From Oscillospiraceae bacterium (GTDB lineage: Bacteria > Bacillota > Clostridia > Oscillospirales > CAG-272), in assembly GCA_015064185.1 (NCBI GenBank), contig SVSS01000002.1, positions 1 to 64,000 of the forward strand: a stretch of DNA of 64,000 nt, in the 5' to 3' direction. The position numbers were made by a program, and so were the translations under genes. Under the pieces are notes generated by a model. The model was not told the origin of the DNA, made no database searches, and worked only from the letters and a program-made list of their open reading frames with translations. Below, in pieces: positions 1-64,000 of the stretch (positions within the stretch are counted from its first letter, which is position 1; each line of letters starts with the position of its first letter).

Positions 1-32
1 CAAATAAAAATCATTAATGGAGGGTCAGCAAA

Positions 33-1088
33 ATGACAACTGAAAGAATCTTGGATAGTAGAATCCAAATCCGAAACGACACGGCGGCTAACTGGAAGGC
101 TGCCAACCCCGTCCTTCTTAAGGGCGAGCTTGGTATCGAGATTGATACCAGAAAGATGAAAATCGGTGACGGCATCAGCGCATACACCGCGCTCAAGTAC
201 GTGAGCGAGGACATCGTTGTGGGCAACACCAGTCCTACCGATGCCGACACCAACTACGACGTCGGTGAGCTTTGGATTAACCAGAGTGAGAAGACCGCAC
301 ACGTACTTATTGCCACCTCGGATACTTCGGCGGTATGGAAAAGACTTGTCACCGCAGAGGAAATTGTGGTAGTGGCAGAGTCTATCGTGGCGCAGAAGCT
401 CAAGACCGCAAGAGCCATTTCCCTTGCAGGAGATGTAACGGGTGTTACGACCTTTGATGGTTCTGCCGATGCGACTATTACCGCTATTTTGGTAAATACA
501 GGCGCAACCGCAGGTACTTATACCAAGGTGACCGTAAACGAAAAGGGCCTTATCACAAAGACCGAACTTCTTACTCCCGATGACATCCCCGCACTCACGC
601 TTGCAAAGATTACCGATGCAGGCACGGCGGCAGCAAGAAATGTCGGTGAGGAGGTTGGTAACCTTGTAGAGGTCGGCGCAAATGGTAAAATTTCCGATGC
701 CGTTCTTCCGCCTCTTGCAATTACCGACACTCACGCCGTAGCGGATGAGGCTGAAATGCTTGCTCTCGATGCACAGCGTGGTGATATTGCCATCCGTGCG
801 GACGAGAACAAGTCCTACATCCTCAAGCAGACTCCCGCAACTGACCGCACCAACTGGCTTGAACTCAAATCCCCGGATTGTAAGGTTCATTCGGTAAACG
901 GCAAGGTCGGTGATGTGGTGCTTTCCACTACGGACGTTAGTGAGGGTGAAAACCTTTACTACACCGAGGCGAGAGATACCGCAAACTTTGAGGCAAATTT
1001 CGTAAAGAAAACCTCGAAGGAACTCTCTGACGGCGCAACTGTTCTGCACGAAACCGATAGCTTTATTATCAACGGCGGCAACGCTTAA
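33..1088 (+). CDS. Phage tail fibre / tail-tip protein with Mtd-type N-terminus
   Basis: A 351-residue structural protein, probably part of the host-recognition apparatus at the phage tail tip. The N-terminus (about residues 5-55, with NPVLLKGELG at 25-34 and KMKIGDG at 41-47) matches the tail-fibre attachment module seen in major-tropism-determinant-like proteins. The middle is rich in A, T, D, G and contains tail-fibre-like phrases such as SLAGDVTGV and LTLAKITDAGTAA. GGAGGG lies 10 bases before the ATG. The next gene, 12 bases downstream, repeats the same N-terminal module, so the two are paralogues and likely attach to the same tail structure. Family assignment is firm; the receptor is unknown. 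Confidence 0.8.
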   Translation: MTTERILDSRIQIRNDTAANWKAANPVLLKGELGIEIDTRKMKIGDGISAYTALKYVSEDIVVGNTSPTDADTNYDVGELWINQSEKTAHVLIATSDTSAVWKRLVTAEEIVVVAESIVAQKLKTARAISLAGDVTGVTTFDGSADATITAILVNTGATAGTYTKVTVNEKGLITKTELLTPDDIPALTLAKITDAGTAAARNVGEEVGNLVEVGANGKISDAVLPPLAITDTHAVADEAEMLALDAQRGDIAIRADENKSYILKQTPATDRTNWLELKSPDCKVHSVNGKVGDVVLSTTDVSEGENLYYTEARDTANFEANFVKKTSKELSDGATVLHETDSFIINGGNA

Positions 1089-1100
1089 GGGAGGTAAGTT

Positions 1101-1679
1101 ATGGCGGAGAGAACGATTAATTCCAAAGTGCAACAGAGGAACGATACCGCTGCAAATTGGCTACTTGTGAATCCCGTTCTGCTCCGTGGTGAACTCGGCA
1201 TCGAACTTGACACGGGTAAAATGAAGATTGGCAATGGTAGTTCTAACTGGGCTACCTTGCCATATCTTGGCGTTGGCATTACGCAGGCGGACATTTTGAA
1301 CTTTGCCTATCCTGTAGGTTCGATTAAAATTACGACCACGGCAGAAAATCCCAGTACTACCATCGGTGGGACTTGGGAGAGATGGGGCAACGGCAGAATG
1401 CTTATCGGTGTTGATGAAAACGATACGGATATTGCGGTGGCCGAGCAGATAGGCGGTGAGAAAGAACACACGCTTACAACAGAGGAAATCCCTGCGCATA
1501 CGCATACGGCTACTATTCCGACAGACGGAGAGGGCTTACGGGCGCGTATCCAAGGCAATCAAACAAACGTACTCTCTGTCGGAACGATGGATGTTGAAAC
1601 CACAGAAACGGGTGGCGGTATGGCACATAACAATATGCCTCCGTACATTACTTGCTATTTCTGGAAACGCACGGCGTAA
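1101..1679 (+). CDS. Phage tail fibre / baseplate Gp10-C-like collar protein
   Basis: A 192-residue tail protein. Residues 1-50 (NPVLLRGELGIELDTGKMKI) are closely related to the start of the preceding gene. The rest, from FAYPVGSIKI onward, is a phage baseplate/tail-collar domain: GGTWERWGNGRMLIG, then a histidine-rich stretch (EIPAHTHTATI) and the terminal MPPYITCYFWKR typical of these folds, whose histidines often bind metal in the trimer. It is preceded by GGGAGG. It is probably the short receptor-binding fibre paired with the longer upstream protein. That function is inferred from fold and position. Confidence 0.8.
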   Translation: MAERTINSKVQQRNDTAANWLLVNPVLLRGELGIELDTGKMKIGNGSSNWATLPYLGVGITQADILNFAYPVGSIKITTTAENPSTTIGGTWERWGNGRMLIGVDENDTDIAVAEQIGGEKEHTLTTEEIPAHTHTATIPTDGEGLRARIQGNQTNVLSVGTMDVETTETGGGMAHNNMPPYITCYFWKRTA

Positions 1680-1688
1680 GGAGGTATT

Positions 1689-1985
1689 ATGGCAGCAACA
1701 ATTATAAGTATTTGCGCAAGCATCATCAGCGGTATGGTGCTTTTCTTTTTGAAACGCTATTTTGATAGGCGTGAAAAAGAGGAAAAGGAACGTGATGCGG
1801 TATTTGCAAAGGAAAATATCCTCATCCTCAAAACCATTGATGCGGTTGGTAAACTGACCTATGCGGATGCCATTGCAATCCGTGACGGCAAGACCAACGG
1901 CGAGATGAAAGAGGCTATCGAGGCTTATAAAAAAGCAGACCAAGAACTCTATGAGTTCTTACTTGAACAGAATTCCAAAAAATAA
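1689..1985 (+). CDS. Small phage membrane-anchored protein
   Basis: 98 residues, not recognised as a named family. A single hydrophobic segment (about 4-21) is followed by a basic/acidic helix (RREKEEKERD) and a soluble tail. It sits between the tail proteins and the holin, with AAGGAGG before its start, so it belongs to the late operon. Topology suggests an inner-membrane protein with its bulk in the cytoplasm. It could be a lysis accessory or a structural spacer protein. No lytic enzyme motif is present. Confidence 0.6.
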   Translation: MAATIISICASIISGMVLFFLKRYFDRREKEEKERDAVFAKENILILKTIDAVGKLTYADAIAIRDGKTNGEMKEAIEAYKKADQELYEFLLEQNSKK

Positions 1986-2000
1986 CGGAGGTAAACATTT

Positions 2001-2291
2001 ATGGAACAGTATCTTGAACTTATCAGCGTACCCGCTATTGCAGCAGTGGTTTATTGGGTTATTAACCTCATCAAATATACTGTTGGCGATAACGAAACAT
2101 TCAAGCGTTTTATTCCGCTTATCGCAACGGCTCTCGGTATTGTTTGCGGTGTCGTTTGCTTCTTCTTGATTCCGACCATCGTCCCTGCGGACAACGTGCT
2201 TGTGGCTATCGTCATTGGTGGCGCAAGCGGTCTTACGGCAACGGGTACGAATCAGATTATCAAGCAACTCACCAAGAACGATGAGAAGTAA
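2001..2291 (+). CDS. Phage holin
   Basis: 96 residues with three hydrophobic segments (about 8-26, 36-58 and 64-84) and a charged C-terminus ending TKNDEK. Size, topology and place directly after tail-fibre genes fit a phage holin, the protein that permeabilises the membrane at lysis so that endolysin can reach the wall. ACGGAGG precedes the ATG. No endolysin gene follows; a terminator closes the operon 20 bases later. The exact holin family cannot be named from sequence alone. Confidence 0.72.
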   Translation: MEQYLELISVPAIAAVVYWVINLIKYTVGDNETFKRFIPLIATALGIVCGVVCFFLIPTIVPADNVLVAIVIGGASGLTATGTNQIIKQLTKNDEK

Positions 2292-2310
2292 AAACTGAAT
2301 AAGCAATATG

Positions 2311-2351
2311 AAGCCTATCTTGGATTTTTCCGAGGTAGGCTTTATTTTTTT
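2311..2351 (+). terminator. Rho-independent terminator of the phage late operon
   Basis: AAGCCTA...TAGGCTT arms around a loop are followed by a T-rich tract (TTTATTTTTTT). It lies 20 bases after the holin stop and ends the tail/lysis transcription unit. Confidence 0.85.
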
Positions 2352-2406
2352 GCGTTAAACCTTCACTTTTTCGCTCTGCCGTGGCTTTTAGGTGGAGGTG
2401 GTATAG

Positions 2407-2817
2407 ATGACCAATACAGAAAAAGAACGAATCATAGCCCTTAAAAATCAAGGGATGAGCGTAGGTAAAATAGCGGAAGCCATAGGTATTCCCGCAGGAA
2501 CGATAAAAACATTTTTACGCAGAACGGAAATAAAGCGTAAGGAAAGCACCGAGGGCGTGTGCCTTGAATGTGGTGCAGAGTTGCCCACTGTACCGCATAT
2601 AAAGCCGAGGCGATTTTGCTCCGGGACTTGCCGACAAAAGTGGTGGAACTCGCACCTGCACTTGGTAAAGCGTAAAGCCTTTTATGATTTTATTTGCCCG
2701 TGGTGCGGAAAGAAATTCACGGCTTATGGTAACGACCACAGGGTTTATTGTTCCCGTGATTGCTATGCGGAGGCAAGGAGGAAGAATGGAAAATTACCAG
2801 AACATTTTAATGTATAA
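2407..2817 (+). CDS. HTH plus zinc-finger-like DNA-binding protein of recombinase module
   Basis: 136 residues. The N-terminal 40 residues form a sigma-factor/resolvase-like helix-turn-helix (NQGMSVGKIAEAIGIPAGTI). Two Cys-rich clusters follow: CLECG with FCSGTCR, and CPWCG with YCSRDC. This suggests two small zinc-binding folds. A short gene of this type just upstream of serine recombinases is a recurrent arrangement in Clostridia prophages and integrative elements. It probably regulates or assists the recombinases. The role is inferred; the motifs are directly visible. Confidence 0.65.
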   Translation: MTNTEKERIIALKNQGMSVGKIAEAIGIPAGTIKTFLRRTEIKRKESTEGVCLECGAELPTVPHIKPRRFCSGTCRQKWWNSHLHLVKRKAFYDFICPWCGKKFTAYGNDHRVYCSRDCYAEARRKNGKLPEHFNV

Positions 2818-2950
2818 GCTCGCTATGAGTATGGCGGACGATATGCTAAAACGAGGAATTATCACCCCCGAAGAATACGGGCTTATTGAACAAAAAATGT
2901 GCGAAAAATTCTCTATAAATAGTTCCTCAATTTATCGAAATATGACTTGA
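2786..2950 (+). CDS. SHOCT-like short protein
   Basis: 54 residues. The start is set by the AGGCAAGGAGGAAG ribosome site just before the ATG at 2786, which overlaps the end of the upstream gene by 32 bases. The core DDMLKRGIITPEEYGLIEQK matches the SHOCT (short C-terminal) helical-hairpin pattern. SHOCT peptides commonly lie directly upstream of recombinase genes in Firmicutes elements. The molecular role is unknown, probably protein-protein contact. Confidence 0.6.
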   Translation: MENYQNILMYKLAMSMADDMLKRGIITPEEYGLIEQKMCEKFSINSSSIYRNMT

Positions 2951-2999
2951 TATATAACTCTTTTAGAGGTAATATACACATACCAAAAAGGAGGTAAAT

Positions 3000-4295
3000 A
3001 TGCGAGAAATAAAGGACGTTACGCCCGTAAGGGCAACCGAAATCAAACGCCTTCGAGTATGCGCCTACGCACGTGTTTCAAGTGGTAAGGATGCAATGCT
3101 ACACTCGCTTTCAGCACAGGTCAGTTATTATCAAAAAATGATAGCCTCCCACGTGGATTGGAAGTTTTGTGGCATATACGCAGATGAGGCTTTTACGGGA
3201 ACGAAGGAAAACCGAGTGCAGTTTCAAGCTATGCTTGAAGAATGCCGAAAAGGCAATATCGATTTGATTGTTACAAAGTCAATCAGCCGTTTCGCCCGCA
3301 ACACGATTACGCTTTTGCAAACAGTGCGCGAGTTCAAGGCGCTTGGCGTGGATATTTTCTTTGAAGAACAGAACATCCATACCCTTTCCGCAGACGGAGA
3401 GCTTATGCTTACAATCCTTGCATCCTACGCACAGGAAGAGAGCCTTTCCGCAAGCGAAAATGCAAAGTGGCGTATCCGCAAAGGCTTTGAGGCGGGAGAG
3501 CTTATGAACTTCCGATACCTTTTCGGTTACATCATCGTTAAAGGCAAAGTCAGCGTTCACGAAGCCAATGCAACAATAGTGCGTGAGGTGTTTTCAAGGT
3601 TCGTAGACGGCTCGACCTTGGCGGAAATAGCGCATTGGCTTAACGAAAGCGGAGTGCCGCCGATTGAAAGCGGTGAGTGGACGAGCAAAAAACTCCGTGC
3701 TATGCTCCGCAACGAAAAATACACGGGCAACGCACTATTGCAAAAAACATTCAGTAATAACCACCTCGAAAAGAAGAAGAAAATCAACCGAGGAGAGTTG
3801 CCGATGTATTACGTCGAGGACACGCACCCTGCAATCGTGGATTTGACTACCTTTCAGATAGCCAACCAAAAGCTCGATGCCGCCACGGAGTATTACACAT
3901 CTACTACAGAAGCAAGCGAATCACCCTTTTCAAAAAAGATGGTTTGCGGTTACTGCGGTGGGTATGTTAAAAGGGCAAAAAACAATGCCCGCACCATTTG
4001 GCATTGCCACCATTACCTTGAGCGTGGACGTGCCGGGTGCGAAAAGGCAAAGCAAATTCGCAACGATACGCTTGAGGCACTTTGTTGTGAGATTTTCGGT
4101 TGGGACAGTTTCAACGCCGATTTTATTTATAAAAACGTGGCGCAAATCACTGTTTTTGATAGAAATTTGGTGTTTTTAATGACGGACGGCAGAACGATTG
4201 AAAAGAAATGGCAGTACAAATCACGCTCGGCATCGTGGACTCCCGAAATGCGGGAGATTGCAAGGCAGAGGGCGTTAAGACAAAACGGAGGTTAA
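3000..4295 (+). CDS. Large serine recombinase (first of tandem pair)
   Basis: 431 residues. The N-terminal resolvase catalytic domain spans about 18-165: YARVSSGKD gives the nucleophile Ser27, and TKSISRFARN carries the active-site arginines. A recombinase DNA-binding domain (about 185-285) and a zinc ribbon (CGYCGGYVKR, then WHCHHYLERGRAGC) follow. It catalyses site-specific integration, excision or inversion through a 5'-phosphoserine intermediate. AAAAAGGAGG precedes the ATG. It is one base from the next recombinase, so the two are surely co-translated. It is shorter than typical integrases and lacks a long coiled coil. Confidence 0.9.
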   Translation: MREIKDVTPVRATEIKRLRVCAYARVSSGKDAMLHSLSAQVSYYQKMIASHVDWKFCGIYADEAFTGTKENRVQFQAMLEECRKGNIDLIVTKSISRFARNTITLLQTVREFKALGVDIFFEEQNIHTLSADGELMLTILASYAQEESLSASENAKWRIRKGFEAGELMNFRYLFGYIIVKGKVSVHEANATIVREVFSRFVDGSTLAEIAHWLNESGVPPIESGEWTSKKLRAMLRNEKYTGNALLQKTFSNNHLEKKKKINRGELPMYYVEDTHPAIVDLTTFQIANQKLDAATEYYTSTTEASESPFSKKMVCGYCGGYVKRAKNNARTIWHCHHYLERGRAGCEKAKQIRNDTLEALCCEIFGWDSFNADFIYKNVAQITVFDRNLVFLMTDGRTIEKKWQYKSRSASWTPEMREIARQRALRQNGG

Positions 4296-4296
4296 A

Positions 4297-5886
4297 ATGG
4301 CAAAGGTTACAGTTATTCCCGCCACAAGGGATTTTCACACAGGTGTTTCAAAGACAAGTAGGCGCAAACGCAGAGTGGCGGCTTATGCACGTGTTTCCAC
4401 CAATAGCGAAGAGCAAGTTACCTCTTATGAGGCACAGGTGGATTACTACACGAAATACATCCAAAGTCGACCCGATTGGGAGTTTGTCAAGGTTTATACT
4501 GATGAAGGTATAACTGGAACGAACACCAAGCACAGAGACGGCTTTAATGAGATGATTGAGGATGCCCTCGCAGGCAAGATTGACCTTATCATCACAAAGT
4601 CGGTCAGCCGTTTTGCCCGCAATACTGTTGATAGCCTTATCACAGTGCGTAAGCTCAAGGAAAAAGGCATCGAGGTCTACTTTGAAAAGGAAAATATTTA
4701 TACCCTCGATAGCAAGGGCGAGTTGCTTATCACGATTATGAGTTCCTTGGCACAGGAAGAGAGCCGTAGCATTTCGGAAAACATAACGTGGGGCAAGCGT
4801 AAATTCTTCGCAGACGGCAAAGTGTACCTGCCTTATAAATCCTTCCTTGGCTACGAAAAGGGCGAGGATGGGCTTCCCAAGATAGTCCCCGAAGAGGCAA
4901 ACATTATCCGCCTTATTTATTCAATGTTCCTTGACGGCAAAACGCCGTATGCGATAGCAAGCATTCTTACCGAAAGCGGTATTCCCACGCCAAGGCAAAA
5001 GGCGGTGTGGAAAGCAAGCACCATCGAGAGTATTCTTACAAACGAAAAGTATAAAGGCGCAGCCCTTTTGCAGAAAACCTTTACAGTGGATTTCCTTACG
5101 AAAAAGATGAAAACCAACGAGGGCGAAGTGCCTCAATACTATATCGAGGATAGCCACGAACCGATTATTCTGCCGAGAGAGTTCGAGGTAGTGCAAGCGG
5201 AAATGGCAAGGCGCAAAGGTGTCAAAGGCAATTATAGCGGAAACACCATTTTTGCCTCCCGTATTATTTGCGGGGATTGCGGTGAGTTTTTCGGCTCAAA
5301 GGTATGGCACTCTACAGATAAATACCGCAAGGTCATATACAGGTGCAATCATAAATACGCAGATAAAAACCGCCGATGTGAAACACCCCACCTTACAGAG
5401 CAAGAAATCAAAGATGCTTTTATTGCGGTATTTAATACGCTTATGGCGGATAAGGATGCGGTGCTTGATGCCTGCCGTGTGATGCAGGACACGCTGGCGG
5501 ACACCACCGAGATTGATTTCAAGATTGCAAGGTTGCAAGAATCCCAAGAGGATGCGGTAGTTCTTCTGAAAAAGCACGTCGAGGACAATATGCGAGTTTC
5601 CCAAGACCAAGAGGCTTTTTGGAAACGCTACGATGAATATGAAAAACGTGCAAATGACCTCGCAGCCGAGCTTGACGAACTGAAAGTTATCCGCATACAA
5701 CGTTTGCAAGAGGCGGAAATCATAGGCGCATTTATGTTTGAAATCCACGAGCGCGAGGGCGTGATTGAAACCTTTGATGAGAGGCTTTGGAGCGTTTGCG
5801 TGGAAAGCGTAACTGTATATAAAACGGGTGAGATGGTGTTCCGTTTCAAGAATGGAATGGAGATAAAACACCAAAAAAGTAAATAA
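4297..5886 (+). CDS. Large serine recombinase (second of tandem pair)
   Basis: 529 residues. The catalytic domain is at about 25-170: YARVSTNSEE places the nucleophile at Ser34, and TKSVSRFARN holds the catalytic arginines. A recombinase domain follows, then a zinc ribbon (CGDCGEFFGSK, later YRCNHKYADKNRRCETPHL) with an embedded coiled-coil-like region (about 400-470). It begins one base after the stop of the preceding recombinase. Both catalytic sites look intact, so they may act as a heteromeric pair or on different sites. This is the complete large serine integrase architecture. Confidence 0.9.
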   Translation: MAKVTVIPATRDFHTGVSKTSRRKRRVAAYARVSTNSEEQVTSYEAQVDYYTKYIQSRPDWEFVKVYTDEGITGTNTKHRDGFNEMIEDALAGKIDLIITKSVSRFARNTVDSLITVRKLKEKGIEVYFEKENIYTLDSKGELLITIMSSLAQEESRSISENITWGKRKFFADGKVYLPYKSFLGYEKGEDGLPKIVPEEANIIRLIYSMFLDGKTPYAIASILTESGIPTPRQKAVWKASTIESILTNEKYKGAALLQKTFTVDFLTKKMKTNEGEVPQYYIEDSHEPIILPREFEVVQAEMARRKGVKGNYSGNTIFASRIICGDCGEFFGSKVWHSTDKYRKVIYRCNHKYADKNRRCETPHLTEQEIKDAFIAVFNTLMADKDAVLDACRVMQDTLADTTEIDFKIARLQESQEDAVVLLKKHVEDNMRVSQDQEAFWKRYDEYEKRANDLAAELDELKVIRIQRLQEAEIIGAFMFEIHEREGVIETFDERLWSVCVESVTVYKTGEMVFRFKNGMEIKHQKSK

Positions 5887-5898
5887 TTATAGTCAAAA

Positions 5899-5929
5899 AT
5901 GCTCCTACGATGCTTTTTCGCAGGAGCAT
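5899..5929. terminator. Hairpin between convergent transcription units
   Basis: ATGCTCCT (5899-5906) pairs with AGGAGCAT (5922-5929). It sits between the rightward recombinase pair and the leftward ParB-like operon, so it can stop both. T-tracts are weak. Confidence 0.5.
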
Positions 5930-5933
5930 ATTG

Positions 5934-6788
5934 CTATTTGTCATCATCTGTAGGAAGGTCGAAAGTTATCGGCTCTTCGTACTCATCATCGATGCCTTCT
6001 TTTTCATAGAGCTTTCCGATGCGTAAACGATGCACATTATTTTTCTTTTTGCCATTGTACTCGATAACCATAGCCTCTGCATATCCCATCATACCGGGAC
6101 GGCGTTCCTTTGCGGTTCTTGCAAGTGTTTTGAGTGAAACCGCACCGAGCTTTTCTTTGAAAATTTCATCATCAAGCACATTTTTATATACCACTACAAG
6201 TTTTGCCACCGCTTTCATAATGCTACCAGAGAAGGAGTTGCAATCACCCTCCCAAGCACCAATGATAAGGCGGAGGACACGGCTCAAAACATGATAGCCG
6301 TAATCCTTGTAAATAGACTCAACAGTGGCTATAGCGCAAATAACGCCGTGGGTTTTCTGTGAGCCGATGGTAAGGCCGAAGGATTCCACCAAATCCCGAA
6401 TGATAATCTGCTCATCATTGCCCGCCTCGATGTTTGCCATAAACACCTCAAGGGGCTGTAGGTTCTTTACGAATTTCATCTGATTTGCGAAAATATCCGC
6501 TTCGTGTTCGTAGCAGAGGTCATCGTAAATCATACACCAGACAGGGGTTTCTCTTGAGCCTGAAACAAGAGCTACGATTTCTATGGTGTGCTGACCATTA
6601 AAAACATAATTGATGCCGTCCCTTCGGCTAACCTTGACGGGGTTGATTTGATACAGGTCAAAGTTTTCTGCAGCACGGGCAATATGCGTATGCGAAAGGC
6701 TACGCTGATAGTCTTGGTTTGACACCAAGTTCTTTATAGGTATCTGCTCGAAATGCACATTCGGCACGAACATACTGTAATCGTCCAT
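5934..6788 (-). CDS. ParB-like domain protein, last gene of leftward operon
   Basis: 284 residues. The N-terminal ~100 residues have a ParB/sulfiredoxin-like pattern: IPIKNLVSNQDYQR, then INPVKVSRRDG and NGQHTIEIVAL, the last corresponding to the ParB GxHR-type loop. The C-terminal two thirds are helical and unfamiliar. ParB-like folds bind DNA or hydrolyse CTP/ATP; here the classical ERR arginines are not obvious, so enzymatic activity is uncertain. It begins one base after the stop of the next ParB-like gene. It could act in element maintenance or as an accessory to the upstream recombinase. Confidence 0.6.
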   Translation of the reverse strand: MDDYSMFVPNVHFEQIPIKNLVSNQDYQRSLSHTHIARAAENFDLYQINPVKVSRRDGINYVFNGQHTIEIVALVSGSRETPVWCMIYDDLCYEHEADIFANQMKFVKNLQPLEVFMANIEAGNDEQIIIRDLVESFGLTIGSQKTHGVICAIATVESIYKDYGYHVLSRVLRLIIGAWEGDCNSFSGSIMKAVAKLVVVYKNVLDDEIFKEKLGAVSLKTLARTAKERRPGMMGYAEAMVIEYNGKKKNNVHRLRIGKLYEKEGIDDEYEEPITFDLPTDDDK

Positions 6789-6789
6789 T

Positions 6790-7728
6790 TTACTCCTCCT
6801 CTATGAGTGCGAGTAATTCTGCTATGGTATCTTGCAGGTCGCACAATACATCTTTTAATTTTTCCTTTGCACGATCTGAAACGATAGCGGCATTGATATT
6901 TTTATGAGCGCGTTTTATAGAGCTTGTCCACGAAGGAACAGTAAGAGATAGCTCAACGGCGGGGGCGTCGGGGTCAAACGCTGGCATATCCTTGACGGAT
7001 GGTCTAACGGGCGGTGGAGCAACTACAGTGTTTTTTCTTGGCGGTCTGCCTCGGTGAGGTTGGTTCATTTGGATGCTATAAGTTTTTTGCTCCTCACCGA
7101 AATCCGCCCTCCGAAGTTCTGATGCGGAAAGTTTAGAAAGTTCCACGACACGTTGGTGTGGGAGCTTTAGCCGACCTGCGAGGATTTTAGGTAAGACCTC
7201 GGGATATTTTGCGCCTATGCTCAAAAGCGCCTTTGTATAAATAGCGTACTTTTGAATGGTGGCGTGAGTGACGTTGTTTTCATCGGCTAATCGTTGCGCC
7301 GTTGTATGCCTTGTAGGTGATTCAGTATAATTCACGCTATCAAGGGATAAGGCGGCATCTGTGCCACGCCAAGGCGTATAAGTACGGGAGCGAGTGCTAT
7401 TGAGATATTTTTCCGCTTCATACTGCATACCAATTAGGAATTTGCGTGTTTCAAAGGTCAAGTCCCGGCGTTGGAGTTGCTTTTTGCAGACAAACGCCAT
7501 AGCCGCCTCTTTGCACGAAAAGCGCATTTCTTCGACCTCATATGGGATATCGTGGCGCAGGCAGATTTCATAGCGAGTAATACCATCAATGATATAACCC
7601 TTCCAAGTAACGATAGGCTCGGTGCAACCTTCTGCAAGGAGTTTTTCTTCAAGCAGTAGGTATTCCTTTTTGGAGTATGGGCTTATAAGGTTTGTAAAAT
7701 CTTGATTTATTTGCAAGCGTATGTTCAT
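6790..7728 (-). CDS. ParB-like nuclease-domain protein
   Basis: 312 residues. The first ~95 residues fit a ParB N-terminal domain: LLEEKLLAEGCTEPIVTWKG, then IIDGITRYEICLRH, the equivalent of the DGxxRYxA loop. A central helical region (about 95-210) has HTH-like character: TAQRLADENNVTHATIQKYA. A proline-rich linker and a final helix follow. Such proteins are common on phages, plasmids and integrative elements and act as DNA-binding partition or regulatory factors. It lies 10 bases from the upstream gene and 1 base from the downstream one. Element function is inferred. Confidence 0.65.
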   Translation of the reverse strand: MNIRLQINQDFTNLISPYSKKEYLLLEEKLLAEGCTEPIVTWKGYIIDGITRYEICLRHDIPYEVEEMRFSCKEAAMAFVCKKQLQRRDLTFETRKFLIGMQYEAEKYLNSTRSRTYTPWRGTDAALSLDSVNYTESPTRHTTAQRLADENNVTHATIQKYAIYTKALLSIGAKYPEVLPKILAGRLKLPHQRVVELSKLSASELRRADFGEEQKTYSIQMNQPHRGRPPRKNTVVAPPPVRPSVKDMPAFDPDAPAVELSLTVPSWTSSIKRAHKNINAAIVSDRAKEKLKDVLCDLQDTIAELLALIEEE

Positions 7729-7738
7729 ATACGTGTCC

Positions 7739-8113
7739 TCAACTTTCTACTTTCGCTATGGTGTCCATTGCAAAAACCGCCATTTTCTCTGACGTAAGAA
7801 TGGTACCTAAAAGACGATATGTGCCGTTTTCTTCAAGACCGCCCACAACGCTGCAAAGCTCCTTTATAAAAGAACCGCTATAAATTTCGCAAGAGTTATC
7901 GGGGCCAAGCATTTCAGCATTTACCTTGTGCGACTGGTCACCCGATGTAACCTTGTCCACGCACTTAACGGCTACGATTCGCCTATTTGTGCTAACAAGC
8001 AGTTGTATATACCTTGGGTCACCAAGGGCGTGGAGGGTGGATTTATGTATTCGTATTCTATGTTTCTTTGGGTCGATAGATAGTATCGTTCCCGTTTGTA
8101 AATTATCACTCAT
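7739..8113 (-). CDS. Small protein related to the recombinase C-terminal domain
   Basis: 124 residues, no named family recognised. The pattern IRIHKSTLHALGDPRYIQLLVS, then RRIVAVKCVD, SFIKELCSVVGGL, GTYRLLGTILTSEKMAVFAMD, follows the same order of strands and helices as the C-terminal domain of the recombinase encoded two genes upstream and as the adjacent 243-residue protein. It looks like a minimal free-standing version of that domain. It overlaps the preceding gene by 4 bases (ATGA), so translation is coupled. Function unknown; it may bind DNA or the recombinase. Confidence 0.5.
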   Translation of the reverse strand: MSDNLQTGTILSIDPKKHRIRIHKSTLHALGDPRYIQLLVSTNRRIVAVKCVDKVTSGDQSHKVNAEMLGPDNSCEIYSGSFIKELCSVVGGLEENGTYRLLGTILTSEKMAVFAMDTIAKVES

Positions 8114-8841
8114 TGATTATCTCCTTCCGCATTTACGGGTGCAGGCAGAGCAGCATTTTCATCTGCCACCGCCGTGGTGTCTTTAATTGCGTAAACAGCG
8201 TAGCCATCAAAAATATTTATCTGCATCGATTGCTTATGAACGCTATACGGCAATCCGAACTGTGTCTGCCATTCCGAGGGGAACACGGGCGTTCTCGATG
8301 TTTTTGGCTTTTTCTGTCCTTCGACAAAAGTGCGCTCATACATTTCGGGAGCGTTAAGGTCGAAAACGATTAAATATTCGCCGTTGGAATGCATCAAGCG
8401 CCCAAGCACCTTATATCGATATTTCGGATTCCATTCCATCATAGACACAATCTTTGCAAAGAACGGCTTGCAAGTGATAGGACGAGGTTTGCGCTTACCC
8501 TTGGAGTTGTTGCACCAAAGGTAGGCATCCTTTGCGCCTTCCTCACAGGGGCGTAAAGCTATAATCTTGTCCGTTTGGTTTACAAGCACCTGTGCAAAAT
8601 CGAATTGCGGGAATTTAGAAATACACGCCATGTTGACTTGGAACTTAAAATCGCAGAAAGTGACGGACGGCTCTCGCATATGTGCAAAGAACTCACGTCT
8701 TACCACTTGGAAATCGTCAAAATTAAAATCGGCGGCTTCAATAACCTCATCCCCATCTGAAAGGACAGGTGCGTTTGTGGCAGAGGGAGCAGCCTCGTCC
8801 ACGACTTTTAATAGTTCCGTTATAGTATCAGATTGATTCAT
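8110..8841 (-). CDS. Free-standing homologue of the recombinase C-terminal domain
   Basis: 243 residues. The start is the ATG at 8841, placed 6 bases after GAGGAGG and 14 bases inside the end of the recombinase gene; a longer frame upstream has no ribosome site. Residues about 45-195 align with the C-terminal part of that recombinase: VRREFFAH / VARAEFFD, ALRPCEE / ALRPTDK, EWNPKYRYKV / GWNTEYKYKI, PSEWQTQFGLPY / PEEWMFSFGKPY. No catalytic motif is visible. It is probably a partner or regulator of the recombinase derived from the same domain. The family name is unknown to me. Confidence 0.6.
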   Translation of the reverse strand: MNQSDTITELLKVVDEAAPSATNAPVLSDGDEVIEAADFNFDDFQVVRREFFAHMREPSVTFCDFKFQVNMACISKFPQFDFAQVLVNQTDKIIALRPCEEGAKDAYLWCNNSKGKRKPRPITCKPFFAKIVSMMEWNPKYRYKVLGRLMHSNGEYLIVFDLNAPEMYERTFVEGQKKPKTSRTPVFPSEWQTQFGLPYSVHKQSMQINIFDGYAVYAIKDTTAVADENAALPAPVNAEGDNQ

Positions 8842-10723
8842 CAGTAACCTCCTCGAGTGAGATGCCACTCAATTCTTGCCTTATGTATCTGCGGAGTTCC
8901 TCAAAGGGCGTAACGTTGATGCGCTTGCCCGTTTCAAAGAGTTGGCCTTGTATCCGCAATTGCCAATCTATCTCGCTTTGGTTTTCAAGTTCCTCAACCG
9001 AGCGTTCGTGAAAATAATACGGCTTGCCGAAAGAAAACATCCATTCTTCGGGATATCCTTTGATGTAATTGCCAACGGCGGACAATGGCTTTAAGGATGC
9101 CGAATCTTCCTGCCGTGGAATCATATAGGACTTGAAGTAGGTTTCGCAATCGGCGGTATCGAAAATAAATACAATCTCTCCGTCCTTTTCGTAGATAGAG
9201 CCGTTAATTTTATATTTGTATTCGGTGTTCCAACCGAACAGACGATACAAGGTTTCAAAAAATGCCGAGGCTGGGATATCTTTCGGATAGTAAACCTTAT
9301 ACGACAGAGTTGAGCAGTAGACCCCTTGACGATTATCCTTATCCGTCGGGCGGAGTGCGAGTTTCTTGGTGATAGGGTTTACAAGCAACTCTACATAATT
9401 TTTTGCGCCAAGTTTGCGTATGCAATCGGTGTTGAATTTTATTTTCTTATCCACAAAGGTAACATACGGGCGGTGGGGCGTGTCGAAAAACTCTGCACGG
9501 GCAACCTCAAAGCCACGAAGGTCGAAATCCCCGGCGGCAACTTCGATTTGTATTTCAGTAGGTGGTATAGCCGTTTCGGTAGCCTCTTCGATATTATCGT
9601 AAACGCTGACCGCTGCTTGGAAATAATCGCCCTCCTTGAAATTTGCCCATCGAGGGTGGATGCCCACAAAACCTTTCAGAATACCGCTATCAATAACCCG
9701 CAGTTCAGGAAGGAAGGCGCGGTTGCCGTATCTTGCGTTTTCAATCATATGCTGAACGGCAATATAGTCCGCCTTGGAAACGATAGCTTCGTGGTGGTTG
9801 GAGTAATGGCTCTGCGGTCTATCTCCTTTGTTTATCAACGTGCGGTGTGTGCGGTAGTTTTCAGTATAGGTCTTACGGGTTATAACGTCACCGCAGTGGC
9901 GCTCATTTCGCAGAATTTGAATAATACTGCCTGATGTCCATTTGGTGGTGTTGCCAAGGTAGGACTTACGCTCAAGGGCTATAAAGGCTTTTGCGATTTG
10001 CCCCGAAGAGTAGCCGAATAGGTACATATAAAACGCCAATTTTACAGTGGGAGCTTCGTCGGGATTGATGATAAGGTTACCATCTGCATCGTGGCTATAA
10101 CCGAGCAATTTCGGCGTAAGGGGCAAGCCGTGGTCAAGGCGCATACGCAGCGAGGTTTCCATACTACGGCTACGGGTATGTGATTCTTCTTCCGCCATAG
10201 TGGCTTGGAAGGACAGTGCCATAGAGGAGTCCTCGTTGAGAGAGAAAATAGCCTCCGACTCAAAGAAAACACCAACTGCGGGCTTCCTTTCGGCAAGCTC
10301 ACGCACGATGCCTATAAAGTCATACTGATTACGCGCAAAACGGGATACGCTTTTGGTGATAATAAGCGTTAATTTGCCTGCCTTTGCATCAGCAATCATC
10401 TGCTTGAACTCATCACGATTTTTAAGAGATGTGCCACTGATACCTTCGTCTGCGTAGATTTTCACAAGTGTCCAGTTTGGGTGGCGGGAAACGAACTCCT
10501 CATAGTATTTTTTCTGTAGCTCGAAAGAGGTTGTTTGCCTTACGTCATCGGTGGAAACACGGACGTAAATACCGACCAATTGTGGCGTTTCGGTATCGTA
10601 ATAATCGGTTTTCTTCTTTTCGGGGATATATTCGTAATTATCGGGGTCTATTTCCACACGCATACGGCGGCGGACTTTTTCCTTTTGCTGCCACTTTGTA
10701 TTACGCTTTTCTTCGTCAATCAT
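8828..10723 (-). CDS. Serine recombinase with unusual C-terminal domain
   Basis: About 631 residues from the start chosen here; the open frame extends to 10,744, but GGAGG sits just before the ATGs at 10,726 and 10,723. The resolvase domain has YVRVSTDD (nucleophile Ser57 in this numbering) and TKSVSRFARN with both arginines. A recombinase DNA-binding domain follows. The usual zinc ribbon is absent; the last ~225 residues form a different domain (FFDTPHRPYVTF, ALRPTDKDNR, FGWNTEYKYKI, YPEEWMFSFGKPY) shared with the next two genes. It is the likely catalytic component of this operon, acting at unknown sites. Gene ends overlap both neighbours. Confidence 0.85.
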   Translation of the reverse strand: MIDEEKRNTKWQQKEKVRRRMRVEIDPDNYEYIPEKKKTDYYDTETPQLVGIYVRVSTDDVRQTTSFELQKKYYEEFVSRHPNWTLVKIYADEGISGTSLKNRDEFKQMIADAKAGKLTLIITKSVSRFARNQYDFIGIVRELAERKPAVGVFFESEAIFSLNEDSSMALSFQATMAEEESHTRSRSMETSLRMRLDHGLPLTPKLLGYSHDADGNLIINPDEAPTVKLAFYMYLFGYSSGQIAKAFIALERKSYLGNTTKWTSGSIIQILRNERHCGDVITRKTYTENYRTHRTLINKGDRPQSHYSNHHEAIVSKADYIAVQHMIENARYGNRAFLPELRVIDSGILKGFVGIHPRWANFKEGDYFQAAVSVYDNIEEATETAIPPTEIQIEVAAGDFDLRGFEVARAEFFDTPHRPYVTFVDKKIKFNTDCIRKLGAKNYVELLVNPITKKLALRPTDKDNRQGVYCSTLSYKVYYPKDIPASAFFETLYRLFGWNTEYKYKINGSIYEKDGEIVFIFDTADCETYFKSYMIPRQEDSASLKPLSAVGNYIKGYPEEWMFSFGKPYYFHERSVEELENQSEIDWQLRIQGQLFETGKRINVTPFEELRRYIRQELSGISLEEVTDESI

Positions 10724-11318
10724 CATTGCCTCCATCTGTTTCATCGGGGAGCAACTTCCAATCCGGGGACGGCAGGAAGAAGGTGTCCTTCAAATCGTCT
10801 TGATAATAATGAGCGAGGGTGAAGATATCCTCGGAAATAAAGTACATACCGACAGGAGGCTTTTGGGCTGCAAACGCCCGTGCTAAAAAGGCTATCTCAT
10901 ATGGCTTTTTCGATACGTTGGATACTTTTTGGGTGATGATGAGGTCAACTTTTCTGTCCATACAATCCTGTAAGAGCCGACTCCATTCTTTTGCGTTTTC
11001 CATATTCGGTGCGGTTGCGCCCTCGTCAATATAGAAATCCACAAGTTCCCAATTGGGGCAAAGCGCCATCGTGTCTTTGAACTCCTTGATGTGGTAATCC
11101 AAATAGTCCGTATGCCTTGTTTGATTGAAGTATCGGATATAAATGCCGACCCTGAAATGGTGAGCCGTGTTAGGCCTTTCGTGGCGGATATTTTGTAGCC
11201 ACGCTTTATGCTCGGCAATCTTCTGCGCCTGCTCGGTATTTGCTCCAAAGAAAGCGGAAAATTTCTGCGCCTCACCGATTTGCATCAAGCGTTCATATAC
11301 CTCAACTTCTGTACTCAT
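10716..11318 (-). CDS. Catalytically degenerate serine-recombinase-like protein
   Basis: 200 residues. Residues 55-155 align along their length with the resolvase domain of the downstream recombinase (CPNWELVDFYIDEG / HPNWTLVKIYADEG, DLIITQKVSN / TLIITKSVSR, KPPVGMYFISEDIFTL / KPAVGVFFESEAIFSL). The nucleophile is gone: YVRVS has become YIRYF, placing Phe64 where serine should be, and the arginines of SRFAR are Asn134 and Lys137. No DNA-binding domain follows. The frame is intact and it leads a six-gene operon, so it looks like a retained non-catalytic partner or regulator rather than decay. It overlaps the active recombinase by 8 bases. Confidence 0.75.
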   Translation of the reverse strand: MSTEVEVYERLMQIGEAQKFSAFFGANTEQAQKIAEHKAWLQNIRHERPNTAHHFRVGIYIRYFNQTRHTDYLDYHIKEFKDTMALCPNWELVDFYIDEGATAPNMENAKEWSRLLQDCMDRKVDLIITQKVSNVSKKPYEIAFLARAFAAQKPPVGMYFISEDIFTLAHYYQDDLKDTFFLPSPDWKLLPDETDGGNDD

Positions 11319-11350
11319 AGATATAAGCCTCCATAGTTATAGTTGCCAAC

Positions 11351-11389
11351 ATTATAACCGCTTTTTCGACAAATTGCGAATAACTGTCG
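11351..11389 (-). promoter_or_regulatory. Probable promoter and operator of the leftward recombinase operon
   Basis: Read on the minus strand there is a TATAAT box (11,356-11,351) about 30 bases before the GGAGG ribosome site of the first gene. Just upstream is an imperfect palindrome, CGACA...TGTCG (11,367-11,389), spanning where a -35 box would lie. The -35 itself is poor, fitting a regulated promoter. The regulator is not known; the neighbouring XRE proteins are candidates. Confidence 0.45.
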
Positions 11390-11441
11390 GTCAGGTTTTT
11401 AACCGTGGGTTATTGAAACGCAAAAAAATATTGAAGGCAAT

Positions 11442-11468
11442 AAAAAAAGAGTGGGCGCAAACCCACTC
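11442..11468 (-). terminator. Terminator of the leftward XRE gene
   Basis: On the minus strand GAGTGGG and CCCACTC flank a six-base loop and are followed by a run of seven T. It starts 3 bases after the XRE stop codon and insulates that gene from the recombinase operon. Confidence 0.85.
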
Positions 11469-11470
11469 AA

Positions 11471-11830
11471 TTAGTCATCGTATTCAGTTTTATTGGTACG
11501 CATCGTTGTCTTCAACTCACGCACAATTTTAAGAATTGCCTCGACTTCCGTTGGTGTACAATCACCAAGCAAATCGGCAAATTCCTTCTGGTATATTTGG
11601 TTCACATGAGGGACATCGGGGCGTAGGATTTCGTCCGCTGACACTTGCAACGCTTCAATGATTTTGCAGAAGGTTGTAAGGAGCATTTCCTTCTTTCCGA
11701 GTTCGATATCACTGATGTGTGGCAAGGACACATGGGCATCAAATGCCAAGTCCGCTTGGCTCATTTTCTTCGCTTGACGTGCAGCCCTTATTCGCTGTCC
11801 AACTTTATATTCTATGCTATTCTCATCCAT
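11471..11830 (-). CDS. XRE-family transcriptional regulator (repressor-like)
   Basis: 119 residues. The HTH at about 10-66 (VGQRIRAARQAKKMSQADLA, then VSLPHISDIELGKKEM) is a Cro/CI-type DNA-binding domain. The C-terminal ~45 residues (CTPTEVEAILKIVRELKTTM) form a short helical tail typical of small XRE regulators. It is transcribed divergently from a second XRE gene across a 144-base region containing repeated operator-like sites. This is the arrangement of a lysogeny or element-control switch. Which one represses which promoter cannot be read from sequence. Confidence 0.85.
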   Translation of the reverse strand: MDENSIEYKVGQRIRAARQAKKMSQADLAFDAHVSLPHISDIELGKKEMLLTTFCKIIEALQVSADEILRPDVPHVNQIYQKEFADLLGDCTPTEVEAILKIVRELKTTMRTNKTEYDD

Positions 11831-11844
11831 TTTGGCGCACCTCC

Positions 11845-11931
11845 ATAAACCACAGACGAATTTATCACTTATAGTTTATCATTTCCAGACGATTATTGAA
11901 ATCTTCGGCTGACGATTATATCGTCCGCAGT
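11845..11931. promoter_or_regulatory. Repeated operator-like sites between divergent XRE genes
   Basis: Copies of a [AT]TCGTC core occur at 11,845-11,860 (minus strand TTCGTCTGTGGTTTAT), about 11,887-11,894 (minus, AATCGTCT), and as a perfect palindrome GACGATTATATCGTC at 11,911-11,925 whose right half reads ATCGTCCGCAGTTTAT. A related copy occurs upstream of the SLOG gene. Placement in the control region of two HTH regulators supports operator function; binding is inferred. Confidence 0.5.
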
Positions 11932-11974
11932 TTATAATAAATTAGAGAAATTTTTAACTTAAAGGAGGTTCTTA

Positions 11975-12322
11975 ATGAAACTTGATTTTTATACCGTGGG
12001 GCAAAGGATACGAAGATTGCGTAGGCGCAAAAAACTATCCCAAGCCACCCTTGCCGAAATGGTGGATGTTTCGGCTACATACATAAGTCATCTTGAGAAC
12101 GGAATGAAATTTATGAGCGTGGAAACGCTGATTGCTCTTGCCAATGCACTGGGCGTTTCTACAGACACAATCCTATGCGATTCTCTCGACCAACAGTTAT
12201 CAGCCTGCGTGACGGAGTTTGAGATAATTTTGAAAGATTGCACCAATTATGAACGGCGGGTAATCCTCGATAATGCGAGGAGCATCAAGAAGGCTTTACG
12301 AGATAATAAGTATCTGAAATAA
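11975..12322 (+). CDS. XRE-family transcriptional regulator
   Basis: 115 residues. HTH at about 8-62 (VGQRIRRLRRRKKLSQATLA, VSATYISHLENGMKFMSVET), followed by a helical tail (CTNYERRVILDNARSIKKAL) resembling that of the divergent XRE protein. AAAGGAGG is 8 bases before the ATG. It begins the rightward cargo side of the element, followed by an operator-like copy and the SLOG gene. It probably controls the shared intergenic region together with its divergent neighbour. Confidence 0.85.
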   Translation: MKLDFYTVGQRIRRLRRRKKLSQATLAEMVDVSATYISHLENGMKFMSVETLIALANALGVSTDTILCDSLDQQLSACVTEFEIILKDCTNYERRVILDNARSIKKALRDNKYLK

Positions 12323-12323
12323 A

Positions 12324-12378
12324 TATCGTCCACGGACTATAAAAATTGGTTGAAAAAGTCATAATTATATGCTATAAT
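12324..12378 (+). promoter_or_regulatory. Promoter with operator-like site for the SLOG gene
   Basis: TTGAAA (12,350-12,355), a 17-base spacer and TATAAT (12,373-12,378) form a near-consensus promoter. Directly upstream, ATCGTCCACGGACTATA (about 12,325-12,341) resembles the ATCGTCCGCAGTTTATA site between the XRE genes, suggesting common control by those regulators. Confidence 0.6.
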
Positions 12379-12411
12379 TGATATATCTCTTATTTCGATT
12401 GGGGTGGTAGT

Positions 12412-12990
12412 GTGGCAGAAAAAAGGTGCTGTTTTATTGGACATCGTACCATTACGCTGACCGATGAACTGGTAACGAACATAAAAAATATTATTTGCAG
12501 GCTCATTGTGGATGAGGGTGTGAAGTATTTTCTATTTGGCAGCCGTAGTGAGTTTGATGACCTTTGCCACCGAATCGTAACCGACTATCAAAAAGAGTAT
12601 CCCCATATCGTGCGTGCTGCATACACTCGGCGTAGCGAATATGCCGTAAAAAAAGACGAGAAAGAGAGAATGGAAAAGTCGTGGAGTTCGCTCCTGAAAA
12701 CGGATGTTAAACTCAAGGACTACGATGCCGAGGTGCAATCCGATAGGGTTTACTCGGCGGGAAAGGCATCATATGTCGAGCGCAATCAAGAGATGATAGA
12801 TGCCAGTGATTATTGTATTTTCTATTATAACGAGGCGTATCAGCCTCCGCAAAGAAAAAGGGCTAATAGGGATTTAACTTCCTATCAGCCGAAAAGCGGG
12901 ACTCGCATTGCGTATGAGTATGCGGTTCAAAAAAGTAAGAAAAACGATAAAATTGTAATAAATACGTTCGCATCCTATGAAACGGATTGA
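12412..12990 (+). CDS. SLOG-superfamily protein (YpsA / DUF1273-like)
   Basis: 192 residues from a GTG start, preceded by a purine-rich GGGGTGG site. The N-terminal RCCFIGHRTI is the phosphate-loop-like signature of YpsA/DUF1273-type SLOG proteins; FLFGSRSEFDDL and ASDYCIFYYNE fit the later strands of the Rossmann-like fold. SLOG domains bind nucleotides or nucleotide-derived ligands and often occur in phages and defence loci. The ligand here is unknown. Its promoter carries a copy of the element's operator motif, so it is likely controlled by the XRE switch. Confidence 0.65.
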   Translation: MAEKRCCFIGHRTITLTDELVTNIKNIICRLIVDEGVKYFLFGSRSEFDDLCHRIVTDYQKEYPHIVRAAYTRRSEYAVKKDEKERMEKSWSSLLKTDVKLKDYDAEVQSDRVYSAGKASYVERNQEMIDASDYCIFYYNEAYQPPQRKRANRDLTSYQPKSGTRIAYEYAVQKSKKNDKIVINTFASYETD

Positions 12991-13015
12991 AAAATTCATT
13001 ATTTTATGATATACT
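12987..13015 (+). promoter_or_regulatory. Promoter of the protease-lipoprotein cargo operon
   Basis: TTGAAA, a 17-base spacer and TATACT. The -35 overlaps the end of the SLOG gene, so the cargo genes can be transcribed independently of it. Confidence 0.7.
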
Positions 13016-13049
13016 ATTTTAATAAACAATTTAAGGGAGTGGCAAAGAA

Positions 13050-15695
13050 ATGAAATTAAAACGGGCCTTGTTACCGATTTTAATACTCATACTGACGTTG
13101 ACGATGGTTGCTTGTTTTACTGCTTGCGACTCTTCTGATAACGACAATGAACCCCATACGCATAGTTTTTCCGAATGGACAACTACTGAAGAAGCAACTT
13201 GTTCTTCTGTGGGTACTCAAAAACGTGTATGCACTTGTGGGTATACTGAATACAAATATATAGAACAATTGCCACATACCGAAGTAGTAGATGAGGCTAT
13301 TCCTGCTACTTGTACTGAAAGCGGTAGAGGCGAAGGAAAGCACTGTGGCGTATGCAATGAAGTACTGCAAAACGCTATTGTGATTGAGCCGTTGCAACAC
13401 GCATGTGATGATGTAACTATTATTGAAGAAGCGACTTGCCTTAAAAACGGCACAAAGAGATTTACTTGCATCCGTGAGAATTGCGGTTTTTATTATGATG
13501 AGGCATATCCGTTACAGGAGTATACCTCAACGGAGATATATAATCAAGCGCTTAAATATGTGGGCGAAATAATAACCTATGATAAAAAAGGAATTCCACT
13601 TGCACAAGGCACAGGATTCGTTAGCAGTGCAGACGGAAATATTATTACAAACTACCACGTTATCGATGGCGCATATACAGCCACGATTACGATTGGCGAA
13701 GATACATATATGATTCAATCCATATTGGCTTTTGATGCCGATATTGATTTGGCTGTCTTGAAAATAGATGCCACGGGACTCATTCCCGCAAATATCTGTA
13801 AGAAAGAACCTGTCATAGCTGCGGAAGTTTATGCTATAGGTTCACCCGAAGGATTTACTGCTTCTATATCCGTTGGCAATGTTTCTTATGCTCAAAGGGT
13901 TATTGATGGTGTTACATATGTCCAACATACGGCAGCAATAACGCATGGCAGTTCTGGAAGTCCGCTCATAAACAAGCACGGTGAAGTTATTGGAATCAAT
14001 GCGGGTGCTTTCTATGGCGAGATTAATGTTGCTATTTTTACAGGTGAACTCGATAATTTGGTGTATGGTACACCGATAACGCTGGCGGAACTTTATGATT
14101 CCCAAAACACCCCGAATGATATTCTTCGAGAGTGGTTGCTTGGTAATTATAATTTCGTTACCGATGATTTAACGTATTACCAAATTGAAGGTGAAGGCTT
14201 TATTTATGCTGTCGGTTATGATGCCACGGCGGGTATTAACTTCCTTGAGTGTATTTGGGAATTTGCTGACGGCTCTGATTTGTATTTGAGCATCGATTTA
14301 ACCCTAACAAACGATGGGTTGTACACGTATTATGCGCATTATACCCTTGGTGACAATGAAAATTACACCCGTGGATATATAAATCCCGAAACATATATGG
14401 TTACGACTATACTTACGCATTATTCGTATGAAGGTGAGTATTGGGAAGAAGAAAGTATCATGGAGTTTTACTCAAGTGCCGTTGCCTGTGTGATGGAATG
14501 GTTCGATTATTGCCTTGATAATTATGTTGAGGAAATCGACACCGAAGATTTCGGGTTTGAGGCTCTTGCGTTTGATTACAACACAGATGCGCTAACTCTA
14601 TTGAAAAACCATATTCGCACAGAAGGCGAAGTAGACACTGCGAATTCTTGGTACAGAATTGATGAAGAATACGAAGGCTCTAATTATGACGTAAAATTGT
14701 CGATGGTATATGACGCTAACAATAATAGCGCTTTTGCATCGATGAGTTGGTTCGGTGATGACGGAACATATTATTACACATATTTGAGTTTGAATCCAAC
14801 GGCACTCGGTTACTACTATGGTTGCTCATATAGTATTTATTCTAATGGCAGTTTTATAGACCAAAACGATGTAAAAGGCTATATCGAGGCTGGCACATTT
14901 ACTACCAAGGCAAAATTGGGCTATTTCAGTTATGAGGGGCTTCCTGAGTATGAAGACGATTTGCTTGAGATATACTCCGCATGTATACAAGACCTTTTGA
15001 ATTGGATGGGTGCATATTTTGATGGCGCAGACTTGAATTATGGCCTTGCTGATTTAGGTTTTATCTTCTATGACGGATATGCTCCTGCACAGGATTGTGA
15101 TGGAGAGAATCACTATTATCAGACTCCAACCTTCACGTGGGTAGAAGACGAGAACGGATTTAATGTGACGTCAACCTTCGTTTGTGGTTGTGGTACTTAT
15201 TCCGATACCGCTACGACTTATGTTTCCAACACGGATTATGTTGTTACCAAAAATGCAACTGAAACAGAAATTGTTTATGCCTTTACTGCAACTGTTGTTT
15301 TTAATGGTTACACATATACCGATACTCGTTATATAAAGTACGAATGGCAGAGTGTCACACTTCATAATTCCAACTACAAGGATTATCTTGGTGTAGGCTG
15401 TAGTAACACCTCATACCTTGTAAGCACATCGGTGTCTAAAAAATACGAAAACTTAACCTATACCGATGTTACTGTTACATTTACTGTACGTATGACAGGA
15501 ACTGCAAACAATGGTGCAGGCGGAATGGGATATAGCAAAACAGAAACCATCGTGAGTGGGTTCGGGCAAAAAACAACTAATGTTTCGTCAATTGGCTTGA
15601 GTGGATATATATTCTATCCTTCGACACTGACATATTCAGTTGCGGTCAGCGGTCAAGTGTCGGGGTACTTTATGACGGAATATCTTGTACCATGA
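13050..15695 (+). CDS. Secreted HtrA-like trypsin-fold protease lipoprotein
   Basis: 881 residues. A lipoprotein signal peptide has its cysteine at Cys22 or Cys26. Residues 35-150 hold Cys-rich repeats (CTCGYTEY, HCGVCNEV, CLKNG...CIRENC) common in exported clostridial proteins. A trypsin-fold HtrA/S1C-type domain follows at about 165-345: His203 (NYHVIDGA), Asp233 (DIDLAVLKI) and Ser302 (HGSSGSPLIN) give a complete triad. No PDZ domain is evident. The ~520-residue C-terminus contains two related acidic/aromatic segments (around 480 and 650) and is otherwise unrecognised. It should act outside the cell, anchored to the membrane. It is cargo of the element, with lower GC than the chromosome to the right. 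Confidence 0.8.
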   Translation: MKLKRALLPILILILTLTMVACFTACDSSDNDNEPHTHSFSEWTTTEEATCSSVGTQKRVCTCGYTEYKYIEQLPHTEVVDEAIPATCTESGRGEGKHCGVCNEVLQNAIVIEPLQHACDDVTIIEEATCLKNGTKRFTCIRENCGFYYDEAYPLQEYTSTEIYNQALKYVGEIITYDKKGIPLAQGTGFVSSADGNIITNYHVIDGAYTATITIGEDTYMIQSILAFDADIDLAVLKIDATGLIPANICKKEPVIAAEVYAIGSPEGFTASISVGNVSYAQRVIDGVTYVQHTAAITHGSSGSPLINKHGEVIGINAGAFYGEINVAIFTGELDNLVYGTPITLAELYDSQNTPNDILREWLLGNYNFVTDDLTYYQIEGEGFIYAVGYDATAGINFLECIWEFADGSDLYLSIDLTLTNDGLYTYYAHYTLGDNENYTRGYINPETYMVTTILTHYSYEGEYWEEESIMEFYSSAVACVMEWFDYCLDNYVEEIDTEDFGFEALAFDYNTDALTLLKNHIRTEGEVDTANSWYRIDEEYEGSNYDVKLSMVYDANNNSAFASMSWFGDDGTYYYTYLSLNPTALGYYYGCSYSIYSNGSFIDQNDVKGYIEAGTFTTKAKLGYFSYEGLPEYEDDLLEIYSACIQDLLNWMGAYFDGADLNYGLADLGFIFYDGYAPAQDCDGENHYYQTPTFTWVEDENGFNVTSTFVCGCGTYSDTATTYVSNTDYVVTKNATETEIVYAFTATVVFNGYTYTDTRYIKYEWQSVTLHNSNYKDYLGVGCSNTSYLVSTSVSKKYENLTYTDVTVTFTVRMTGTANNGAGGMGYSKTETIVSGFGQKTTNVSSIGLSGYIFYPSTLTYSVAVSGQVSGYFMTEYLVP

Positions 15696-15717
15696 GATAA
15701 AAAAGGAGATAGAATCA

Positions 15718-16257
15718 ATGGGAAGATGGGTATATAGAGAGGGCAAAAAAGGTCCAATATCAAGTTATTTCAGAAGCTACTTTTTTGCGTGCCTTATCTT
15801 TAATTTCATAGGCCTCATAGGTTGTATTTCTGTAAAATATTACGATGAAGAGATAACAAAAGCAAAGTGGAAAGGTGCTTTCGCAGGGCTTTCGTTTAGT
15901 ATTGCAGGCATTGCTTGGGCTATTATTGCCACCTCAGCTATTAAAAACAACGCACTTGTTGTTATTACTGCGTTCATTTTGCTGGCGGGTGTTTTCTTCG
16001 GAATCCTCTATAAGTACGGCGGACAAGAGGAAGATGAGACTCCTGTAACGACCTCTACGCCAGCGCAAAGCATCTCTTCACAAGAGATGAAACTTTGGGT
16101 TGAGGCCTATCTCCGTAATATTGGAATGAACTCGGTTGCTATTAGCGCAGCAGTTAGTGATGGTAAATTATCAAAAAGCTATAATTTAATTAGACGGAAA
16201 GCGTCAATGTCCAAGGAAGATTTTTTGATTGAAATGGGAATGTACGAGTTTCTATAA
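15718..16257 (+). CDS. Small membrane protein with three transmembrane segments
   Basis: 179 residues from the ATG at 15,718, chosen because AAGGAG lies just before it; an upstream in-frame start overlaps the protease gene and has no ribosome site. Three hydrophobic helices (about residues 25-43, 58-78, 82-102) are followed by a cytosolic tail with an SHOCT/Ltd-like helical end (KLSKSYNLIRRKASMSKEDF). It is 22 bases from the protease gene and 15 from the following lipoprotein gene, so all three form one operon. Function unknown; it may help assemble or regulate the exported proteins. Confidence 0.6.
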   Translation: MGRWVYREGKKGPISSYFRSYFFACLIFNFIGLIGCISVKYYDEEITKAKWKGAFAGLSFSIAGIAWAIIATSAIKNNALVVITAFILLAGVFFGILYKYGGQEEDETPVTTSTPAQSISSQEMKLWVEAYLRNIGMNSVAISAAVSDGKLSKSYNLIRRKASMSKEDFLIEMGMYEFL

Positions 16258-16272
16258 TTTGAGGCAAATATT

Positions 16273-17886
16273 ATGAAAAAGAAAATCACACTTTTATTAA
16301 CATTAATACTTGTCCTTTTATGCTCCGTATGCTTATTTGTCGGTTGCGATGAAACGCCCGACAATATAGGTGGAAGCGGTAACGGCGGCGGAACTACTCA
16401 AACGCCGAGCGGAGGCACTTCCGAAGGTGCGGGAGATAACACAAATAGCAATGCGCCTATTACATTAAAGAACACGGGATTTGATAAAAACAATTCCGCA
16501 AGCCTCACTGTTTCAGGGCAAACGGAGATTTTTTCCTTTGCCGATAATATAACCGCAAACAACGGCTACTCATATCGTATATATTTGAGTGCTGATTGTG
16601 CAGAAGCATCGGTAATTGATAGCAATTATGATGGCTTGGACTATGGTAAAAACTATTATTATATAAAAGCCACAAAAGGTGCTGATACCAAGCAGTACAC
16701 TCTGTGTGTTGTTAGAGAAAAATATCTAACGGTTACATTTGATTTTGGTGATGGAACAGAAAATGAAACTGTTTCGGTGTTATATGGTGACACTGTTAAT
16801 CCTCCTGCCAGAGTACCTAATCCTGTTGGATACACCTTCAAAGGGTGGAACTTTGATTTTACAAAAGGTATAACCGATGATACCACTATTGGTATTATGT
16901 GTCAGGTCAATAGCTATACTTGTACCCTTGATTATAATTATGACATCCCTGATGATACTAAAACAGTTTTTTATGATGCGATTACATACTTGGGGACTCC
17001 CTCGCGGGCGAACCATAGATTTTTAGGGTGGTATTATAACGGCACCAAGGTAGAAAGCAACACGAAATGGAAATATGCCGAGGATATTACTCTTGTTGCA
17101 GAGTGGGAATTTATAGGCACAGAGGGGTTGACTTTTAGCAAAATTGATGGCCGAGATGCATACAGTGTTGGTTTTGGCACAAAAGCGACAGAGGCAAGTG
17201 AGGTAATCATTCCAGACACATATAATGGAATGCCTGTAGTAAAAATGTCTTCTCCTATGTTCTGCGAATTCACTAAAATTACGCTACCGAAGAACTTGGA
17301 ATATTTGCCAAGGTTTCAATACTGCTATAATTTGAGAGAGATTGTTATTCCTAAAACCGTTACCGAAACGGCGCATAATGCTTTTAGCGGTTGTAGCTCA
17401 TTACAAAACATTACATTTGAAAATGGTGGAACGGCATTGACATTAGGAGTACAGATATTCCAAAACTGCACTTCGCTTTCGTCCATTACGCTGCCTGACC
17501 ACTTAACTGACATCGGGTTGTATCCGTTTGATGGGTGTTCCTCTTTGAGTAGTATAAATGTTTCCGATAATGCTACAAACTTTAAGTCTGTTGATGGTGT
17601 TTTGTACTCAAAAGATATGAAAACCATTTACGCATATCCTCCCGCAAAACTTGGCACGACTTATACGTTGGATGGCGTTTCAAAGATTTTTGATGGTGCA
17701 TTCGATAGTCATTATTTGACCACATTAAATATTAAAAACTTTGGTGTCGCATTTAATATCGGCAACGTAGCTTTTTCGGGTTGCACCCAGCTTACCACAA
17801 TAAATTTTTATGGAACGGAAGAGCAGCTCGGTTTTAGCCAACACGCACAAGTTTCTTCTTCAATAACAATAAATTACTTGGGTTAG
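16273..17886 (+). CDS. BspA-like leucine-rich-repeat surface lipoprotein
   Basis: 537 residues. The signal peptide ends at the lipobox CLFVGC (Cys25), followed by a Gly/Thr-rich linker (35-60). Around residues 155-260 are Listeria-Bacteroides-type repeats (YTFKGWNFD, HRFLGWYYNG). From about 290 on are LRR_5/BspA repeats: AFSGCSSLQNITF, IFQNCTSLSSITLP, PFDGCSSLSSINV, AFSGCTQLTTINF. Such proteins are displayed on the surface of gut bacteria and bind proteins or glycans. It is the last gene of the cargo operon. A second BspA-like lipoprotein occurs on the chromosome at 54,254. Confidence 0.82.
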   Translation: MKKKITLLLTLILVLLCSVCLFVGCDETPDNIGGSGNGGGTTQTPSGGTSEGAGDNTNSNAPITLKNTGFDKNNSASLTVSGQTEIFSFADNITANNGYSYRIYLSADCAEASVIDSNYDGLDYGKNYYYIKATKGADTKQYTLCVVREKYLTVTFDFGDGTENETVSVLYGDTVNPPARVPNPVGYTFKGWNFDFTKGITDDTTIGIMCQVNSYTCTLDYNYDIPDDTKTVFYDAITYLGTPSRANHRFLGWYYNGTKVESNTKWKYAEDITLVAEWEFIGTEGLTFSKIDGRDAYSVGFGTKATEASEVIIPDTYNGMPVVKMSSPMFCEFTKITLPKNLEYLPRFQYCYNLREIVIPKTVTETAHNAFSGCSSLQNITFENGGTALTLGVQIFQNCTSLSSITLPDHLTDIGLYPFDGCSSLSSINVSDNATNFKSVDGVLYSKDMKTIYAYPPAKLGTTYTLDGVSKIFDGAFDSHYLTTLNIKNFGVAFNIGNVAFSGCTQLTTINFYGTEEQLGFSQHAQVSSSITINYLG

Positions 17887-17972
17887 ACTTATTGTTAAAA
17901 TTGAACCCTTTTACCGAAAATGAAACCTTTTCGTAAAAGTGAAACTTGTATCATATAGTTAGTTACTCACAA

Positions 17973-18004
17973 TAAAAAAAGCCGCCTTGTGCGGCTTTTT
18001 TTAT
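17973..18004 (+). terminator. Terminator after the mobile-element cargo operon
   Basis: AAAAAAAGCCGC-CTTGT-GCGGCTTTTTTT is a strong symmetrical hairpin. A weaker hairpin (TTTTACCGAAAA with TTTTCGTAAAA, 17,909-17,938) precedes it. The sequence right of the terminator reads into an inverted tRNA-end-like segment, as also happens beside the tRNA-Ala gene. Confidence 0.85.
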
Positions 18005-18005
18005 T

Positions 18006-18130
18006 GGTGGATCCGAGGCTCAGAGTTGAACTCTGCAAGGTGCAGGAAAACTATAAAATTTGAAGTTGAAAGGTGCACCTTGCCATTTGCCGCAGGGCGG
18101 CAAATAAATCGATATCTCCTCGGATCCACC
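18006..18130. repeat. 125-bp cloverleaf-like element with 13-bp terminal inverted repeat
   Basis: GGTGGATCCGAGG (18,006-18,018) pairs perfectly with CCTCGGATCCACC (18,118-18,130). Inside are three hairpins: CAGAG-TTGAA-CTCTG (18,021-18,035), GCAAGGTGCA with TGCACCTTGC (18,035-18,044 / 18,074-18,083), and ATTTGCCGC-AGG-GCGGCAAAT (18,085-18,105). The left end read backwards looks like a tRNA T-arm plus acceptor ending CCACCA. It fills most of the gap between 17,887 and 18,267 and holds no gene. It may be a small mobile structure, an attachment-site scar or an untranslated RNA. The fold is visible; the role is not. Confidence 0.6.
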
Positions 18131-18215
18131 GGCGGAAAGTTCCGCTAAACTTCCCCCCGCGAGGGCAGTACGATTGACATGTGATAAAAAATATCTTTAC
18201 TTTCGTAAATATATA

Positions 18216-18244
18216 TTGACATATTGGTTCTTTTGTGATATTAT
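18216..18244 (+). promoter_or_regulatory. Consensus-like promoter of the orphan XRE gene
   Basis: TTGACA, a 17-base spacer, TATTAT; the ATG follows 24 bases later with an AAGGCGG-type ribosome site. Confidence 0.8.
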
Positions 18245-18267
18245 ATTATCAGAAAGGCGGTGAAGGT

Positions 18268-18879
18268 ATGTATATCGATTATAGCAAATTATGGAAATTG
18301 TTGATCGACAAAGGCATGAGCAAAACCGATTTGAAGGATATTACCGGAATCAGTTCAAGAGTATTGGCAAAATTATCAAAGAATGATACGGTTACCACCG
18401 ATACAATCGCCAGAATTTGCTCCGCACTGAACTGTGATGTGAGTGACATTATGGAATGTGCCAGCGAGGAGCGGCTATCCGTATATTCTGCCTACAAAAG
18501 ATATGGAAAATGCGTGGCGGAAAATAAGTTATTTAAGACGGTTCAATTTACAATAGACAGTCAAAAATACACGGTTTATCAATCAAAACAGATTGCAACC
18601 AAGGCAACCCATATTTGCTGTAACGAGGATGGGGCGATATACTGGGAACAAATTTTCGCCATTGGAACCGTTGCCACCACATCCGAAAAGAAACTCTTGA
18701 TCAAGCCTTGTCTAAGAAACGACGAGATCTCGATTGTGTTGATCAAGGGAAAACCGGGCGTTATTGTTGGGCTTGATGAGAACGGTTTTATTTCGAGCAG
18801 AGGCGTTCGAAAAAAACAATCTGATATTTATGTTATGTCTGAAGCTGCGTTCAAGCTGTTCGTTCCTCAAGTATTTTAA
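18268..18879 (+). CDS. XRE-type HTH protein with unknown C-terminal domain
   Basis: 203 residues from the ATG at 18,268. Residues 5-68 (LWKLLIDKGMSKTDLKDITG, then VTTDTIARICSALNCDVSDI) match the small Cro/C1-type HTH often found beside restriction-modification or mobile genes in Firmicutes. Residues 75-203 form a second, compact domain (QKYTVYQSKQIATKATHICC, EKKLLIKPCLRNDEISIVLI) that I do not recognise. No partner gene is adjacent: an element scar lies on the left and a gene fragment on the right. It may be a leftover regulator from another insertion. Confidence 0.7.
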   Translation: MYIDYSKLWKLLIDKGMSKTDLKDITGISSRVLAKLSKNDTVTTDTIARICSALNCDVSDIMECASEERLSVYSAYKRYGKCVAENKLFKTVQFTIDSQKYTVYQSKQIATKATHICCNEDGAIYWEQIFAIGTVATTSEKKLLIKPCLRNDEISIVLIKGKPGVIVGLDENGFISSRGVRKKQSDIYVMSEAAFKLFVPQVF

Positions 18880-18891
18880 ATTTGTATTATT

Positions 18892-19206
18892 TTATCACCC
18901 GACAGTACACCTAAAAGGTGTAACACATTACTAGAAATTTGCCTTTGCTGTGAAAACGGCAAGGTCTATATGAACTATGACGACGCAAGAATTGAGTTTA
19001 ACGACGGTACGATTCTTTCTACAACACAGGATGCAGGCGATATCCATTATGAGGATGGAAAGGACTATTGGGGCTTCCAACATATCCGCCAGATCGCCGA
19101 TTTCTATGATGCCGTAGAAAATGACCGAGAACCGTTTATCAGCGGTAGGGAAGCGCTGAAAATTCAAAAATTGATTTGTAAGATCTACGAAAAGGGTAGA
19201 TGGTAA
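18892..19206 (+). pseudogene. C-terminal remnant of a Gfo/Idh/MocA-family oxidoreductase
   Basis: The recognisable part (from about 18,950) reads NGKVYMNYDDARIEFNDGT, then HIRQIADFYDAVENDREPFI and GREALKIQKLICKIYEKGRW, the standard C-terminal end of Gfo/Idh/MocA dehydrogenases (RQIxDFxxAIxxxREPxxxGxExxKxxxLIxxIYxS). The N-terminal NAD-binding Rossmann domain and catalytic region, about 250 residues, are missing and there is no ribosome site. It is a decayed stub left by deletion or insertion next to the mobile-element boundary. Confidence 0.75.
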
Positions 19207-19209
19207 TAC

Positions 19210-19246
19210 AAAAAAACGCGGGATGCCTTGCATCTCGCGTTTTTTC
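19210..19246 (+). terminator. Terminator after the oxidoreductase remnant
   Basis: AAAAAACGCGGGATG and CATCTCGCGTTTTTT flank a short loop. It is strong, with A and T runs on both sides, and insulates hpt from the element. Confidence 0.85.
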
Positions 19247-19280
19247 ATTCACAAAACCTGTATTTTTTTGTAAAAAAGTG

Positions 19281-19309
19281 TTGAAAATGTGATTATTGTA
19301 TGATATAAT
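19281..19309 (+). promoter_or_regulatory. Promoter of hpt
   Basis: TTGAAA, a 17-base spacer and TATAAT, ending 34 bases before the hpt ATG. No purine riboswitch fold was seen in the short leader. Confidence 0.75.
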
Positions 19310-19343
19310 TTTTACAAGATGTAAAAACAAAGGAATTTAATGT

Positions 19344-19907
19344 ATGAAACCAATTTGTTCCGTTCAAGATTTTAATGCACGCATCAAGCGCGTGCTTGTG
19401 ACCAAAGAGGAGATCGATGCCGCCATTTCAAAGGCGGGAAAAGAGATCGATAAGATATATGACGGTCGCCCTATTTTGCTTGTCAGCATCCTTAAGGGCG
19501 CGTTTGTGTTTATGGCTGATCTTTGCCGCGCCGTAAGCGTGCCGTGCGAGATCGGTTTTATGTGCGCAAAAAGCTATTATGAGGGCACGGTTTCAACAGG
19601 TGTTGTAAACATCACAATGGATCTTGATCAGGATATCAGCAAATACCACGTGGTGATCGTGGAGGATATCATTGATACGGGCAGAACACTTTCCGACATT
19701 GTAAAGCTGTTGCAGACGCGCAATCCCTTGTCGCTGCACGTTATTACGCTGCTTGATAAGCCCTCGCGCCGCCTTGTGGATTTTAAGGCGGATATCTCAC
19801 TCTTTACCATTCCCGATCATTTTGTGATCGGTTATGGGCTCGATTGCGGCGAGCATTTCCGCAATCTGCCGTATATAGCAGAATATCAAGAAAAGGAAGG
19901 GAATTGA
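19344..19907 (+). CDS. hpt: Hypoxanthine phosphoribosyltransferase
   Basis: 187 residues, normal family length. It converts hypoxanthine (and guanine) plus PRPP to IMP or GMP in purine salvage. The PRPP-binding loop VVIVEDIIDTGRTL (about 105-118) is intact, as are LVSILKGAFVFMADL (PPi loop region) and the late motif FVIGYGLDCGEHFRNLPYI near the C-terminus. The next gene, starting one base after its stop, is a purine permease, so uptake and salvage are coupled in one operon. Confidence 0.93.
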   Translation: MKPICSVQDFNARIKRVLVTKEEIDAAISKAGKEIDKIYDGRPILLVSILKGAFVFMADLCRAVSVPCEIGFMCAKSYYEGTVSTGVVNITMDLDQDISKYHVVIVEDIIDTGRTLSDIVKLLQTRNPLSLHVITLLDKPSRRLVDFKADISLFTIPDHFVIGYGLDCGEHFRNLPYIAEYQEKEGN

Positions 19908-19908
19908 C

Positions 19909-21354
19909 ATGCAAAAGTTTCTCAACAAGTTCTTCAAGCTTGAAGAAAAAGGCACCACCGTGCGCATCGAGCTCATTGCGGGCTTAACCACCTTTATGGC
20001 GATGGCGTACATCCTCATGGTTAACCCCGGAATGTTTGCGGATCCGTTTGGCGACGGCACCAACGTGCTCGGTGTTAGCTTTGGCGCAATTTACATTGCC
20101 ACCGCACTCTCCGCCGTGGTCGGCACAGTCCTCATCGGTCTTCTTTCCAATCTCCCGCTTGCCCAGGCATCCGGCATGGGTCTTAACGCATTCTTCGTTT
20201 ATACCGTTTGTGTAGGGCTCGGCTTTAGCTATGCGAATGCTCTCGTGTTCTGTCTGATCGACGGTCTTATCTTCATCGCGCTTACCATTACGGGTCTGCG
20301 CCGCCTGATCTTCGAGGCAGTGCCCGCCGCCGTTAAGGCAGCGATCCCTGCAGGTATCGGTCTGTTTATTGCGTTCCTTGGCCTGCAAAACGCAAAAATC
20401 GTTATTCCCAGCACCTCAACCGGTGTTACCATGAACACCTTTAACCTCCTTGGTGATGCTACCTGGGGCAGCATTATGCCTATGCTCATCACCATTGCGG
20501 CTGTTATTGCCATTGCTGTTATGTCCAAGAAGGGCGTAAAGGGCGCTATTTTGTGGAGCATTCTCGGTGCCGCAGTTCTTTACTACGCACTTGGCTTTAC
20601 CGTTCCCGGCTTCTATGACGGCTTCTGGGCAAGCATTACCCTGAACCCCTTTGATGCGTTCAAGGATTTCGGTACGCAGGCAGTAGGTAAGGTGTTTACC
20701 GAGGGCTTTAACTTTGACGCATATCTTGCCGGCGAGGGTCGTTCTGTTGGCGGTCTTATCATTGCCTTCGTTACCACCTCTCTTGCATTCTGCATGGTTG
20801 ATATGTTTGATACCATGGGTACGCTCTACGGCGCTTGCCGCGGCGGTAACCTGCTGGTGAAAAACGAGGCTGGCGAGCTTGAGGTTCCCAATATGGATAA
20901 GGCAATGCTTGCCGATGCAGTTGCTACCACCACCGGTGCAATCTGCGGTACCTCTACCGTTACTACCTTTGTAGAGTCCTCTGCAGGCGTGGGTGCCGGC
21001 GGTCGTACGGGTCTTTCCTCCATGTTTACGGCTGCAATGTTCTTTATCGCGCTCTTCCTTGCTCCCGTTGCTTCTCTTATTCCTGCTTGCGCATACGCAG
21101 CAGCTCTCATTTACGTTGGCATTTTGATGATCGGTTGTGTAAAGGATATCGACTGGGCTGACCCCTCTGTTTCCTTGCCCTCGTTCCTTACCATCGTAAT
21201 GATGCCCTTCACCTACAACATTTCTTACGGTATCGCCTTCGGTCTGATTTCTCATATCGCTGTGAAGGCATTTACCGGCAAGATCAAGGAAGTGAAGCTC
21301 GGCACTTGGGTTGTGGCTGTGCTCTTTGCCGCAATGTTCTTCCTGACGCACTAA
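19909..21354 (+). CDS. NCS2-family purine permease (AdeQ/PbuG-like)
   Basis: 481 residues with about a dozen transmembrane segments. It has the family hallmarks IRIELIAGLTTFMAMAYIL near the N-terminus, LAQASGMGLNAFF, and the half-helix substrate motif GTSTVTTFVESSAGVGAGGR (about residues 345-364). The family imports adenine, guanine or hypoxanthine by proton symport. It directly follows hpt, pointing to hypoxanthine/guanine as substrate. A terminator follows. Confidence 0.9.
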   Translation: MQKFLNKFFKLEEKGTTVRIELIAGLTTFMAMAYILMVNPGMFADPFGDGTNVLGVSFGAIYIATALSAVVGTVLIGLLSNLPLAQASGMGLNAFFVYTVCVGLGFSYANALVFCLIDGLIFIALTITGLRRLIFEAVPAAVKAAIPAGIGLFIAFLGLQNAKIVIPSTSTGVTMNTFNLLGDATWGSIMPMLITIAAVIAIAVMSKKGVKGAILWSILGAAVLYYALGFTVPGFYDGFWASITLNPFDAFKDFGTQAVGKVFTEGFNFDAYLAGEGRSVGGLIIAFVTTSLAFCMVDMFDTMGTLYGACRGGNLLVKNEAGELEVPNMDKAMLADAVATTTGAICGTSTVTTFVESSAGVGAGGRTGLSSMFTAAMFFIALFLAPVASLIPACAYAAALIYVGILMIGCVKDIDWADPSVSLPSFLTIVMMPFTYNISYGIAFGLISHIAVKAFTGKIKEVKLGTWVVAVLFAAMFFLTH

Positions 21355-21366
21355 TCCTTAGTTAAT

Positions 21367-21406
21367 AAAAAAATCGGCAGAGGAAAACTCTCTGCCGATT
21401 TTTTTA
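21367..21406 (+). terminator. Terminator of the hpt-permease operon
   Basis: AAAAAAATCGGCAGAG and CTCTGCCGATTTTTTT around a GAAAA-type loop; a strong symmetrical hairpin. Confidence 0.9.
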
Positions 21407-21435
21407 TATCTTTGACAATATTTTTTCGATTTTTG

Positions 21436-21463
21436 TTGAAATAGAGGAAAAATGTGGTATACT
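21436..21463 (+). promoter_or_regulatory. Promoter of glnA
   Basis: TTGAAA, a 16-base spacer and TATACT, about 64 bases before the glnA start. No GlnR-type TGTNA inverted repeat was recognised. Confidence 0.6.
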
Positions 21464-21526
21464 ATATAAGTAGGGCAATCCTATTGCAAGGCAAATTTTC
21501 AATTTTACATGAAACGGAGAGTTTTT

Positions 21527-22951
21527 ATGAACAAACAGGTAGAAAAGGTCATGCAGCTCATCAAGGAGCACGACATTAAAATGATCGACTTTAAAATGGT
21601 CGATATCAACGGTCAGTACCGTCACGTGACGATCCCCGCAGAGAATTTCTCTGAGGATACGATGAAAAGCGGTATCGGCTTTGACGCCTCGAACTACGGC
21701 TATGCCGTGGTAGAGAAGAGCGACATGGTCTTTATCCCCGATCCCGCAACTGCTGTGGTCGATCCCTTCTGCTCTATCCCCACGCTTTCCATGACGGGTA
21801 ATGCGATGATCATCGATACACCCGAAAACCGTCCCTTGCCGCAGTACCCGCGTAACATCGTGCGTGCCGCAGTGCAGTATATGAAGGATCTGGGTGTTGC
21901 CGATGAGATGAAGATCCTGCCCGAGTTTGAGTTCTATCTCTTCGATAACGTTGGCTGGGAGGTCAGCGGCCGCGAGATCAGCGCAACCGTTGATGCACAG
22001 CAGTCCTATTGGAACAGCGCAACCGAGGGTCTTGGTGTTGTTGTTCCCAAGCAAAAGAATTACCACATCGCCAAGCCCTTTGATATTTCCTACGAGTGCC
22101 GTTCCGAGATGTGCATGCTGATGAAGGAAATGGGCATTGACATCAACTATCATCACCCCGAGGTTGCGGCGTCGGGTCAGTTTGAGATCGAGCCCCAGCT
22201 CGGCGAGGTCGTGCATATGGCAGATGCCACGATGATGATCAAATATATCATTCACAATACGGCACTCAAGTACGGCAAGAGCGCTACCTTTATGCCTAAG
22301 CCCATTTACGGCGAGGCAGGCAGCGGTATGCACGTGCATATGCTCCTGATGAAGGACGGTCAGCCCGTGTTCTCCGATGATAACGGTTACTCCAACCTCT
22401 CGAAGGAAGCGCACTGGTTTATGGGCGGTCTTCTTAAGCACATCGCTTCGCTTTGTGCCATTACCAACCCCAGCACCAACTCCTTTAAGCGTCTTGTCCC
22501 CGGCTTTGAGGCACCTGTAACCGTTGGCTACGCGACCTCTAACCGTTCGGCAGTTATCCGTATTCCTGCCTATGCTAAGAGCCCCGACAAGCGTCGCTTC
22601 GAGCTTCGTAACCCCGATGCAACCTGCAACCCCTACTTCTGCTACGCAGCAATTCTTATGGCAGGTCTTGACGGTATCAAGAATCAGATCGATCCCCATG
22701 CCGAGGGCTGGGGCCCCTACGATTTCAACCTTTATCACCTCTCCGATGAGGAGAAGAAGAAGCTCAAGGGTCTGCCCACCAGCTTGCCCGAGGCACTCGA
22801 TGCGCTTGAAGCGGATCACGACTACCTCACCGCAGGCGGCGTATTCCCCGAGCACCTTATCGAGAAATTTATTTCGATGAAGCGCGCTGAGTGCTCCGAG
22901 CTCTCCAAGATCCCGCATCCCGCAGAATTTGACCGTTATTACAATCTTTAA
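21527..22951 (+). CDS. glnA: Type I glutamine synthetase
   Basis: 474 residues from the ATG at 21,527, chosen because ACGGAGAG precedes it; an in-frame ATG at 21,509 overlaps that site. It makes glutamine from glutamate, ammonia and ATP. Visible motifs are LPEFEFYLFD (metal-binding glutamates), GSGMHVHML, and the RLVPGFEAPVTVGYATSNRS ATP/substrate loop. The loop that carries the adenylylated tyrosine in GSI-beta enzymes reads NLYHLS here, so adenylylation control is possible but not shown. It is monocistronic, with its own promoter and a convergent terminator. Confidence 0.93.
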   Translation: MNKQVEKVMQLIKEHDIKMIDFKMVDINGQYRHVTIPAENFSEDTMKSGIGFDASNYGYAVVEKSDMVFIPDPATAVVDPFCSIPTLSMTGNAMIIDTPENRPLPQYPRNIVRAAVQYMKDLGVADEMKILPEFEFYLFDNVGWEVSGREISATVDAQQSYWNSATEGLGVVVPKQKNYHIAKPFDISYECRSEMCMLMKEMGIDINYHHPEVAASGQFEIEPQLGEVVHMADATMMIKYIIHNTALKYGKSATFMPKPIYGEAGSGMHVHMLLMKDGQPVFSDDNGYSNLSKEAHWFMGGLLKHIASLCAITNPSTNSFKRLVPGFEAPVTVGYATSNRSAVIRIPAYAKSPDKRRFELRNPDATCNPYFCYAAILMAGLDGIKNQIDPHAEGWGPYDFNLYHLSDEEKKKLKGLPTSLPEALDALEADHDYLTAGGVFPEHLIEKFISMKRAECSELSKIPHPAEFDRYYNL

Positions 22952-22960
22952 TAAAGCAAA

Positions 22961-22997
22961 AGGGACAAAGAGCGCAGCTCTTTGTCCCTATTTTTTA
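22961..22997. terminator. Bidirectional terminator between glnA and the beta-CASP gene
   Basis: AGGGACAAAGAGC-GCA-GCTCTTTGTCCCT, a perfect 13-bp stem followed by ATTTTTT on the plus strand. It serves both convergent genes; the minus gene ends within it. Confidence 0.88.
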
Positions 22998-24596
22998 TTT
23001 ATCCCATTTTTCGATCAACGCCTTGATTTGATCCGCAAGCCTTGCATTGTCCTTATTGGGACGTCCGTCTGCACGCTTGGCAAGTGCAAGCAACGCCTCG
23101 GCATTGGCAACCAAATTCGCGTGCACGCTCGATTTGCGCGATCTCGCCCTTGTCGCATCAACGGCGGGGATGCGGCGGCGCTCGGTGTAGGCGGTCATGG
23201 CACCGCTGCTAAGATCATATTCCGTGCCGCTGTTAGGCGCTTCTACGGCATAGCCACGGTCCCGTAGGGTGTCGCCCAGTGCCGCGATCGCCTCCTCATC
23301 TCCGTGATTGAGGAACACCGTTTTAGGCTTTCTTTCAAACGCCGCAAGCCAAGAGATCAAGCCATCCTTGTCAGCATGGCCGCTTGTGCCGCGCAGCGAT
23401 CTGATGCGTGCCTGTACAACGATCTCCTCTCCAAAAAGCTTCACGCGCTTCGCACCCTCTGTGAGCGCGCGTCCAAGCGTGCCCACCGCTTGATAGCCTA
23501 CAAACAGGATCAAATTCTTTTCCTGCCACAAATTATGCTTTAAATGATGACGCACACGCCCCGCCTCGCACATGCCGCTTGCCGAAATGATGACCTTGGG
23601 GTGCGGATCGGTGTTGATGCGTTTTGAGTCGTCTGCTGTGACCGCAAGCCGCAAATCATCGAAGCGAATGGGATCAACACCGGCACGGATCAGCGCCTGC
23701 GTTTCCTCATCAAAGCAAGTGGGATCGCATTTGGAGAAGATCTCGGTTGCTTCAATTGCAAGCGGGCTATCCACATAAACGGGGAATTTGGGGTGGCGTG
23801 TGAGCCCACGCGCCTTGATCTCGCGTATGGCATACAGCAGCTCCTGTGTACGACCAACCGCGAAGGAGGGAATGACCACGTTACCACCGCGGTCTATCGT
23901 TTCGTCAATAAGTCCTGCAAGCATTTCCACCGTGTCGGCGGCAGGAGCGTGTAAGCGGTTGCCGTAAGTGGATTCCAATACCAAATAATCGGCATCGGTA
24001 ACGGGCGTCGGATCCTTAATGATCGGTTGATCGGTGTTTCCCACATCTCCGCTGAATACGATTTTTTTGGTGGTATCGCCCTCGCGCAGCCAAAGCTCTA
24101 TCGCAGCAGAGCCAAGCAAATGCCCAATATCGGTAAAGCGCAGCTCTATACCCGCGGCTGCCGTGATCCTCTTGTCATACGGAACACCCTCAAGCAGGGA
24201 AATAGCGCCCATGGCGTCTTCTATGGTATAGGTAGGCGTAAAGTTATCCTCACCTGCACGCTGCGCCTTGCGGTTTTTCCATTCTGCCTCAAGCATTTGA
24301 ATGTGTGCACTGTCACGCAGCATGATGTCAGAAAGCCTTGCGGTTGCCTCGGTTGCGAAAATAATGCCACGAAAGCCCTCCTTGTAAAGGCGGGGAAGCA
24401 TGCCCGAGTGATCAATGTGGGCGTGCGTCAAAAACACCGCCTGTATTTCTCTGGCGGGCACGGGGAGCGCCACGTTTTGAAACACGTCGATCCCTTGCTC
24501 CATACCGCAGTCAACGAGATAGTATCTGCCACTGACCTCAAGCAGCGTGCAGCTGCCCGTTACCTCCTGAGCCGCGCCGATAAATTGTATTTTCAT
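22995..24596 (-). CDS. Beta-CASP metallo-beta-lactamase-fold RNA nuclease (YSH1-like)
   Basis: 533 residues from the ATG at 24,596, which has AAGGGGG just upstream. The metallo-beta-lactamase domain shows LTHAHIDHSGMLPRL (HxHxDH) and FSGDVGNTD; the beta-CASP part shows VIPSFAVGRTQELLY and PKVIISASGMCEAGRVRHHL; the end has the GTSGHADKDGL motif and LNHGDEEA. The family comprises RNA-processing endo/exonucleases related to eukaryotic CPSF73. It probably acts on RNA in the cytoplasm; the target is unknown. It has its own promoter, divergent from the transporter gene. Confidence 0.88.
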   Translation of the reverse strand: MKIQFIGAAQEVTGSCTLLEVSGRYYLVDCGMEQGIDVFQNVALPVPAREIQAVFLTHAHIDHSGMLPRLYKEGFRGIIFATEATARLSDIMLRDSAHIQMLEAEWKNRKAQRAGEDNFTPTYTIEDAMGAISLLEGVPYDKRITAAAGIELRFTDIGHLLGSAAIELWLREGDTTKKIVFSGDVGNTDQPIIKDPTPVTDADYLVLESTYGNRLHAPAADTVEMLAGLIDETIDRGGNVVIPSFAVGRTQELLYAIREIKARGLTRHPKFPVYVDSPLAIEATEIFSKCDPTCFDEETQALIRAGVDPIRFDDLRLAVTADDSKRINTDPHPKVIISASGMCEAGRVRHHLKHNLWQEKNLILFVGYQAVGTLGRALTEGAKRVKLFGEEIVVQARIRSLRGTSGHADKDGLISWLAAFERKPKTVFLNHGDEEAIAALGDTLRDRGYAVEAPNSGTEYDLSSGAMTAYTERRRIPAVDATRARSRKSSVHANLVANAEALLALAKRADGRPNKDNARLADQIKALIEKWDK

Positions 24597-24652
24597 TAAG
24601 ATCCCCCTTTCGCGTGCGCCCCGTAGGGCTTTGGGCTTAAATCTACAATTAT

Positions 24653-24717
24653 AGTATACCACAAGACGCGCCGGATTGCAACTTGCCGTTGACTTTTCTA
24701 CCTGTGCGTGCTATCAT
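24653..24717. promoter_or_regulatory. Divergent promoters for the nuclease and EamA genes
   Basis: Minus strand: TTGCAA (24,681-24,676), 17 bases, TATACT (24,658-24,653). Plus strand: TTGACT (24,689-24,694), 17 bases, TATCAT (24,712-24,717). The two -35 boxes are eight bases apart, back to back. Confidence 0.7.
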
Positions 24718-24747
24718 ATATTTATATTTTGAAAGGGAAGTTGCTTT

Positions 24748-25608
24748 ATGAATGTACACAAGCACCGCCTTGCCTTGATCGGCGCGATGACGATCTTTGG
24801 CACGATCGGTATCTTTCGCCGTTATATTCCGCTGCCGTCGGGCGCGGTCGCGTTTATTCGCTCTCTGATGGGTGCACTGCTTTTGCTCATTTTTTTGCTT
24901 TCCAAACGGCAAAAATTAAACATCCTCGCCATTCGCCGAAATCTTGTGTCCTTGCTTTTGTCAGGGGTGTGCCTTGGCTTTAACTGGGTGTTGCTTTTTG
25001 AGGCGTACAAATATACCTCTGTGGCGGTTGCTACGCTCTCCTACTATATGGCACCGATCCTACTGATCCTCGCCGCCCCCTTGCTTTTGGGCGAGCGCCT
25101 CACGGTAAAAAAGGGAATATGCGCCGCGGTGGCACTGTTTGGCATGGTGCTTGTTTCCGGTGTGCTTGAGGCGGGCGTGAAGAACGCTGCCGAGCTGCGC
25201 GGCATTTTCATGGGGCTTCTTGCAGCCGTGCTTTACGCCGGGATCATTCTGCTCAATAAAAAAATGCAGGAAATTGATGCAATCGATAAAACTGTGGTAC
25301 AGTTTGCAGTTTCAGCGCTGGTGCTGCTTCCATACGTTTTGCTTGCCGAGGAGGTCTCCTTGGCTGTCCTCACACCCCTGTCGGCACTTCTGCTGCTCGT
25401 GGTGTGCGTTTTACACACGGGGCTTGCGTATCTTATGTATTTTGGCGCTGTCGGCAAGCTGAAGGCGAGTACCGTAGCGCTCTTTAGCTACATCGACCCC
25501 GTTTTGGCGGTGCTTCTTTCCGCGCTTTTATTAAAAGAGCCAATGACCATTCTTTGCGGCATCGGTGCTGTGCTGGTGCTGGGCGCAGCATACGTGAGCG
25601 AAAAATAA
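24748..25608 (+). CDS. EamA/DMT-family transporter
   Basis: 286 residues with ten predicted transmembrane helices in two repeated halves, the EamA (DMT) layout. ALIGAMTIFGTIGIFRRYI starts the first half and GIFMGLLAAVLYAGIILLNK the second; YMAPILLILAAPLLLGERLT and YIDPVLAVLLSALLLKEPMT are the paired helix-9-type motifs. Members export amino acids, metabolites or drugs; the substrate cannot be deduced here. AAAGGGAAG precedes the ATG. The next gene (sigma factor) starts 24 bases later. Confidence 0.88.
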   Translation: MNVHKHRLALIGAMTIFGTIGIFRRYIPLPSGAVAFIRSLMGALLLLIFLLSKRQKLNILAIRRNLVSLLLSGVCLGFNWVLLFEAYKYTSVAVATLSYYMAPILLILAAPLLLGERLTVKKGICAAVALFGMVLVSGVLEAGVKNAAELRGIFMGLLAAVLYAGIILLNKKMQEIDAIDKTVVQFAVSALVLLPYVLLAEEVSLAVLTPLSALLLLVVCVLHTGLAYLMYFGAVGKLKASTVALFSYIDPVLAVLLSALLLKEPMTILCGIGAVLVLGAAYVSEK

Positions 25609-25632
25609 TACAAAGTAAATGGGAGCGAAAAA

Positions 25633-26190
25633 GTGGATGATAATAAGATCATAGAGCTTCTTTTTGCGCGCTCCGAAAAGGCGCTGACTGAAGTTTCCCG
25701 CAAATACGGTAAGCTTTGCTTGCACGTAGCAACCAATATTCTTGGCAATCATGCAGATGCCGAGGAATGTGTAAATGATGCATATCTCGCGCTTTGGCAA
25801 GCCATACCGCCCCAAAGACCGCGATCCTTATTGGCATTTCTTTTGCGGATCGTTAAAAATATTTGTATCAATCGCTACGAATATAATACGGCAAGTAAAA
25901 GAAATTCAAATTATACTATGTGCTTAGATGAAATGGCATATTTTCTCCAAGCCGACACATCAGTTGAACAGGAAGTGGAGGCAAGACTTATCACCACTTA
26001 CATAGAGCAATTTTTAGATACCCTCAGCAGCAGGGATCGCATATTGTTTGTGCGCCGTTATTGGTATTTTGATGCCTTTGATCAGCTTGCCGCACGCACG
26101 GGTATGCGCGAGGGAACTATTCGCGTGCGTCTTTCTCGCATGCGCGAAAAATTGCGGAAATATCTCGAGGAAAGGGGTGTGAAGCTATGA
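25633..26190 (+). CDS. ECF-type RNA polymerase sigma factor
   Basis: 185 residues from a GTG start at 25,633 with GGGAGCG before it. Region 2 (NILGNHADAEECVNDAYLAL, then AFLLRIVKNICINRY) and region 4 (TLSSRDRILFVRRYWYFDAF, then GMREGTIRVRLSRMREKLRK) are both present and in order. It overlaps the following anti-sigma-like gene by 4 bases (ATGA). The pair should respond to an extracellular or membrane signal. Its regulon is unknown; no clear autoregulated promoter was identified upstream. Confidence 0.9.
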   Translation: MDDNKIIELLFARSEKALTEVSRKYGKLCLHVATNILGNHADAEECVNDAYLALWQAIPPQRPRSLLAFLLRIVKNICINRYEYNTASKRNSNYTMCLDEMAYFLQADTSVEQEVEARLITTYIEQFLDTLSSRDRILFVRRYWYFDAFDQLAARTGMREGTIRVRLSRMREKLRKYLEERGVKL

Positions 26191-26660
26191 GTGCCAAAAG
26201 AATGCTTGATGCAATGCACGATATTGATGATGCATATATTTTAGAAGCTAACAATATAAAGTCTAAAAACCCATCTCGCCTATGGGGGCGTGTGGCGGCT
26301 ATCGCAGCGTGTCTGTTGCTGATGTGCTCTGTCGCTCTCTTGCTTTTGCGCCCTGATCCACCTGTAACAGACAGCGGCGACGGCGCCACAACGGGCGGTA
26401 CCGGCACAAGTCAGGTTTCCTTTTATTGTAATGGCACATTATATGTAAGAGATACAAGCAAAGCACCGATATATGATCTGCCTGCCGCATATCATTATCA
26501 AGGCAATGCAATCCTAACGGACGGAGCAATCGATACAGAGCTTGAGGCAAGTGAGGCAGGAAAAATTTATATTTGTAGTGACGGCACTGCCTATTTTGAA
26601 TGCACCTCGCGCGCACCTGTAAATGGAAAATACGTTTTATTACCCTGCATTCCCGACTAA
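26187..26660 (+). CDS. Membrane anti-sigma-factor-like protein
   Basis: 157 residues, coupled to the sigma gene by an ATGA overlap. The cytoplasmic start AMHDIDDAYILEA is the short sigma-binding motif typical of Firmicutes anti-sigma factors. A single transmembrane helix lies at about 34-54 and a ~100-residue extracytoplasmic domain follows. That sensor domain is short and unrecognised; it has five cysteines that could be redox-active or disulphide-bonded. It likely holds the sigma factor at the membrane until a signal is sensed. Confidence 0.75.
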   Translation: MSAKRMLDAMHDIDDAYILEANNIKSKNPSRLWGRVAAIAACLLLMCSVALLLLRPDPPVTDSGDGATTGGTGTSQVSFYCNGTLYVRDTSKAPIYDLPAAYHYQGNAILTDGAIDTELEASEAGKIYICSDGTAYFECTSRAPVNGKYVLLPCIPD

Positions 26661-26849
26661 AAAAGGGGCTGTCTCAAATTTTCAATTTGAGACAGCCCCT
26701 TCGCGTCAAAAAGGCGACGGTAGGCTTTTTGACGCCGGGAATTTGTGTTTTTTACCCGCCGGCGGGTGAAAATGGCGGCGTTTAGCCGCCAAACAAAAAC
26801 CATAGGGGCTTGTCGACCAAATGCAAAGCATTTGAGACAGCCCCTTTTT
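26661..26849. repeat. Nested-hairpin intergenic repeat element
   Basis: A 189-bp block bounded by AAAAGGGGCTGTCTCAAA on the left and TTTGAGACAGCCCCTTTTT on the right (inverted ends). Inside are a complete GGGGCTGTCTCAAA hairpin (26,665-26,699), GTCAAAAAG...CTTTTTGAC (26,705-26,733), the perfect palindrome ACCCGCCGGCGGGT, GGCGGC-GTTTA-GCCGCC, and a final imperfect GGGGCTTGTC...GACAGCCCC hairpin. It has no coding capacity. It resembles a MITE- or REP-like element and would also terminate the sigma operon. Confidence 0.65.
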
Positions 26850-26898
26850 GTAACATCTTAGATAAAAAACTGACTGTATAAGTAAAGGAGGTGCTGTT

Positions 26899-27357
26899 AT
26901 GAAACGCAAAAAAATTGTCTGTTTATTGCTTGTAGGTGTGCTGGTGTTGGGGCTTGTGGGCACTTTTATGTGGCGCAGGTTGTGTCCCTTAGCTTATGCC
27001 GATCTTGAGGGCTGTCGGGTCGGTGTCTATGACAGGGAGGGCAGAGAGATCATTACCTATCTTAGCGATGAAAACAGAGATGAACTTTTGCTCATGCTCG
27101 ATTTGGCAGAGCTTGATACCTTTGGTACGGCAAGATATCCATTTGTTTCGGGGGCACAGCTCATCACACGGTACCGTGTTGAGCTTGCCAATAACAAAAC
27201 AATTGACATCGGGTTTTCGGGCGACTATCTTATCATAAACGGTCTTGGATACGAAGGAAAGGGTTATCTGATCGAATCCATGCATCGTTTTTGGGAGCAA
27301 GCATATAAGGAATATTATTTTGCCGATGCAGTGGTAGGTAACATTTGCGACGGCTAA
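26899..27357 (+). CDS. Small membrane-anchored protein of unknown function
   Basis: 152 residues. A basic start followed by one hydrophobic helix (about 6-24) gives a signal anchor, leaving an extracytoplasmic domain of ~125 residues (GCRVGVYDREGREI, GFSGDYLIINGLGY, MHRFWEQAYKEYYFAD). No lipobox and no known domain. AAAGGAGG precedes the ATG. It follows the sigma/anti-sigma pair across the repeat element, so it could belong to that regulon, but that is a guess. Confidence 0.6.
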   Translation: MKRKKIVCLLLVGVLVLGLVGTFMWRRLCPLAYADLEGCRVGVYDREGREIITYLSDENRDELLLMLDLAELDTFGTARYPFVSGAQLITRYRVELANNKTIDIGFSGDYLIINGLGYEGKGYLIESMHRFWEQAYKEYYFADAVVGNICDG

Positions 27358-27364
27358 AGGCTAA

Positions 27365-27395
27365 CAAAGGGACAGATTTTTGATCTGTCCCTTTG
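27365..27395 (+). terminator. Terminator-like hairpin
   Basis: CAAAGGGACAGAT and ATCTGTCCCTTTG pair perfectly around a T-rich loop. The T-tract after it is weak. Confidence 0.6.
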
Positions 27396-27495
27396 TGGTT
27401 ATGATCTGTTTTTACAAACTCTGCTCAAAAAAACAGTATAGCCCGACATCAAGATTGTAAAAAATACAAAAATTGATAAAAATCAAGAAATCCTC

Positions 27496-27524
27496 TTGAA
27501 AAATAAGGATTCATGTAGTATAAT
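27496..27524 (+). promoter_or_regulatory. guaB: Promoter of guaB
   Basis: TTGAAA, a 17-base spacer, TATAAT; 55 bases before the guaB ATG. No purine or ppGpp riboswitch was recognised in the leader. Confidence 0.8.
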
Positions 27525-27579
27525 AATAAAAATAAAATACTGCAAACACAGTGTAAGTAACATAAAGGAGAATAAAGCC

Positions 27580-29082
27580 ATGGCATTCTTTTATGAAGAA
27601 CCTTCCCATACCTTTAACGAATATCTGCTTGTACCCGGGTACTCGTCTGCGGAATGTATCCCCGCTAACGTTTCTTTAAAAACGCCGCTTGTTCGTTATA
27701 AAGCTGGTGAGGAGCCGGCAATCTCCATGAATATTCCGCTTGTTTCTGCAATTATGCAGTCTGTTTCGGGTGATCGCCTTGCTGTTGCACTCGCACAGGA
27801 GGGTGGCGTATCCTTTATTTACGGCTCTCAGTCGATCGAGGATGAGGCAGCCATGGTTGCTAAGGTAAAGGGCTTTAAGGCGGGATTTGTGCGCAGCGAT
27901 TCTAACCTGCGCCCCGATCAAACACTTGCCGATGTTTTGGCACTGAAAGAGGAAAACGGTCACTCTACCGTAGCCATCACCGCAGACGGCACCCCCAACG
28001 GCAAGCTGCTTGGCATTGTTACGGGCAGAGATTACCGTGTGAGCCGCATGGACCCGGAAGAAAAGATCTCCACCTTCATGACGCCTCTTGAAAAGCTGAT
28101 CACCGCTCCCGAGGGCACCACGCTTAAGGAAGCAAACGATATTATTTGGGATAACAAGCTCAATTCCTTGCCCATCGTATCTAAGGAAGGCAATCTGTGC
28201 TATTTCGTATTCCGCAAGGATTATGATCAGCACAAGAAAAACCCCATGGAGCTGCTTGATAGCCAAAAGCGCTATATCGTTGGTGCAGGCATCAATACGC
28301 GCGACTATGCTGAGCGTGTACCCGCACTGGTTGAGGCAGGCGTTGACGTAGTATGTATCGACTCCTCGGAGGGGTATTCCGAGTGGCAGAAGCGCACCAT
28401 TGAGTGGGTTCGCGAGAAGTACGGCGACAGCGTAAAGATCGGTGCCGGAAATGTAGTAGACGGTGAGGGCTTCCGCTTCCTTGCCGATTGCGGTGCAGAC
28501 TTTATCAAGGTTGGCATCGGCGGCGGTTCTATTTGCATCACGCGTGAAACCAAGGGCATTGGCCGCGGTCAGGCAACGGCTCTGATTGATGTGTGCCGCG
28601 CCCGTGATGAATATTTCAAGGAAACAGGCATTTATGTTCCTGTTTGCTCTGACGGCGGTATCGTACATGACCATCACATGACCTTGGCACTTGCTATGGG
28701 CGCTGATTTCATTATGCTCGGTCGTTACTTTGCACGCTTTGATGAGAGCCCCACGGCAAAGGTAAATGTTAACGGAACTCTGATGAAGGAGTATTGGGGT
28801 GAGGGCAGCAACCGCGCGCGCAATTGGCAGCGTTATGACCTTGGCGGAAACAAAAAGCTTTCCTTTGAGGAGGGTGTTGACTCTTACGTACCCTATGCAG
28901 GCAAGCTTTCGGATAACGTGGGCGTAAGCCTTGCTAAGGTGCGCTCCACCATGTGCAACTGCGGCGCGCTTTCTATTCCCGAGCTGCAGCAAAAGGCTAA
29001 GCTTACCTTGGTATCTGCTGTTAGTATCGTAGAGGGTGGCGCACACGATGTACTGCTGAAGTCCACCAACAAGCAGGTTTAA
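27580..29082 (+). CDS. guaB: IMP dehydrogenase of the Tritrichomonas-like subfamily
   Basis: 500 residues from the ATG at 27,580 (AAAGGAG before it). It oxidises IMP to XMP with NAD+, the first step to GMP. The TIM-barrel is interrupted by a CBS pair (about 105-220). [10 protein letters not shown] places the catalytic cysteine at Cys319; SDGGIV and the flap NWQRYDLGG place the Arg-Tyr dyad at 418-419. These are the residue numbers known for the Tritrichomonas foetus enzyme, and long stretches match it as I recall that sequence ([43 protein letters not shown]). It differs from the usual bacterial GuaB type. Single gene with its own promoter. Confidence 0.93.
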
Positions 29083-29111
29083 TACTGTTTTGACAGAACA
29101 AACATAATCAA

Positions 29112-29148
29112 CAACCGCCCCCTGTTGCATTGCAGCAGGGGGCGGTTG
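29112..29148. terminator. Terminator between guaB and the convergent lipoprotein gene
   Basis: CAACCGCCCCCTG and CAGGGGGCGGTTG form a 13-bp GC-rich stem, followed by TTTGT. Confidence 0.75.
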
Positions 29149-29175
29149 TTTGTAATTTAAAAAGTCTGCCAAGGC

Positions 29176-30369
29176 TTATTTTAATCTGTAGATGTCTTTT
29201 TCTGCAATCAGAACGGTGGGCTTAACGGTAATACCGCTAAGCTTTTGATCTACCTTGGCTTGGCTTATCACGTCGCAGTTTTGGGAAAGGGAAGGCGGTT
29301 CTACACCAAACAGGCTTTTGTAGATCATTTTAGCCCCCACGTAGCCCGCCAGTGCGGTGCTGTGGTCATATGCGTCATTTTTACATAGATCGCTTTTTTT
29401 AACGCCGGCTTCGATCAGTGCTTCAAGCTCACCTCGCCAATTCAATATTACAATGTCGGGATACTGCTCACGAGCCTGATTGATTTGCGCCGCGCGCTCG
29501 TTGTGGGCGGGGAAAAGTACCAGTCTTGTGCCTGACCTTTGACAGATATCATATATAGTCTGCAAGGCTTCTACGTCGCTATTATTGTAAAGCCCGCACA
29601 TGAAGACCATGTCGTAGGCACCGTTTTTAATTTCGTTGACGGCTTCTATATGGCTGTCGCTTTCACCCGAAGCATATTTTGATATGGTGGCGTAGCCGAT
29701 GCTTGTAACCGTTATGTCATAGTTGCGATTTCCTTCGGACATCATATCCTCTAAAATAATACCGATACCCGAATATCTATTATAAACAAAGCTGTTGCCA
29801 AGAATAGCAATGGATTTTGCTTCATTTCCTCCGCCAAGCGAAAGGGAGGGAGGCTTGCGGTAGTCTTTGACAGGCACAGGCGTTGGCTCGGAAAACCATT
29901 CAAAGGCATTTTTGTCCATGGTGCTTTCAGCAATTTCTAAGGTGATGGCGCAGTCGTTACCCGCATCATCCTTGTAGGAGTAGCAAATGCGATACCAAGC
30001 GGCCTTTTCTTTGTTTTTTTTCACAACCCCGATATAGGTTTTAATGAGTACGTCATTGTAGGTTTCGCTTTTGGCTTCTGACATGCTTTCGGCATCTTGG
30101 GTTGCTTCGCTAAGCATGAGTGTGCCAACGGTGGCATCGCCTTCTTTGATGGTATAATGACCGTCCTCTTTGTCAAAGCTCCATTCCAGCGGTACACGCA
30201 CACGCAGTGCTGTGTTGCTGTCGTCAGCAGTAAAGTAAGCATACGTGGCGCCCGTGCTCTTTCTTGTGTTTGGCAGGTCATCAGGGGCGGTAGGTATAAT
30301 TTTTTTGCAGGATACGAGCGGGAAAAGCAGAAGAATAGACAATAATAAAGAGAGAATGCGTTTTGTCAT
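29176..30369 (-). CDS. Lipoprotein with SGNH-hydrolase-like domain
   Basis: 397 residues. The signal peptide ends in the lipobox PLVSC (Cys21). Residues 40-165 form a beta-rich domain of unknown type. From about 190 there is an SGNH/GDSL-like pattern: IAILGNSFVYN carries the serine in a GNS block, FMCGLYNNSD a later block, and AYDHSTALAGYVGAKMIY fits the block V Asp-x-x-His region with Asp-His. It is probably an extracellular esterase or a carbohydrate-modifying hydrolase, but the triad assignment is tentative. Monocistronic. Confidence 0.62.
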   Translation of the reverse strand: MTKRILSLLLSILLLFPLVSCKKIIPTAPDDLPNTRKSTGATYAYFTADDSNTALRVRVPLEWSFDKEDGHYTIKEGDATVGTLMLSEATQDAESMSEAKSETYNDVLIKTYIGVVKKNKEKAAWYRICYSYKDDAGNDCAITLEIAESTMDKNAFEWFSEPTPVPVKDYRKPPSLSLGGGNEAKSIAILGNSFVYNRYSGIGIILEDMMSEGNRNYDITVTSIGYATISKYASGESDSHIEAVNEIKNGAYDMVFMCGLYNNSDVEALQTIYDICQRSGTRLVLFPAHNERAAQINQAREQYPDIVILNWRGELEALIEAGVKKSDLCKNDAYDHSTALAGYVGAKMIYKSLFGVEPPSLSQNCDVISQAKVDQKLSGITVKPTVLIAEKDIYRLK

Positions 30370-30541
30370 GATAAACTCCGTTCTGTGTGTGGGAGATTTT
30401 AATAGAATTGTTCAAAATGAAATGAAAAGCACACTATGTTCAATGTGATGTTATTTTAACATATTTTTCGTAGAATAACAAGAGGGAAGGCTGCTTTTTT
30501 CAGACCTCGGTGAAAAATTGCAAAAATCGCGGAAGGGGGTA

Positions 30542-30570
30542 TTGACAAGAATTATTTCTTTTGTTATAAT
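30542..30570 (+). promoter_or_regulatory. Consensus promoter of the tRNA-Ala gene
   Basis: TTGACA, a 17-base spacer and TATAAT, both boxes perfect, ending 14 bases before the tRNA. Confidence 0.9.
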
Positions 30571-30584
30571 AACAACGTTAATAA

Positions 30585-30660
30585 GGGGCATTAGCGCAGT
30601 TGGGAGCGCACAACACTGGCAGTGTTGGGGTCAGGGGTTCGAATCCCCTATGCTCCACCA
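30585..30660 (+). tRNA. tRNA-Ala (anticodon GGC)
   Basis: 76 bases folding as a cloverleaf: acceptor GGGGCAT with ATGCTCC, D-arm region TAGCGCAGTTGGGAGCGCA, anticodon stem CAACA/TGTTG with loop CTGGCAG (anticodon GGC), T-arm AGGGG-TTCGAAT-CCCCT, and encoded ACCA end. Decodes GCC and GCU. A strong promoter lies directly upstream; its terminator is part of a long mirror repeat of its own 3' end. Confidence 0.95.
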
Positions 30661-30716
30661 ATAGACAAAAAACCGCCTGAAAGGGCGGTTTTTTGTCTAT
30701 TGGTGGAGCATAGGGG
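30645..30716. repeat. Perfect 33-bp inverted repeat of the tRNA-Ala 3' end around its terminator
   Basis: Bases 30,645-30,677 (CCCCTATGCTCCACCA plus the following 17 bases) are exactly repeated in reverse complement at 30,684-30,716, with a six-base TGAAAG centre. The inner part, AAAAAACCGCC...GGCGGTTTTTT, is the tRNA terminator, but the symmetry extends outward through the CCA end and acceptor strand. A normal terminator does not need that. Confidence 0.92.
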
Positions 30717-30851
30717 TCACTCGACCCCTGTGGAAGATTCCGTTTGAAGCGGAAAGCTTGGCAGTTCTATGGCGAATCTTCAAGCAGCCGCGCAAAGCGC
30801 GCCTGCGGGGTTCGAATCCCCGAGATAGAACGAGCCACCCATAAGGGCGGC
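30712..30851 (+). other. Structured tRNA-like element ending in a terminator
   Basis: Successive hairpins: AGGGG-TCACTCGA-CCCCT (a degenerate inverted T-arm), GAAGATTC/GAATCTTC (30,733-30,740 / 30,774-30,781) enclosing TTCCG-TTTGAAG-CGGAA, CAGCCGCGC-AAA-GCGCGCCTG, and CGGGG-TTCGAAT-CCCCG, a perfect plus-strand T-arm. GTTCTAT (30,764) can pair with ATAGAAC (30,825). It closes with GCCACCC-ATAA-GGGCGGC and TTTTTT, a plus-strand terminator. There is no usable anticodon arm. It may be an untranslated RNA or a tRNA-derived mobile relic. No open frame of note. Confidence 0.5.
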
Positions 30852-30858
30852 TTTTTTA

Positions 30859-31503
30859 TTATTTTTCTTCATACCAGCCCTTGGCGCGATTAAGGGCTCT
30901 GTGCCACCCACAAAGCAGCTCTTGGCGCTTAGCGGCGCTCATTTCGGGTGTGTAGCGCGTTTTGGGTGAGAAGAGATGCTTCACATCCTCTAATTTTGCA
31001 TAGCCTACACCTATCGCCGCGGCAAAAGCGGTGCCAAGTGCGGTCGCCTCGGTACAGGAGGGAAGCTCAAGCGGTAAATTTAGGATGTCGGCTTGAAATT
31101 GCATAATAGCTATCGGGGTAAGAGCTGTTCTTGCGCGAAACTGATCGCCATACTGCGCATTAAGCTCCTCAGCGCGCGCGGCAGTGCGCCTATCCTGCCA
31201 AACAATGGCGGGATAGACAGGCTTTCCCGTTTCGGCATCCCATAGGGCAACGCTTTCACCCTCGTGATCGATACCAATGGCAAGGATATCTGCAGGCGAG
31301 GCATTGGCTATCGCCATTGCCTCGGTCACTGCGGCACAGACGGCGTTATAAATATCCGTTGGATCATGCTCGACCCAGCCTGCTTTTGGGTAGGATTGCT
31401 TTATTTCGCAATAACCGCGCGCAACGGGCGCAAAGCTGCGGTCAAACAGAATGGCGGTTGCACCCGTTGTGCCTTGATCGATCCCTAAAAAATATTTGCT
31501 AAT
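30859..31503 (-). pseudogene. Internally deleted FGGY (glycerol-kinase-like) carbohydrate kinase
   Basis: The frame begins KYFLGIDQGTTGATAILFD, the FGGY ATP-binding start, and runs to IGIDHEGESVALWD and VWQDRRTAARAEEL. After RARTALTP it jumps to AIMQFQADILNLPLEL and TEATALGTAFAAAIGVGY, which is the C-terminal end of glycerol kinases. About 280-290 residues, including the catalytic middle, are missing without a frameshift, leaving 214 residues against the usual ~500. Where the family has its start methionine the codon is ATT (31,503-31,501), so initiation is weak or lost. It lies 3 bases after the HAD gene stop. Confidence 0.82.
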
Positions 31504-31506
31504 GCC

Positions 31507-32199
31507 TTAAGCCTTGCCGTTTAAGCGCGCAAGGAGCGCAGGCAATTCGCCAAGCGCCTCGATCGTGTGATCGGGCTGCGTGCGATCAGAGGGGAAGGGC
31601 TTTACGTAAGGGATCCACACAGCAGTAAGCCCCGCCAGCTTGGAGCCTTCTACGTCGTTTATGGGATGGTCGCCCACGTACATTGCCTCAGCGGGTGTGA
31701 TGCCCATTTCGCGGCAGATCGTATGATATGCCGAGGCATGCGGCTTGCCCTTGGGCAGCGTGCCGCAAATGATAATTTTATCAAAATAGGGTGCAAGGGG
31801 CGTGTTGTTCAGCTTGTCGTTTTGGCTTTTTTCGCCGCCGTTTGTCAGCATGCCAATCAGATACCCTTGCTCACGCAGCGTTTTGAGCGTTTGGAGCGTG
31901 TCCTTCCAGAGCGTAATGGTGCGTGGCTGGTGGGTTCTGATCACCTTCATGTATTCCTCGTATGTAGGTATCTTCTTAAATACGCCCTTTGCTACCTTTT
32001 CCTTATATACATCGGGCCAGCCAAGGGGATACGCGCCGTCCTTGTCGGCTTGCTTCATGCGTGCAAGCAGCTCCTCATCAGACAGTTCATCATTGATAAA
32101 TTCAGCCATGTCCGCTTTAAAGGGAGCAAACATTTTGGCGTAGCTTGCATCTCTGTCGTATAGGGTATGGTCAAAATCAAAAATTACGGCTTTAATCAT
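31507..32199 (-). CDS. HAD-superfamily phosphatase
   Basis: 230 residues from the ATG at 32,199, which follows AAGGAG and overlaps the upstream recombinase end by 8 bases. Motif I is DFDHTLYD (nucleophile Asp), motif II MLTNGG, motif III lysine in KGKPHASAY, motif IV YVGDHPINDVEGSKLAG. A helical cap separates I and II. It dephosphorylates a small metabolite; specificity is unknown. Co-transcribed with the Xer-like gene and followed by the kinase remnant. Confidence 0.88.
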   Translation of the reverse strand: MIKAVIFDFDHTLYDRDASYAKMFAPFKADMAEFINDELSDEELLARMKQADKDGAYPLGWPDVYKEKVAKGVFKKIPTYEEYMKVIRTHQPRTITLWKDTLQTLKTLREQGYLIGMLTNGGEKSQNDKLNNTPLAPYFDKIIICGTLPKGKPHASAYHTICREMGITPAEAMYVGDHPINDVEGSKLAGLTAVWIPYVKPFPSDRTQPDHTIEALGELPALLARLNGKA

Positions 32200-33235
32200 T
32201 TTCTTGGTTCTCCTTGGTATTTTTGCTTTTTCGCTTGACCCCTGATAGGGGATTGTGTGACATTGCTTCCTGCATGCTGGCGCTGCTGACATGCGTGTAG
32301 ATCTGTGTGGTGTTGAGCTGCTCGTGCCCGAGGATATCCTTTAGCACACGTACATCCACAGCACCTGTTTGGTACATCAGCGTGGCGGCGGTGTGGCGCA
32401 GCTTGTGCACTGATAGGCGGCGCTCTCCAAGCCCTGCCATATCAAGGTATTTGTATACCATCCACTGCACGGTCTTAACGCTGATGCGGTTGTTTTGCCC
32501 GCTTAAAAACAACGCCTTTTCTTTGTCCGATCTGCCGTTTTTCTCGGCAAGTCGGATGGGCAGATATTCGGCAAGCGCCGTTTTGCAGGCTTCGTTTAAA
32601 TAAATGATGCGTTCCTTCGCGCCCTTGCCTGTTACGCGCAGAGACTCTATTTCGCGGTTGATGTCATTCAAATCGATGCCGCATAATTCGGACACACGCA
32701 TGCCGCAGTTGAGAAAGAGCGTGATAATGGTATAATCACGCACCACATTACGGGAATTTTTATCGTTTTTTACGGTGTCAAGCAGTAAAAGTGATTCCTC
32801 AAGAGAGAGAAACTTGGGGAGTGTTTGCTTACGCTTGGGCGATTCGATATCGGCGGCGGGATTGGTATCAAGCTGCTTGGTTTTTGTGACAAGATAGCGG
32901 TAAAACATGCGTATGGAAACCAGCTTTCTTGCCTTGGCCGCCCATAGGTTTTTGCGAACTGACCCTGTGTACTGTAAAAATGAATAGATCTCGGTGGTGC
33001 GGATCGAGCCGATAAATTTGAGGTCAAGGTCGCTGATATCGATTGCCAAAAAATCCTCGCCGTCAAGATCAATGCCATCACGGCTTGCCACCACATAGCG
33101 TAAAAAGGTGCGCAGGTCAAGCAGGTATTCTGAAACGGTTTTTTGCGAGCAGTTTTGTATGCCCGATTTGTATGCTGCAAATTCCTGTACCAAAGGCGGC
33201 AGCTCGCGCATGGGTACTGCATATTGATTTTTCAT
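32192..33235 (-). CDS. Tyrosine recombinase, XerC/XerD type
   Basis: 347 residues. An N-terminal SAM-like core-binding domain (about 12-120) precedes a catalytic domain with the full set of residues: Arg180 (NCGMRVSEL), Lys204 (VTGKGAKER), His277 and Arg280 (SVHKLRHTAATLM), His304 (ILGHEQLNTT) and Tyr313 (QIYTHV). It is slightly longer than XerD because of an insertion near 48-75. Chromosomal context, not next to phage genes, favours a housekeeping Xer role in dimer resolution, but an integron- or element-type function is not excluded. Confidence 0.85.
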   Translation of the reverse strand: MKNQYAVPMRELPPLVQEFAAYKSGIQNCSQKTVSEYLLDLRTFLRYVVASRDGIDLDGEDFLAIDISDLDLKFIGSIRTTEIYSFLQYTGSVRKNLWAAKARKLVSIRMFYRYLVTKTKQLDTNPAADIESPKRKQTLPKFLSLEESLLLLDTVKNDKNSRNVVRDYTIITLFLNCGMRVSELCGIDLNDINREIESLRVTGKGAKERIIYLNEACKTALAEYLPIRLAEKNGRSDKEKALFLSGQNNRISVKTVQWMVYKYLDMAGLGERRLSVHKLRHTAATLMYQTGAVDVRVLKDILGHEQLNTTQIYTHVSSASMQEAMSHNPLSGVKRKSKNTKENQEND

Positions 33236-33304
33236 GGCTGCTCCTTTCCTTTGTGACGCTGCGGTGTCGGTTGAGAAAAAATTACAAAATATTTTGCTTT
33301 TGTC

Positions 33305-33333
33305 TTGAAAAGTCCCGTATATTTCGGTATAAT
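33305..33333 (+). promoter_or_regulatory. Promoter of the membrane-protein gene
   Basis: TTGAAA, a 17-base spacer, TATAAT; 33 bases before the GTG start. Confidence 0.75.
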
Positions 33334-33366
33334 AAGGTATATTGTTACAAAAAGGGGAACTACATA

Positions 33367-33942
33367 GTGAAAGAATTTTTTAAGAAATATTCCTATACCA
33401 TGATAAAACTCTTTGTCAATCAATTTGCCATTGCGTTCTTTGGTATTGGCATGGCATTTGTCAGTGCTTATGCGGGCAACCTTAAGTTGCGCGTTGCCAC
33501 GAGCATTGGCGCAATTATCTTTTATCTCTTTTTGCTGTACGCCCATATGTGGGAGCTTGGCGCAAAGGACGGAATTTCAGCCCAGGCGCGTGATACCTCG
33601 CGTGGGCTGTGGCGCGGATTTGCAATCGGCGCCTGCGCCAATGTGCTGAACATTTTGTTGGCGATTACTATTACGGTAACAAGCCTTGCTAAGGTGGCGG
33701 GGGGACTCGGTCAAGCGGCAACCTCGGCTGCGCTGATGCTTGAGGGTATGTATTTTGGTATTTTGTCAGTCCCTGTGGGTGGAGTCGTTCTGTCGGAGCA
33801 CGCATGGTCTTATTTCCTTATCACCCTGCCTGCAATCCTTGTCAGCGGTCTTGCCTATATCATTGGCAGCTACAATTTGCACGCTACCAATATTTTAATA
33901 CCAAAAAACAAAGATGTCAAGAATAATGGACGTCCCCAATAA
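33367..33942 (+). CDS. Multi-pass membrane protein of unknown function
   Basis: 191 residues from a GTG start (KEFFKKYSYT), set by the promoter 33 bases upstream and an AAGGGG site; a longer frame upstream would overlap the divergent gene. About five hydrophobic helices (residues 12-32, 38-58, 78-100, 118-138, 145-165). No known family. Its own promoter and terminator make it monocistronic. Confidence 0.65.
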   Translation: MKEFFKKYSYTMIKLFVNQFAIAFFGIGMAFVSAYAGNLKLRVATSIGAIIFYLFLLYAHMWELGAKDGISAQARDTSRGLWRGFAIGACANVLNILLAITITVTSLAKVAGGLGQAATSAALMLEGMYFGILSVPVGGVVLSEHAWSYFLITLPAILVSGLAYIIGSYNLHATNILIPKNKDVKNNGRPQ

Positions 33943-33975
33943 GAAATATTTTAAAATATAATGCTAAATTATATA

Positions 33976-34022
33976 AAAACCTCTTTTCCAACTGCTTTTG
34001 GCAGGTGGAAAAGAGGTTTTTT
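33976..34022 (+). terminator. Terminator after the membrane-protein gene
   Basis: AAAACCTCTTTTCCA and TGGAAAAGAGGTTTT with inner CTGC/GGCAG pairing, followed by TT. Strong. Between it and 34,203 about 180 bases hold no recognisable gene. Confidence 0.85.
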
Positions 34023-34202
34023 GTATAATACTTTGTCTTTTTGGCATATGCTTTTTTTGAACTCTCACTTGTTACAATTTATTAACTTTCTGTTCACAAA
34101 ATATACAATATCTCATGCTAAGATTTTGATTGTTACAGAAAGTAGTATTTAAAACTACATAATGAAATAAAAAGTAAATCGAAATGTGGGGAATGAAACA
34201 AA

Positions 34203-34787
34203 ATGAAAAAGCTTGCAAAAATAATTCGTGGCATAACAGTGCCACCTGCCATTGTGACCGTACTCTTTGTGCTGCTGTATTTTCTCCGTGATGATGTGAT
34301 ACCGCAGCCCCTTGATCTCGCATTTTCTTTGTTTTTCTTGGCAGTGGTACCCGTGCTTGCCTACCCGTTGCAGGCAATTGTTCCCGCCTTTCGCCCCGGT
34401 GGGCAGAAAATGAAACGAAAGCTCGCGTTTATTCTCTCCATTATGGGGTATATTGCGGCATTTACCGTAAGTCTTGTACGCGGTGCAGTACCGAATCTTG
34501 CCTATATCGATGCGGTGTATCTTTGCTCGGTTTTGGTGCTTACCGCACTCAACGTGTTCACACCCTGGCACGCAAGCGGCCATGCGTGCAGCATTGTGGG
34601 TCCTATTGCCTTGCTTGCCTGCTTTTTTGGCTGGGGGGCGATACTTGCGGGCGCTGCAGTCATTGCGCTCTCCTTTTGGTCATCCGTCTATTTAAAGCGC
34701 CATACGGTGCGTGAATATCTTCTTGGTGCAGTTTCTTCCTTGCTGTCTGCCCTCATGATGTATCCTTTATTTATGCCAACGTTTTAA
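34203..34787 (+). CDS. PAP2-like membrane protein
   Basis: 194 residues with about six transmembrane helices. WHASGHACS (about 122-130) resembles the PSGH motif and SSVYLKRHTVREYLLGAV (about 159-176) the SRxxxxxHxxxD motif of PAP2 lipid phosphatases, though the last aspartate is replaced by Glu. It may act on undecaprenyl or phosphatidyl phosphates, or be an inactive relative. It has its own terminator. Family assignment is moderate. Confidence 0.6.
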   Translation: MKKLAKIIRGITVPPAIVTVLFVLLYFLRDDVIPQPLDLAFSLFFLAVVPVLAYPLQAIVPAFRPGGQKMKRKLAFILSIMGYIAAFTVSLVRGAVPNLAYIDAVYLCSVLVLTALNVFTPWHASGHACSIVGPIALLACFFGWGAILAGAAVIALSFWSSVYLKRHTVREYLLGAVSSLLSALMMYPLFMPTF

Positions 34788-34790
34788 TAG

Positions 34791-34830
34791 AGTGCCTGAA
34801 ATGTCGGAAATGCATTTCAGGCGCTTTTTC
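34791..34830 (+). terminator. Terminator after the PAP2-like gene
   Basis: AGTGCCTGAAATG and CATTTCAGGCGCT followed by TTTTC. Confidence 0.85.
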
Positions 34831-34939
34831 TTTGGCCAAAAACCAAATATAGGCTTTAAAAAGGGCGGAATTTTGCTTTACTTTTAAATATAACTGTGTT
34901 ATACTAAATAATACTATCAATGCAAGGGGAGGTAATGAG

Positions 34940-36916
34940 ATGACTGACGGTAAATTTCAACTGAAAAGCAGTTTTCAACCAACAGGTGATCAGCCGCAAG
35001 CGATCAAGGCTTTGGTTGAGGGGCTGGATGCCGGCATGCGTTATCAGACCCTGCTTGGCGTTACGGGGTCGGGTAAGACCTTTACTATGGCAAACGTCAT
35101 TGCCAAGGTCAATCGCCCCACGCTGATTTTAGAGCCAAATAAAACCCTTGCGGCACAGATCTGCTCGGAAATGCGCGAGTTTTTTCCTGATGCTGCGGTT
35201 GAATTTTTTGTTTCGTATTACGATTATTATCAGCCCGAGGCATATATCCCGGGCAGAGATATGTATATCGAAAAGGATGCCTCGATCAATGATGAGATCG
35301 ATCGCCTGCGGCACAGCGCCACCTCCGCGCTCCTTGAGCGCCGTGATGTGATCATTGTGGCAAGTGTTTCCTGCATTTATTCGCTTGGTGACCCCGAGGA
35401 ATACCGCAGTCTTGTTATTTCCTTACGGCCCGGCATGGAAATGAGCCGTGACACGCTATTAAAGCGCCTTGTTTCCATACAGTACGAGCGCAGTGACCTG
35501 AATTTTCAGCGAAACAAATTCCGTGTGCGCGGGGATACCGTGGATATTTATCCTGCGGGATACGGGGAAAATGCGGTGCGCGTTGAATTTTTTGGAGATG
35601 AGATCGAGCGCTTAACGGAATTCCGTGCCGTAACGGGCGAGGTCATTCGCGACCTTAGATATTTTGGCGTATTTCCAGCTACCCACTATGCGGTTTCCGC
35701 AGATAAGCGAGAGGCGGCGCTTGCCGAGATCGGCGCTGAGATGCTTGACCGCGTTGCTTTTTTTGAGAGTGAAAACAAGCTTCTTGAGGCACAACGCATT
35801 GCCGAGCGCACCAAATATGATATCGAAATGCTGCGTGAGGTAGGCTACTGCTCGGGGGTAGAGAACTACTCTCGTGTGCTTTCGGGCAGACCTGCAGGCT
35901 CTACTCCTTATACGCTGCTTGACTATTTTCCAAAGGATTACCTGCTTATTGTTGATGAGTCGCACGTTATGCTGCCGCAGGTGCGCGGCATGAGCGGGGG
36001 CGACACGGCAAGAAAGAAAAATCTGGTGGATTTTGGATTCCGCTTGCCCTCGGCATACGATAACCGTCCCCTTTATTTTCATGAATTTGAGGATCGTGTC
36101 GGACAAGCCATTCTTGTTAGCGCGACCCCCGCTGATTATGAAAAGCAAAATTCCACCCAAGTGGTGGAGCAGATCATTCGCCCCACGGGTCTGCTTGACC
36201 CGGAAATCGACGTGCGCCCAATTGCAGGGCAGGTCGACGATCTCATGGGTGAGATCCGCATACGTGCCGCCAAGGGCGAGCGTGTACTTGTCACCACCTT
36301 AACAACGCATATGGCAGAGGATCTTACCTCGTATTTTGAGGAGAACGGCATCCGTGTGCGCTACATTCACCATAACGTAGAAACAATTGAGCGCATGGAG
36401 ATCATACGCGATCTGCGTGTGGGCAAGTTTGACGTTTTGGTGGGCATCAATCTTTTGCGTGAGGGGCTGGATCTGCCCGAGGTGTCGCTTGTGGCGATCC
36501 TTGATGCAGACAAGGAGGGCTTTTTGCGCACCGAAACCTCGCTCATTCAGACCATTGGCCGTGCCGCGCGCAACGCCGAGGGCAAGGTCATTATGTACGC
36601 TGACAGCATCACGAAGTCGATGCGCGTGGCAATCGATGAAACACGCCGTCGCCGCGCGATACAGGATGCCTATAATAAGGCAAACGGCATTACCCCCAAA
36701 ACCATTGTCAAGGGCGTGCATGATATTATCGATATTGGCAAGGCGACCGAGGATGCGGGCGGAAAGGGCAAGAAGAAGCTTACAAAGAACGAACGCGAGA
36801 AACTGATCCAAACACTTTCTGCAGAAATGAGAGATGCCGCAAAGCGTCTTGAATTTGAGCAGGCGGCGTTCCTGCGTGACAAGATCAGGGAATTGCGGGA
36901 AAGCAAGGAATTGTAA
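34940..36916 (+). CDS. uvrB: Excinuclease ABC subunit B
   Basis: 658 residues, normal length. The helicase-like subunit of nucleotide excision repair receives damaged DNA from UvrA and recruits UvrC. Walker A is [13 protein letters not shown] (about 41-53), the beta-hairpin region [13 protein letters not shown], helicase motif [19 protein letters not shown] near 540, and the C-terminal UVR domain [23 protein letters not shown] precedes the ATG. uvrA starts one base after its stop. Confidence 0.97.
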
Positions 36917-36917
36917 T

Positions 36918-39758
36918 ATGGCAAACGAGCTTATTTTAAAGGGCGTGCGTGTCCACAATTTAAAAAATATAGATGTGACCATACCGCGTGATAAGCTGGT
37001 GGTGCTAACGGGTCTTTCGGGGTCGGGCAAGTCCTCGCTTGCATTTGATACCATTTATGCCGAGGGGCACCGTCGCTTTGTCGAATCGCTCTCGTCTTAT
37101 GCGCGTATGTTTTTGGGGCAGCTCGACAAGCCCGATATCGATAGCATTGAGGGTCTGTCGCCTGCCATTTCCATCGACCAAAAGACCACCTCAAAAAATC
37201 CGCGCTCCACGGTAGGCACGGTAACCGAGATCTATGATTATTTGCGCTTGCTGTATGCGCGTATCGGTGTACCGCACTGTCCTGTGTGTGGCAAGGAGAT
37301 CCGTCAGCAGTCAAAGGATCAGATCGTTGACCGCATTATGGCGCTTCCCGCAGGCACACGCTTTATGGTGCTTGCGCCCGTTGTGCGCGGTCAAAAGGGC
37401 ATGCATGAGAAGGTGCTTGCCGATGCAAGAAAAAGCGGTTACGTGCGCGTGCGTGTTGATGGCAGCATGTACGAGCTTTCCGAGGAGATCAAGCTTGATA
37501 AAAATAAAAAGCACACGCTCGAGGTGGTGGTTGACCGCCTTGTTTTGCGCGACGATATCAGGGCGCGTCTTGGCGACTCGGTGGAAACGGCGCTCTCGCT
37601 TGCAAGCGGAAATTTACTGATTGCCCCCGTGGCGCGTGAGGGCGAGGAAGCCCTCGCTGAGCTTGCATTTTCCGAGAATTATGCCTGTGAGGAGCATGGG
37701 ATCTCCTTTGGCGAGCTTGAGCCGCGCATGTTTTCCTTTAACAGTCCGCAGGGTGCATGCCCCAAATGCGCGGGGCTTGGACAAATGCGCCGCCTTGCCG
37801 TGTATAAGTTGATTCCTGATGATCGCCTTTCCTTGTCCGAAGGAGCAATTGCAGTAAACGGCTTTAAGAGCCTGACGGCAGATGATGGGTGGAACGGCCC
37901 GCTGTTTGCTGCAGTTGGCGAAAAATACGGCTTTTCTATGGATACGCCGGTCAGTGAATTTACAAAGGAGCAGCTCGATGTGCTCTATTACGGCTCCGGA
38001 GAGGAAAAATATCATGTGGTGCGTTATTTCGGCAAGGAAGCGCATGAGCAGGTGGTAAAATTTGAGGGGCTCGTCAGAATGATCGAGAACCGCATGAACA
38101 TGGGCGGAAATGAATATTACGATGATTTCATTGAGGATGCGCCCTGTCCCGAATGTGGTGGCAAGCGCTTGTCAAAAACGGTGCTTTCGGTTACCGTTGG
38201 CGGCAAGAATATTGATGATCTTTGCAATCTTTCGGTAAAGGATGCCCTTGATTTTATAAACGGACTTACTCTTAGTGAAACAGAGCAAACCATTGCAAGG
38301 GATATACTCAAGGAGGTGCGCGCACGCCTTGGGTTCCTCATTAGCGTGGGGCTTGATTACCTTACGCTCGCCCGCCGTGCAGGCACGCTTTCGGGCGGTG
38401 AGGCACAGCGTATTCGCCTTGCTACCCAAATTGGCTCCTCCTTGATGGGAGTTTTGTATATCCTTGATGAGCCCAGCATTGGGCTTCATCAAAGAGATAA
38501 CGGCAAGCTCATTCGTACGCTGCAGCGCTTGCGCGATCTTGGCAATAGCGTGCTTGTGGTAGAGCACGATGAGGAAACCATGGAGGAGGCAGATTTTATC
38601 GTAGATATCGGTCCCGGCGCCGGTATTCACGGAGGCGAGGTAGTGGTAGCAGGTACTCCCGCTGAGGTCATGCAGTGCAAAAACTCCATCACCGGTGCAT
38701 ACCTTTCGGGCAAAAAGTCGATCCCCGTGCCCAAGGAACGCCGCTGCGGCAACGGTCATGTGCTGTCGGTCAAGGGTGCGCGACAAAACAATCTCAAGGG
38801 CATTGACGTGGATATTCCTCTTGGCTCGCTGGTTTGTGTTACGGGCGTGTCGGGGTCGGGTAAATCCTCGCTTGTCAACGGTATTCTTTATCCGTATCTT
38901 GCGCACAAATTAAACCGTTCTGCTACCTATGCGGGGCCGCACGATAAGATTGAGGGTGCGGAGTATCTTGATAAGGTTATCGACATTGATCAAAGTCCGA
39001 TCGGGCGCACACCACGCTCTAACCCCGCAACCTATACGGGGCTGTTCAGTGAAATTCGCGATCTTTTTGCCAAGACACCCGATGCACGTGCACACGGCTA
39101 TAAAAGCGGACGCTTCTCCTTTAACGTCAAAGGCGGGCGGTGCGAGGCATGCGAGGGCGACGGTGTAAAGAAGATCGAAATGCACTTTTTGCCCGACGTT
39201 TATGTAAAGTGTGATGTCTGCCACGGTAAGCGCTATAACCGTGATACGCTTGAGGTGCTCTATAAGGGAAAGAGCATTGCTGACGTGCTTGAAATGACGG
39301 TAGAGGAGGGGCTTTCCTTCTTTTCCGATATTCCCGCAATCAAAAGAAAGCTTCAAGCTATGTTTGATGTGGGGCTTGGCTATATTGCGATCGGACAGTC
39401 CTCTACCACGCTTTCGGGTGGAGAAGCCCAGCGTATTAAGCTTGCCACCGAGCTTGCCAAGCGCAGCACGGGGAAAACCATTTATATTCTTGATGAGCCC
39501 ACAACAGGGCTTCACAGCGCAGACGTTGCCAAGCTTATTTATATGCTGCAGCGCCTTGTGGATGCGGGCAATACCGTGCTTGTGATCGAGCACAATCTTG
39601 ACGTGATAAAAACTGCTGATCACATCATCGATCTCGGTCCCGAGGGTGGCGAGGGTGGCGGTACGGTGCTAGCCACGGGCACACCCGAGGAGATCGCCAA
39701 CGTTCCGCATTCCTATACGGGGCAGTATTTAAAAAAATGGCTTGAGAAGGGAAAGTAA
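36918..39758 (+). CDS. uvrA: Excinuclease ABC subunit A
   Basis: 946 residues from the ATG at 36,918 directly after the uvrB stop. This damage-sensing ATPase has two ABC modules: Walker [15 protein letters not shown] and [13 protein letters not shown]; signature [16 protein letters not shown] and [15 protein letters not shown]; zinc sites [17 protein letters not shown] and [14 protein letters not shown]...CDVCHGKRY. Length and domain order are standard. It forms the uvrBA operon for nucleotide excision repair. Confidence 0.97.
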
Positions 39759-39764
39759 TAGACA

Positions 39765-40892
39765 ATGGAATTTGTAGCAACCTGCCTGTTTGGGCTTGAA
39801 AAGCAGCTTGGCGAGGAGCTCGATGCCTTGGGGCTTGCGCGCCTTGAAACGATCGACGGGCGTATAACCTTTCGGGGCGAGATGCTTGACATTGCCCGTG
39901 CCAATATGCGCCTGCGATGTGCGGAGCGCATTTACATCAAGGTCGGTGCTTTCCCCGCGCGCAGCTTTACAGAGCTGTTTGACGGTGTGAGGGCACTCCC
40001 GTTTGAGGACTATATTGGAGAGGTCGATGCTTTTCCCGTAAAGGGGCACGCCATCAAAAGCACGCTTTTTTCTGTACCCGATTGCCAAAGCATTGTCAAA
40101 AAGGCGATCGTTGAGCGCCTGCGCGCCGCGCACGGCGTAACCGCTTTGCCCGAGGACGGCGCAAAATATCAGATCGAATTTTTCATATTTAAGGATGTTG
40201 CCACGCTGATGATCGATACCTCGGGTGTAGCACTCCATAAGCGCGGTTATCGTCCCGCTGCAGGCGCAGCACCCCTTCGCGAAACGCTGGGTGCGGCAAT
40301 TGCGCTTACCGCCCGCCCTCGCACCGACACACTTATCTGGGATCCCTTTTGCGGCTCCGGTACAATCGTGATTGAGGCGGCGATGATTGAAAAGGGAATA
40401 TCCCCCAATACGGGGCGAGTTTTTGCCGCAATGGACTATGATTTCCTTGACCACCGCATTTGGCAAAAAGCCCGTGAGGAAGCCGAGGATCTTGTCAAAC
40501 GTGATGAGAAAATAGAGCTTTTTGGCTCGGATATTGATGAAAAGGTCTTGCAGTATGCAAGGGAAAATGCGGCGCGTGCAGGCGTTGCGGATGCTATTAA
40601 ATTTTTTCGCATGGATGCTAGAAAAATCGAAAAGCCCGACCGCCGCGGCACACTCATTTGTAATCCGCCTTATGGCGAGCGCATGATGGAATTAAAAGAG
40701 GTTGAGGCGCTTTACCGTGATATTGGTAAAACCTTTGCTACCTTTGACCCGTGGCAGATGTACGTGCTGACCTCGCACCCGCAGTTTGAGCGCTTTTTCG
40801 GCCGTCGTGCCGACAAAAAACGCCGTCTTTATAACGGTATGATCCCGTGTGATCTTTATCAATATTTCAGGCCGAAATTTCCGAAAAAATAA
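39765..40892 (+). CDS. THUMP-domain 23S rRNA guanine-N2 methyltransferase (RlmL/YpsC-like)
   Basis: 375 residues. An N-terminal ferredoxin-like/THUMP RNA-binding part (about 1-155) is followed by a Rossmann methyltransferase: DPFCGSGTIVIEAAM (SAM motif), LFGSDIDEKVLQYARENA, and the catalytic NPPYGERM. It lacks the RlmK half found in E. coli RlmKL, like Firmicutes YpsC. It likely modifies 23S rRNA guanine at N2. It begins 6 bases after uvrA, probably by read-through of that operon. Confidence 0.88.
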   Translation: MEFVATCLFGLEKQLGEELDALGLARLETIDGRITFRGEMLDIARANMRLRCAERIYIKVGAFPARSFTELFDGVRALPFEDYIGEVDAFPVKGHAIKSTLFSVPDCQSIVKKAIVERLRAAHGVTALPEDGAKYQIEFFIFKDVATLMIDTSGVALHKRGYRPAAGAAPLRETLGAAIALTARPRTDTLIWDPFCGSGTIVIEAAMIEKGISPNTGRVFAAMDYDFLDHRIWQKAREEAEDLVKRDEKIELFGSDIDEKVLQYARENAARAGVADAIKFFRMDARKIEKPDRRGTLICNPPYGERMMELKEVEALYRDIGKTFATFDPWQMYVLTSHPQFERFFGRRADKKRRLYNGMIPCDLYQYFRPKFPKK

Positions 40893-40912
40893 CCAAGATA
40901 TCAAGTGTTGCA

Positions 40913-40952
40913 AGAAGGAACCGCGCCCAACGGTACGGTTCCTTCTTTTTTT
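40913..40952 (+). terminator. Terminator of the uvrBA-methyltransferase operon
   Basis: AGAAGGAACCG and CGGTTCCTTCT around a 12-base loop, then a run of T. Confidence 0.88.
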
Positions 40953-40973
40953 GCGCTTTTCTTGCTTCACCAC

Positions 40974-41002
40974 TTGACATTCCTATATAAAAATAGTATA
41001 AT
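40974..41002 (+). promoter_or_regulatory. Consensus promoter of the miaB operon
   Basis: TTGACA, a 17-base spacer, TATAAT; both boxes perfect, 35 bases before miaB. It likely drives the miaB-ricA-mutS-mutL genes. Confidence 0.9.
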
Positions 41003-41037
41003 ATTAAACTGTAAAATTATATTTAAAGGAGTTCCCG

Positions 41038-42453
41038 ATGTCCGAGAATTGCAAAGGCAAGGCAAGCGTTAGTGCTGCCCTTGATATGACACCGTATATA
41101 GATGCCGTTCGTGCCTTTTCGGACGCGCGCACGTGCAAGCCACGCTGCTTTGTCCTTACGTTTGGCTGTCAGCAAAACGTGGCAGACAGCGAAAAGCTTG
41201 CGGGTATGGCAGAGAATATGGGCTACGAGATCGTGGATGCCCCCGAGGGTGCGGATCTCATTTTGGTGAATACATGTGCCATACGTGAGCACGCCGAGCA
41301 AAAGGCACTCTCGGCGGTGGGGCAGTATAAGCACCTAAAGGAGAAAAATCCCGCGCTTATCATCGGTATTTGCGGCTGTATGGTGGCGCAGGAGCACCGC
41401 CGCGAGGAGATCAAAAAAAGTTATCCTTACGTCAGCTTTGTGCTTTGTACGTCGGTCATCTACCGTTTACCGCAGTACCTTTTTGAGGTCATGGAAAAAG
41501 GCAAGCGCATTTTGCGCGGTGAGGAGGAGCACACGGTTGCCGAGGGCGCACCCATTCGCCGTGAGAGCACCTACCGCGCGAGCGTGAGCATCATGTACGG
41601 GTGCAACAATTTTTGCTCCTATTGCATCGTTCCTTACGTGCGTGGGCGCGAGCGCAGTCGCGAGCCTGCGGCAATCATTGCCGAGGTAAAGGACTTGGTT
41701 GCCAAGGGCTATAAGGATATCACACTGCTTGGGCAAAACGTTAATTCCTACGGCAAGGATCGCACCGACGGCTATGCCTTTCCCCAGCTGCTTGCCGATC
41801 TTGATAAGATCGAGGGGGATTATACGCTCCACTTTATGACAAGCCACCCCAAGGACGCAACGCGTGCGCTTGTTGATGTTATGGCTGAAAGCCGTCATGT
41901 GGCACACAGCTTCCATTTGCCTTTGCAAGCGGGGAGCGATCGTATCCTCACGCTCATGAACCGCCACTACGACCGCGCAAAATATCTTGATATTCTTGAC
42001 TATATGCGCGAAAAAATCCCCGATATTTCGGTCACCTCGGATATTATCGTGGGATTTCCCACCGAAACCGAGGCAGAGTTTGAGGAAACGCTTGAAATGC
42101 TGCGCCGTGCGCGCTTTGATATGATCTATTCCTTCATTTACTCGCCGCGAAAGGGTACACCTGCGGCGAGCATGGAGGGGCAGATCCCGCACGAGGTATC
42201 CGCTGCACGCATGAACCGTTTGCTCGCGCTGCAAAATGAAATTGCCGAGGCTGCAAATAAGAGGCTTGTTGGCAAAACCGTGCGTGTGCTGTCAGAGGGG
42301 GTAAGCAAGACCGACGCTACCACTTATACAGGTCGTACCGACCAAAACAAAATTGTATTTTTCAAAGAGCCCGTCATGGAAGGTGAGTGGGCACTTGTAA
42401 AAATAGACCGCGCCGCCGCCTTTGCGCTGTGGGGCGAGGTTGAGAAATCATAA
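41038..42453 (+). CDS. miaB: tRNA-2-methylthio-N6-dimethylallyladenosine synthase
   Basis: 471 residues. A radical-SAM methylthiotransferase that adds the methylthio group to i6A37 of tRNAs. The N-terminal domain has the auxiliary-cluster cysteines (TFGCQQNVADS, NTCAIREHAEQKA, GICGCMVAQ), the radical-SAM core CNNFCSYCIVPYVRGRE, and a C-terminal TRAM domain. Start by AAAGGAG. It heads an operon whose order (miaB, ricA, mutS, mutL) matches B. subtilis ymcB-ymcA-(cotE)-mutS-mutL. Confidence 0.95.
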   Translation: MSENCKGKASVSAALDMTPYIDAVRAFSDARTCKPRCFVLTFGCQQNVADSEKLAGMAENMGYEIVDAPEGADLILVNTCAIREHAEQKALSAVGQYKHLKEKNPALIIGICGCMVAQEHRREEIKKSYPYVSFVLCTSVIYRLPQYLFEVMEKGKRILRGEEEHTVAEGAPIRRESTYRASVSIMYGCNNFCSYCIVPYVRGRERSREPAAIIAEVKDLVAKGYKDITLLGQNVNSYGKDRTDGYAFPQLLADLDKIEGDYTLHFMTSHPKDATRALVDVMAESRHVAHSFHLPLQAGSDRILTLMNRHYDRAKYLDILDYMREKIPDISVTSDIIVGFPTETEAEFEETLEMLRRARFDMIYSFIYSPRKGTPAASMEGQIPHEVSAARMNRLLALQNEIAEAANKRLVGKTVRVLSEGVSKTDATTYTGRTDQNKIVFFKEPVMEGEWALVKIDRAAAFALWGEVEKS

Positions 42454-42473
42454 AGAGAACAGGAGAACAAACA

Positions 42474-42860
42474 ATGGAAATTTTTGAGCTTGCCGCCGAG
42501 CTTGGCAAAAAGCTGAAGGAGGATGCGCGCATCAAGCGCCTTGATGCCGCACGTGAAGCATACGAGGCAGATGAGAAGATCGTAAATCTCTCTATGGAAT
42601 ACGCTGTACAGCAGCAGGCACTGCAGGCTGAGGCTGTGAAGGAGGATAAGGACGAGTCCTTGATCGAGAGCCTCAATGCGCGTGTGGAGGAGATCTATAA
42701 CGAGATCGTCAGCCTGCCGGCATACCTCGAGCTTGAAGCCGCACAAAATGAGGTCAATGATCTGATGAGCAGTGTAAATAACACCATAAATGCACAAATG
42801 ATGGGCGAGGAGCAGAGTGGCTGCACACATAACTGTGCCACCTGCGGCGGCTGCCACTAA
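42474..42860 (+). CDS. ricA: YlbF/YmcA-family protein (RicA-like) with C-terminal cysteine motif
   Basis: 128 residues, mostly helical, matching YlbF/YmcA proteins: IKRLDAAREAYEADEKIVNL in the middle and AAQNEVNDLMSSVNNTI near the end. The tail CTHNCATCGGCH (positions 117-128) holds four cysteines and two histidines fit to bind an iron-sulphur cluster, as reported for the B. subtilis Ric complex that supports RNase Y-dependent mRNA maturation. The gene lies directly after miaB, as ymcA does in B. subtilis. The symbol is assigned from that synteny; YlbF would be the alternative. Confidence 0.78.
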   Translation: MEIFELAAELGKKLKEDARIKRLDAAREAYEADEKIVNLSMEYAVQQQALQAEAVKEDKDESLIESLNARVEEIYNEIVSLPAYLELEAAQNEVNDLMSSVNNTINAQMMGEEQSGCTHNCATCGGCH

Positions 42861-42876
42861 GCCGCATTGCTTGTAG

Positions 42877-42896
42877 GGGCGATTCACGAATCGCCC
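42877..42896. repeat. Short palindromic repeat GGGCGATTC-AC-GAATCGCCC
   Basis: A perfect 9-bp inverted repeat with a two-base centre in the ricA-mutS gap. The same palindrome (8-bp arms) recurs inside the mutL coding sequence at 46,882, suggesting a dispersed repeat. Confidence 0.65.
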
Positions 42897-42928
42897 GCCC
42901 CCAAAAATCATCAAAAGGAGTATCCGCT

Positions 42929-45520
42929 ATGACACCCATGATGGAGCAATATTTTGAAATCAAAAATCAATATAAGGACTATCTCGTATTTTACCGTCTG
43001 GGTGACTTTTACGAAATGTTTTTTGAGGATGCAAAGCTTGCCTCGCGTGAGCTTGAGCTGACGCTGACGGGCAGAGATTGCGGCGAGGCAGAGCGTGCAC
43101 CCATGTGCGGCGTACCCTTTCACAGTGCGGAGGGGTATATTGCAAAGCTGATAGCCAAGGGCTACAAGGTTGCTATTTGTGAGCAAATGGAGGATCTCGC
43201 AAAGGCAAAGGGGCTTGTTAAGCGCGATATCGTGCGTATCATCACACCCGGCACCCTGCTTGAGCCCGGCATGCTTACCGAGCAGAAAAACAACTATTTG
43301 TGTGCCGTGTGCCAAGGAGACCTTTCCTATGGACTTGCTTTTGCCGATGTTTCCACAGCGGAGGTCTTTGTGACCGAGATCGCGGGAGCAAACAGATCGG
43401 CACGCCTGCAAAGCGAGATCGGCACCTATCAGCCAAGCGAGGTGATCATTGATAGTCCCCGCGAGGATTGTGCCGAGCTGGCGGATTTTATCACGGGCCG
43501 CGTAGGTGCAATGCTTTCGGCAGGCGAGATCGATCGCTTTGATTTCGCGGCTGCCTTGCAAAATGTAAAGGCGCAGTTTGGCAGCGCTCTGCCAAGCGGG
43601 CTTGAACAGTCGCGCCCCGCAATTTCGGCTGCGGGCGCGCTGCTTGATTATATCAGAGATATGCAACGCAGTGATATCTCTTACATCAAAACGCTGCACG
43701 TGTATACCGACGGGCAGTATATGGATATGGATATCAACACGCGCCGCAATCTTGAGCTTTGTGAAACCATGCGCTCAAAGGAGAAAAGGGGAACGCTTTT
43801 GTGGGTGCTCGACCGCACCAAAACAGCGCCCGGAGCGCGCCTGTTGCGCTCCTATATCGAGCATCCGCTTCTCTCGGTTTCCGAGATCGCTAAGCGCCAA
43901 GGCGCGGTTGCGGAGCTGTTTGGCAATTATATGCTGCGTGAGGATCTTGGCGCGCTGTTGTCCTCGGTCCTTGACCTTGAGCGACTGATTACACGCATTG
44001 TCTATGGCACGGCAAATGCTAAGGATCTGCGTGCTGTTGCCACGACCGTGGCGGTTTTGCCCGAGGTGCGCCGCCTGCTTGAAAATTGCCAAAATGCCGA
44101 GATCCGCCGTATTCGGGAGGAGCTTGATGATCTTACCGATATCCACGCACTCATAGACAGTGCCATTGATGAAAATCCGCCCTTTGTGATTCGCGAGGGG
44201 GGAATGATCCGCGAGGGGTATAGCGCTGATGTGGATTATTTGCGCTCTGTGATGAAGGACGGCAAATCGTGGATCGAGCGCGTGGCAAATGAGGAGCGCG
44301 AGAAAACAGGCATTCGCACACTTAAGATCGGCTACAATAAGGTATTTGGGTATTACATCGAGGTGTCAAAATCCTTTATCGATCAGGTGCCCGATACATA
44401 CATCAGAAAGCAGACTTTGACCAACGGTGAGCGCTACATCACCGAAGAGCTCAAGGATATGGAAGCCACCATTTTGGGCGCCACAGATAAGGTCTGCTCA
44501 CTTGAATATGAAATTTTCCAGGACGTTCGCGCCAAGGTTGCTGCCGCGGGCGAGCGTATACAGCGCGTTGCCACGCGGCTTTCCGAGCTTGACGTGTATT
44601 TGTCACTTGCCGATGTGGCGGCGCGAAACAAATATATTTGCCCTGAGGTTGACAGCGGGGATGAGATCTCTATTAAGGACGGCAGACACCCTGTGGTTGA
44701 GCAGTTTGTAAGGGACACCTATTTTGTCCCCAACGATGCCTTGCTTGATACGGGTAGTAACCGCGTGATGCTGATCACAGGTCCCAACATGGCAGGTAAA
44801 TCTACCTACATGCGTCAGGTGGCATTGATCGTTTTGATGGCGCAGATCGGCTCCTTTGTACCTGCCGCATCGGCACATATCGGCATTGTGGATAAGCTCT
44901 TTACCCGTGTCGGCGCCTCGGATGACCTTGCCTCGGGTCAATCTACCTTTATGCTGGAAATGAACGAGGTAGCGTATATCCTGAAAAATGCGACACGCAA
45001 GAGCCTGATCATTTATGATGAGGTCGGGCGCGGCACCAGCACCTTTGACGGCATGAGCATTGCGCGTGCCATTGTTGAATATACCAACAGCCAAAAGATT
45101 GGGGCTAAGACTCTGTTTGCTACGCACTATCACGAGCTCACTTCGCTTGAAGCTGAGCTTTCGGGTGTTGTAAACTATAATATTGCCGCTAAAAAGAGAG
45201 GCGATAGCATTACGTTTCTCAGAAAGATCGTGCGTGGCTCTACCGATGATAGCTACGGTATTGAGGTTGCCAAGCTTGCGGGGCTCCCGAATGAGGTCAT
45301 TCGGCGCGCCAAGGAGGTGCTTGCCACCGTTGAGGAAACGGCAAAGGCGCTTTCCAAGCCCGATACCGCACCCGCAAAGCCCGCAGACGACACGCTCATT
45401 ACTATAGAGGATCAGATCAACGAGCAGGTCATAGAGGAGCTGCGCAACACCGATATCAATACACTCTCGCCATATGAGGCAATGTCGTTCTTGTTTGACC
45501 TAAAAAAACGCTTACAGTAA
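42929..45520 (+). CDS. mutS: DNA mismatch repair protein MutS
   Basis: 863 residues. The mismatch-binding wedge GDFYEMF (about 26-32) contains the Phe-x-Glu motif; connector, lever and clamp domains follow, then the ATPase with Walker A GPNMAGKSTYMRQ, YDEVGRGTSTFDG (Walker B and signature) and ATHYHEL. The C-terminus ends with a short helical dimerisation tail. AAAAGGAG precedes the ATG. It recognises mispairs and recruits MutL, encoded 15 bases downstream. Confidence 0.97.
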   Translation: MTPMMEQYFEIKNQYKDYLVFYRLGDFYEMFFEDAKLASRELELTLTGRDCGEAERAPMCGVPFHSAEGYIAKLIAKGYKVAICEQMEDLAKAKGLVKRDIVRIITPGTLLEPGMLTEQKNNYLCAVCQGDLSYGLAFADVSTAEVFVTEIAGANRSARLQSEIGTYQPSEVIIDSPREDCAELADFITGRVGAMLSAGEIDRFDFAAALQNVKAQFGSALPSGLEQSRPAISAAGALLDYIRDMQRSDISYIKTLHVYTDGQYMDMDINTRRNLELCETMRSKEKRGTLLWVLDRTKTAPGARLLRSYIEHPLLSVSEIAKRQGAVAELFGNYMLREDLGALLSSVLDLERLITRIVYGTANAKDLRAVATTVAVLPEVRRLLENCQNAEIRRIREELDDLTDIHALIDSAIDENPPFVIREGGMIREGYSADVDYLRSVMKDGKSWIERVANEEREKTGIRTLKIGYNKVFGYYIEVSKSFIDQVPDTYIRKQTLTNGERYITEELKDMEATILGATDKVCSLEYEIFQDVRAKVAAAGERIQRVATRLSELDVYLSLADVAARNKYICPEVDSGDEISIKDGRHPVVEQFVRDTYFVPNDALLDTGSNRVMLITGPNMAGKSTYMRQVALIVLMAQIGSFVPAASAHIGIVDKLFTRVGASDDLASGQSTFMLEMNEVAYILKNATRKSLIIYDEVGRGTSTFDGMSIARAIVEYTNSQKIGAKTLFATHYHELTSLEAELSGVVNYNIAAKKRGDSITFLRKIVRGSTDDSYGIEVAKLAGLPNEVIRRAKEVLATVEETAKALSKPDTAPAKPADDTLITIEDQINEQVIEELRNTDINTLSPYEAMSFLFDLKKRLQ

Positions 45521-45535
45521 GATAGGAGGTAACCC

Positions 45536-47539
45536 ATGGGAAAAATCAACGTGCTTTCCTTTGCCGTTGCCAATCTCATCGCCGCAGGCGAGGTTGTAGA
45601 CCGCCCTGCTTCGGTTATTAAAGAATTACTTGAAAATGCCATTGACGCAGGTGCAACGCGTGTCACGGTTGAGATCCAGCGCGGTGGAATCACCTTTATG
45701 CGCGTGGCGGATAATGGGTGCGGCATGTCACCTGAGGATCTGCCCGTTGCCATTTGTCGCCACGCCACAAGCAAAATAAAGGATGCGGCGGATCTTGACG
45801 GTATTGCTACCCTTGGATTTCGCGGCGAGGCGCTTGCCGCCATTGCCTCGGTTTCTGATCTGCGCATTATCACGCGCACTGCCGATGCCGAATTTGGAAC
45901 TTGTCTTTCGGCAAAGGCGGGCGAGGTGGTGGAAATGACTGAGCAGGGCGCGCCTGTTGGCACTACCGTGATCGTAGAAAACCTGTTTGGTAACGTGCCC
46001 GCACGTCGCAAATTCCTGAAAAAGGACGTGTCGGAGGCAATTGCGGTTTCTACTTATGTTGAAAAAATCGCGCTCTCGCGCCCGGATATCGCCATTCGTC
46101 TGATCATTGACGGCAATATGAAGCTGGATACCGCAGGTGACGGCGAATTGAAATCAGCCATGTATGCCGTGTTTGGCAGAGAGTTTGTAGGAAAGATGCT
46201 TGCCGTTAAGGGCAAGGGAGAGGGCGTTTCGGTGGAGGGCTTTATCAGCCGTCCCGATCACGTGCGCCCCAAACGCAATTACGAAAACTTTTTTATCAAC
46301 GGCAGATATGTAAACTGCCGCACCGCAGCCGCGGCACTTGAGCAGGCATATGTATCCTTTTGTCCGCCCGAGCGTTTTCCTTGCTGTGTGTTAAATATTA
46401 CGATCAATCCCGCGGCAGTCGATGTGAATGTACATCCCGCCAAGCTTGAGGTCAAGTTTTCAAATGAACGGCCTGTGTTTGAGGCGGTCTATTCCGCTGT
46501 GCGTACCGCGCTTGAAAACGATGATACGCGACCCGAGATGAAGCTCAAAAATACAGCGCTGCCTTCTGCTGCCAATGCGTTTGTGCCGATCGAGGAGGGA
46601 AGAAAAGAGAGCCTTTCGGCACGTCAGATCACCATTGATCACAAACCCACAAAGCCCGCCGCACCGCCTGCCTTTTCACACATGAGCGCGGCGGAATACG
46701 CAAAGAAATATACAAGGACTGCTGATGCAGGACAGTTTGCTTCTCCGCTTCCGTATCGCCGTAGCGAAACAGATTCTACAGGCACAATGCTCAAAGAGGC
46801 AGCGGCATACGCGCGCCCGCTTTATCACGTGCCGACAAGCAAGCCTACCGTAGAGGCAATCCCTGAAAAACCTGTTGTTGAGGCGATTCACGAATCGCCC
46901 ACAATTCCCGAATCGCAGCAGACGGCAAACAACCAAGATCCTACTGTTTCCCTTACCGCCGCACCTGTTTGGCGCATCATTGGTGAGGCATTTTCGGCAT
47001 ATGTGATCGTGGAATGTGACGATAAGCTTTTGCTCATCGACAAGCATGCCGCACATGAGCGTGTGCTGTTTGAGGAATTGCGTGCGCGCATGAAGGAGCG
47101 CACCGATACTACGCAAATTTTACTTTTGCCCCTCTCACTCTCGGTTAGTGCCGAGGATGCGGCTCTCTTTGAGGCATACCGCACCGAGATCGAGGCGGTG
47201 GGCTTTGCCTTCACGCTCTCCTCGTATACCGTGGAGGTCAGCGAGATCCCCGAGGGGCTAAAGCCCGCAGAAGCGGGAGAACTGCTCTTGTCGCTCCCCG
47301 TGACACTTGCAGAGGGTACGGGAGATGCCAAGCTAGCCCGTGATATTCTCTTTGAAAGGGCGCTTTACCAAGGCGCCTGCAAGGCAGCGATCAAGGCAGG
47401 GCGCTCCTATCCGCCCGAATATGTGGAGGAGCTTGTCAAAAAATTGATGGCACTGCCCGATATTACCGTGTGCCCTCATGGGCGCCCTGTTGCAATGGTG
47501 CTTTCGCACGCACAGATCGATCGGCAGTTCAAGAGATAA
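45536..47539 (+). CDS. mutL: DNA mismatch repair protein MutL, endonuclease-type
   Basis: 667 residues. The GHKL ATPase domain is at 1-335 (IAAGEVVDRPASVIKELLEN, DNGCGM, LGFRGEALAAI). A variable Pro/Glu-rich linker (about 340-475) contains a dispersed palindromic repeat translated in frame. The C-terminal domain has DKHAAHERVLFEE, the DQHAxxExxxxE nicking motif with Lys in place of Gln, and CPHGRP. It should therefore nick DNA itself, as in organisms without MutH. AGGAGG precedes the ATG; co-transcribed with mutS. Confidence 0.95.
   Translation: MGKINVLSFAVANLIAAGEVVDRPASVIKELLENAIDAGATRVTVEIQRGGITFMRVADNGCGMSPEDLPVAICRHATSKIKDAADLDGIATLGFRGEALAAIASVSDLRIITRTADAEFGTCLSAKAGEVVEMTEQGAPVGTTVIVENLFGNVPARRKFLKKDVSEAIAVSTYVEKIALSRPDIAIRLIIDGNMKLDTAGDGELKSAMYAVFGREFVGKMLAVKGKGEGVSVEGFISRPDHVRPKRNYENFFINGRYVNCRTAAAALEQAYVSFCPPERFPCCVLNITINPAAVDVNVHPAKLEVKFSNERPVFEAVYSAVRTALENDDTRPEMKLKNTALPSAANAFVPIEEGRKESLSARQITIDHKPTKPAAPPAFSHMSAAEYAKKYTRTADAGQFASPLPYRRSETDSTGTMLKEAAAYARPLYHVPTSKPTVEAIPEKPVVEAIHESPTIPESQQTANNQDPTVSLTAAPVWRIIGEAFSAYVIVECDDKLLLIDKHAAHERVLFEELRARMKERTDTTQILLLPLSLSVSAEDAALFEAYRTEIEAVGFAFTLSSYTVEVSEIPEGLKPAEAGELLLSLPVTLAEGTGDAKLARDILFERALYQGACKAAIKAGRSYPPEYVEELVKKLMALPDITVCPHGRPVAMVLSHAQIDRQFKR
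46882..46899. repeat. Copy of the GGCGATTC-AC-GAATCGCC palindrome inside mutL
   Basis: Identical over 19 bases (with the following C) to the repeat in the ricA-mutS gap at 42,878. It is translated in frame in the MutL linker, where an insertion would be tolerated. Confidence 0.6.
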
Positions 47540-47718
47540 GCTGCGCAATACTGCGTTGCTCCTCAAAATCAACCTCGCCGAGCACCAAGCTCGCCGTCGC
47601 CCGCTTTTTGCGGTGCGCCTTGTCTTGCTTGCTTCTCTCTTGAACGCAGGTGCACTTTTTATGCTACAAATCAAAAAAATGGGTCAAGCTGTATTCTTGG
47701 CTCCGAAAGGAAAATAAC

Positions 47719-48861
47719 ATGTCAAATTACGAGGTAAAGGCGCGCGACGGGCGCGCCCGCCGCGGTGTGCTCCACACCGTACATGGGGATATCGAAACCC
47801 CCGTATTTATGAACGTTGGTACCTGTGCCGCCATTAAAGGTGGCGTGTCTACCGTTGAACTTGAGCAGATCAACTGTCGCGTGGAGTTATCTAACACCTA
47901 CCATTTGCATTTGCGCCCGGGTGATGGGCTCATTCGTGATATGGGCGGCTTGCATAAATTTATGAATTGGAAGAAGCCGATCTTGACCGATAGTGGCGGA
48001 TTTCAGGTCTTTTCGCTCTCGCCACTTCGTAAGATTACCGAGGAGGGCGTGCACTTTGCCTCTCACATCGACGGCAAGCGCATCTTTATGGGTCCTGAGG
48101 AGAGCATGCAGATTCAATCCAATCTTGCCTCGACCATTGCGATGGCGTTTGATGAGTGCATTGAAAATCCCGCACCCTACGAGTATGTAAAGCAGTCTAT
48201 TGCACGCACCTATCGCTGGTTGGTGCGCTGTAAGGCGGAAATGGAGCGCCTCAATAGCCTGCCCGATACCATCAACCGTCACCAGATGCTTTTTGGCATC
48301 AATCAGGGCGGTGTTTATGAGGATCTGCGCATCGAGCATATGAAGCAGATCGCCGAGCTTGATCTTGACGGCTATGCTATAGGAGGCCTTGCGGTGGGTG
48401 AATCCACTGAGGATATGTATCGTATCATCGATGTGGTCGAGCCCCACATGCCCGAAAACAAGCCGCGTTATCTCATGGGCGTTGGCACGCCCTGTAATAT
48501 TCTTGAAGCGGTACACCGCGGTGTCGATTTCTTTGACTGTGTGATGCCCTCGCGCAACGCACGTCACGGCACACTCTTTACCTGGCAGGGTAAAATTACC
48601 CTGATGAACGCGAAATACGCGCGTGACGACCGCCCCATTTCCGAGGGGTGCCAGTGCCCGACCTGCCGTAACTACTCGCGCTCCTACATTCGCCATTTGT
48701 TAAAGGCAAAGGAGTCGCTCGGTATGCGCCTTGCCGTTACGCACAATCTGTACTTTTACAACGACCTCACGCAAAAGATACGTGATGCACTCGATGGGGG
48801 CTATTTTGAAAGCTTTTATCAGAAGTATCACGTGGCGCTCGGAGAGCGCCACCCCGACTAA
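47719..48861 (+). CDS. tgt: Queuine/preQ1 tRNA-ribosyltransferase
   Basis: 380 residues from the ATG at 47,719 (GAAAGGAAA before it). It exchanges guanine 34 of GUN-anticodon tRNAs for preQ1 on the way to queuosine. TDSGGFQVFSL and the catalytic aspartate region (DCVMPSRNARHGTLFTW), plus the zinc site CQCPTCRNYSRSYIRHL, are present. No other queuosine gene is adjacent. About 180 bases between mutL and tgt hold no clear gene or terminator, so it may be read through from the mut operon. Confidence 0.95.
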   Translation: MSNYEVKARDGRARRGVLHTVHGDIETPVFMNVGTCAAIKGGVSTVELEQINCRVELSNTYHLHLRPGDGLIRDMGGLHKFMNWKKPILTDSGGFQVFSLSPLRKITEEGVHFASHIDGKRIFMGPEESMQIQSNLASTIAMAFDECIENPAPYEYVKQSIARTYRWLVRCKAEMERLNSLPDTINRHQMLFGINQGGVYEDLRIEHMKQIAELDLDGYAIGGLAVGESTEDMYRIIDVVEPHMPENKPRYLMGVGTPCNILEAVHRGVDFFDCVMPSRNARHGTLFTWQGKITLMNAKYARDDRPISEGCQCPTCRNYSRSYIRHLLKAKESLGMRLAVTHNLYFYNDLTQKIRDALDGGYFESFYQKYHVALGERHPD

Positions 48862-48927
48862 AGTCGCGGCATCTCGGTCATACTGAATGTGAACAAAATC
48901 CTTTAGATCTTTCAAAAGGGAGAATAT

Positions 48928-50310
48928 ATGATAGCGAAAGAATTACTTGGCGATCTCTTGTCGATCGCCGTATCCACGGGCGGTGATTTTGCCGAGGTGT
49001 TTGCCGAGCGTGAGCACGCCACCCGTATTCACTTCGTTTCGGGCAAGGTGGAAACCATACGTGACCAAGTGATAGCAGGAGTTGGTATCCGCGTGTTTTG
49101 CGGTACAAAGACCTATTATGCTTCCACCTCAAATACCACCCGCGAGGGATTGCTTGCCTGTGCCGCGGCGGTGGCAGGGGCTGTGGGAGAGGTGCAGGGA
49201 AAGCGCCATATCGATCTTACGCCCGATGCAATAGCAAAGCGTCACATTGTGAAGCGGTATCCCGATGACGTACCAACGCGTCAAAAGACAGATATCCTGC
49301 GTGAGGCATGCATGGGGGCATCCATGGTGGATGAAAGGATCTCGCAGGTTGACGGTACCTATCTTGATACCGACCGCGCCGTTTTGATTGCCAATACCGA
49401 GGGGCTTTGCCGTGAGGACCGCAAGGTGCGCACGCGCCTTGCCATTTCGGCGGTTGCAAGCGATGGCACTGAGAATCAATCGGGCTTTTATGGCCCCGGC
49501 GGTGGTGTAGGCATTGAATTTTTTGATGCTGTTTGCCCGAAAAGCGTTGGTGAGCGGGCGGCAAGGCAGGCGTTGACCAATCTTACCGCCGGCTACTCCC
49601 CTGCGGGCACGATGACGGTGGCAATTGAAAACGGATTTGGCGGTGTCATTTTCCACGAGGCTTGCGGTCACTCTCTTGAGGCGACCTCGGTTGGCATCGG
49701 CGCTTCGCAAATGGCGGGTAAATTGGGACAGCAGATCGCCAATCCAAAGGTGACTGCCATTGATGACGGTACAATCGTTGGCGGTTGGGGCTCTTACCAT
49801 ATTGATGATGAGGGAACGCCCGCCACGCGCAATGTGCTGATCGAAAACGGTGTTTTGAAAAATTATATGATCGACCGCCTTGGCTCGCGTCGCTTGGGGC
49901 TACCCATGACGGGGTGCGGCAGACGAGAGAATTATGCATATGAGCCAACCTCGCGTATGACAAATACCTTTATTGATAACGGCCCCGATAAAAACGAGGA
50001 TATCATTGCCTCGATCGAATACGGCCTGTATGCCAAGGAAATGGGCGGCGGATCTGTCAATCCCTTAACGGGCGAGTTTAATTTTGCTGTTAAGGAGGGC
50101 TATATCGTGCGAAACGGTAAGATATGCGAGCCTGTTCGCGGTGCCGCGCTGATCGGCACAGGTGCTGAGATCCTGCAAAATATCGACATGGTAGGACAAA
50201 ATCTAAAAACGGGGCAGGGCATGTGCGGCTCAAGCAGTGGCAGTGTGCCCACCGATGTGGGGCAGCCCCTCATTCGTGTGAAAAAAATCACGGTAGGAGG
50301 TCGCTCATGA
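48928..50310 (+). CDS. tldD: TldD metalloprotease subunit
   Basis: 460 residues. The zinc motif HEACGH (in IFHEACGHSLEATSVG, around 244-249) is the HExxxH site of TldD. TldD pairs with PmbA/TldE to form a protease that trims unfolded or leader peptides, including microcin and CcdA substrates in E. coli. The next gene encodes its partner and overlaps by 4 bases (ATGA), consistent with equimolar complex formation. Confidence 0.93.
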   Translation: MIAKELLGDLLSIAVSTGGDFAEVFAEREHATRIHFVSGKVETIRDQVIAGVGIRVFCGTKTYYASTSNTTREGLLACAAAVAGAVGEVQGKRHIDLTPDAIAKRHIVKRYPDDVPTRQKTDILREACMGASMVDERISQVDGTYLDTDRAVLIANTEGLCREDRKVRTRLAISAVASDGTENQSGFYGPGGGVGIEFFDAVCPKSVGERAARQALTNLTAGYSPAGTMTVAIENGFGGVIFHEACGHSLEATSVGIGASQMAGKLGQQIANPKVTAIDDGTIVGGWGSYHIDDEGTPATRNVLIENGVLKNYMIDRLGSRRLGLPMTGCGRRENYAYEPTSRMTNTFIDNGPDKNEDIIASIEYGLYAKEMGGGSVNPLTGEFNFAVKEGYIVRNGKICEPVRGAALIGTGAEILQNIDMVGQNLKTGQGMCGSSSGSVPTDVGQPLIRVKKITVGGRS

Positions 50311-51653
50311 GCTTTGAAGAAATAAAAAGGGTTTTATTTGATGCCGCAAAAAAAGCGGGGCTTGCCGATTACGATGTTTATTACCGTATGTCGACCGAGC
50401 TTTCAGCAGATGCCTTAAATCACGAGCCGAATGCTTCATCCTTTGGTACGGCAGGGGGCGTGAGCTTTCGCTGTGCGGTTGACGGCAAGATAGGCGCGGC
50501 TTCTACCGAAATGATCGAAAGGGCAGAGCTTGAAGCGCTTGTGCCGCGTGCCATGGCAAATGCGGCGCTTGTAGATGCCGATGAGGAGCCGATCTTTTAT
50601 CAGCCACAGTCTGGCGATGCTTACCGCAAGGTAACCGTTGATAAGCCCGCACTCCCTACCGCGGGCGAGCTGCGCCGCGTGGCAAACGAGCTGCAGGATC
50701 ACATCTATGCGGCGTCAGAGCTTGTTGCAGACGGTACCGAAACCGCGGCAGGCGCTACCGAGGTTACGGTTTGCCTTGCCAATGCAAAGGGGCTTTCGCT
50801 TTCGCACAGCGCGGCTATGCGCTATGCCTATGCTGAGGCGGTGATCAACGACGGCAACGAGCCCTCCTACGGTACGGCAGTAACAAGAGAGTTAGACAAG
50901 GATATTCCCGAGGTTGCCCAAAAGGCAGTGTCTGAGGCGCTTGCGCGCCTTGGAGGCACTCCCGTGAAAACGGGCAAATATAAGGTGGTGCTTTCTGCCA
51001 AGCAGGTGCGTGCACTTTTTTCCGCCTTTTCGGGCATATTCAGTGGAAAAAAAGCCATGTTAGGGCTTTCCTTGCTTAAGGGAAAGGAGAACACCGAGAT
51101 CGCATCTCCCGCACTTACCATTTATGACGATCCCTTTTACCCCGGCAACACCATGCAGATACCCTTTGATGCCGAGGGCGTGCCTACCTACAAAAAGGCG
51201 CTTGTCGAGAATGGTGTTCTTAAAACCTTGCTTTATGATCTTACCACAGCCAAAAAAACGGGCAATACCTCAACCGGTAACGCAGGGCGCGGCTCTTATG
51301 CCGATCCCGTTTCGATTCGCTCCTATTGCCACGCGATCGCCCCCGGCAGTGCTACGCTAGAGGGTCTGTTTGCCGAAATGGGCGAGGGGCTTTATATTAC
51401 CGAGCTGAAGGGCTTGCACGCAGGATGTGACGCCGTAACGGGTGATTTTTCGATCGAGAGCGCGGGCTTTGCCGTTAAAAACGGTAAGCTTGCGGATCCC
51501 GTCAAGGCGTTTACCGTGGCAGGCAACTTCTTTGAGCTACTCAAAAGCATCGAAGCCGTGGGCAGTGAGGTGGAAACAGGTATTTGCGGATTTTCCATGA
51601 CCGCGGCACCTGCCATGCTTGTAAAAGATATTTCGGTTGCCGGCGAAAGCTGA
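50307..51653 (+). CDS. pmbA: PmbA/TldE subunit of the TldD/E protease
   Basis: 448 residues from the ATG overlapping the tldD stop. Same fold as TldD but without the HExxxH motif, as expected of the non-catalytic partner. Family landmarks include GTAGGVSFRCAVDGKIGAAS, YDDPFYPGNTMQIPFDAEGV and GLHAGCDAVTGDFSIESAG. It is followed by a 67-base gap with the argS promoter. Confidence 0.9.
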   Translation: MSFEEIKRVLFDAAKKAGLADYDVYYRMSTELSADALNHEPNASSFGTAGGVSFRCAVDGKIGAASTEMIERAELEALVPRAMANAALVDADEEPIFYQPQSGDAYRKVTVDKPALPTAGELRRVANELQDHIYAASELVADGTETAAGATEVTVCLANAKGLSLSHSAAMRYAYAEAVINDGNEPSYGTAVTRELDKDIPEVAQKAVSEALARLGGTPVKTGKYKVVLSAKQVRALFSAFSGIFSGKKAMLGLSLLKGKENTEIASPALTIYDDPFYPGNTMQIPFDAEGVPTYKKALVENGVLKTLLYDLTTAKKTGNTSTGNAGRGSYADPVSIRSYCHAIAPGSATLEGLFAEMGEGLYITELKGLHAGCDAVTGDFSIESAGFAVKNGKLADPVKAFTVAGNFFELLKSIEAVGSEVETGICGFSMTAAPAMLVKDISVAGES

Positions 51654-51662
51654 GAAAAGCAC

Positions 51663-51691
51663 TTGATTTTTTTAAGAAACAGATGTAAAAT
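51663..51691 (+). promoter_or_regulatory. Promoter of argS
   Basis: TTGATT, a 17-base spacer, TAAAAT; 29 bases before argS. There is no room for a T-box leader. Confidence 0.6.
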
Positions 51692-51720
51692 AAACTGTCA
51701 ATATTATACAGAGGATTGTT

Positions 51721-53460
51721 ATGCAAACTATTAAAAAATTGATCGCAGATAAACTTGTCGAGGGCATATGTGCCCTCGGCGCACCCCAGGCGCCCGAGGC
51801 CCCCGAGCTTGCGGGTATGCTTGAATATCCGCCTGATGACACCATGGGCGATCTTGCGCTTCCGTGCTTTAAGCTTTCGCGCACGCTGCGCCGTGCGCCT
51901 GTGCAGATTGCGGCGGCGCTTGCCGAGTGCCTTGGCAATATGCCCTCGGTTGAAAAGGCAGAGGCGGTAAATGGGTATCTTAACATTACCGTTTCCAAGG
52001 ACTATCTTCTAAATACCGTGCTTTCCGGCATCATCGAAGCAGGCGAAGCATACGGCTCTTCTGAGGTTGGCAAGGGCAAAACCGTTGTGCTTGACTACTC
52101 CTCTCCCAATGTTGCCAAGCCCTTTCACATTGGGCACCTTGGCACTACTGTTATCGGTCACTCCCTGAAAAAGCTACACGAGTTCCACGGCTATAAGTGC
52201 GTTGGCATCAATTATCTCGGTGACTGGGGCACGCAATTTGGCAAGCTTATTGTGGCTTACAAAAAGTGGGGCAACAAGGAAATGATCGAGCAGGGCGGTA
52301 TTGACAAGCTTGTTGAGCTTTACGTTAAGATCAACAATGCAATTTCGGGCAATGCCGAGCAGGGCATTGTTGCCGATCCCGCGCTTGGGGATGCCGCACG
52401 TGCCGAGTTTAAAAAGCTTGAAATGGGTGATGAGGATAACTTGGCGCTCTGGCGTTGGTTTATCGACATCAGCCTTGCAGAATATGAAAAAACATACAAG
52501 CAGCTTGGCATTACATTTGACAGCTACAAGGGTGAGAGCTTTTATACCGATAAAATGCCCGCTGAGGTTGGGAAGCTGCGTGATAAGGGGCTTCTTAAGA
52601 TCGATGACGGCGCTTCGATCGTTGATCTTGAGCCGTACGGTATGCCTCCCTGCCTTATTTTAAAACGCGACGGCTCAACGCTTTATCCCACGCGTGATAT
52701 CGCCGCTGCGGTATATCGCAAAAATACTTATGATTACGATAAGTCCATTTACGTGACCTCCGCGGGGCAGAGCCTGCATTTTGCACAGTGGTTTAAGGTC
52801 GTGGAGCTGATGGGCTACGATTGGCACGACAAATTGGTGCACGTGCCTTATGGCACTGTTAGTATCAACGGTGCAAAGCTTGCTACCCGTACGGGTAACG
52901 TAGTGCTCTTAAAGGATCTCTTCCGTGCCGCCATTGAGGAGGTCAGCAACATTATGACGGAAAAGAATCCCAATATCGAGAATAAGGAAGAGATCGCCGA
53001 GGCAGTTGGTGTTGGTGCGATCGTGTTCTACTATCTCTCAAACAGCCGTATCAAGGATATCAATTTCGTTATGGAGGATGCCCTTAATTTTGACGGCAAC
53101 ACAGGCCCTTACGCGCAATACACCTATGCGCGCACCTGTGCGGTGCTTCGCCGCGCCGAAGGGGAAGTGGCTCCTGCCTCGCTTTCGATCACCTCGCCCG
53201 ATGAGGCGGCGCTCTTAAAGGTGCTTGCCAAATTCCCCGAAAAGGTGAATGCTGCGATTGAAGATTACGAGCCCTCGGTCATCACGCGCTATATTCTTGA
53301 TGTAGCAGCGGCCTTTAACCGCTTTTATCATAACTGTCAGATCCTTTCGGCACAGGATCCTAACGTGCGTGCTACGCGCGTAGCGATCACACGTGCCACC
53401 AACGTGGTGCTTGGCAACGCGTTCCCGCTGATCTGTATGAAGAAAATGGAAAAAATTTAA
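51721..53460 (+). CDS. argS: Arginyl-tRNA synthetase
   Basis: 579 residues. Class I synthetase charging tRNA-Arg. An N-terminal Add1 domain (about 1-100) is followed by the catalytic core with HIGH motif PFHIGHL in SSPNVAKPFHIGHL, NYLGDWGTQFGKL, a KMSK-like loop not obvious (usual in ArgRS), and the DALR anticodon-binding domain from about 455 (YTYARTCAVLRRAE, RYILDVAAAFNRFYHNCQIL). The promoter is directly upstream and yebC 19 bases downstream. Confidence 0.95.
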   Translation: MQTIKKLIADKLVEGICALGAPQAPEAPELAGMLEYPPDDTMGDLALPCFKLSRTLRRAPVQIAAALAECLGNMPSVEKAEAVNGYLNITVSKDYLLNTVLSGIIEAGEAYGSSEVGKGKTVVLDYSSPNVAKPFHIGHLGTTVIGHSLKKLHEFHGYKCVGINYLGDWGTQFGKLIVAYKKWGNKEMIEQGGIDKLVELYVKINNAISGNAEQGIVADPALGDAARAEFKKLEMGDEDNLALWRWFIDISLAEYEKTYKQLGITFDSYKGESFYTDKMPAEVGKLRDKGLLKIDDGASIVDLEPYGMPPCLILKRDGSTLYPTRDIAAAVYRKNTYDYDKSIYVTSAGQSLHFAQWFKVVELMGYDWHDKLVHVPYGTVSINGAKLATRTGNVVLLKDLFRAAIEEVSNIMTEKNPNIENKEEIAEAVGVGAIVFYYLSNSRIKDINFVMEDALNFDGNTGPYAQYTYARTCAVLRRAEGEVAPASLSITSPDEAALLKVLAKFPEKVNAAIEDYEPSVITRYILDVAAAFNRFYHNCQILSAQDPNVRATRVAITRATNVVLGNAFPLICMKKMEKI

Positions 53461-53479
53461 TCTATAGGAGATACGTAAT

Positions 53480-54205
53480 ATGTCAGGACATAGCAAATGG
53501 GCGAATATCAAGCACAAAAAAGAAAAAACCGATGCACAAAAAGCAAAGGTCTTTACGAAGATCGGCAAGGAGATCGCTGTTGCCGTAAAGGCAGGCGGCG
53601 GTGATCCTAACTCTAACTCCAAGCTGCGTGACCTCATTCAAAAGGCGAAATCCAACAATGTACCCAACGATAATATTGACCGTATTATCAAAAAGGCAAT
53701 GGGCGCGCAGGGCGAGGATTATGAGGAGATCACTTATGAGGGCTACGGCCCCGGCGGTGTTGCCGTTATTGTGGAAACGACCACCGATAACCGCAACCGC
53801 ACGGCGGGCAATGTGCGCTCCTACTTCAATAAATATCACGGCAATATGGGCACATCCGGCTGTGTATCCTTCCTCTTTGAGGAAAAGGGCGTTATCATTG
53901 TCAATAATGAGGATGGCGACATTGAAGAGGATAAGCTGATGGAAACCGCGCTCGAAGCAGGTGCTGAGGACTTTGCCGCAGGTGATGGCGTATTTGAGAT
54001 CTACACCGTTGTAGACGATCTTTATGCCATCAAGGAGGCGCTTGAAGCGCAAAAATATCCCATTCTTTCGGCAGAAAAGGATAAGATCGCCTCAACCTCG
54101 GTAGAACTGACTGACCCCGACGACATCAAATTTATGGGGCTTCTCATCGACATGCTTGAGGATGACGATGATGTCATGAATGTTTATCACAACTGGGAGA
54201 ACTGA
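53480..54205 (+). CDS. yebC: YebC/PmpR-family protein
   Basis: 241 residues, standard length. It begins with the invariant MSGHSKWANIKHKKEKTDAQ and has the acidic C-terminal end DDDDVMNVYHNW. The family was annotated as transcription regulators and is now also linked to translation through proline-rich stretches. It follows argS closely, so both may be co-expressed. Confidence 0.92.
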   Translation: MSGHSKWANIKHKKEKTDAQKAKVFTKIGKEIAVAVKAGGGDPNSNSKLRDLIQKAKSNNVPNDNIDRIIKKAMGAQGEDYEEITYEGYGPGGVAVIVETTTDNRNRTAGNVRSYFNKYHGNMGTSGCVSFLFEEKGVIIVNNEDGDIEEDKLMETALEAGAEDFAAGDGVFEIYTVVDDLYAIKEALEAQKYPILSAEKDKIASTSVELTDPDDIKFMGLLIDMLEDDDDVMNVYHNWEN

Positions 54206-54212
54206 GATTAAC

Positions 54213-54248
54213 AAAAAGGGCTTCGGCACAGCCGAAGCCCTTTTTTTT
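54213..54248. terminator. Bidirectional terminator after yebC
   Basis: AAAAAGGGCTTCGGC-ACA-GCCGAAGCCCTTTTTTTT, strong in both directions between convergent genes. Confidence 0.93.
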
Positions 54249-54253
54249 AGTAT

Positions 54254-55504
54254 TTAATCGTTCGCACACCACGCGGTGGGTACACCTTCAACGTAGCGCC
54301 AATAGTCACCGTGGTTTTCCGTCGGCCTTTGTTCTTTGTAATAAAGTATTTTTGGCGTTGGTTGCAGAAAAGGATCTAAATAAAGTTCATTTGTGCCACA
54401 GTAATAAACGGTCAGGCTTGTGTAATGATCCGTCACGGAAAGTGGTAAGTATTTGACGCCTGCGGGAACAATAATTGCCTCAAGACTTGTGCAACCGTCA
54501 AAAGTGGAATTTTCAATGACAGTTACGCTATTTGGCAAAATAACAGTGGAAAGATTGGTGCAGTTCGCAAAGGTCATACGGGGAATAGAGGTTACACCAT
54601 CGGGTATAATAATGTTTTTTAAATTTGTACAATGGTAAAATGCACAACGCTCAATTGTAGTTAGACTGTTGGGTAAGGTTATGCTTTTTAAATTAGAGCA
54701 TAGATAAAAAGCATAGGCTTGAATGGTAGTCATGCCGTGCGGTAAGGCAATATGTTTTAAATTTTTGCTGCTGCAGAAGGCATTTTCGCCAATGGTTGTA
54801 ACATATGAGGGAATTTCGCTGGTGTTACAGCCGCGCACCAGCGTGTTTGTAGAGGTTTCAATCAGACAATTTCCGTTGCTGTGATAAATGGGGTTTCCCT
54901 TGGCAACCGTAATGATATTTAGTTTGGAGCAAGTATCAAGGCCAATACTTCGAGTACTGATGTGTTTGAGCTCCTCGGGGATCGATAAACTTGTTATAGT
55001 ACATCCGTCAAATGCCTTTATGGCAATGCCAACCGTTCCCGATCGTACTTGTATTTCGGTAATTTTGGGGTCACAGTCTACAAGCCAATTGTCCACATAT
55101 GAAAGGCCGCCTTCGGTTTTGATTAAGTTGTTACAGCCCAAAAATGCATCAAAATCAATAGAAACAAGGCTTTCTGGCAGTTTGATCTCAGACAAATTTG
55201 TGCAATTAAGAAAGGCATTTGTGCCAATATGTGTTATGCTGTCAGGTAAGGTGACTTGAAAGAGGTTTGTGCAGTAACTGAAATCGGAAATAAAGGTTAT
55301 GGGCTTTCCATCATAGGTAGCAGGGATTGTAATTGCTTTAATGCTCCATCTTACGTCGGGATTTATACTTACGGTATAATCGTCACGGTAACTGTTATAA
55401 GTAAATATAAGGTCACCCGTTTCGTTTTCTTTTTCCTTCTCGCAGGCAACAAGTGAGATAAAACAAAGGAGTAATAGTATCAATACTATTATTGTTTTTT
55501 TCAT
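54254..55504 (-). CDS. BspA-like leucine-rich-repeat lipoprotein
   Basis: 416 residues from the ATG at 55,504; an open frame continues upstream but overlaps the next gene and lacks a signal peptide. Lipobox SLVAC (Cys21). From about residue 75 a ladder of LRR_5 repeats: AFLNCTNLSEIKLPESL, AFYLCSNLKSITLPNSL, AFYHCTNLKNIIIPDGV, TFANCTNLSTVILPNSV, TFDGCTSLEAIIVPAGV. It is a surface-exposed binding protein, the chromosomal counterpart of the BspA-like lipoprotein on the mobile element. Ligand unknown. Confidence 0.85.
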   Translation of the reverse strand: MKKTIIVLILLLLCFISLVACEKEKENETGDLIFTYNSYRDDYTVSINPDVRWSIKAITIPATYDGKPITFISDFSYCTNLFQVTLPDSITHIGTNAFLNCTNLSEIKLPESLVSIDFDAFLGCNNLIKTEGGLSYVDNWLVDCDPKITEIQVRSGTVGIAIKAFDGCTITSLSIPEELKHISTRSIGLDTCSKLNIITVAKGNPIYHSNGNCLIETSTNTLVRGCNTSEIPSYVTTIGENAFCSSKNLKHIALPHGMTTIQAYAFYLCSNLKSITLPNSLTTIERCAFYHCTNLKNIIIPDGVTSIPRMTFANCTNLSTVILPNSVTVIENSTFDGCTSLEAIIVPAGVKYLPLSVTDHYTSLTVYYCGTNELYLDPFLQPTPKILYYKEQRPTENHGDYWRYVEGVPTAWCAND

Positions 55505-55535
55505 GTGTAACACCTTTTTGGAGCGCGGCGTGGGA

Positions 55536-57305
55536 TCAGACCCCCGCAAATTGACTGTTATAAAGCGTGGCGTAAAAGCCGTTCTTTTCGAGCAGTGTGT
55601 CGTGCGTGCCTTGCTCCACAATGTTGCCGTCGCGCATTACGAGAATAAGATCACTCTCGCGAATGGTGGAAAGGCGGTGTGCTACCACAAAGCTGGTGCG
55701 CCCCTGCATCAAGGTGGTAAAGGCCTTTTGGATGCGGATCTCGGTGCGCGTATCGATCGAGGAGGTTGCCTCATCGAGGATGAGAAGGGGAGGAGGGGAG
55801 AGCATCAAACGGCTGATACAAAGCAGCTGCTTTTGGCCTTGCGAGAGCGCGCCGCCGCCCTCTCCGATCAGGGTATCATACCCCTTAGGCAGGCGCTTGA
55901 TAAAGCTGTGCGCATGTGCCGCCTTGGCAGCAGCAATAATTTCATCCTCGGTTGCATCGGGTTTAGCAAACGCGATGTTTTCGCGCACGGTACCGGAAAA
56001 GAGCACGGTATCCTGCAGCACCATGCCGATCGATCTTCTCAAGCTTTCGCGCGTTATGTCGCGAAGGTCGGTGCCGTCAATGAGAATGGCACCCTCGCCA
56101 ACGTCATAAAAGCGCATCAGAAGATTGATCACCGTGGTTTTGCCGCAGCCCGTAGGTCCAACAATAGCTACGCGCTGTCCGGGGGATACCTGCAGGCTCA
56201 TGTGCTGGATCAAGGGCTTTTCGGGCAGATAGGAGAAGGATACGTCACGAAACTCCACAGCCCCCTTGGGCGCGGTCAGCACAGCTGCATTTTCTTTGTC
56301 AGGGGACTCCACGGGTGAATCAAGTACCTCAAAAACACGCGCAGCGCAGGCAAGTGCATTTTGCAGCTCGGTAACAACACCCGAGATTTCGTTAAAGGGC
56401 TTGGTGTATTGGTTTGCATAGGACAGGAAGCAGGAAAGCTCGCCTACTGTAATGGCGGCTGCTCCGCCACCCATAGCAAGCATGGCGCCTGTGAGGGCCA
56501 CGCCCGCGTAAACAAGGCTGTTAACAAAGCGTGTGGAGGGGTTGGTAATAGAGGAAAAGAAGGTTGCCTGCAGGGAAGCATCGCGCAGCTGCTCGTTGAG
56601 TTCCCCAAAGCGAGAGAGCATCTTCTCCTGCTGTGAAAAGGCGTATACCACCTTGTGAGAGCCGATGGCCTCTTCCATCAGTGCCGTTTCCTTGCCGCGG
56701 ATCTCACTTTGCTTTTTGAACATGTGATAGGTGCGCCTCGCGATGAATGCAGCGACAAACAGCGACAGGGGGGTTACAAACACCACCACAAGGGTAATGC
56801 CGGGGTGGATCAGCAGCATAAATACAAGCGTGCCGACAATTGTCATCACACCTGTAAAGAGTTGTGTAAAGCCAAGTAACAAGCCATCTGAAAATTGATC
56901 GACGTCTGCAATCACGCGGCTGACGATATCGCCTGTCTTTTTCGTGTCAAGATAGGAGAAGGGTACCTTTTGCAGGTGGCGGAAGGTATCGTTTCTGATG
57001 TTTCTAACGATCCCAAAGGTCATTTTGTTGTTGCACACGTTCATCAGCCATTGAAAAATGGCGGTTGCGGCAATAACCAAGACCGCAGTTTTGAAAATTT
57101 TGAATATACCGTCAAAATCCACGGCATCCTTGCCAACGATCAGGTCAATGGCATTGCCCACAAGCACGGGCAACCAAAGCGTGAGGGCTACAGTGGCAAG
57201 AGAGAGTAGTAGGGAAAGGGCAAGATAGATGCGGTAGCCTGCAAGATAGGTCAGCACGCGGCGCATTGTTCCCTTGGGGGCACGGTTTTTAACCTTATTA
57301 CTCAT
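55536..57305 (-). CDS. ABC exporter subunit, canonical ATPase half
   Basis: 589 residues: six transmembrane helices (about 20-310) fused to an ATPase. Walker A GPTGCGKTTVINLL, signature LSQGQKQLLCISRL (SQGQ in place of SGGQ), Walker B plus catalytic glutamate LLILDEATSSID, and switch histidine VAHRLSTI. Its partner is encoded just upstream with a 4-base overlap; together they form a heterodimeric type IV (MsbA/LmrCD-like) exporter of lipids, peptides or drugs. Substrate unknown. Confidence 0.9.
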   Translation of the reverse strand: MSNKVKNRAPKGTMRRVLTYLAGYRIYLALSLLLSLATVALTLWLPVLVGNAIDLIVGKDAVDFDGIFKIFKTAVLVIAATAIFQWLMNVCNNKMTFGIVRNIRNDTFRHLQKVPFSYLDTKKTGDIVSRVIADVDQFSDGLLLGFTQLFTGVMTIVGTLVFMLLIHPGITLVVVFVTPLSLFVAAFIARRTYHMFKKQSEIRGKETALMEEAIGSHKVVYAFSQQEKMLSRFGELNEQLRDASLQATFFSSITNPSTRFVNSLVYAGVALTGAMLAMGGGAAAITVGELSCFLSYANQYTKPFNEISGVVTELQNALACAARVFEVLDSPVESPDKENAAVLTAPKGAVEFRDVSFSYLPEKPLIQHMSLQVSPGQRVAIVGPTGCGKTTVINLLMRFYDVGEGAILIDGTDLRDITRESLRRSIGMVLQDTVLFSGTVRENIAFAKPDATEDEIIAAAKAAHAHSFIKRLPKGYDTLIGEGGGALSQGQKQLLCISRLMLSPPPLLILDEATSSIDTRTEIRIQKAFTTLMQGRTSFVVAHRLSTIRESDLILVMRDGNIVEQGTHDTLLEKNGFYATLYNSQFAGV

Positions 57306-59035
57306 GCCAGCACCTCCTCTCCGCCAAATTGCGATTCGTGAATTTCGCGGTAAATGGCACAGGAATTCAGCAATTCCTCGTGTGTGCCAAGCCCTACGAC
57401 TTCGCCGTCGTCAAGCACCACAATGCGGTCAGCGTGACGGATCGAGGCGGTGCGCTGTGATACGATAAATACCGTGGGGTGGTAGGGGAGTGCGGCGATA
57501 GCGGCGCGCAGTGCCGCGTCGGTTGCGTAATCCAGTGCCGAGGCGCTGTCATCGAGAATAAGGATATTGGGCTTGCGTACCAAAGCACGCGCAATCGTGA
57601 GGCGCTGCTTTTGTCCGCCCGAAAGATTGCGTGCCTGCTGCTCAAGCATGAAATCAAGTCCGCCCTCCTTGCTTTCCACAAAGGAAAGCGCTTGTGCGGC
57701 GCGTAGCGCCTCGCGGCAGTCCTCATCAGTGGCATTTTCGTTGCCAAAGCGTAGATTATCGCGCACCGTGCCCGCAAACAGCTCTGCCTTTTGCGGTACA
57801 ACACCGATCTTGGCGCGTAGCTCTTTCGGATCAGCAAAGGCACGCACGTCGCGCCCGTCTACTGCAACCGAGCCCTCAGTCACGTCGTAAAAACGGGGGA
57901 TAAGCGAAACAAGCGAGCTTTTGCCAGAGCCTGTGCCGCCAATGATACCAACCGTTTCTCCTGCATTGGCATAAAAGGAGATATTGGTGAGGGCATGATC
58001 TGCGTTTTTGTGGTAGGAGAGTGATACCGATCTAAACTCAACAGCATGCGTGCTGTCTTGCGCAGTTGCGGTATCCTTATATGTGGGCAAGCCCGTTTGA
58101 GTATCAAAAACGGTATTGATACGCGAGCCCGAGGCGCAAGCCTTGGTGATAAGAATGATAAAGTTTGCCAGCTTAATGAGCTCAATGAGGATCTGAGACA
58201 TGTAGTTGTAGAGTGCAACCACCTCGCCCTGTGTAAGTGCGCCAAGCTTTACCTGTACGCCGCCGCGCCAAATGATAACCAAAATAGATACGTTAATGAT
58301 GACGTAGGTAAGGGGATTGAGCAATGCAGAAAAGCGCCCTGTAAAGCGTTGCAGGTGCGTGAGCTCGGCATTTGTGGCAGTAAAATCGGCAATGCTTTCG
58401 CCCTCGCGCACAAATGCGCGTACTACGCGTGCACCCGAAAGATTTTCACGCGTGCGGCCAAGCACCGCATCAAGCTTTGCCTGCACACGGCGAAACATGG
58501 GGATGCTGATCAGCATAATGCCAAATATGACGATCGAAAGCGCAGGGATGGTTACAACAAAGGTCAGTGCCGCAGAGGGCGAAACGGTAAATGCCATGAT
58601 CATGGCACCAAATACGATAAAGGGAGAGCGCAAAAACAAGCGCAGCACCAAATTGGTGGTGGTTTGTATTTGATTGACGTCGGCAGTTACGCGAGAGAGA
58701 AGTGTTGCTGTGCCAAAGCGATCGGTATTTTCGTGTGATAACTCACCGATATGGGCAAAGAGCGCGAAGCGAAGATCTGTGGCAAGACCCACTGCTGCCT
58801 TGGCTGAAAAATATTGTGCTGTGATCGAGCAAATAAGCCCCACGACACCAAGCCCCACCATAAGGGCGCACCGACGCAAAATATAAGCGCTGTCGCCGTT
58901 TTTGATACCAATATCAATAATATCAGCTACCACTAACGGGATGAAAAGCTCAAATAAAGCCTCCAGCATTTTGAAAAGAGGGCCCATGACCGCTTCTTTT
59001 CGGTAGCTTTTGATAAAATGAATGATTCTTCGCAT
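57302..59035 (-). CDS. ABC exporter subunit, degenerate ATPase half
   Basis: 577 residues: six transmembrane helices (about 15-300) and an ATPase. Walker [15 protein letters not shown] and signature LSGGQKQRLTIARAL are canonical, but Walker B ends ILILDDSASALD, with Asp where the catalytic Glu belongs, and the switch region reads SQRTASI with Gln for the expected His. These are the hallmarks of the degenerate site in heterodimeric exporters such as BmrCD, LmrCD and TM287/288. It is first in the operon. Confidence 0.9.
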   Translation of the reverse strand: MRRIIHFIKSYRKEAVMGPLFKMLEALFELFIPLVVADIIDIGIKNGDSAYILRRCALMVGLGVVGLICSITAQYFSAKAAVGLATDLRFALFAHIGELSHENTDRFGTATLLSRVTADVNQIQTTTNLVLRLFLRSPFIVFGAMIMAFTVSPSAALTFVVTIPALSIVIFGIMLISIPMFRRVQAKLDAVLGRTRENLSGARVVRAFVREGESIADFTATNAELTHLQRFTGRFSALLNPLTYVIINVSILVIIWRGGVQVKLGALTQGEVVALYNYMSQILIELIKLANFIILITKACASGSRINTVFDTQTGLPTYKDTATAQDSTHAVEFRSVSLSYHKNADHALTNISFYANAGETVGIIGGTGSGKSSLVSLIPRFYDVTEGSVAVDGRDVRAFADPKELRAKIGVVPQKAELFAGTVRDNLRFGNENATDEDCREALRAAQALSFVESKEGGLDFMLEQQARNLSGGQKQRLTIARALVRKPNILILDDSASALDYATDAALRAAIAALPYHPTVFIVSQRTASIRHADRIVVLDDGEVVGLGTHEELLNSCAIYREIHESQFGGEEVLA

Positions 59036-59079
59036 TTCTATTCCTTTCCGCAGGAAGACCCCGGCAAAATTCTCTCATA

Positions 59080-59108
59080 AGTATAGCACAAAAATCTACA
59101 TTATTCAA
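59080..59108 (-). promoter_or_regulatory. Promoter of the ABC exporter operon
   Basis: Minus strand: TTGAAT (59,108-59,103), a 17-base spacer, TATACT (59,085-59,080), about 45 bases before the first ATG. Confidence 0.7.
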
Positions 59109-59146
59109 TAGCTTTACAAAAGCAGAAAAGTATTTTCTAAAAAAAC

Positions 59147-59174
59147 TTGAAATTTACGCTAAAAGGTGTATAAT
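59147..59174 (+). promoter_or_regulatory. Promoter of the mrp-like gene
   Basis: TTGAAA, a 16-base spacer, TATAAT; 45 bases before the ATG. Confidence 0.72.
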
Positions 59175-59219
59175 ATATATAATTGAAAGCAATGAGAAAA
59201 TCTCGGAAAGGATCAAAAA

Positions 59220-60056
59220 ATGGCAGAAGAATGCACACATGATTGTAGCTCGTGCAAGAGCGCTGATTGCAGCTCGCGCAAGGGACCGCAAAAGGAACAA
59301 ATACATGCAAAAAGTAAGATCGGAAAGGTGATCGGCGTTATCAGCGGCAAGGGCGGCGTTGGAAAATCTATGGTAAGCTCCTTGCTTGCGGTGGCTTTAA
59401 ATCGCGCGGGATACCGTGTTGGCATTTTGGATGCTGATATTACGGGCCCCTCCATCCCCAAGGCGTTTGGCCTCAAATCGGGCACCGTTGAGGGGGATGA
59501 AACAGGTCTTTATCCCGCACGCACCGCGGGCGGCATTGACGTGGTTTCCCTCAACCTTTTATTGCCGGACGAAACAAGTCCCGTTATTTGGCGTGGGCCT
59601 GTCATTGCAGGTACGGTAAAGCAGTTTTACACCGATGTGATCTGGGATAATATCGATTATCTTATCGTCGATTGTCCTCCCGGCACGGGCGATGTGCCCC
59701 TCACCGTATTTCAGTCCTTTAGGGTTGACGGCGTTGTGATCGTCAGCAGCCCGCAGGAGCTTGTTTCCATGATCGTGAAAAAGGCGGCTAACATGGCAAA
59801 CATGATGGATGTGCCGGTTCTTGGCTTGGTAGAGAATATGAGCTTTGTCCGTTGTCCCGACTGCGGCAAGGAGATCTATCTCTTTGGTGAAAGCCGCATT
59901 GATGCGGTGGCGGCAGAGTACGGCTACCCGGTGCTTGCCAAGCTTCCCATAGACCCCGCAATTGCCGCGCTTGTTGACGCAGGAAAGATCGAGCAGATCG
60001 GGGAGGATCCCATGGTAGAGGCGGCAAAGACGATAGTTGGCGCATTGAGCAAATAA
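59220..60056 (+). CDS. Mrp/NBP35-family iron-sulphur carrier ATPase
   Basis: 278 residues. The P-loop ATPase has the deviant Walker A GKGGVGKS (about 44-51), switch DADITGPSIPKAFG and DYLIVDCPPGTGD. A near-C-terminal CPDC motif (VRCPDCGKEIY) is the site that holds the bridging Fe-S cluster in the Mrp/ApbC dimer. The N-terminus adds CTHDCSSCKSADC, a ferredoxin-like or NBP35-like cysteine cluster. It delivers Fe-S clusters to apoproteins. GAAAGGA precedes the ATG. Confidence 0.88.
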   Translation: MAEECTHDCSSCKSADCSSRKGPQKEQIHAKSKIGKVIGVISGKGGVGKSMVSSLLAVALNRAGYRVGILDADITGPSIPKAFGLKSGTVEGDETGLYPARTAGGIDVVSLNLLLPDETSPVIWRGPVIAGTVKQFYTDVIWDNIDYLIVDCPPGTGDVPLTVFQSFRVDGVVIVSSPQELVSMIVKKAANMANMMDVPVLGLVENMSFVRCPDCGKEIYLFGESRIDAVAAEYGYPVLAKLPIDPAIAALVDAGKIEQIGEDPMVEAAKTIVGALSK

Positions 60057-60064
60057 AGTCAATA

Positions 60065-60098
60065 AAGGGACGCTATGATAGCATGCGCCCCTTTTTGT
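60065..60098 (+). terminator. Terminator of the mrp-like gene
   Basis: AAAGGGACGC and GCGCCCCTTT with one mismatch, an inner ATG/CAT pair, then TTTT. Confidence 0.7.
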
Positions 60099-60126
60099 TT
60101 CTTATTTGAATATTTTACCGAAACAC

Positions 60127-60155
60127 TTGCAATTGCGCGCGGTTTCGTGTAAAAT
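60127..60155 (+). promoter_or_regulatory. Promoter of the yfmF-yfmH-lgt-folD operon
   Basis: TTGCAA, a 17-base spacer, TAAAAT; 37 bases before the yfmF start. Confidence 0.6.
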
Positions 60156-60192
60156 AATATATATTATTTTACTTTGGAAAGGAGAGCCTGCT

Positions 60193-61482
60193 ATGGAGCC
60201 GTTGATCTTACCTGTCGGCAAGTATGGAACGCTGATCTATATTGCAACCGATCGCTTTAAAAGTGAGCTGTTGTCGCTCTCCTATTCAGTACCGCTTGAA
60301 GGTACGACCGCGCAAAAAAATGCTATGGTTACGGCACTCTCGCGCCGCGGTACTGTCACTTACCCCACGCAGGCATACCTAAACCGTCATCTTGACGAGA
60401 TGTATTCTACCGCCATTTCCACCTCAAACCGTCGCACAGGAGATATGCAGACGCTTTCCTTTACGGCTGATTTTCTTGGTGCGCGCTACGTTGGGGGCGG
60501 CAAGGGGCTTTTGCCTGAGGTGATCTCGGTTTTATCCCAGCTTGTACGTGCGCCGTTGCTTGATGAAAACGGCAATTATATCGGGGCCTTTGTAGAGGGC
60601 GAAAAGCAGGTGCTGCGCGACGCGATCAGAGCTGCTATCAATAACCCGCGCGGCTTTGCGCTTGCAAGGGCACGAGAGTTGCTTTGCGCGGGGGAGCCCT
60701 ACGGTATTTCACTCATTGGTGAGGAAGATAGCGTAGATCTGCTAACGCCCGCTTCTCTTGCCGCACGCCACCGCGCGTTGCAGGGGGAGGCTGCGCCCTT
60801 GTTTGCTTATGTTGGCAGTACGCCTGCCCCGGAGGTAGTTGCCCTTCTTGAAAACGCCTTTGGCGATTTCGGCGGCAAGGGTGCTGCGTATCAGTCGCTT
60901 GTGCGTGCGCATGAGGGCGAGGTAAAGCGCGGTGAGGTAGAAATGCCGTTGCAGCAGGGTAAGCTTTCGCTTGGCTTTCGCACCGATATTGCGGCAAACC
61001 ATAGGCTCGCGCCCGCACTTTTGCTTGTGAATGAGATCTATGGCGGCTCGCCTGCCTCTAAGCTGTTTTTAAATGTGCGTGAGAAAAAAAGCCTTTGCTA
61101 TCATTGCAGCTCATCGCTTGACCTGTATAAGGGCGTGCTCTTTGCAAGCAGCGGTATGCAGGTGGCAAACCGCGCTGCCGCCGAGGAAGCAATGCTTGCG
61201 GAATTTTATGACCTTCAGCAGGGTAATATCAGTGAGGTTGAGCTGGATGCCGCAAAAAAGGCGCTTGCCAATACCTATCGCGGCGCGTTTGATAATCCTG
61301 CGGTGCTTTCTCGCTTCTATACGGGGCGTGTTGCCGCCAATGCCTTTGAAACAGTGGATGCTTGGCGCGAGCGCTTGATGCGCGTGACGCGCGCGGAGAT
61401 CGTGGAGGCTGCAAACCACATCAGCCTTGGCGCGGAGTTCTTTCTTAAGGGAACAGTGCCGAGTGGGGAGGAGGAAGCATGA
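60193..61482 (+). CDS. yfmF: M16-family peptidase-like protein, YfmF type
   Basis: 429 residues from the ATG at 60,193 (GGAAAGGAGAG before it). Two-lobed M16 fold, but the HxxEH zinc motif is absent (the region reads NAMVTALSRRGTVTYPT), as in B. subtilis YfmF, the non-catalytic partner of YfmH. Later landmarks are LLVNEIYGGSPASKLFLNVR and the C-terminal helical end. In B. subtilis the pair is required for EF-P 5-aminopentanol modification. It overlaps yfmH by 4 bases. Confidence 0.85.
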   Translation: MEPLILPVGKYGTLIYIATDRFKSELLSLSYSVPLEGTTAQKNAMVTALSRRGTVTYPTQAYLNRHLDEMYSTAISTSNRRTGDMQTLSFTADFLGARYVGGGKGLLPEVISVLSQLVRAPLLDENGNYIGAFVEGEKQVLRDAIRAAINNPRGFALARARELLCAGEPYGISLIGEEDSVDLLTPASLAARHRALQGEAAPLFAYVGSTPAPEVVALLENAFGDFGGKGAAYQSLVRAHEGEVKRGEVEMPLQQGKLSLGFRTDIAANHRLAPALLLVNEIYGGSPASKLFLNVREKKSLCYHCSSSLDLYKGVLFASSGMQVANRAAAEEAMLAEFYDLQQGNISEVELDAAKKALANTYRGAFDNPAVLSRFYTGRVAANAFETVDAWRERLMRVTRAEIVEAANHISLGAEFFLKGTVPSGEEEA

Positions 61483-62762
61483 AGCAGGTCTTTAAAAGTG
61501 AGCTTTTAGGGGAGCAATATACGCTTTTCACACATGCAAGCGGACTTCGCATTTATGTGTTTCCAAAGAAAATGACCTCTACCTATGCATTGCTTGCAAC
61601 CGATTTCGGTGCGGTAGATAATGCCCCCCTTTGCGATGGAAAAATACCTGTGCCTGACGGCGTGGCGCATTTTCTTGAGCATAAGCTTTTTTCCAACGAG
61701 GATGGAAGTGATGCGTTTGAGCATTTTTCGGCATGCGGTGCCGATGCCAACGCCTACACCTCGCACACGCGCACGGTGTATCTTTTTTCTTGTACGGAGA
61801 ATTTTGCCGATGCACTTGGCGAGCTTGTTGATTTTGTCACGCACCCCTATTTCACCGCCGAAACGGTTCAAAAGGAGCAGGGGATCATTGCGGAGGAGAT
61901 CCGCATGTGCCGTGACAATCCGTATGATTGCTGCTACTACAATATGCTGGAGGGGCTTTATCGGGAGCACCCTGTAAAAACCGATATTTGCGGCTCGGTT
62001 TCCTCTATTGCCGCTATCACGCCTGAGATACTGTACGAGGTGTATCAAACGTATTATCAGCTCTCTAACATGGCGCTTGTGGTGTGCGGTGATGTGACAC
62101 CCGATGCAGTCTTTGAGATTGCCGATAAGCATTTGCCAAGGTGCGCGGAGCATCGAATCCCGCCCCGCCGTAAAACGCTTGAGGGGCATGCGGCAAACCG
62201 TGCGCGTATTGAGGCTTGCGGGCAGGTGGCAAAGCCGATTTTTTCGATCGGTGTAAAGGACACCGCTATCCCCGAGGAGCCTTATGAGCGCTTAAAGCGT
62301 GATGCAGGCATGGCAATTCTTTCTGAAATGCTGTTTTCCGAGTCCGGGGAGTTATATAACACGCTGTTTGACGAGGGGCTGATCTCGCCCGAATTCTCGG
62401 CAGATTATGCGCTCACGCGAGATTTTGCCTTCCTTCAGCTTTCAGGCGAGGCAAACGATCCCGATCTGGTTTTTGACAGGATCAAGGCGTATCTTGAAAA
62501 AAAGAAAGCCGAGGGGCTCTCGTTTGAGGATTTTGAGCGCTGTCGCCGCATTGAATATGCAGAATATATCAAAAGCTTTGATAGCACCGAGGAGATTGCA
62601 AACACCCTGTTATCCTTTATATTTGAGGGGGCGGAGCTCTTTTCCTATGCCGATGTGCTCATGAGCATTGATCTTGCCTTTGTTGAGCAGCTGCTTTTGG
62701 AGGTGTTTGACGATACGCATTATACTCTTTCGGTGATCGTTCCCAAAAAGGAGGAAATATAA
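61479..62762 (+). CDS. yfmH: M16-family zinc peptidase, YfmH type
   Basis: 427 residues. The zinc motif is HFLEH (64-68, in GVAHFLEHKLFSNEDGSDAF) with the third ligand near Glu140 (QGIIAEEIRMCRDNP). It is the catalytic partner of YfmF, linked to EF-P modification in B. subtilis. It starts in the yfmF stop (ATGA overlap) and lgt begins immediately after its stop. No efp gene is in this window. Confidence 0.88.
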   Translation: MKQVFKSELLGEQYTLFTHASGLRIYVFPKKMTSTYALLATDFGAVDNAPLCDGKIPVPDGVAHFLEHKLFSNEDGSDAFEHFSACGADANAYTSHTRTVYLFSCTENFADALGELVDFVTHPYFTAETVQKEQGIIAEEIRMCRDNPYDCCYYNMLEGLYREHPVKTDICGSVSSIAAITPEILYEVYQTYYQLSNMALVVCGDVTPDAVFEIADKHLPRCAEHRIPPRRKTLEGHAANRARIEACGQVAKPIFSIGVKDTAIPEEPYERLKRDAGMAILSEMLFSESGELYNTLFDEGLISPEFSADYALTRDFAFLQLSGEANDPDLVFDRIKAYLEKKKAEGLSFEDFERCRRIEYAEYIKSFDSTEEIANTLLSFIFEGAELFSYADVLMSIDLAFVEQLLLEVFDDTHYTLSVIVPKKEEI

Positions 62763-63755
62763 ATGAATGATGTGACCGTTGTATCCTTTCCCGGTATCGG
62801 TATCGGGGAAGTGACGATCAATAAAGTAGCATTTGAGCTACCGATCCTTGGTGGTCTTGAGGTGCGTTGGTACGGTATTTTGCTGACCCTTGGTATTATA
62901 GCAGGGTTCTGTTACGCGCTTTACCGCGCCAAATTTGAGGGCTTTACCTCAGATGACGTCATTGATTATGCGCTTGTTACTGTTTTGCTTGCCATCATCG
63001 GTGCACGCACGTATTATGTGCTTACCACGCTTGGCAAGGGGCTATACAACAGCTTCTACGACGTGATCGCCATTTGGGAGGGCGGTATTGCAATGTACGG
63101 CTCTATCATTGGCGGTGCACTTGGACTTTTGATCGTAAGCCGCTTTAAAAAGATCGGCAAGAAGCGCATGATCAAGATATTTGACATGGTAGCACCCGGT
63201 GTAATGCTGGGGCAAATTATTGGCAGATGGGGCAACTTTGTCAACGGTGAAGCACACGGCGTTGCCACATCGGATAACTTTTTCCTGCGCATGGGGCTTT
63301 CCTACGGTAGCAAAGTCACCTATTATCATCCCACATTTCTTTACGAGAGCCTTTGGAACCTCGTGGGCTTTGTGCTGATTACCGTATTTTATAAAAAGAA
63401 GAAATTTGATGGGCAGATCGTGCTCTCTTATCTTGCGTGGTACGGCTTTGGCAGAATGTTTATCGAGGGGCTTCGTACCGATAGCCTTTATATCGGTGAA
63501 TTCCGCATTTCGCAGGTCGTGGGCTTCCTTTGTTTTGTTATTTGCACCACTGTGCTGATCTATATGCTTGTGCGCAAAAACAGGGAGGAGCTTGACAAGG
63601 AGGCATATGCCCCCGTATATGAAAAATGCCGCCGTACGCTCTTTCGTACAAGCGAAAAGGAGCAGGCGGTGAAGGAAACAGAGGCAGCGATCGATGAGAT
63701 TATTGCCCGTGCAGAAGAGGAAAAGGAGAACAACGAAAATGGCAAAGCTGATTGA
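62763..63755 (+). CDS. lgt: Prolipoprotein diacylglyceryl transferase
   Basis: 330 residues, longer than the usual ~270. It attaches diacylglycerol to the lipobox cysteine of lipoproteins, so it serves the many lipoproteins in this window. Seven transmembrane segments; the signature GRWGNFVNGEAHG (in IIGRWGNFVNGEAHG, around 157-171) and the late WYGFGRMFIEGLRTDSL are present. The last ~55 residues form a charged, Glu-rich cytoplasmic extension (EEEKENNENGKAD) absent from standard Lgt. Its end overlaps folD by 17 bases. Confidence 0.93.
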   Translation: MNDVTVVSFPGIGIGEVTINKVAFELPILGGLEVRWYGILLTLGIIAGFCYALYRAKFEGFTSDDVIDYALVTVLLAIIGARTYYVLTTLGKGLYNSFYDVIAIWEGGIAMYGSIIGGALGLLIVSRFKKIGKKRMIKIFDMVAPGVMLGQIIGRWGNFVNGEAHGVATSDNFFLRMGLSYGSKVTYYHPTFLYESLWNLVGFVLITVFYKKKKFDGQIVLSYLAWYGFGRMFIEGLRTDSLYIGEFRISQVVGFLCFVICTTVLIYMLVRKNREELDKEAYAPVYEKCRRTLFRTSEKEQAVKETEAAIDEIIARAEEEKENNENGKAD

Positions 63756-64000
63756 CGGTAAGGCAATTGCGGCTGAGATCCGCCGCGAAATCGCAGCAGA
63801 TACCGAAAAGTTTAAAAAAGAGAACGGCTATGCACCGGGGCTTGCCGTGGTTATTGTAGGAGAGGATCCTGCCTCGCAGGTCTATGTGCGCAATAAGCAC
63901 CGCGCTTGTGAGGAGGTCGGCTTCTATTCAAGGGGCTATGAGTTGCCTGCTGATACCGATGAGAAAACGCTTCTTGCGCTGATCGATGAGCTCAACGGCG
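63739..64000 (+). CDS. folD: Bifunctional methylenetetrahydrofolate dehydrogenase/cyclohydrolase, partial
   Basis: Only the first 87 residues are inside the window. The start has AAAGGAG before it and lies 17 bases inside lgt. MAKLIDGKAIAAEIRREI, GLAVVIVGEDPASQVYVRNK and KHRACEEVGF match the FolD substrate domain, with the catalytic Tyr-x3-Lys in YVRNK. It interconverts 5,10-methylene- and 10-formyl-tetrahydrofolate. Confidence 0.92.
   Translation, partial: MAKLIDGKAIAAEIRREIAADTEKFKKENGYAPGLAVVIVGEDPASQVYVRNKHRACEEVGFYSRGYELPADTDEKTLLALIDELNG

Follow-up and report, generated by a model that had tools for sequence, protein, structure and literature searches.

The ssrA-type element and its surroundings

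We have analysed a window of 64,000 nucleotides (positions 1 to 64,000 of contig SVSS01000002.1, Oscillospiraceae bacterium assembly GCA_015064185.1; its genome is referred to below as G000, and the other genomes compared by similar labels). The first part of the window (1-17969) is a prophage or island with tail-fibre genes, several large serine recombinases (3000-4295, 4297-5886, 8828-10744 and a partial one at 10716-11318), ParB-like genes and trypsin-like and BspA-LRR cargo, with its right boundary at about 17966-17980. It is followed on the forward strand by a palindromic terminator (17970-18006, a 16-bp perfect inverted repeat with a T-run), by a 125-bp structured element (18006-18130) and by a gene of the HTH_26 (Cro/C1-type) family (18268-18879, PF13443, E=6.7e-18), which is possible cargo and is also found behind the ssrA element of the sister genome G015. 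ARAGORN recognised a single gene of the tRNA/tmRNA kind in the whole window, a tRNA-Ala(ggc) (30585-30660, forward strand), behind which lies a second element of the same family (30701-30821, forward strand), with an inverted copy of the tRNA-Ala 3' end, a hairpin 1 (GGAAGATTC..GAATCTTC), a hairpin 2 and a direct T-arm copy (GGGGTTCGAATCCCC); a covariance model recovered it at 30713-30821 (E=2.4e-5). Further along, on the reverse strand, there is a Xer-family tyrosine recombinase of 347 aa (32192-33235), one of only two PF00589 proteins found in this genome. Another palindromic repeat, with 18-bp perfect arms (GGGGCTGTCTCAAAT...), lies at 26662-26847 and is partly 88-93% identical to a stretch in G003 (locus L072, 7218-7458).

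The 125-bp element had been described in an earlier note as a cloverleaf with a 13-bp perfect outer stem around three hairpins with stems of 5, 10 and 9 bp, and this observation was confirmed. GGTGGATCCGAGG (18006-18018) and CCTCGGATCCACC (18118-18130) are perfect inverted repeats, and between them lie a 5-bp hairpin (18022-18034, CAGAG/CTCTG), a 10-bp hairpin that we call hairpin 1 (18035-18083, stem GCAAGGTGCA/TGCACCTTGC) and a 9-bp hairpin that we call hairpin 2 (18085-18105, stem ATTTGCCGC/GCGGCAAAT). The predicted RNA fold has an energy of -59.3 kcal/mol on the forward strand (z -7.9) and -60.1 on the reverse strand (z -8.9), and the DNA fold of -34.4 (z -7.7). Perfect 13-bp inverted repeats 40-160 bp apart occur at three places in the window, one of the other two being the element behind tRNA-Ala, but only 0-2 times per shuffled window (five hits in 30 shuffles). 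The 5-bp hairpin is specific to this copy, as it is not formed in G003 and G002, and relatives use that stretch to extend the outer stem.

A DNA search of relatives found homologues in the same genus, and in G015, G003 and G002 they lie tail-on to the tmRNA gene ssrA, separated from it only by its palindromic terminator, 34-44 bp behind the gene in sister genomes. The outer stem is in fact the ssrA 3' end, present twice, inverted at the left (18006-18030, covering CCA, acceptor and T-arm, ...GGTGGATCCGAGG) and direct at the right (18109-18130, TCGATATCTCCTCGGATCCACC). For the window copy tmRNA is the best match for both ends among tRNA/tmRNA ends, although only the direct end is clear-cut (17/22, next best 13/22), the inverted one being less so (16/22, with three tRNA types reaching 15/22). 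The earlier interpretation, in which the left end mimicked the reverse complement of a tRNA T-arm and acceptor, was thus only partly supported: the mimicry is real but the gene is tmRNA and it is copied at both ends, and the 5-bp hairpin is not conserved. The note had also placed the element exactly at the boundary between low-GC cargo and chromosome. This is explained by the prophage and is not a property of the element itself. Homology to G015 resumes at 17970, which in G015 corresponds to the last bases of the ssrA CCA and where the same terminator directly follows ssrA. The prophage therefore sits at the 3' end of ssrA and has cut the gene off from its terminator and element. No full tmRNA gene was found in the 16 contigs of G000, although this genome is 95% complete; since the contig starts at window position 1, ssrA is probably in the gap to the left of it, or lost. 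A comparable situation was found in G003 (locus L253, contig C19, 1-700), where an ORF reading like a large serine recombinase C-terminus, in an apparent serine-recombinase island, runs up to the terminator of a tRNA-Asn-type element whose tRNA-Asn gene is itself missing.

A family of elements behind tRNA and tmRNA genes

A covariance model built from four copies found 35 copies in 118 genomes, all of them in the same genus of gut Clostridia. A richer model found 78 copies in 15 of the 21 genomes of the genus, including the six that are at least 90% complete, and none outside the genus among 245 genomes drawn from the order. Of these 78, 62 lie on the same strand less than 1200 bp behind a tRNA or tmRNA gene; several of the 16 exceptions are at contig edges, one is the window's own copy, and others lie behind cargo. 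Besides tmRNA, the genes followed are those for Glu, His, Tyr, Arg, Thr, Leu, Lys, Ser and Ala, while Asn-type copies sit mostly behind Lys. Where the element directly follows a gene the gap is mostly 30-53 bp; all of these were on the same strand, but the loci had been chosen for an upstream same-strand tRNA and only the spacing is informative. Occupancy is variable, and the ssrA genes of G020, G018 and G001 have no element.

The ends of the elements track the local gene. In 87 terminal tRNA/tmRNA flanks, a direct copy of the gene's own last 22 nt at +90 to +280 reached 15/22 in 34%, against 0.5% when the ends of other tRNAs were tried on the same flanks, and an inverted copy at +25 to +75 reached 14/22 in 32%, against 2%. 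Either of them reached 14/22 in 50 of the 87. The ssrA elements of G014 and G017 follow the GGGTCC variant (as opposed to GGATCC) of their own ssrA acceptor. We considered that the inverted copy might simply be the tRNA's own 5' acceptor strand, but this was rejected because it follows the Watson-Crick complement of the 3' strand (GGATCCG, GGAGCAT) and not the genes' own 5' strands (GGGTCCG, GGGGCAT), and because it extends into CCA and T-arm. However, the inverted copy is not universal: Glu-type copies pair other sequence, and elements behind cargo keep the direct copy but not a matching inverted one. The T-loop copies at loci L112-L171, L214 and L219 often carry one extra base (TTC-N-GA), as if to spoil a real T-loop or a recombination site. 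Several core types exist, a hairpin-1 loop motif (TGAAGTTCTATGG) recurs at different tRNAs, and similar cores are found at unrelated tRNAs within one genome, e.g., Gly/Val with 83% over 60 bp and Gln/Leu with 90% over 41 bp. Flanks in other genera of the family show the same layout with other cores, but rarely.

The fold is supported by compensatory changes. On 36 distinct copies 93.6% of cells were paired (98.4% in hairpin 1 and 94.7% in hairpin 2), against 63.8% in shuffled and 37-47% in slid controls, and 30 of 31 pairs showed changes on both sides. The alignment was fitted to the structure, so that it is the slid and shuffled controls and not the raw percentage that carry the argument. The absence of other copies and of covariation at homologous loci had been named beforehand as what would count against the element, and both further copies and covariation were found. 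We also used G.T pairs to try to tell RNA from DNA. They are scarce in the two hairpins (5 of 623 cells, against 11 of 231 in tRNA acceptor stems), which leans towards selection at the DNA level, but over all helices G.T exceeds A.C 39 to 11, as a sense-strand RNA would give, and related copies are counted repeatedly, so this is weak evidence.

Signs of integration and cargo

The flank behind the direct copy in G003 aligns with the sequence directly behind ssrA in G001 (score 59, best of 300 shuffles 27), a likely pair of filled and empty sites, although it is one pair only and the same flank type also follows tRNA-Pro in G000. A second palindromic tail (GCGGCAAGTTGCCGCCCCC..ATCATCGGGG) starts directly after CCA at different genes (the tRNA-Pro flank of locus L113, behind the direct copy in L072 and behind ssrA in L080). 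Tandem arrays were found, with five units of 165 bp behind tRNA-His in G014 and three units behind tRNA-Glu in G016. Two near-identical Glu-type units with different downstream sequence are located at the ends of contigs C8 and C13 of G017, and are probably the cause of the contig breaks. The window and G015 have nearly identical flanks but different cores at the same ssrA site, and G010 carries a type-B unit plus the remains of a type-A core, so that units are exchanged or lost differentially.

Genes are also found between copies: an HNH protein behind tRNA-Glu, an MBOAT-type operon behind tRNA-Cys, a methylase-like protein behind tRNA-Ser, an AraC regulator plus a serine hydrolase behind tRNA-His, and tRNA-Lys and an IS3 in tRNA-Asn arrays. 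Cargo names other than the HTH, trypsin-like, LRR and recombinase genes come from our reading of the translations and not from database hits. In seven of nine such cases the direct end of the far element fitted the upstream or expected tRNA best or tied-best; for Ser(gga) of G000 the best was another Ser isoacceptor (15 against 14), and the G015 HTH remnant did not match. In G019 (locus L171, contig C9, about 38730-38850) a tRNA-Lys(ctt)-like sequence with extra hairpins inserted in the D-loop and the anticodon loop is followed by an Asn-type element.

No dedicated recombinase was found. Tyrosine recombinases are few and vary between genomes, and the two Xer-like ones of G000, located outside the units, score 76.9 and 62.9 with the integron integrase model TIGR02249, against a cut-off of 265. 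The HNH protein was rejected as a family-wide engine, as it has no counterpart in the other 20 genomes. Y1 (RAYT-type) transposases (PF01797) were absent from G000, G014, G016, G017 and G019, and reverse transcriptases (PF00078) were absent from G000 and present in only 3 of 21 genomes, which speaks against IS200/REP-type transposition and against a retron or RT-primed retroelement. Searches for copies in plasmids or phages gave nothing relevant, and in viral contigs a two-arm pattern gave 0 hits and a 15-base loop motif 69 raw hits, about what we would guess for chance. No known RNA family, including T-boxes, matched above an Rfam gathering score, and the element itself was not recognised as a tRNA or tmRNA gene.

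Possible nature of the elements

The explanation that we favour, although with no more than even confidence, is that the element is the right-hand attachment site of a very small integrative cassette at the 3' end of ssrA, one of a family planted behind tRNA and tmRNA genes throughout this genus. In this view, a cassette would consist of cargo (often only a replacement terminator, sometimes genes) followed by the structured element, lying between the working 3' end of the tRNA and a direct copy of that end, the layout left when an island splits a tRNA gene and restores it. The two ends of the element pair in one strand, in most copies rebuilding the T-loop-to-CCA part of the tRNA gene as a duplex capped by two hairpins, and the most likely mechanism is that this folded single strand is the substrate of a tyrosine recombinase acting in trans, as with integron attC or CTXphi attP(+). 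What our data show is the fold, its covariation, the association with tRNA genes, the local copies of their ends, the tandem arrays, a likely empty versus filled site and the cargo between copies. Mobility by site-specific recombination is inferred, whereas single-strand folding as the active form is an analogy and, like the identity of the enzyme (the resident Xer protein, a candidate only, or a lost one), speculative. Copies at one tRNA stay there across species, so that recent jumping is not shown, and no circle, excision or single-strand intermediate is known.

There are precedents for the separate parts of this picture. Integrative islands of tRNA and tmRNA genes (tyrosine-integrase islands, Islander database, PMC4383910) also insert at the 3' end of the gene, keep it whole, leave a displaced 3' fragment in direct orientation at the far end, form tandem arrays and have tmRNA as a favoured target. 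Here, however, most units are about 165 bp and gene-free, holding only a terminator and the fold, carry no integrase, end in a covarying multi-hairpin structure and occupy a large share of the tRNA genes of many isotypes in one genome. Integron cassettes are each closed by an attC site (PMC4792948), palindromic, variable in sequence and conserved in structure with paired end boxes, as found here, and their arrays are anchored at one double-stranded site; in our case the anchor is a tRNA gene end, different at every locus, no integron integrase meets its NCBIfam cut-off, and the core stems carry two hairpins. Every tRNA T-loop carries GTT, the complement of the AAC crossover triplet reported for integrons, but this is suggestive only. 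In CTXphi attP(+) (PMC3089051), two copies of the target site in opposite orientation about 90 bp apart pair in a single strand, a forked hairpin of about 150 bp, and rebuild the double-stranded attachment site, but the target is dif rather than tRNA ends and the carrier is a filamentous phage, and no phage genome or dif core was found here, the genome's own dif not having been located. REPIN/RAYT and other MITE-like repeats are also short, gene-free and hairpin-forming with inverted ends, but the ends of our elements copy the local tRNA gene and G000 has no RAYT-type transposase. A bolder version, which the data allow but which remains doubtful, would be an integron-like system anchored on tRNA genes, in which the tRNA 3' end plays attI, each cassette is closed by a folded single-stranded attC-like site that rebuilds the local tRNA end, and gene-free and gene-carrying cassettes accumulate behind many tRNA genes of a genome, driven by a Xer-type or unknown recombinase. 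Literature searches found no description of such elements, the nearest being an unrelated short palindrome 10 bp behind tRNA genes in Methanopyrus kandleri (PMC5217627).

Among the alternatives, the one that survives best, though we consider it unlikely, is a structured RNA, transcribed by read-through behind the tRNA or from the other strand and acting, for example, in tRNA/tmRNA 3' processing, as a decoy of the T-arm/acceptor half, or in attenuation. The strong covariation, the fixed orientation and distance to tRNA genes, the recurring loop motif and the excess of G.T over A.C would fit. However, a strong terminator lies between tRNA and element, there is no Rfam match, the sequence is quasi-palindromic so that no strand is clearly favoured, G.T is scarce in the hairpins, occupancy is patchy, copies also sit behind cargo kilobases away, and integration-like direct repeats are not needed for an RNA. 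Slightly less likely still is that no dedicated enzyme is involved, and that tandem duplication plus template switching at terminator palindromes created the inverted and direct copies of the tRNA end and keeps them matched to the tRNA, in effect a concerted evolution of palindromes. This would account for the alternating orientations of tRNA ends separated by hairpins, for arms that stay perfect with few intermediate mismatches, for the near-identical tandem units and for the scarcity of reverse transcriptases and Y1 transposases, but not for the similar cores at unrelated tRNAs, the recurring loop motif or the kilobase cargo flanked by matching tRNA ends; sister genomes with ca. 95% identity also differ in core type at the same ssrA site, although loss from an array with both types could explain that. 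Finally, it is very unlikely that these are chance leftovers of ordinary tRNA-integrating prophages or islands after repeated insertion and deletion, in spite of the serine-recombinase prophage at this very ssrA site and the apparent island at the tRNA-Asn-type element of G003, as debris would not keep a three-helix fold with compensatory changes in 15 genomes nor a fixed unit of terminator plus element.

Genes for tRNA are the commonest docking sites of bacterial mobile DNA, yet what lies directly behind them is usually treated as terminator and spacer. Here, about half of the terminal tRNA genes examined in one genus carry a covarying structured element made partly from the gene's own 3' end, real, recurrent and, as far as our searches reach, undescribed. 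If these are cassettes, they form a gene-capture platform spread over many tRNA genes at once, and a third known case, beside integrons and CTXphi-type phages, of a folded attachment site. If they are RNAs, they are a new class of structure tied to tRNA and tmRNA genes.
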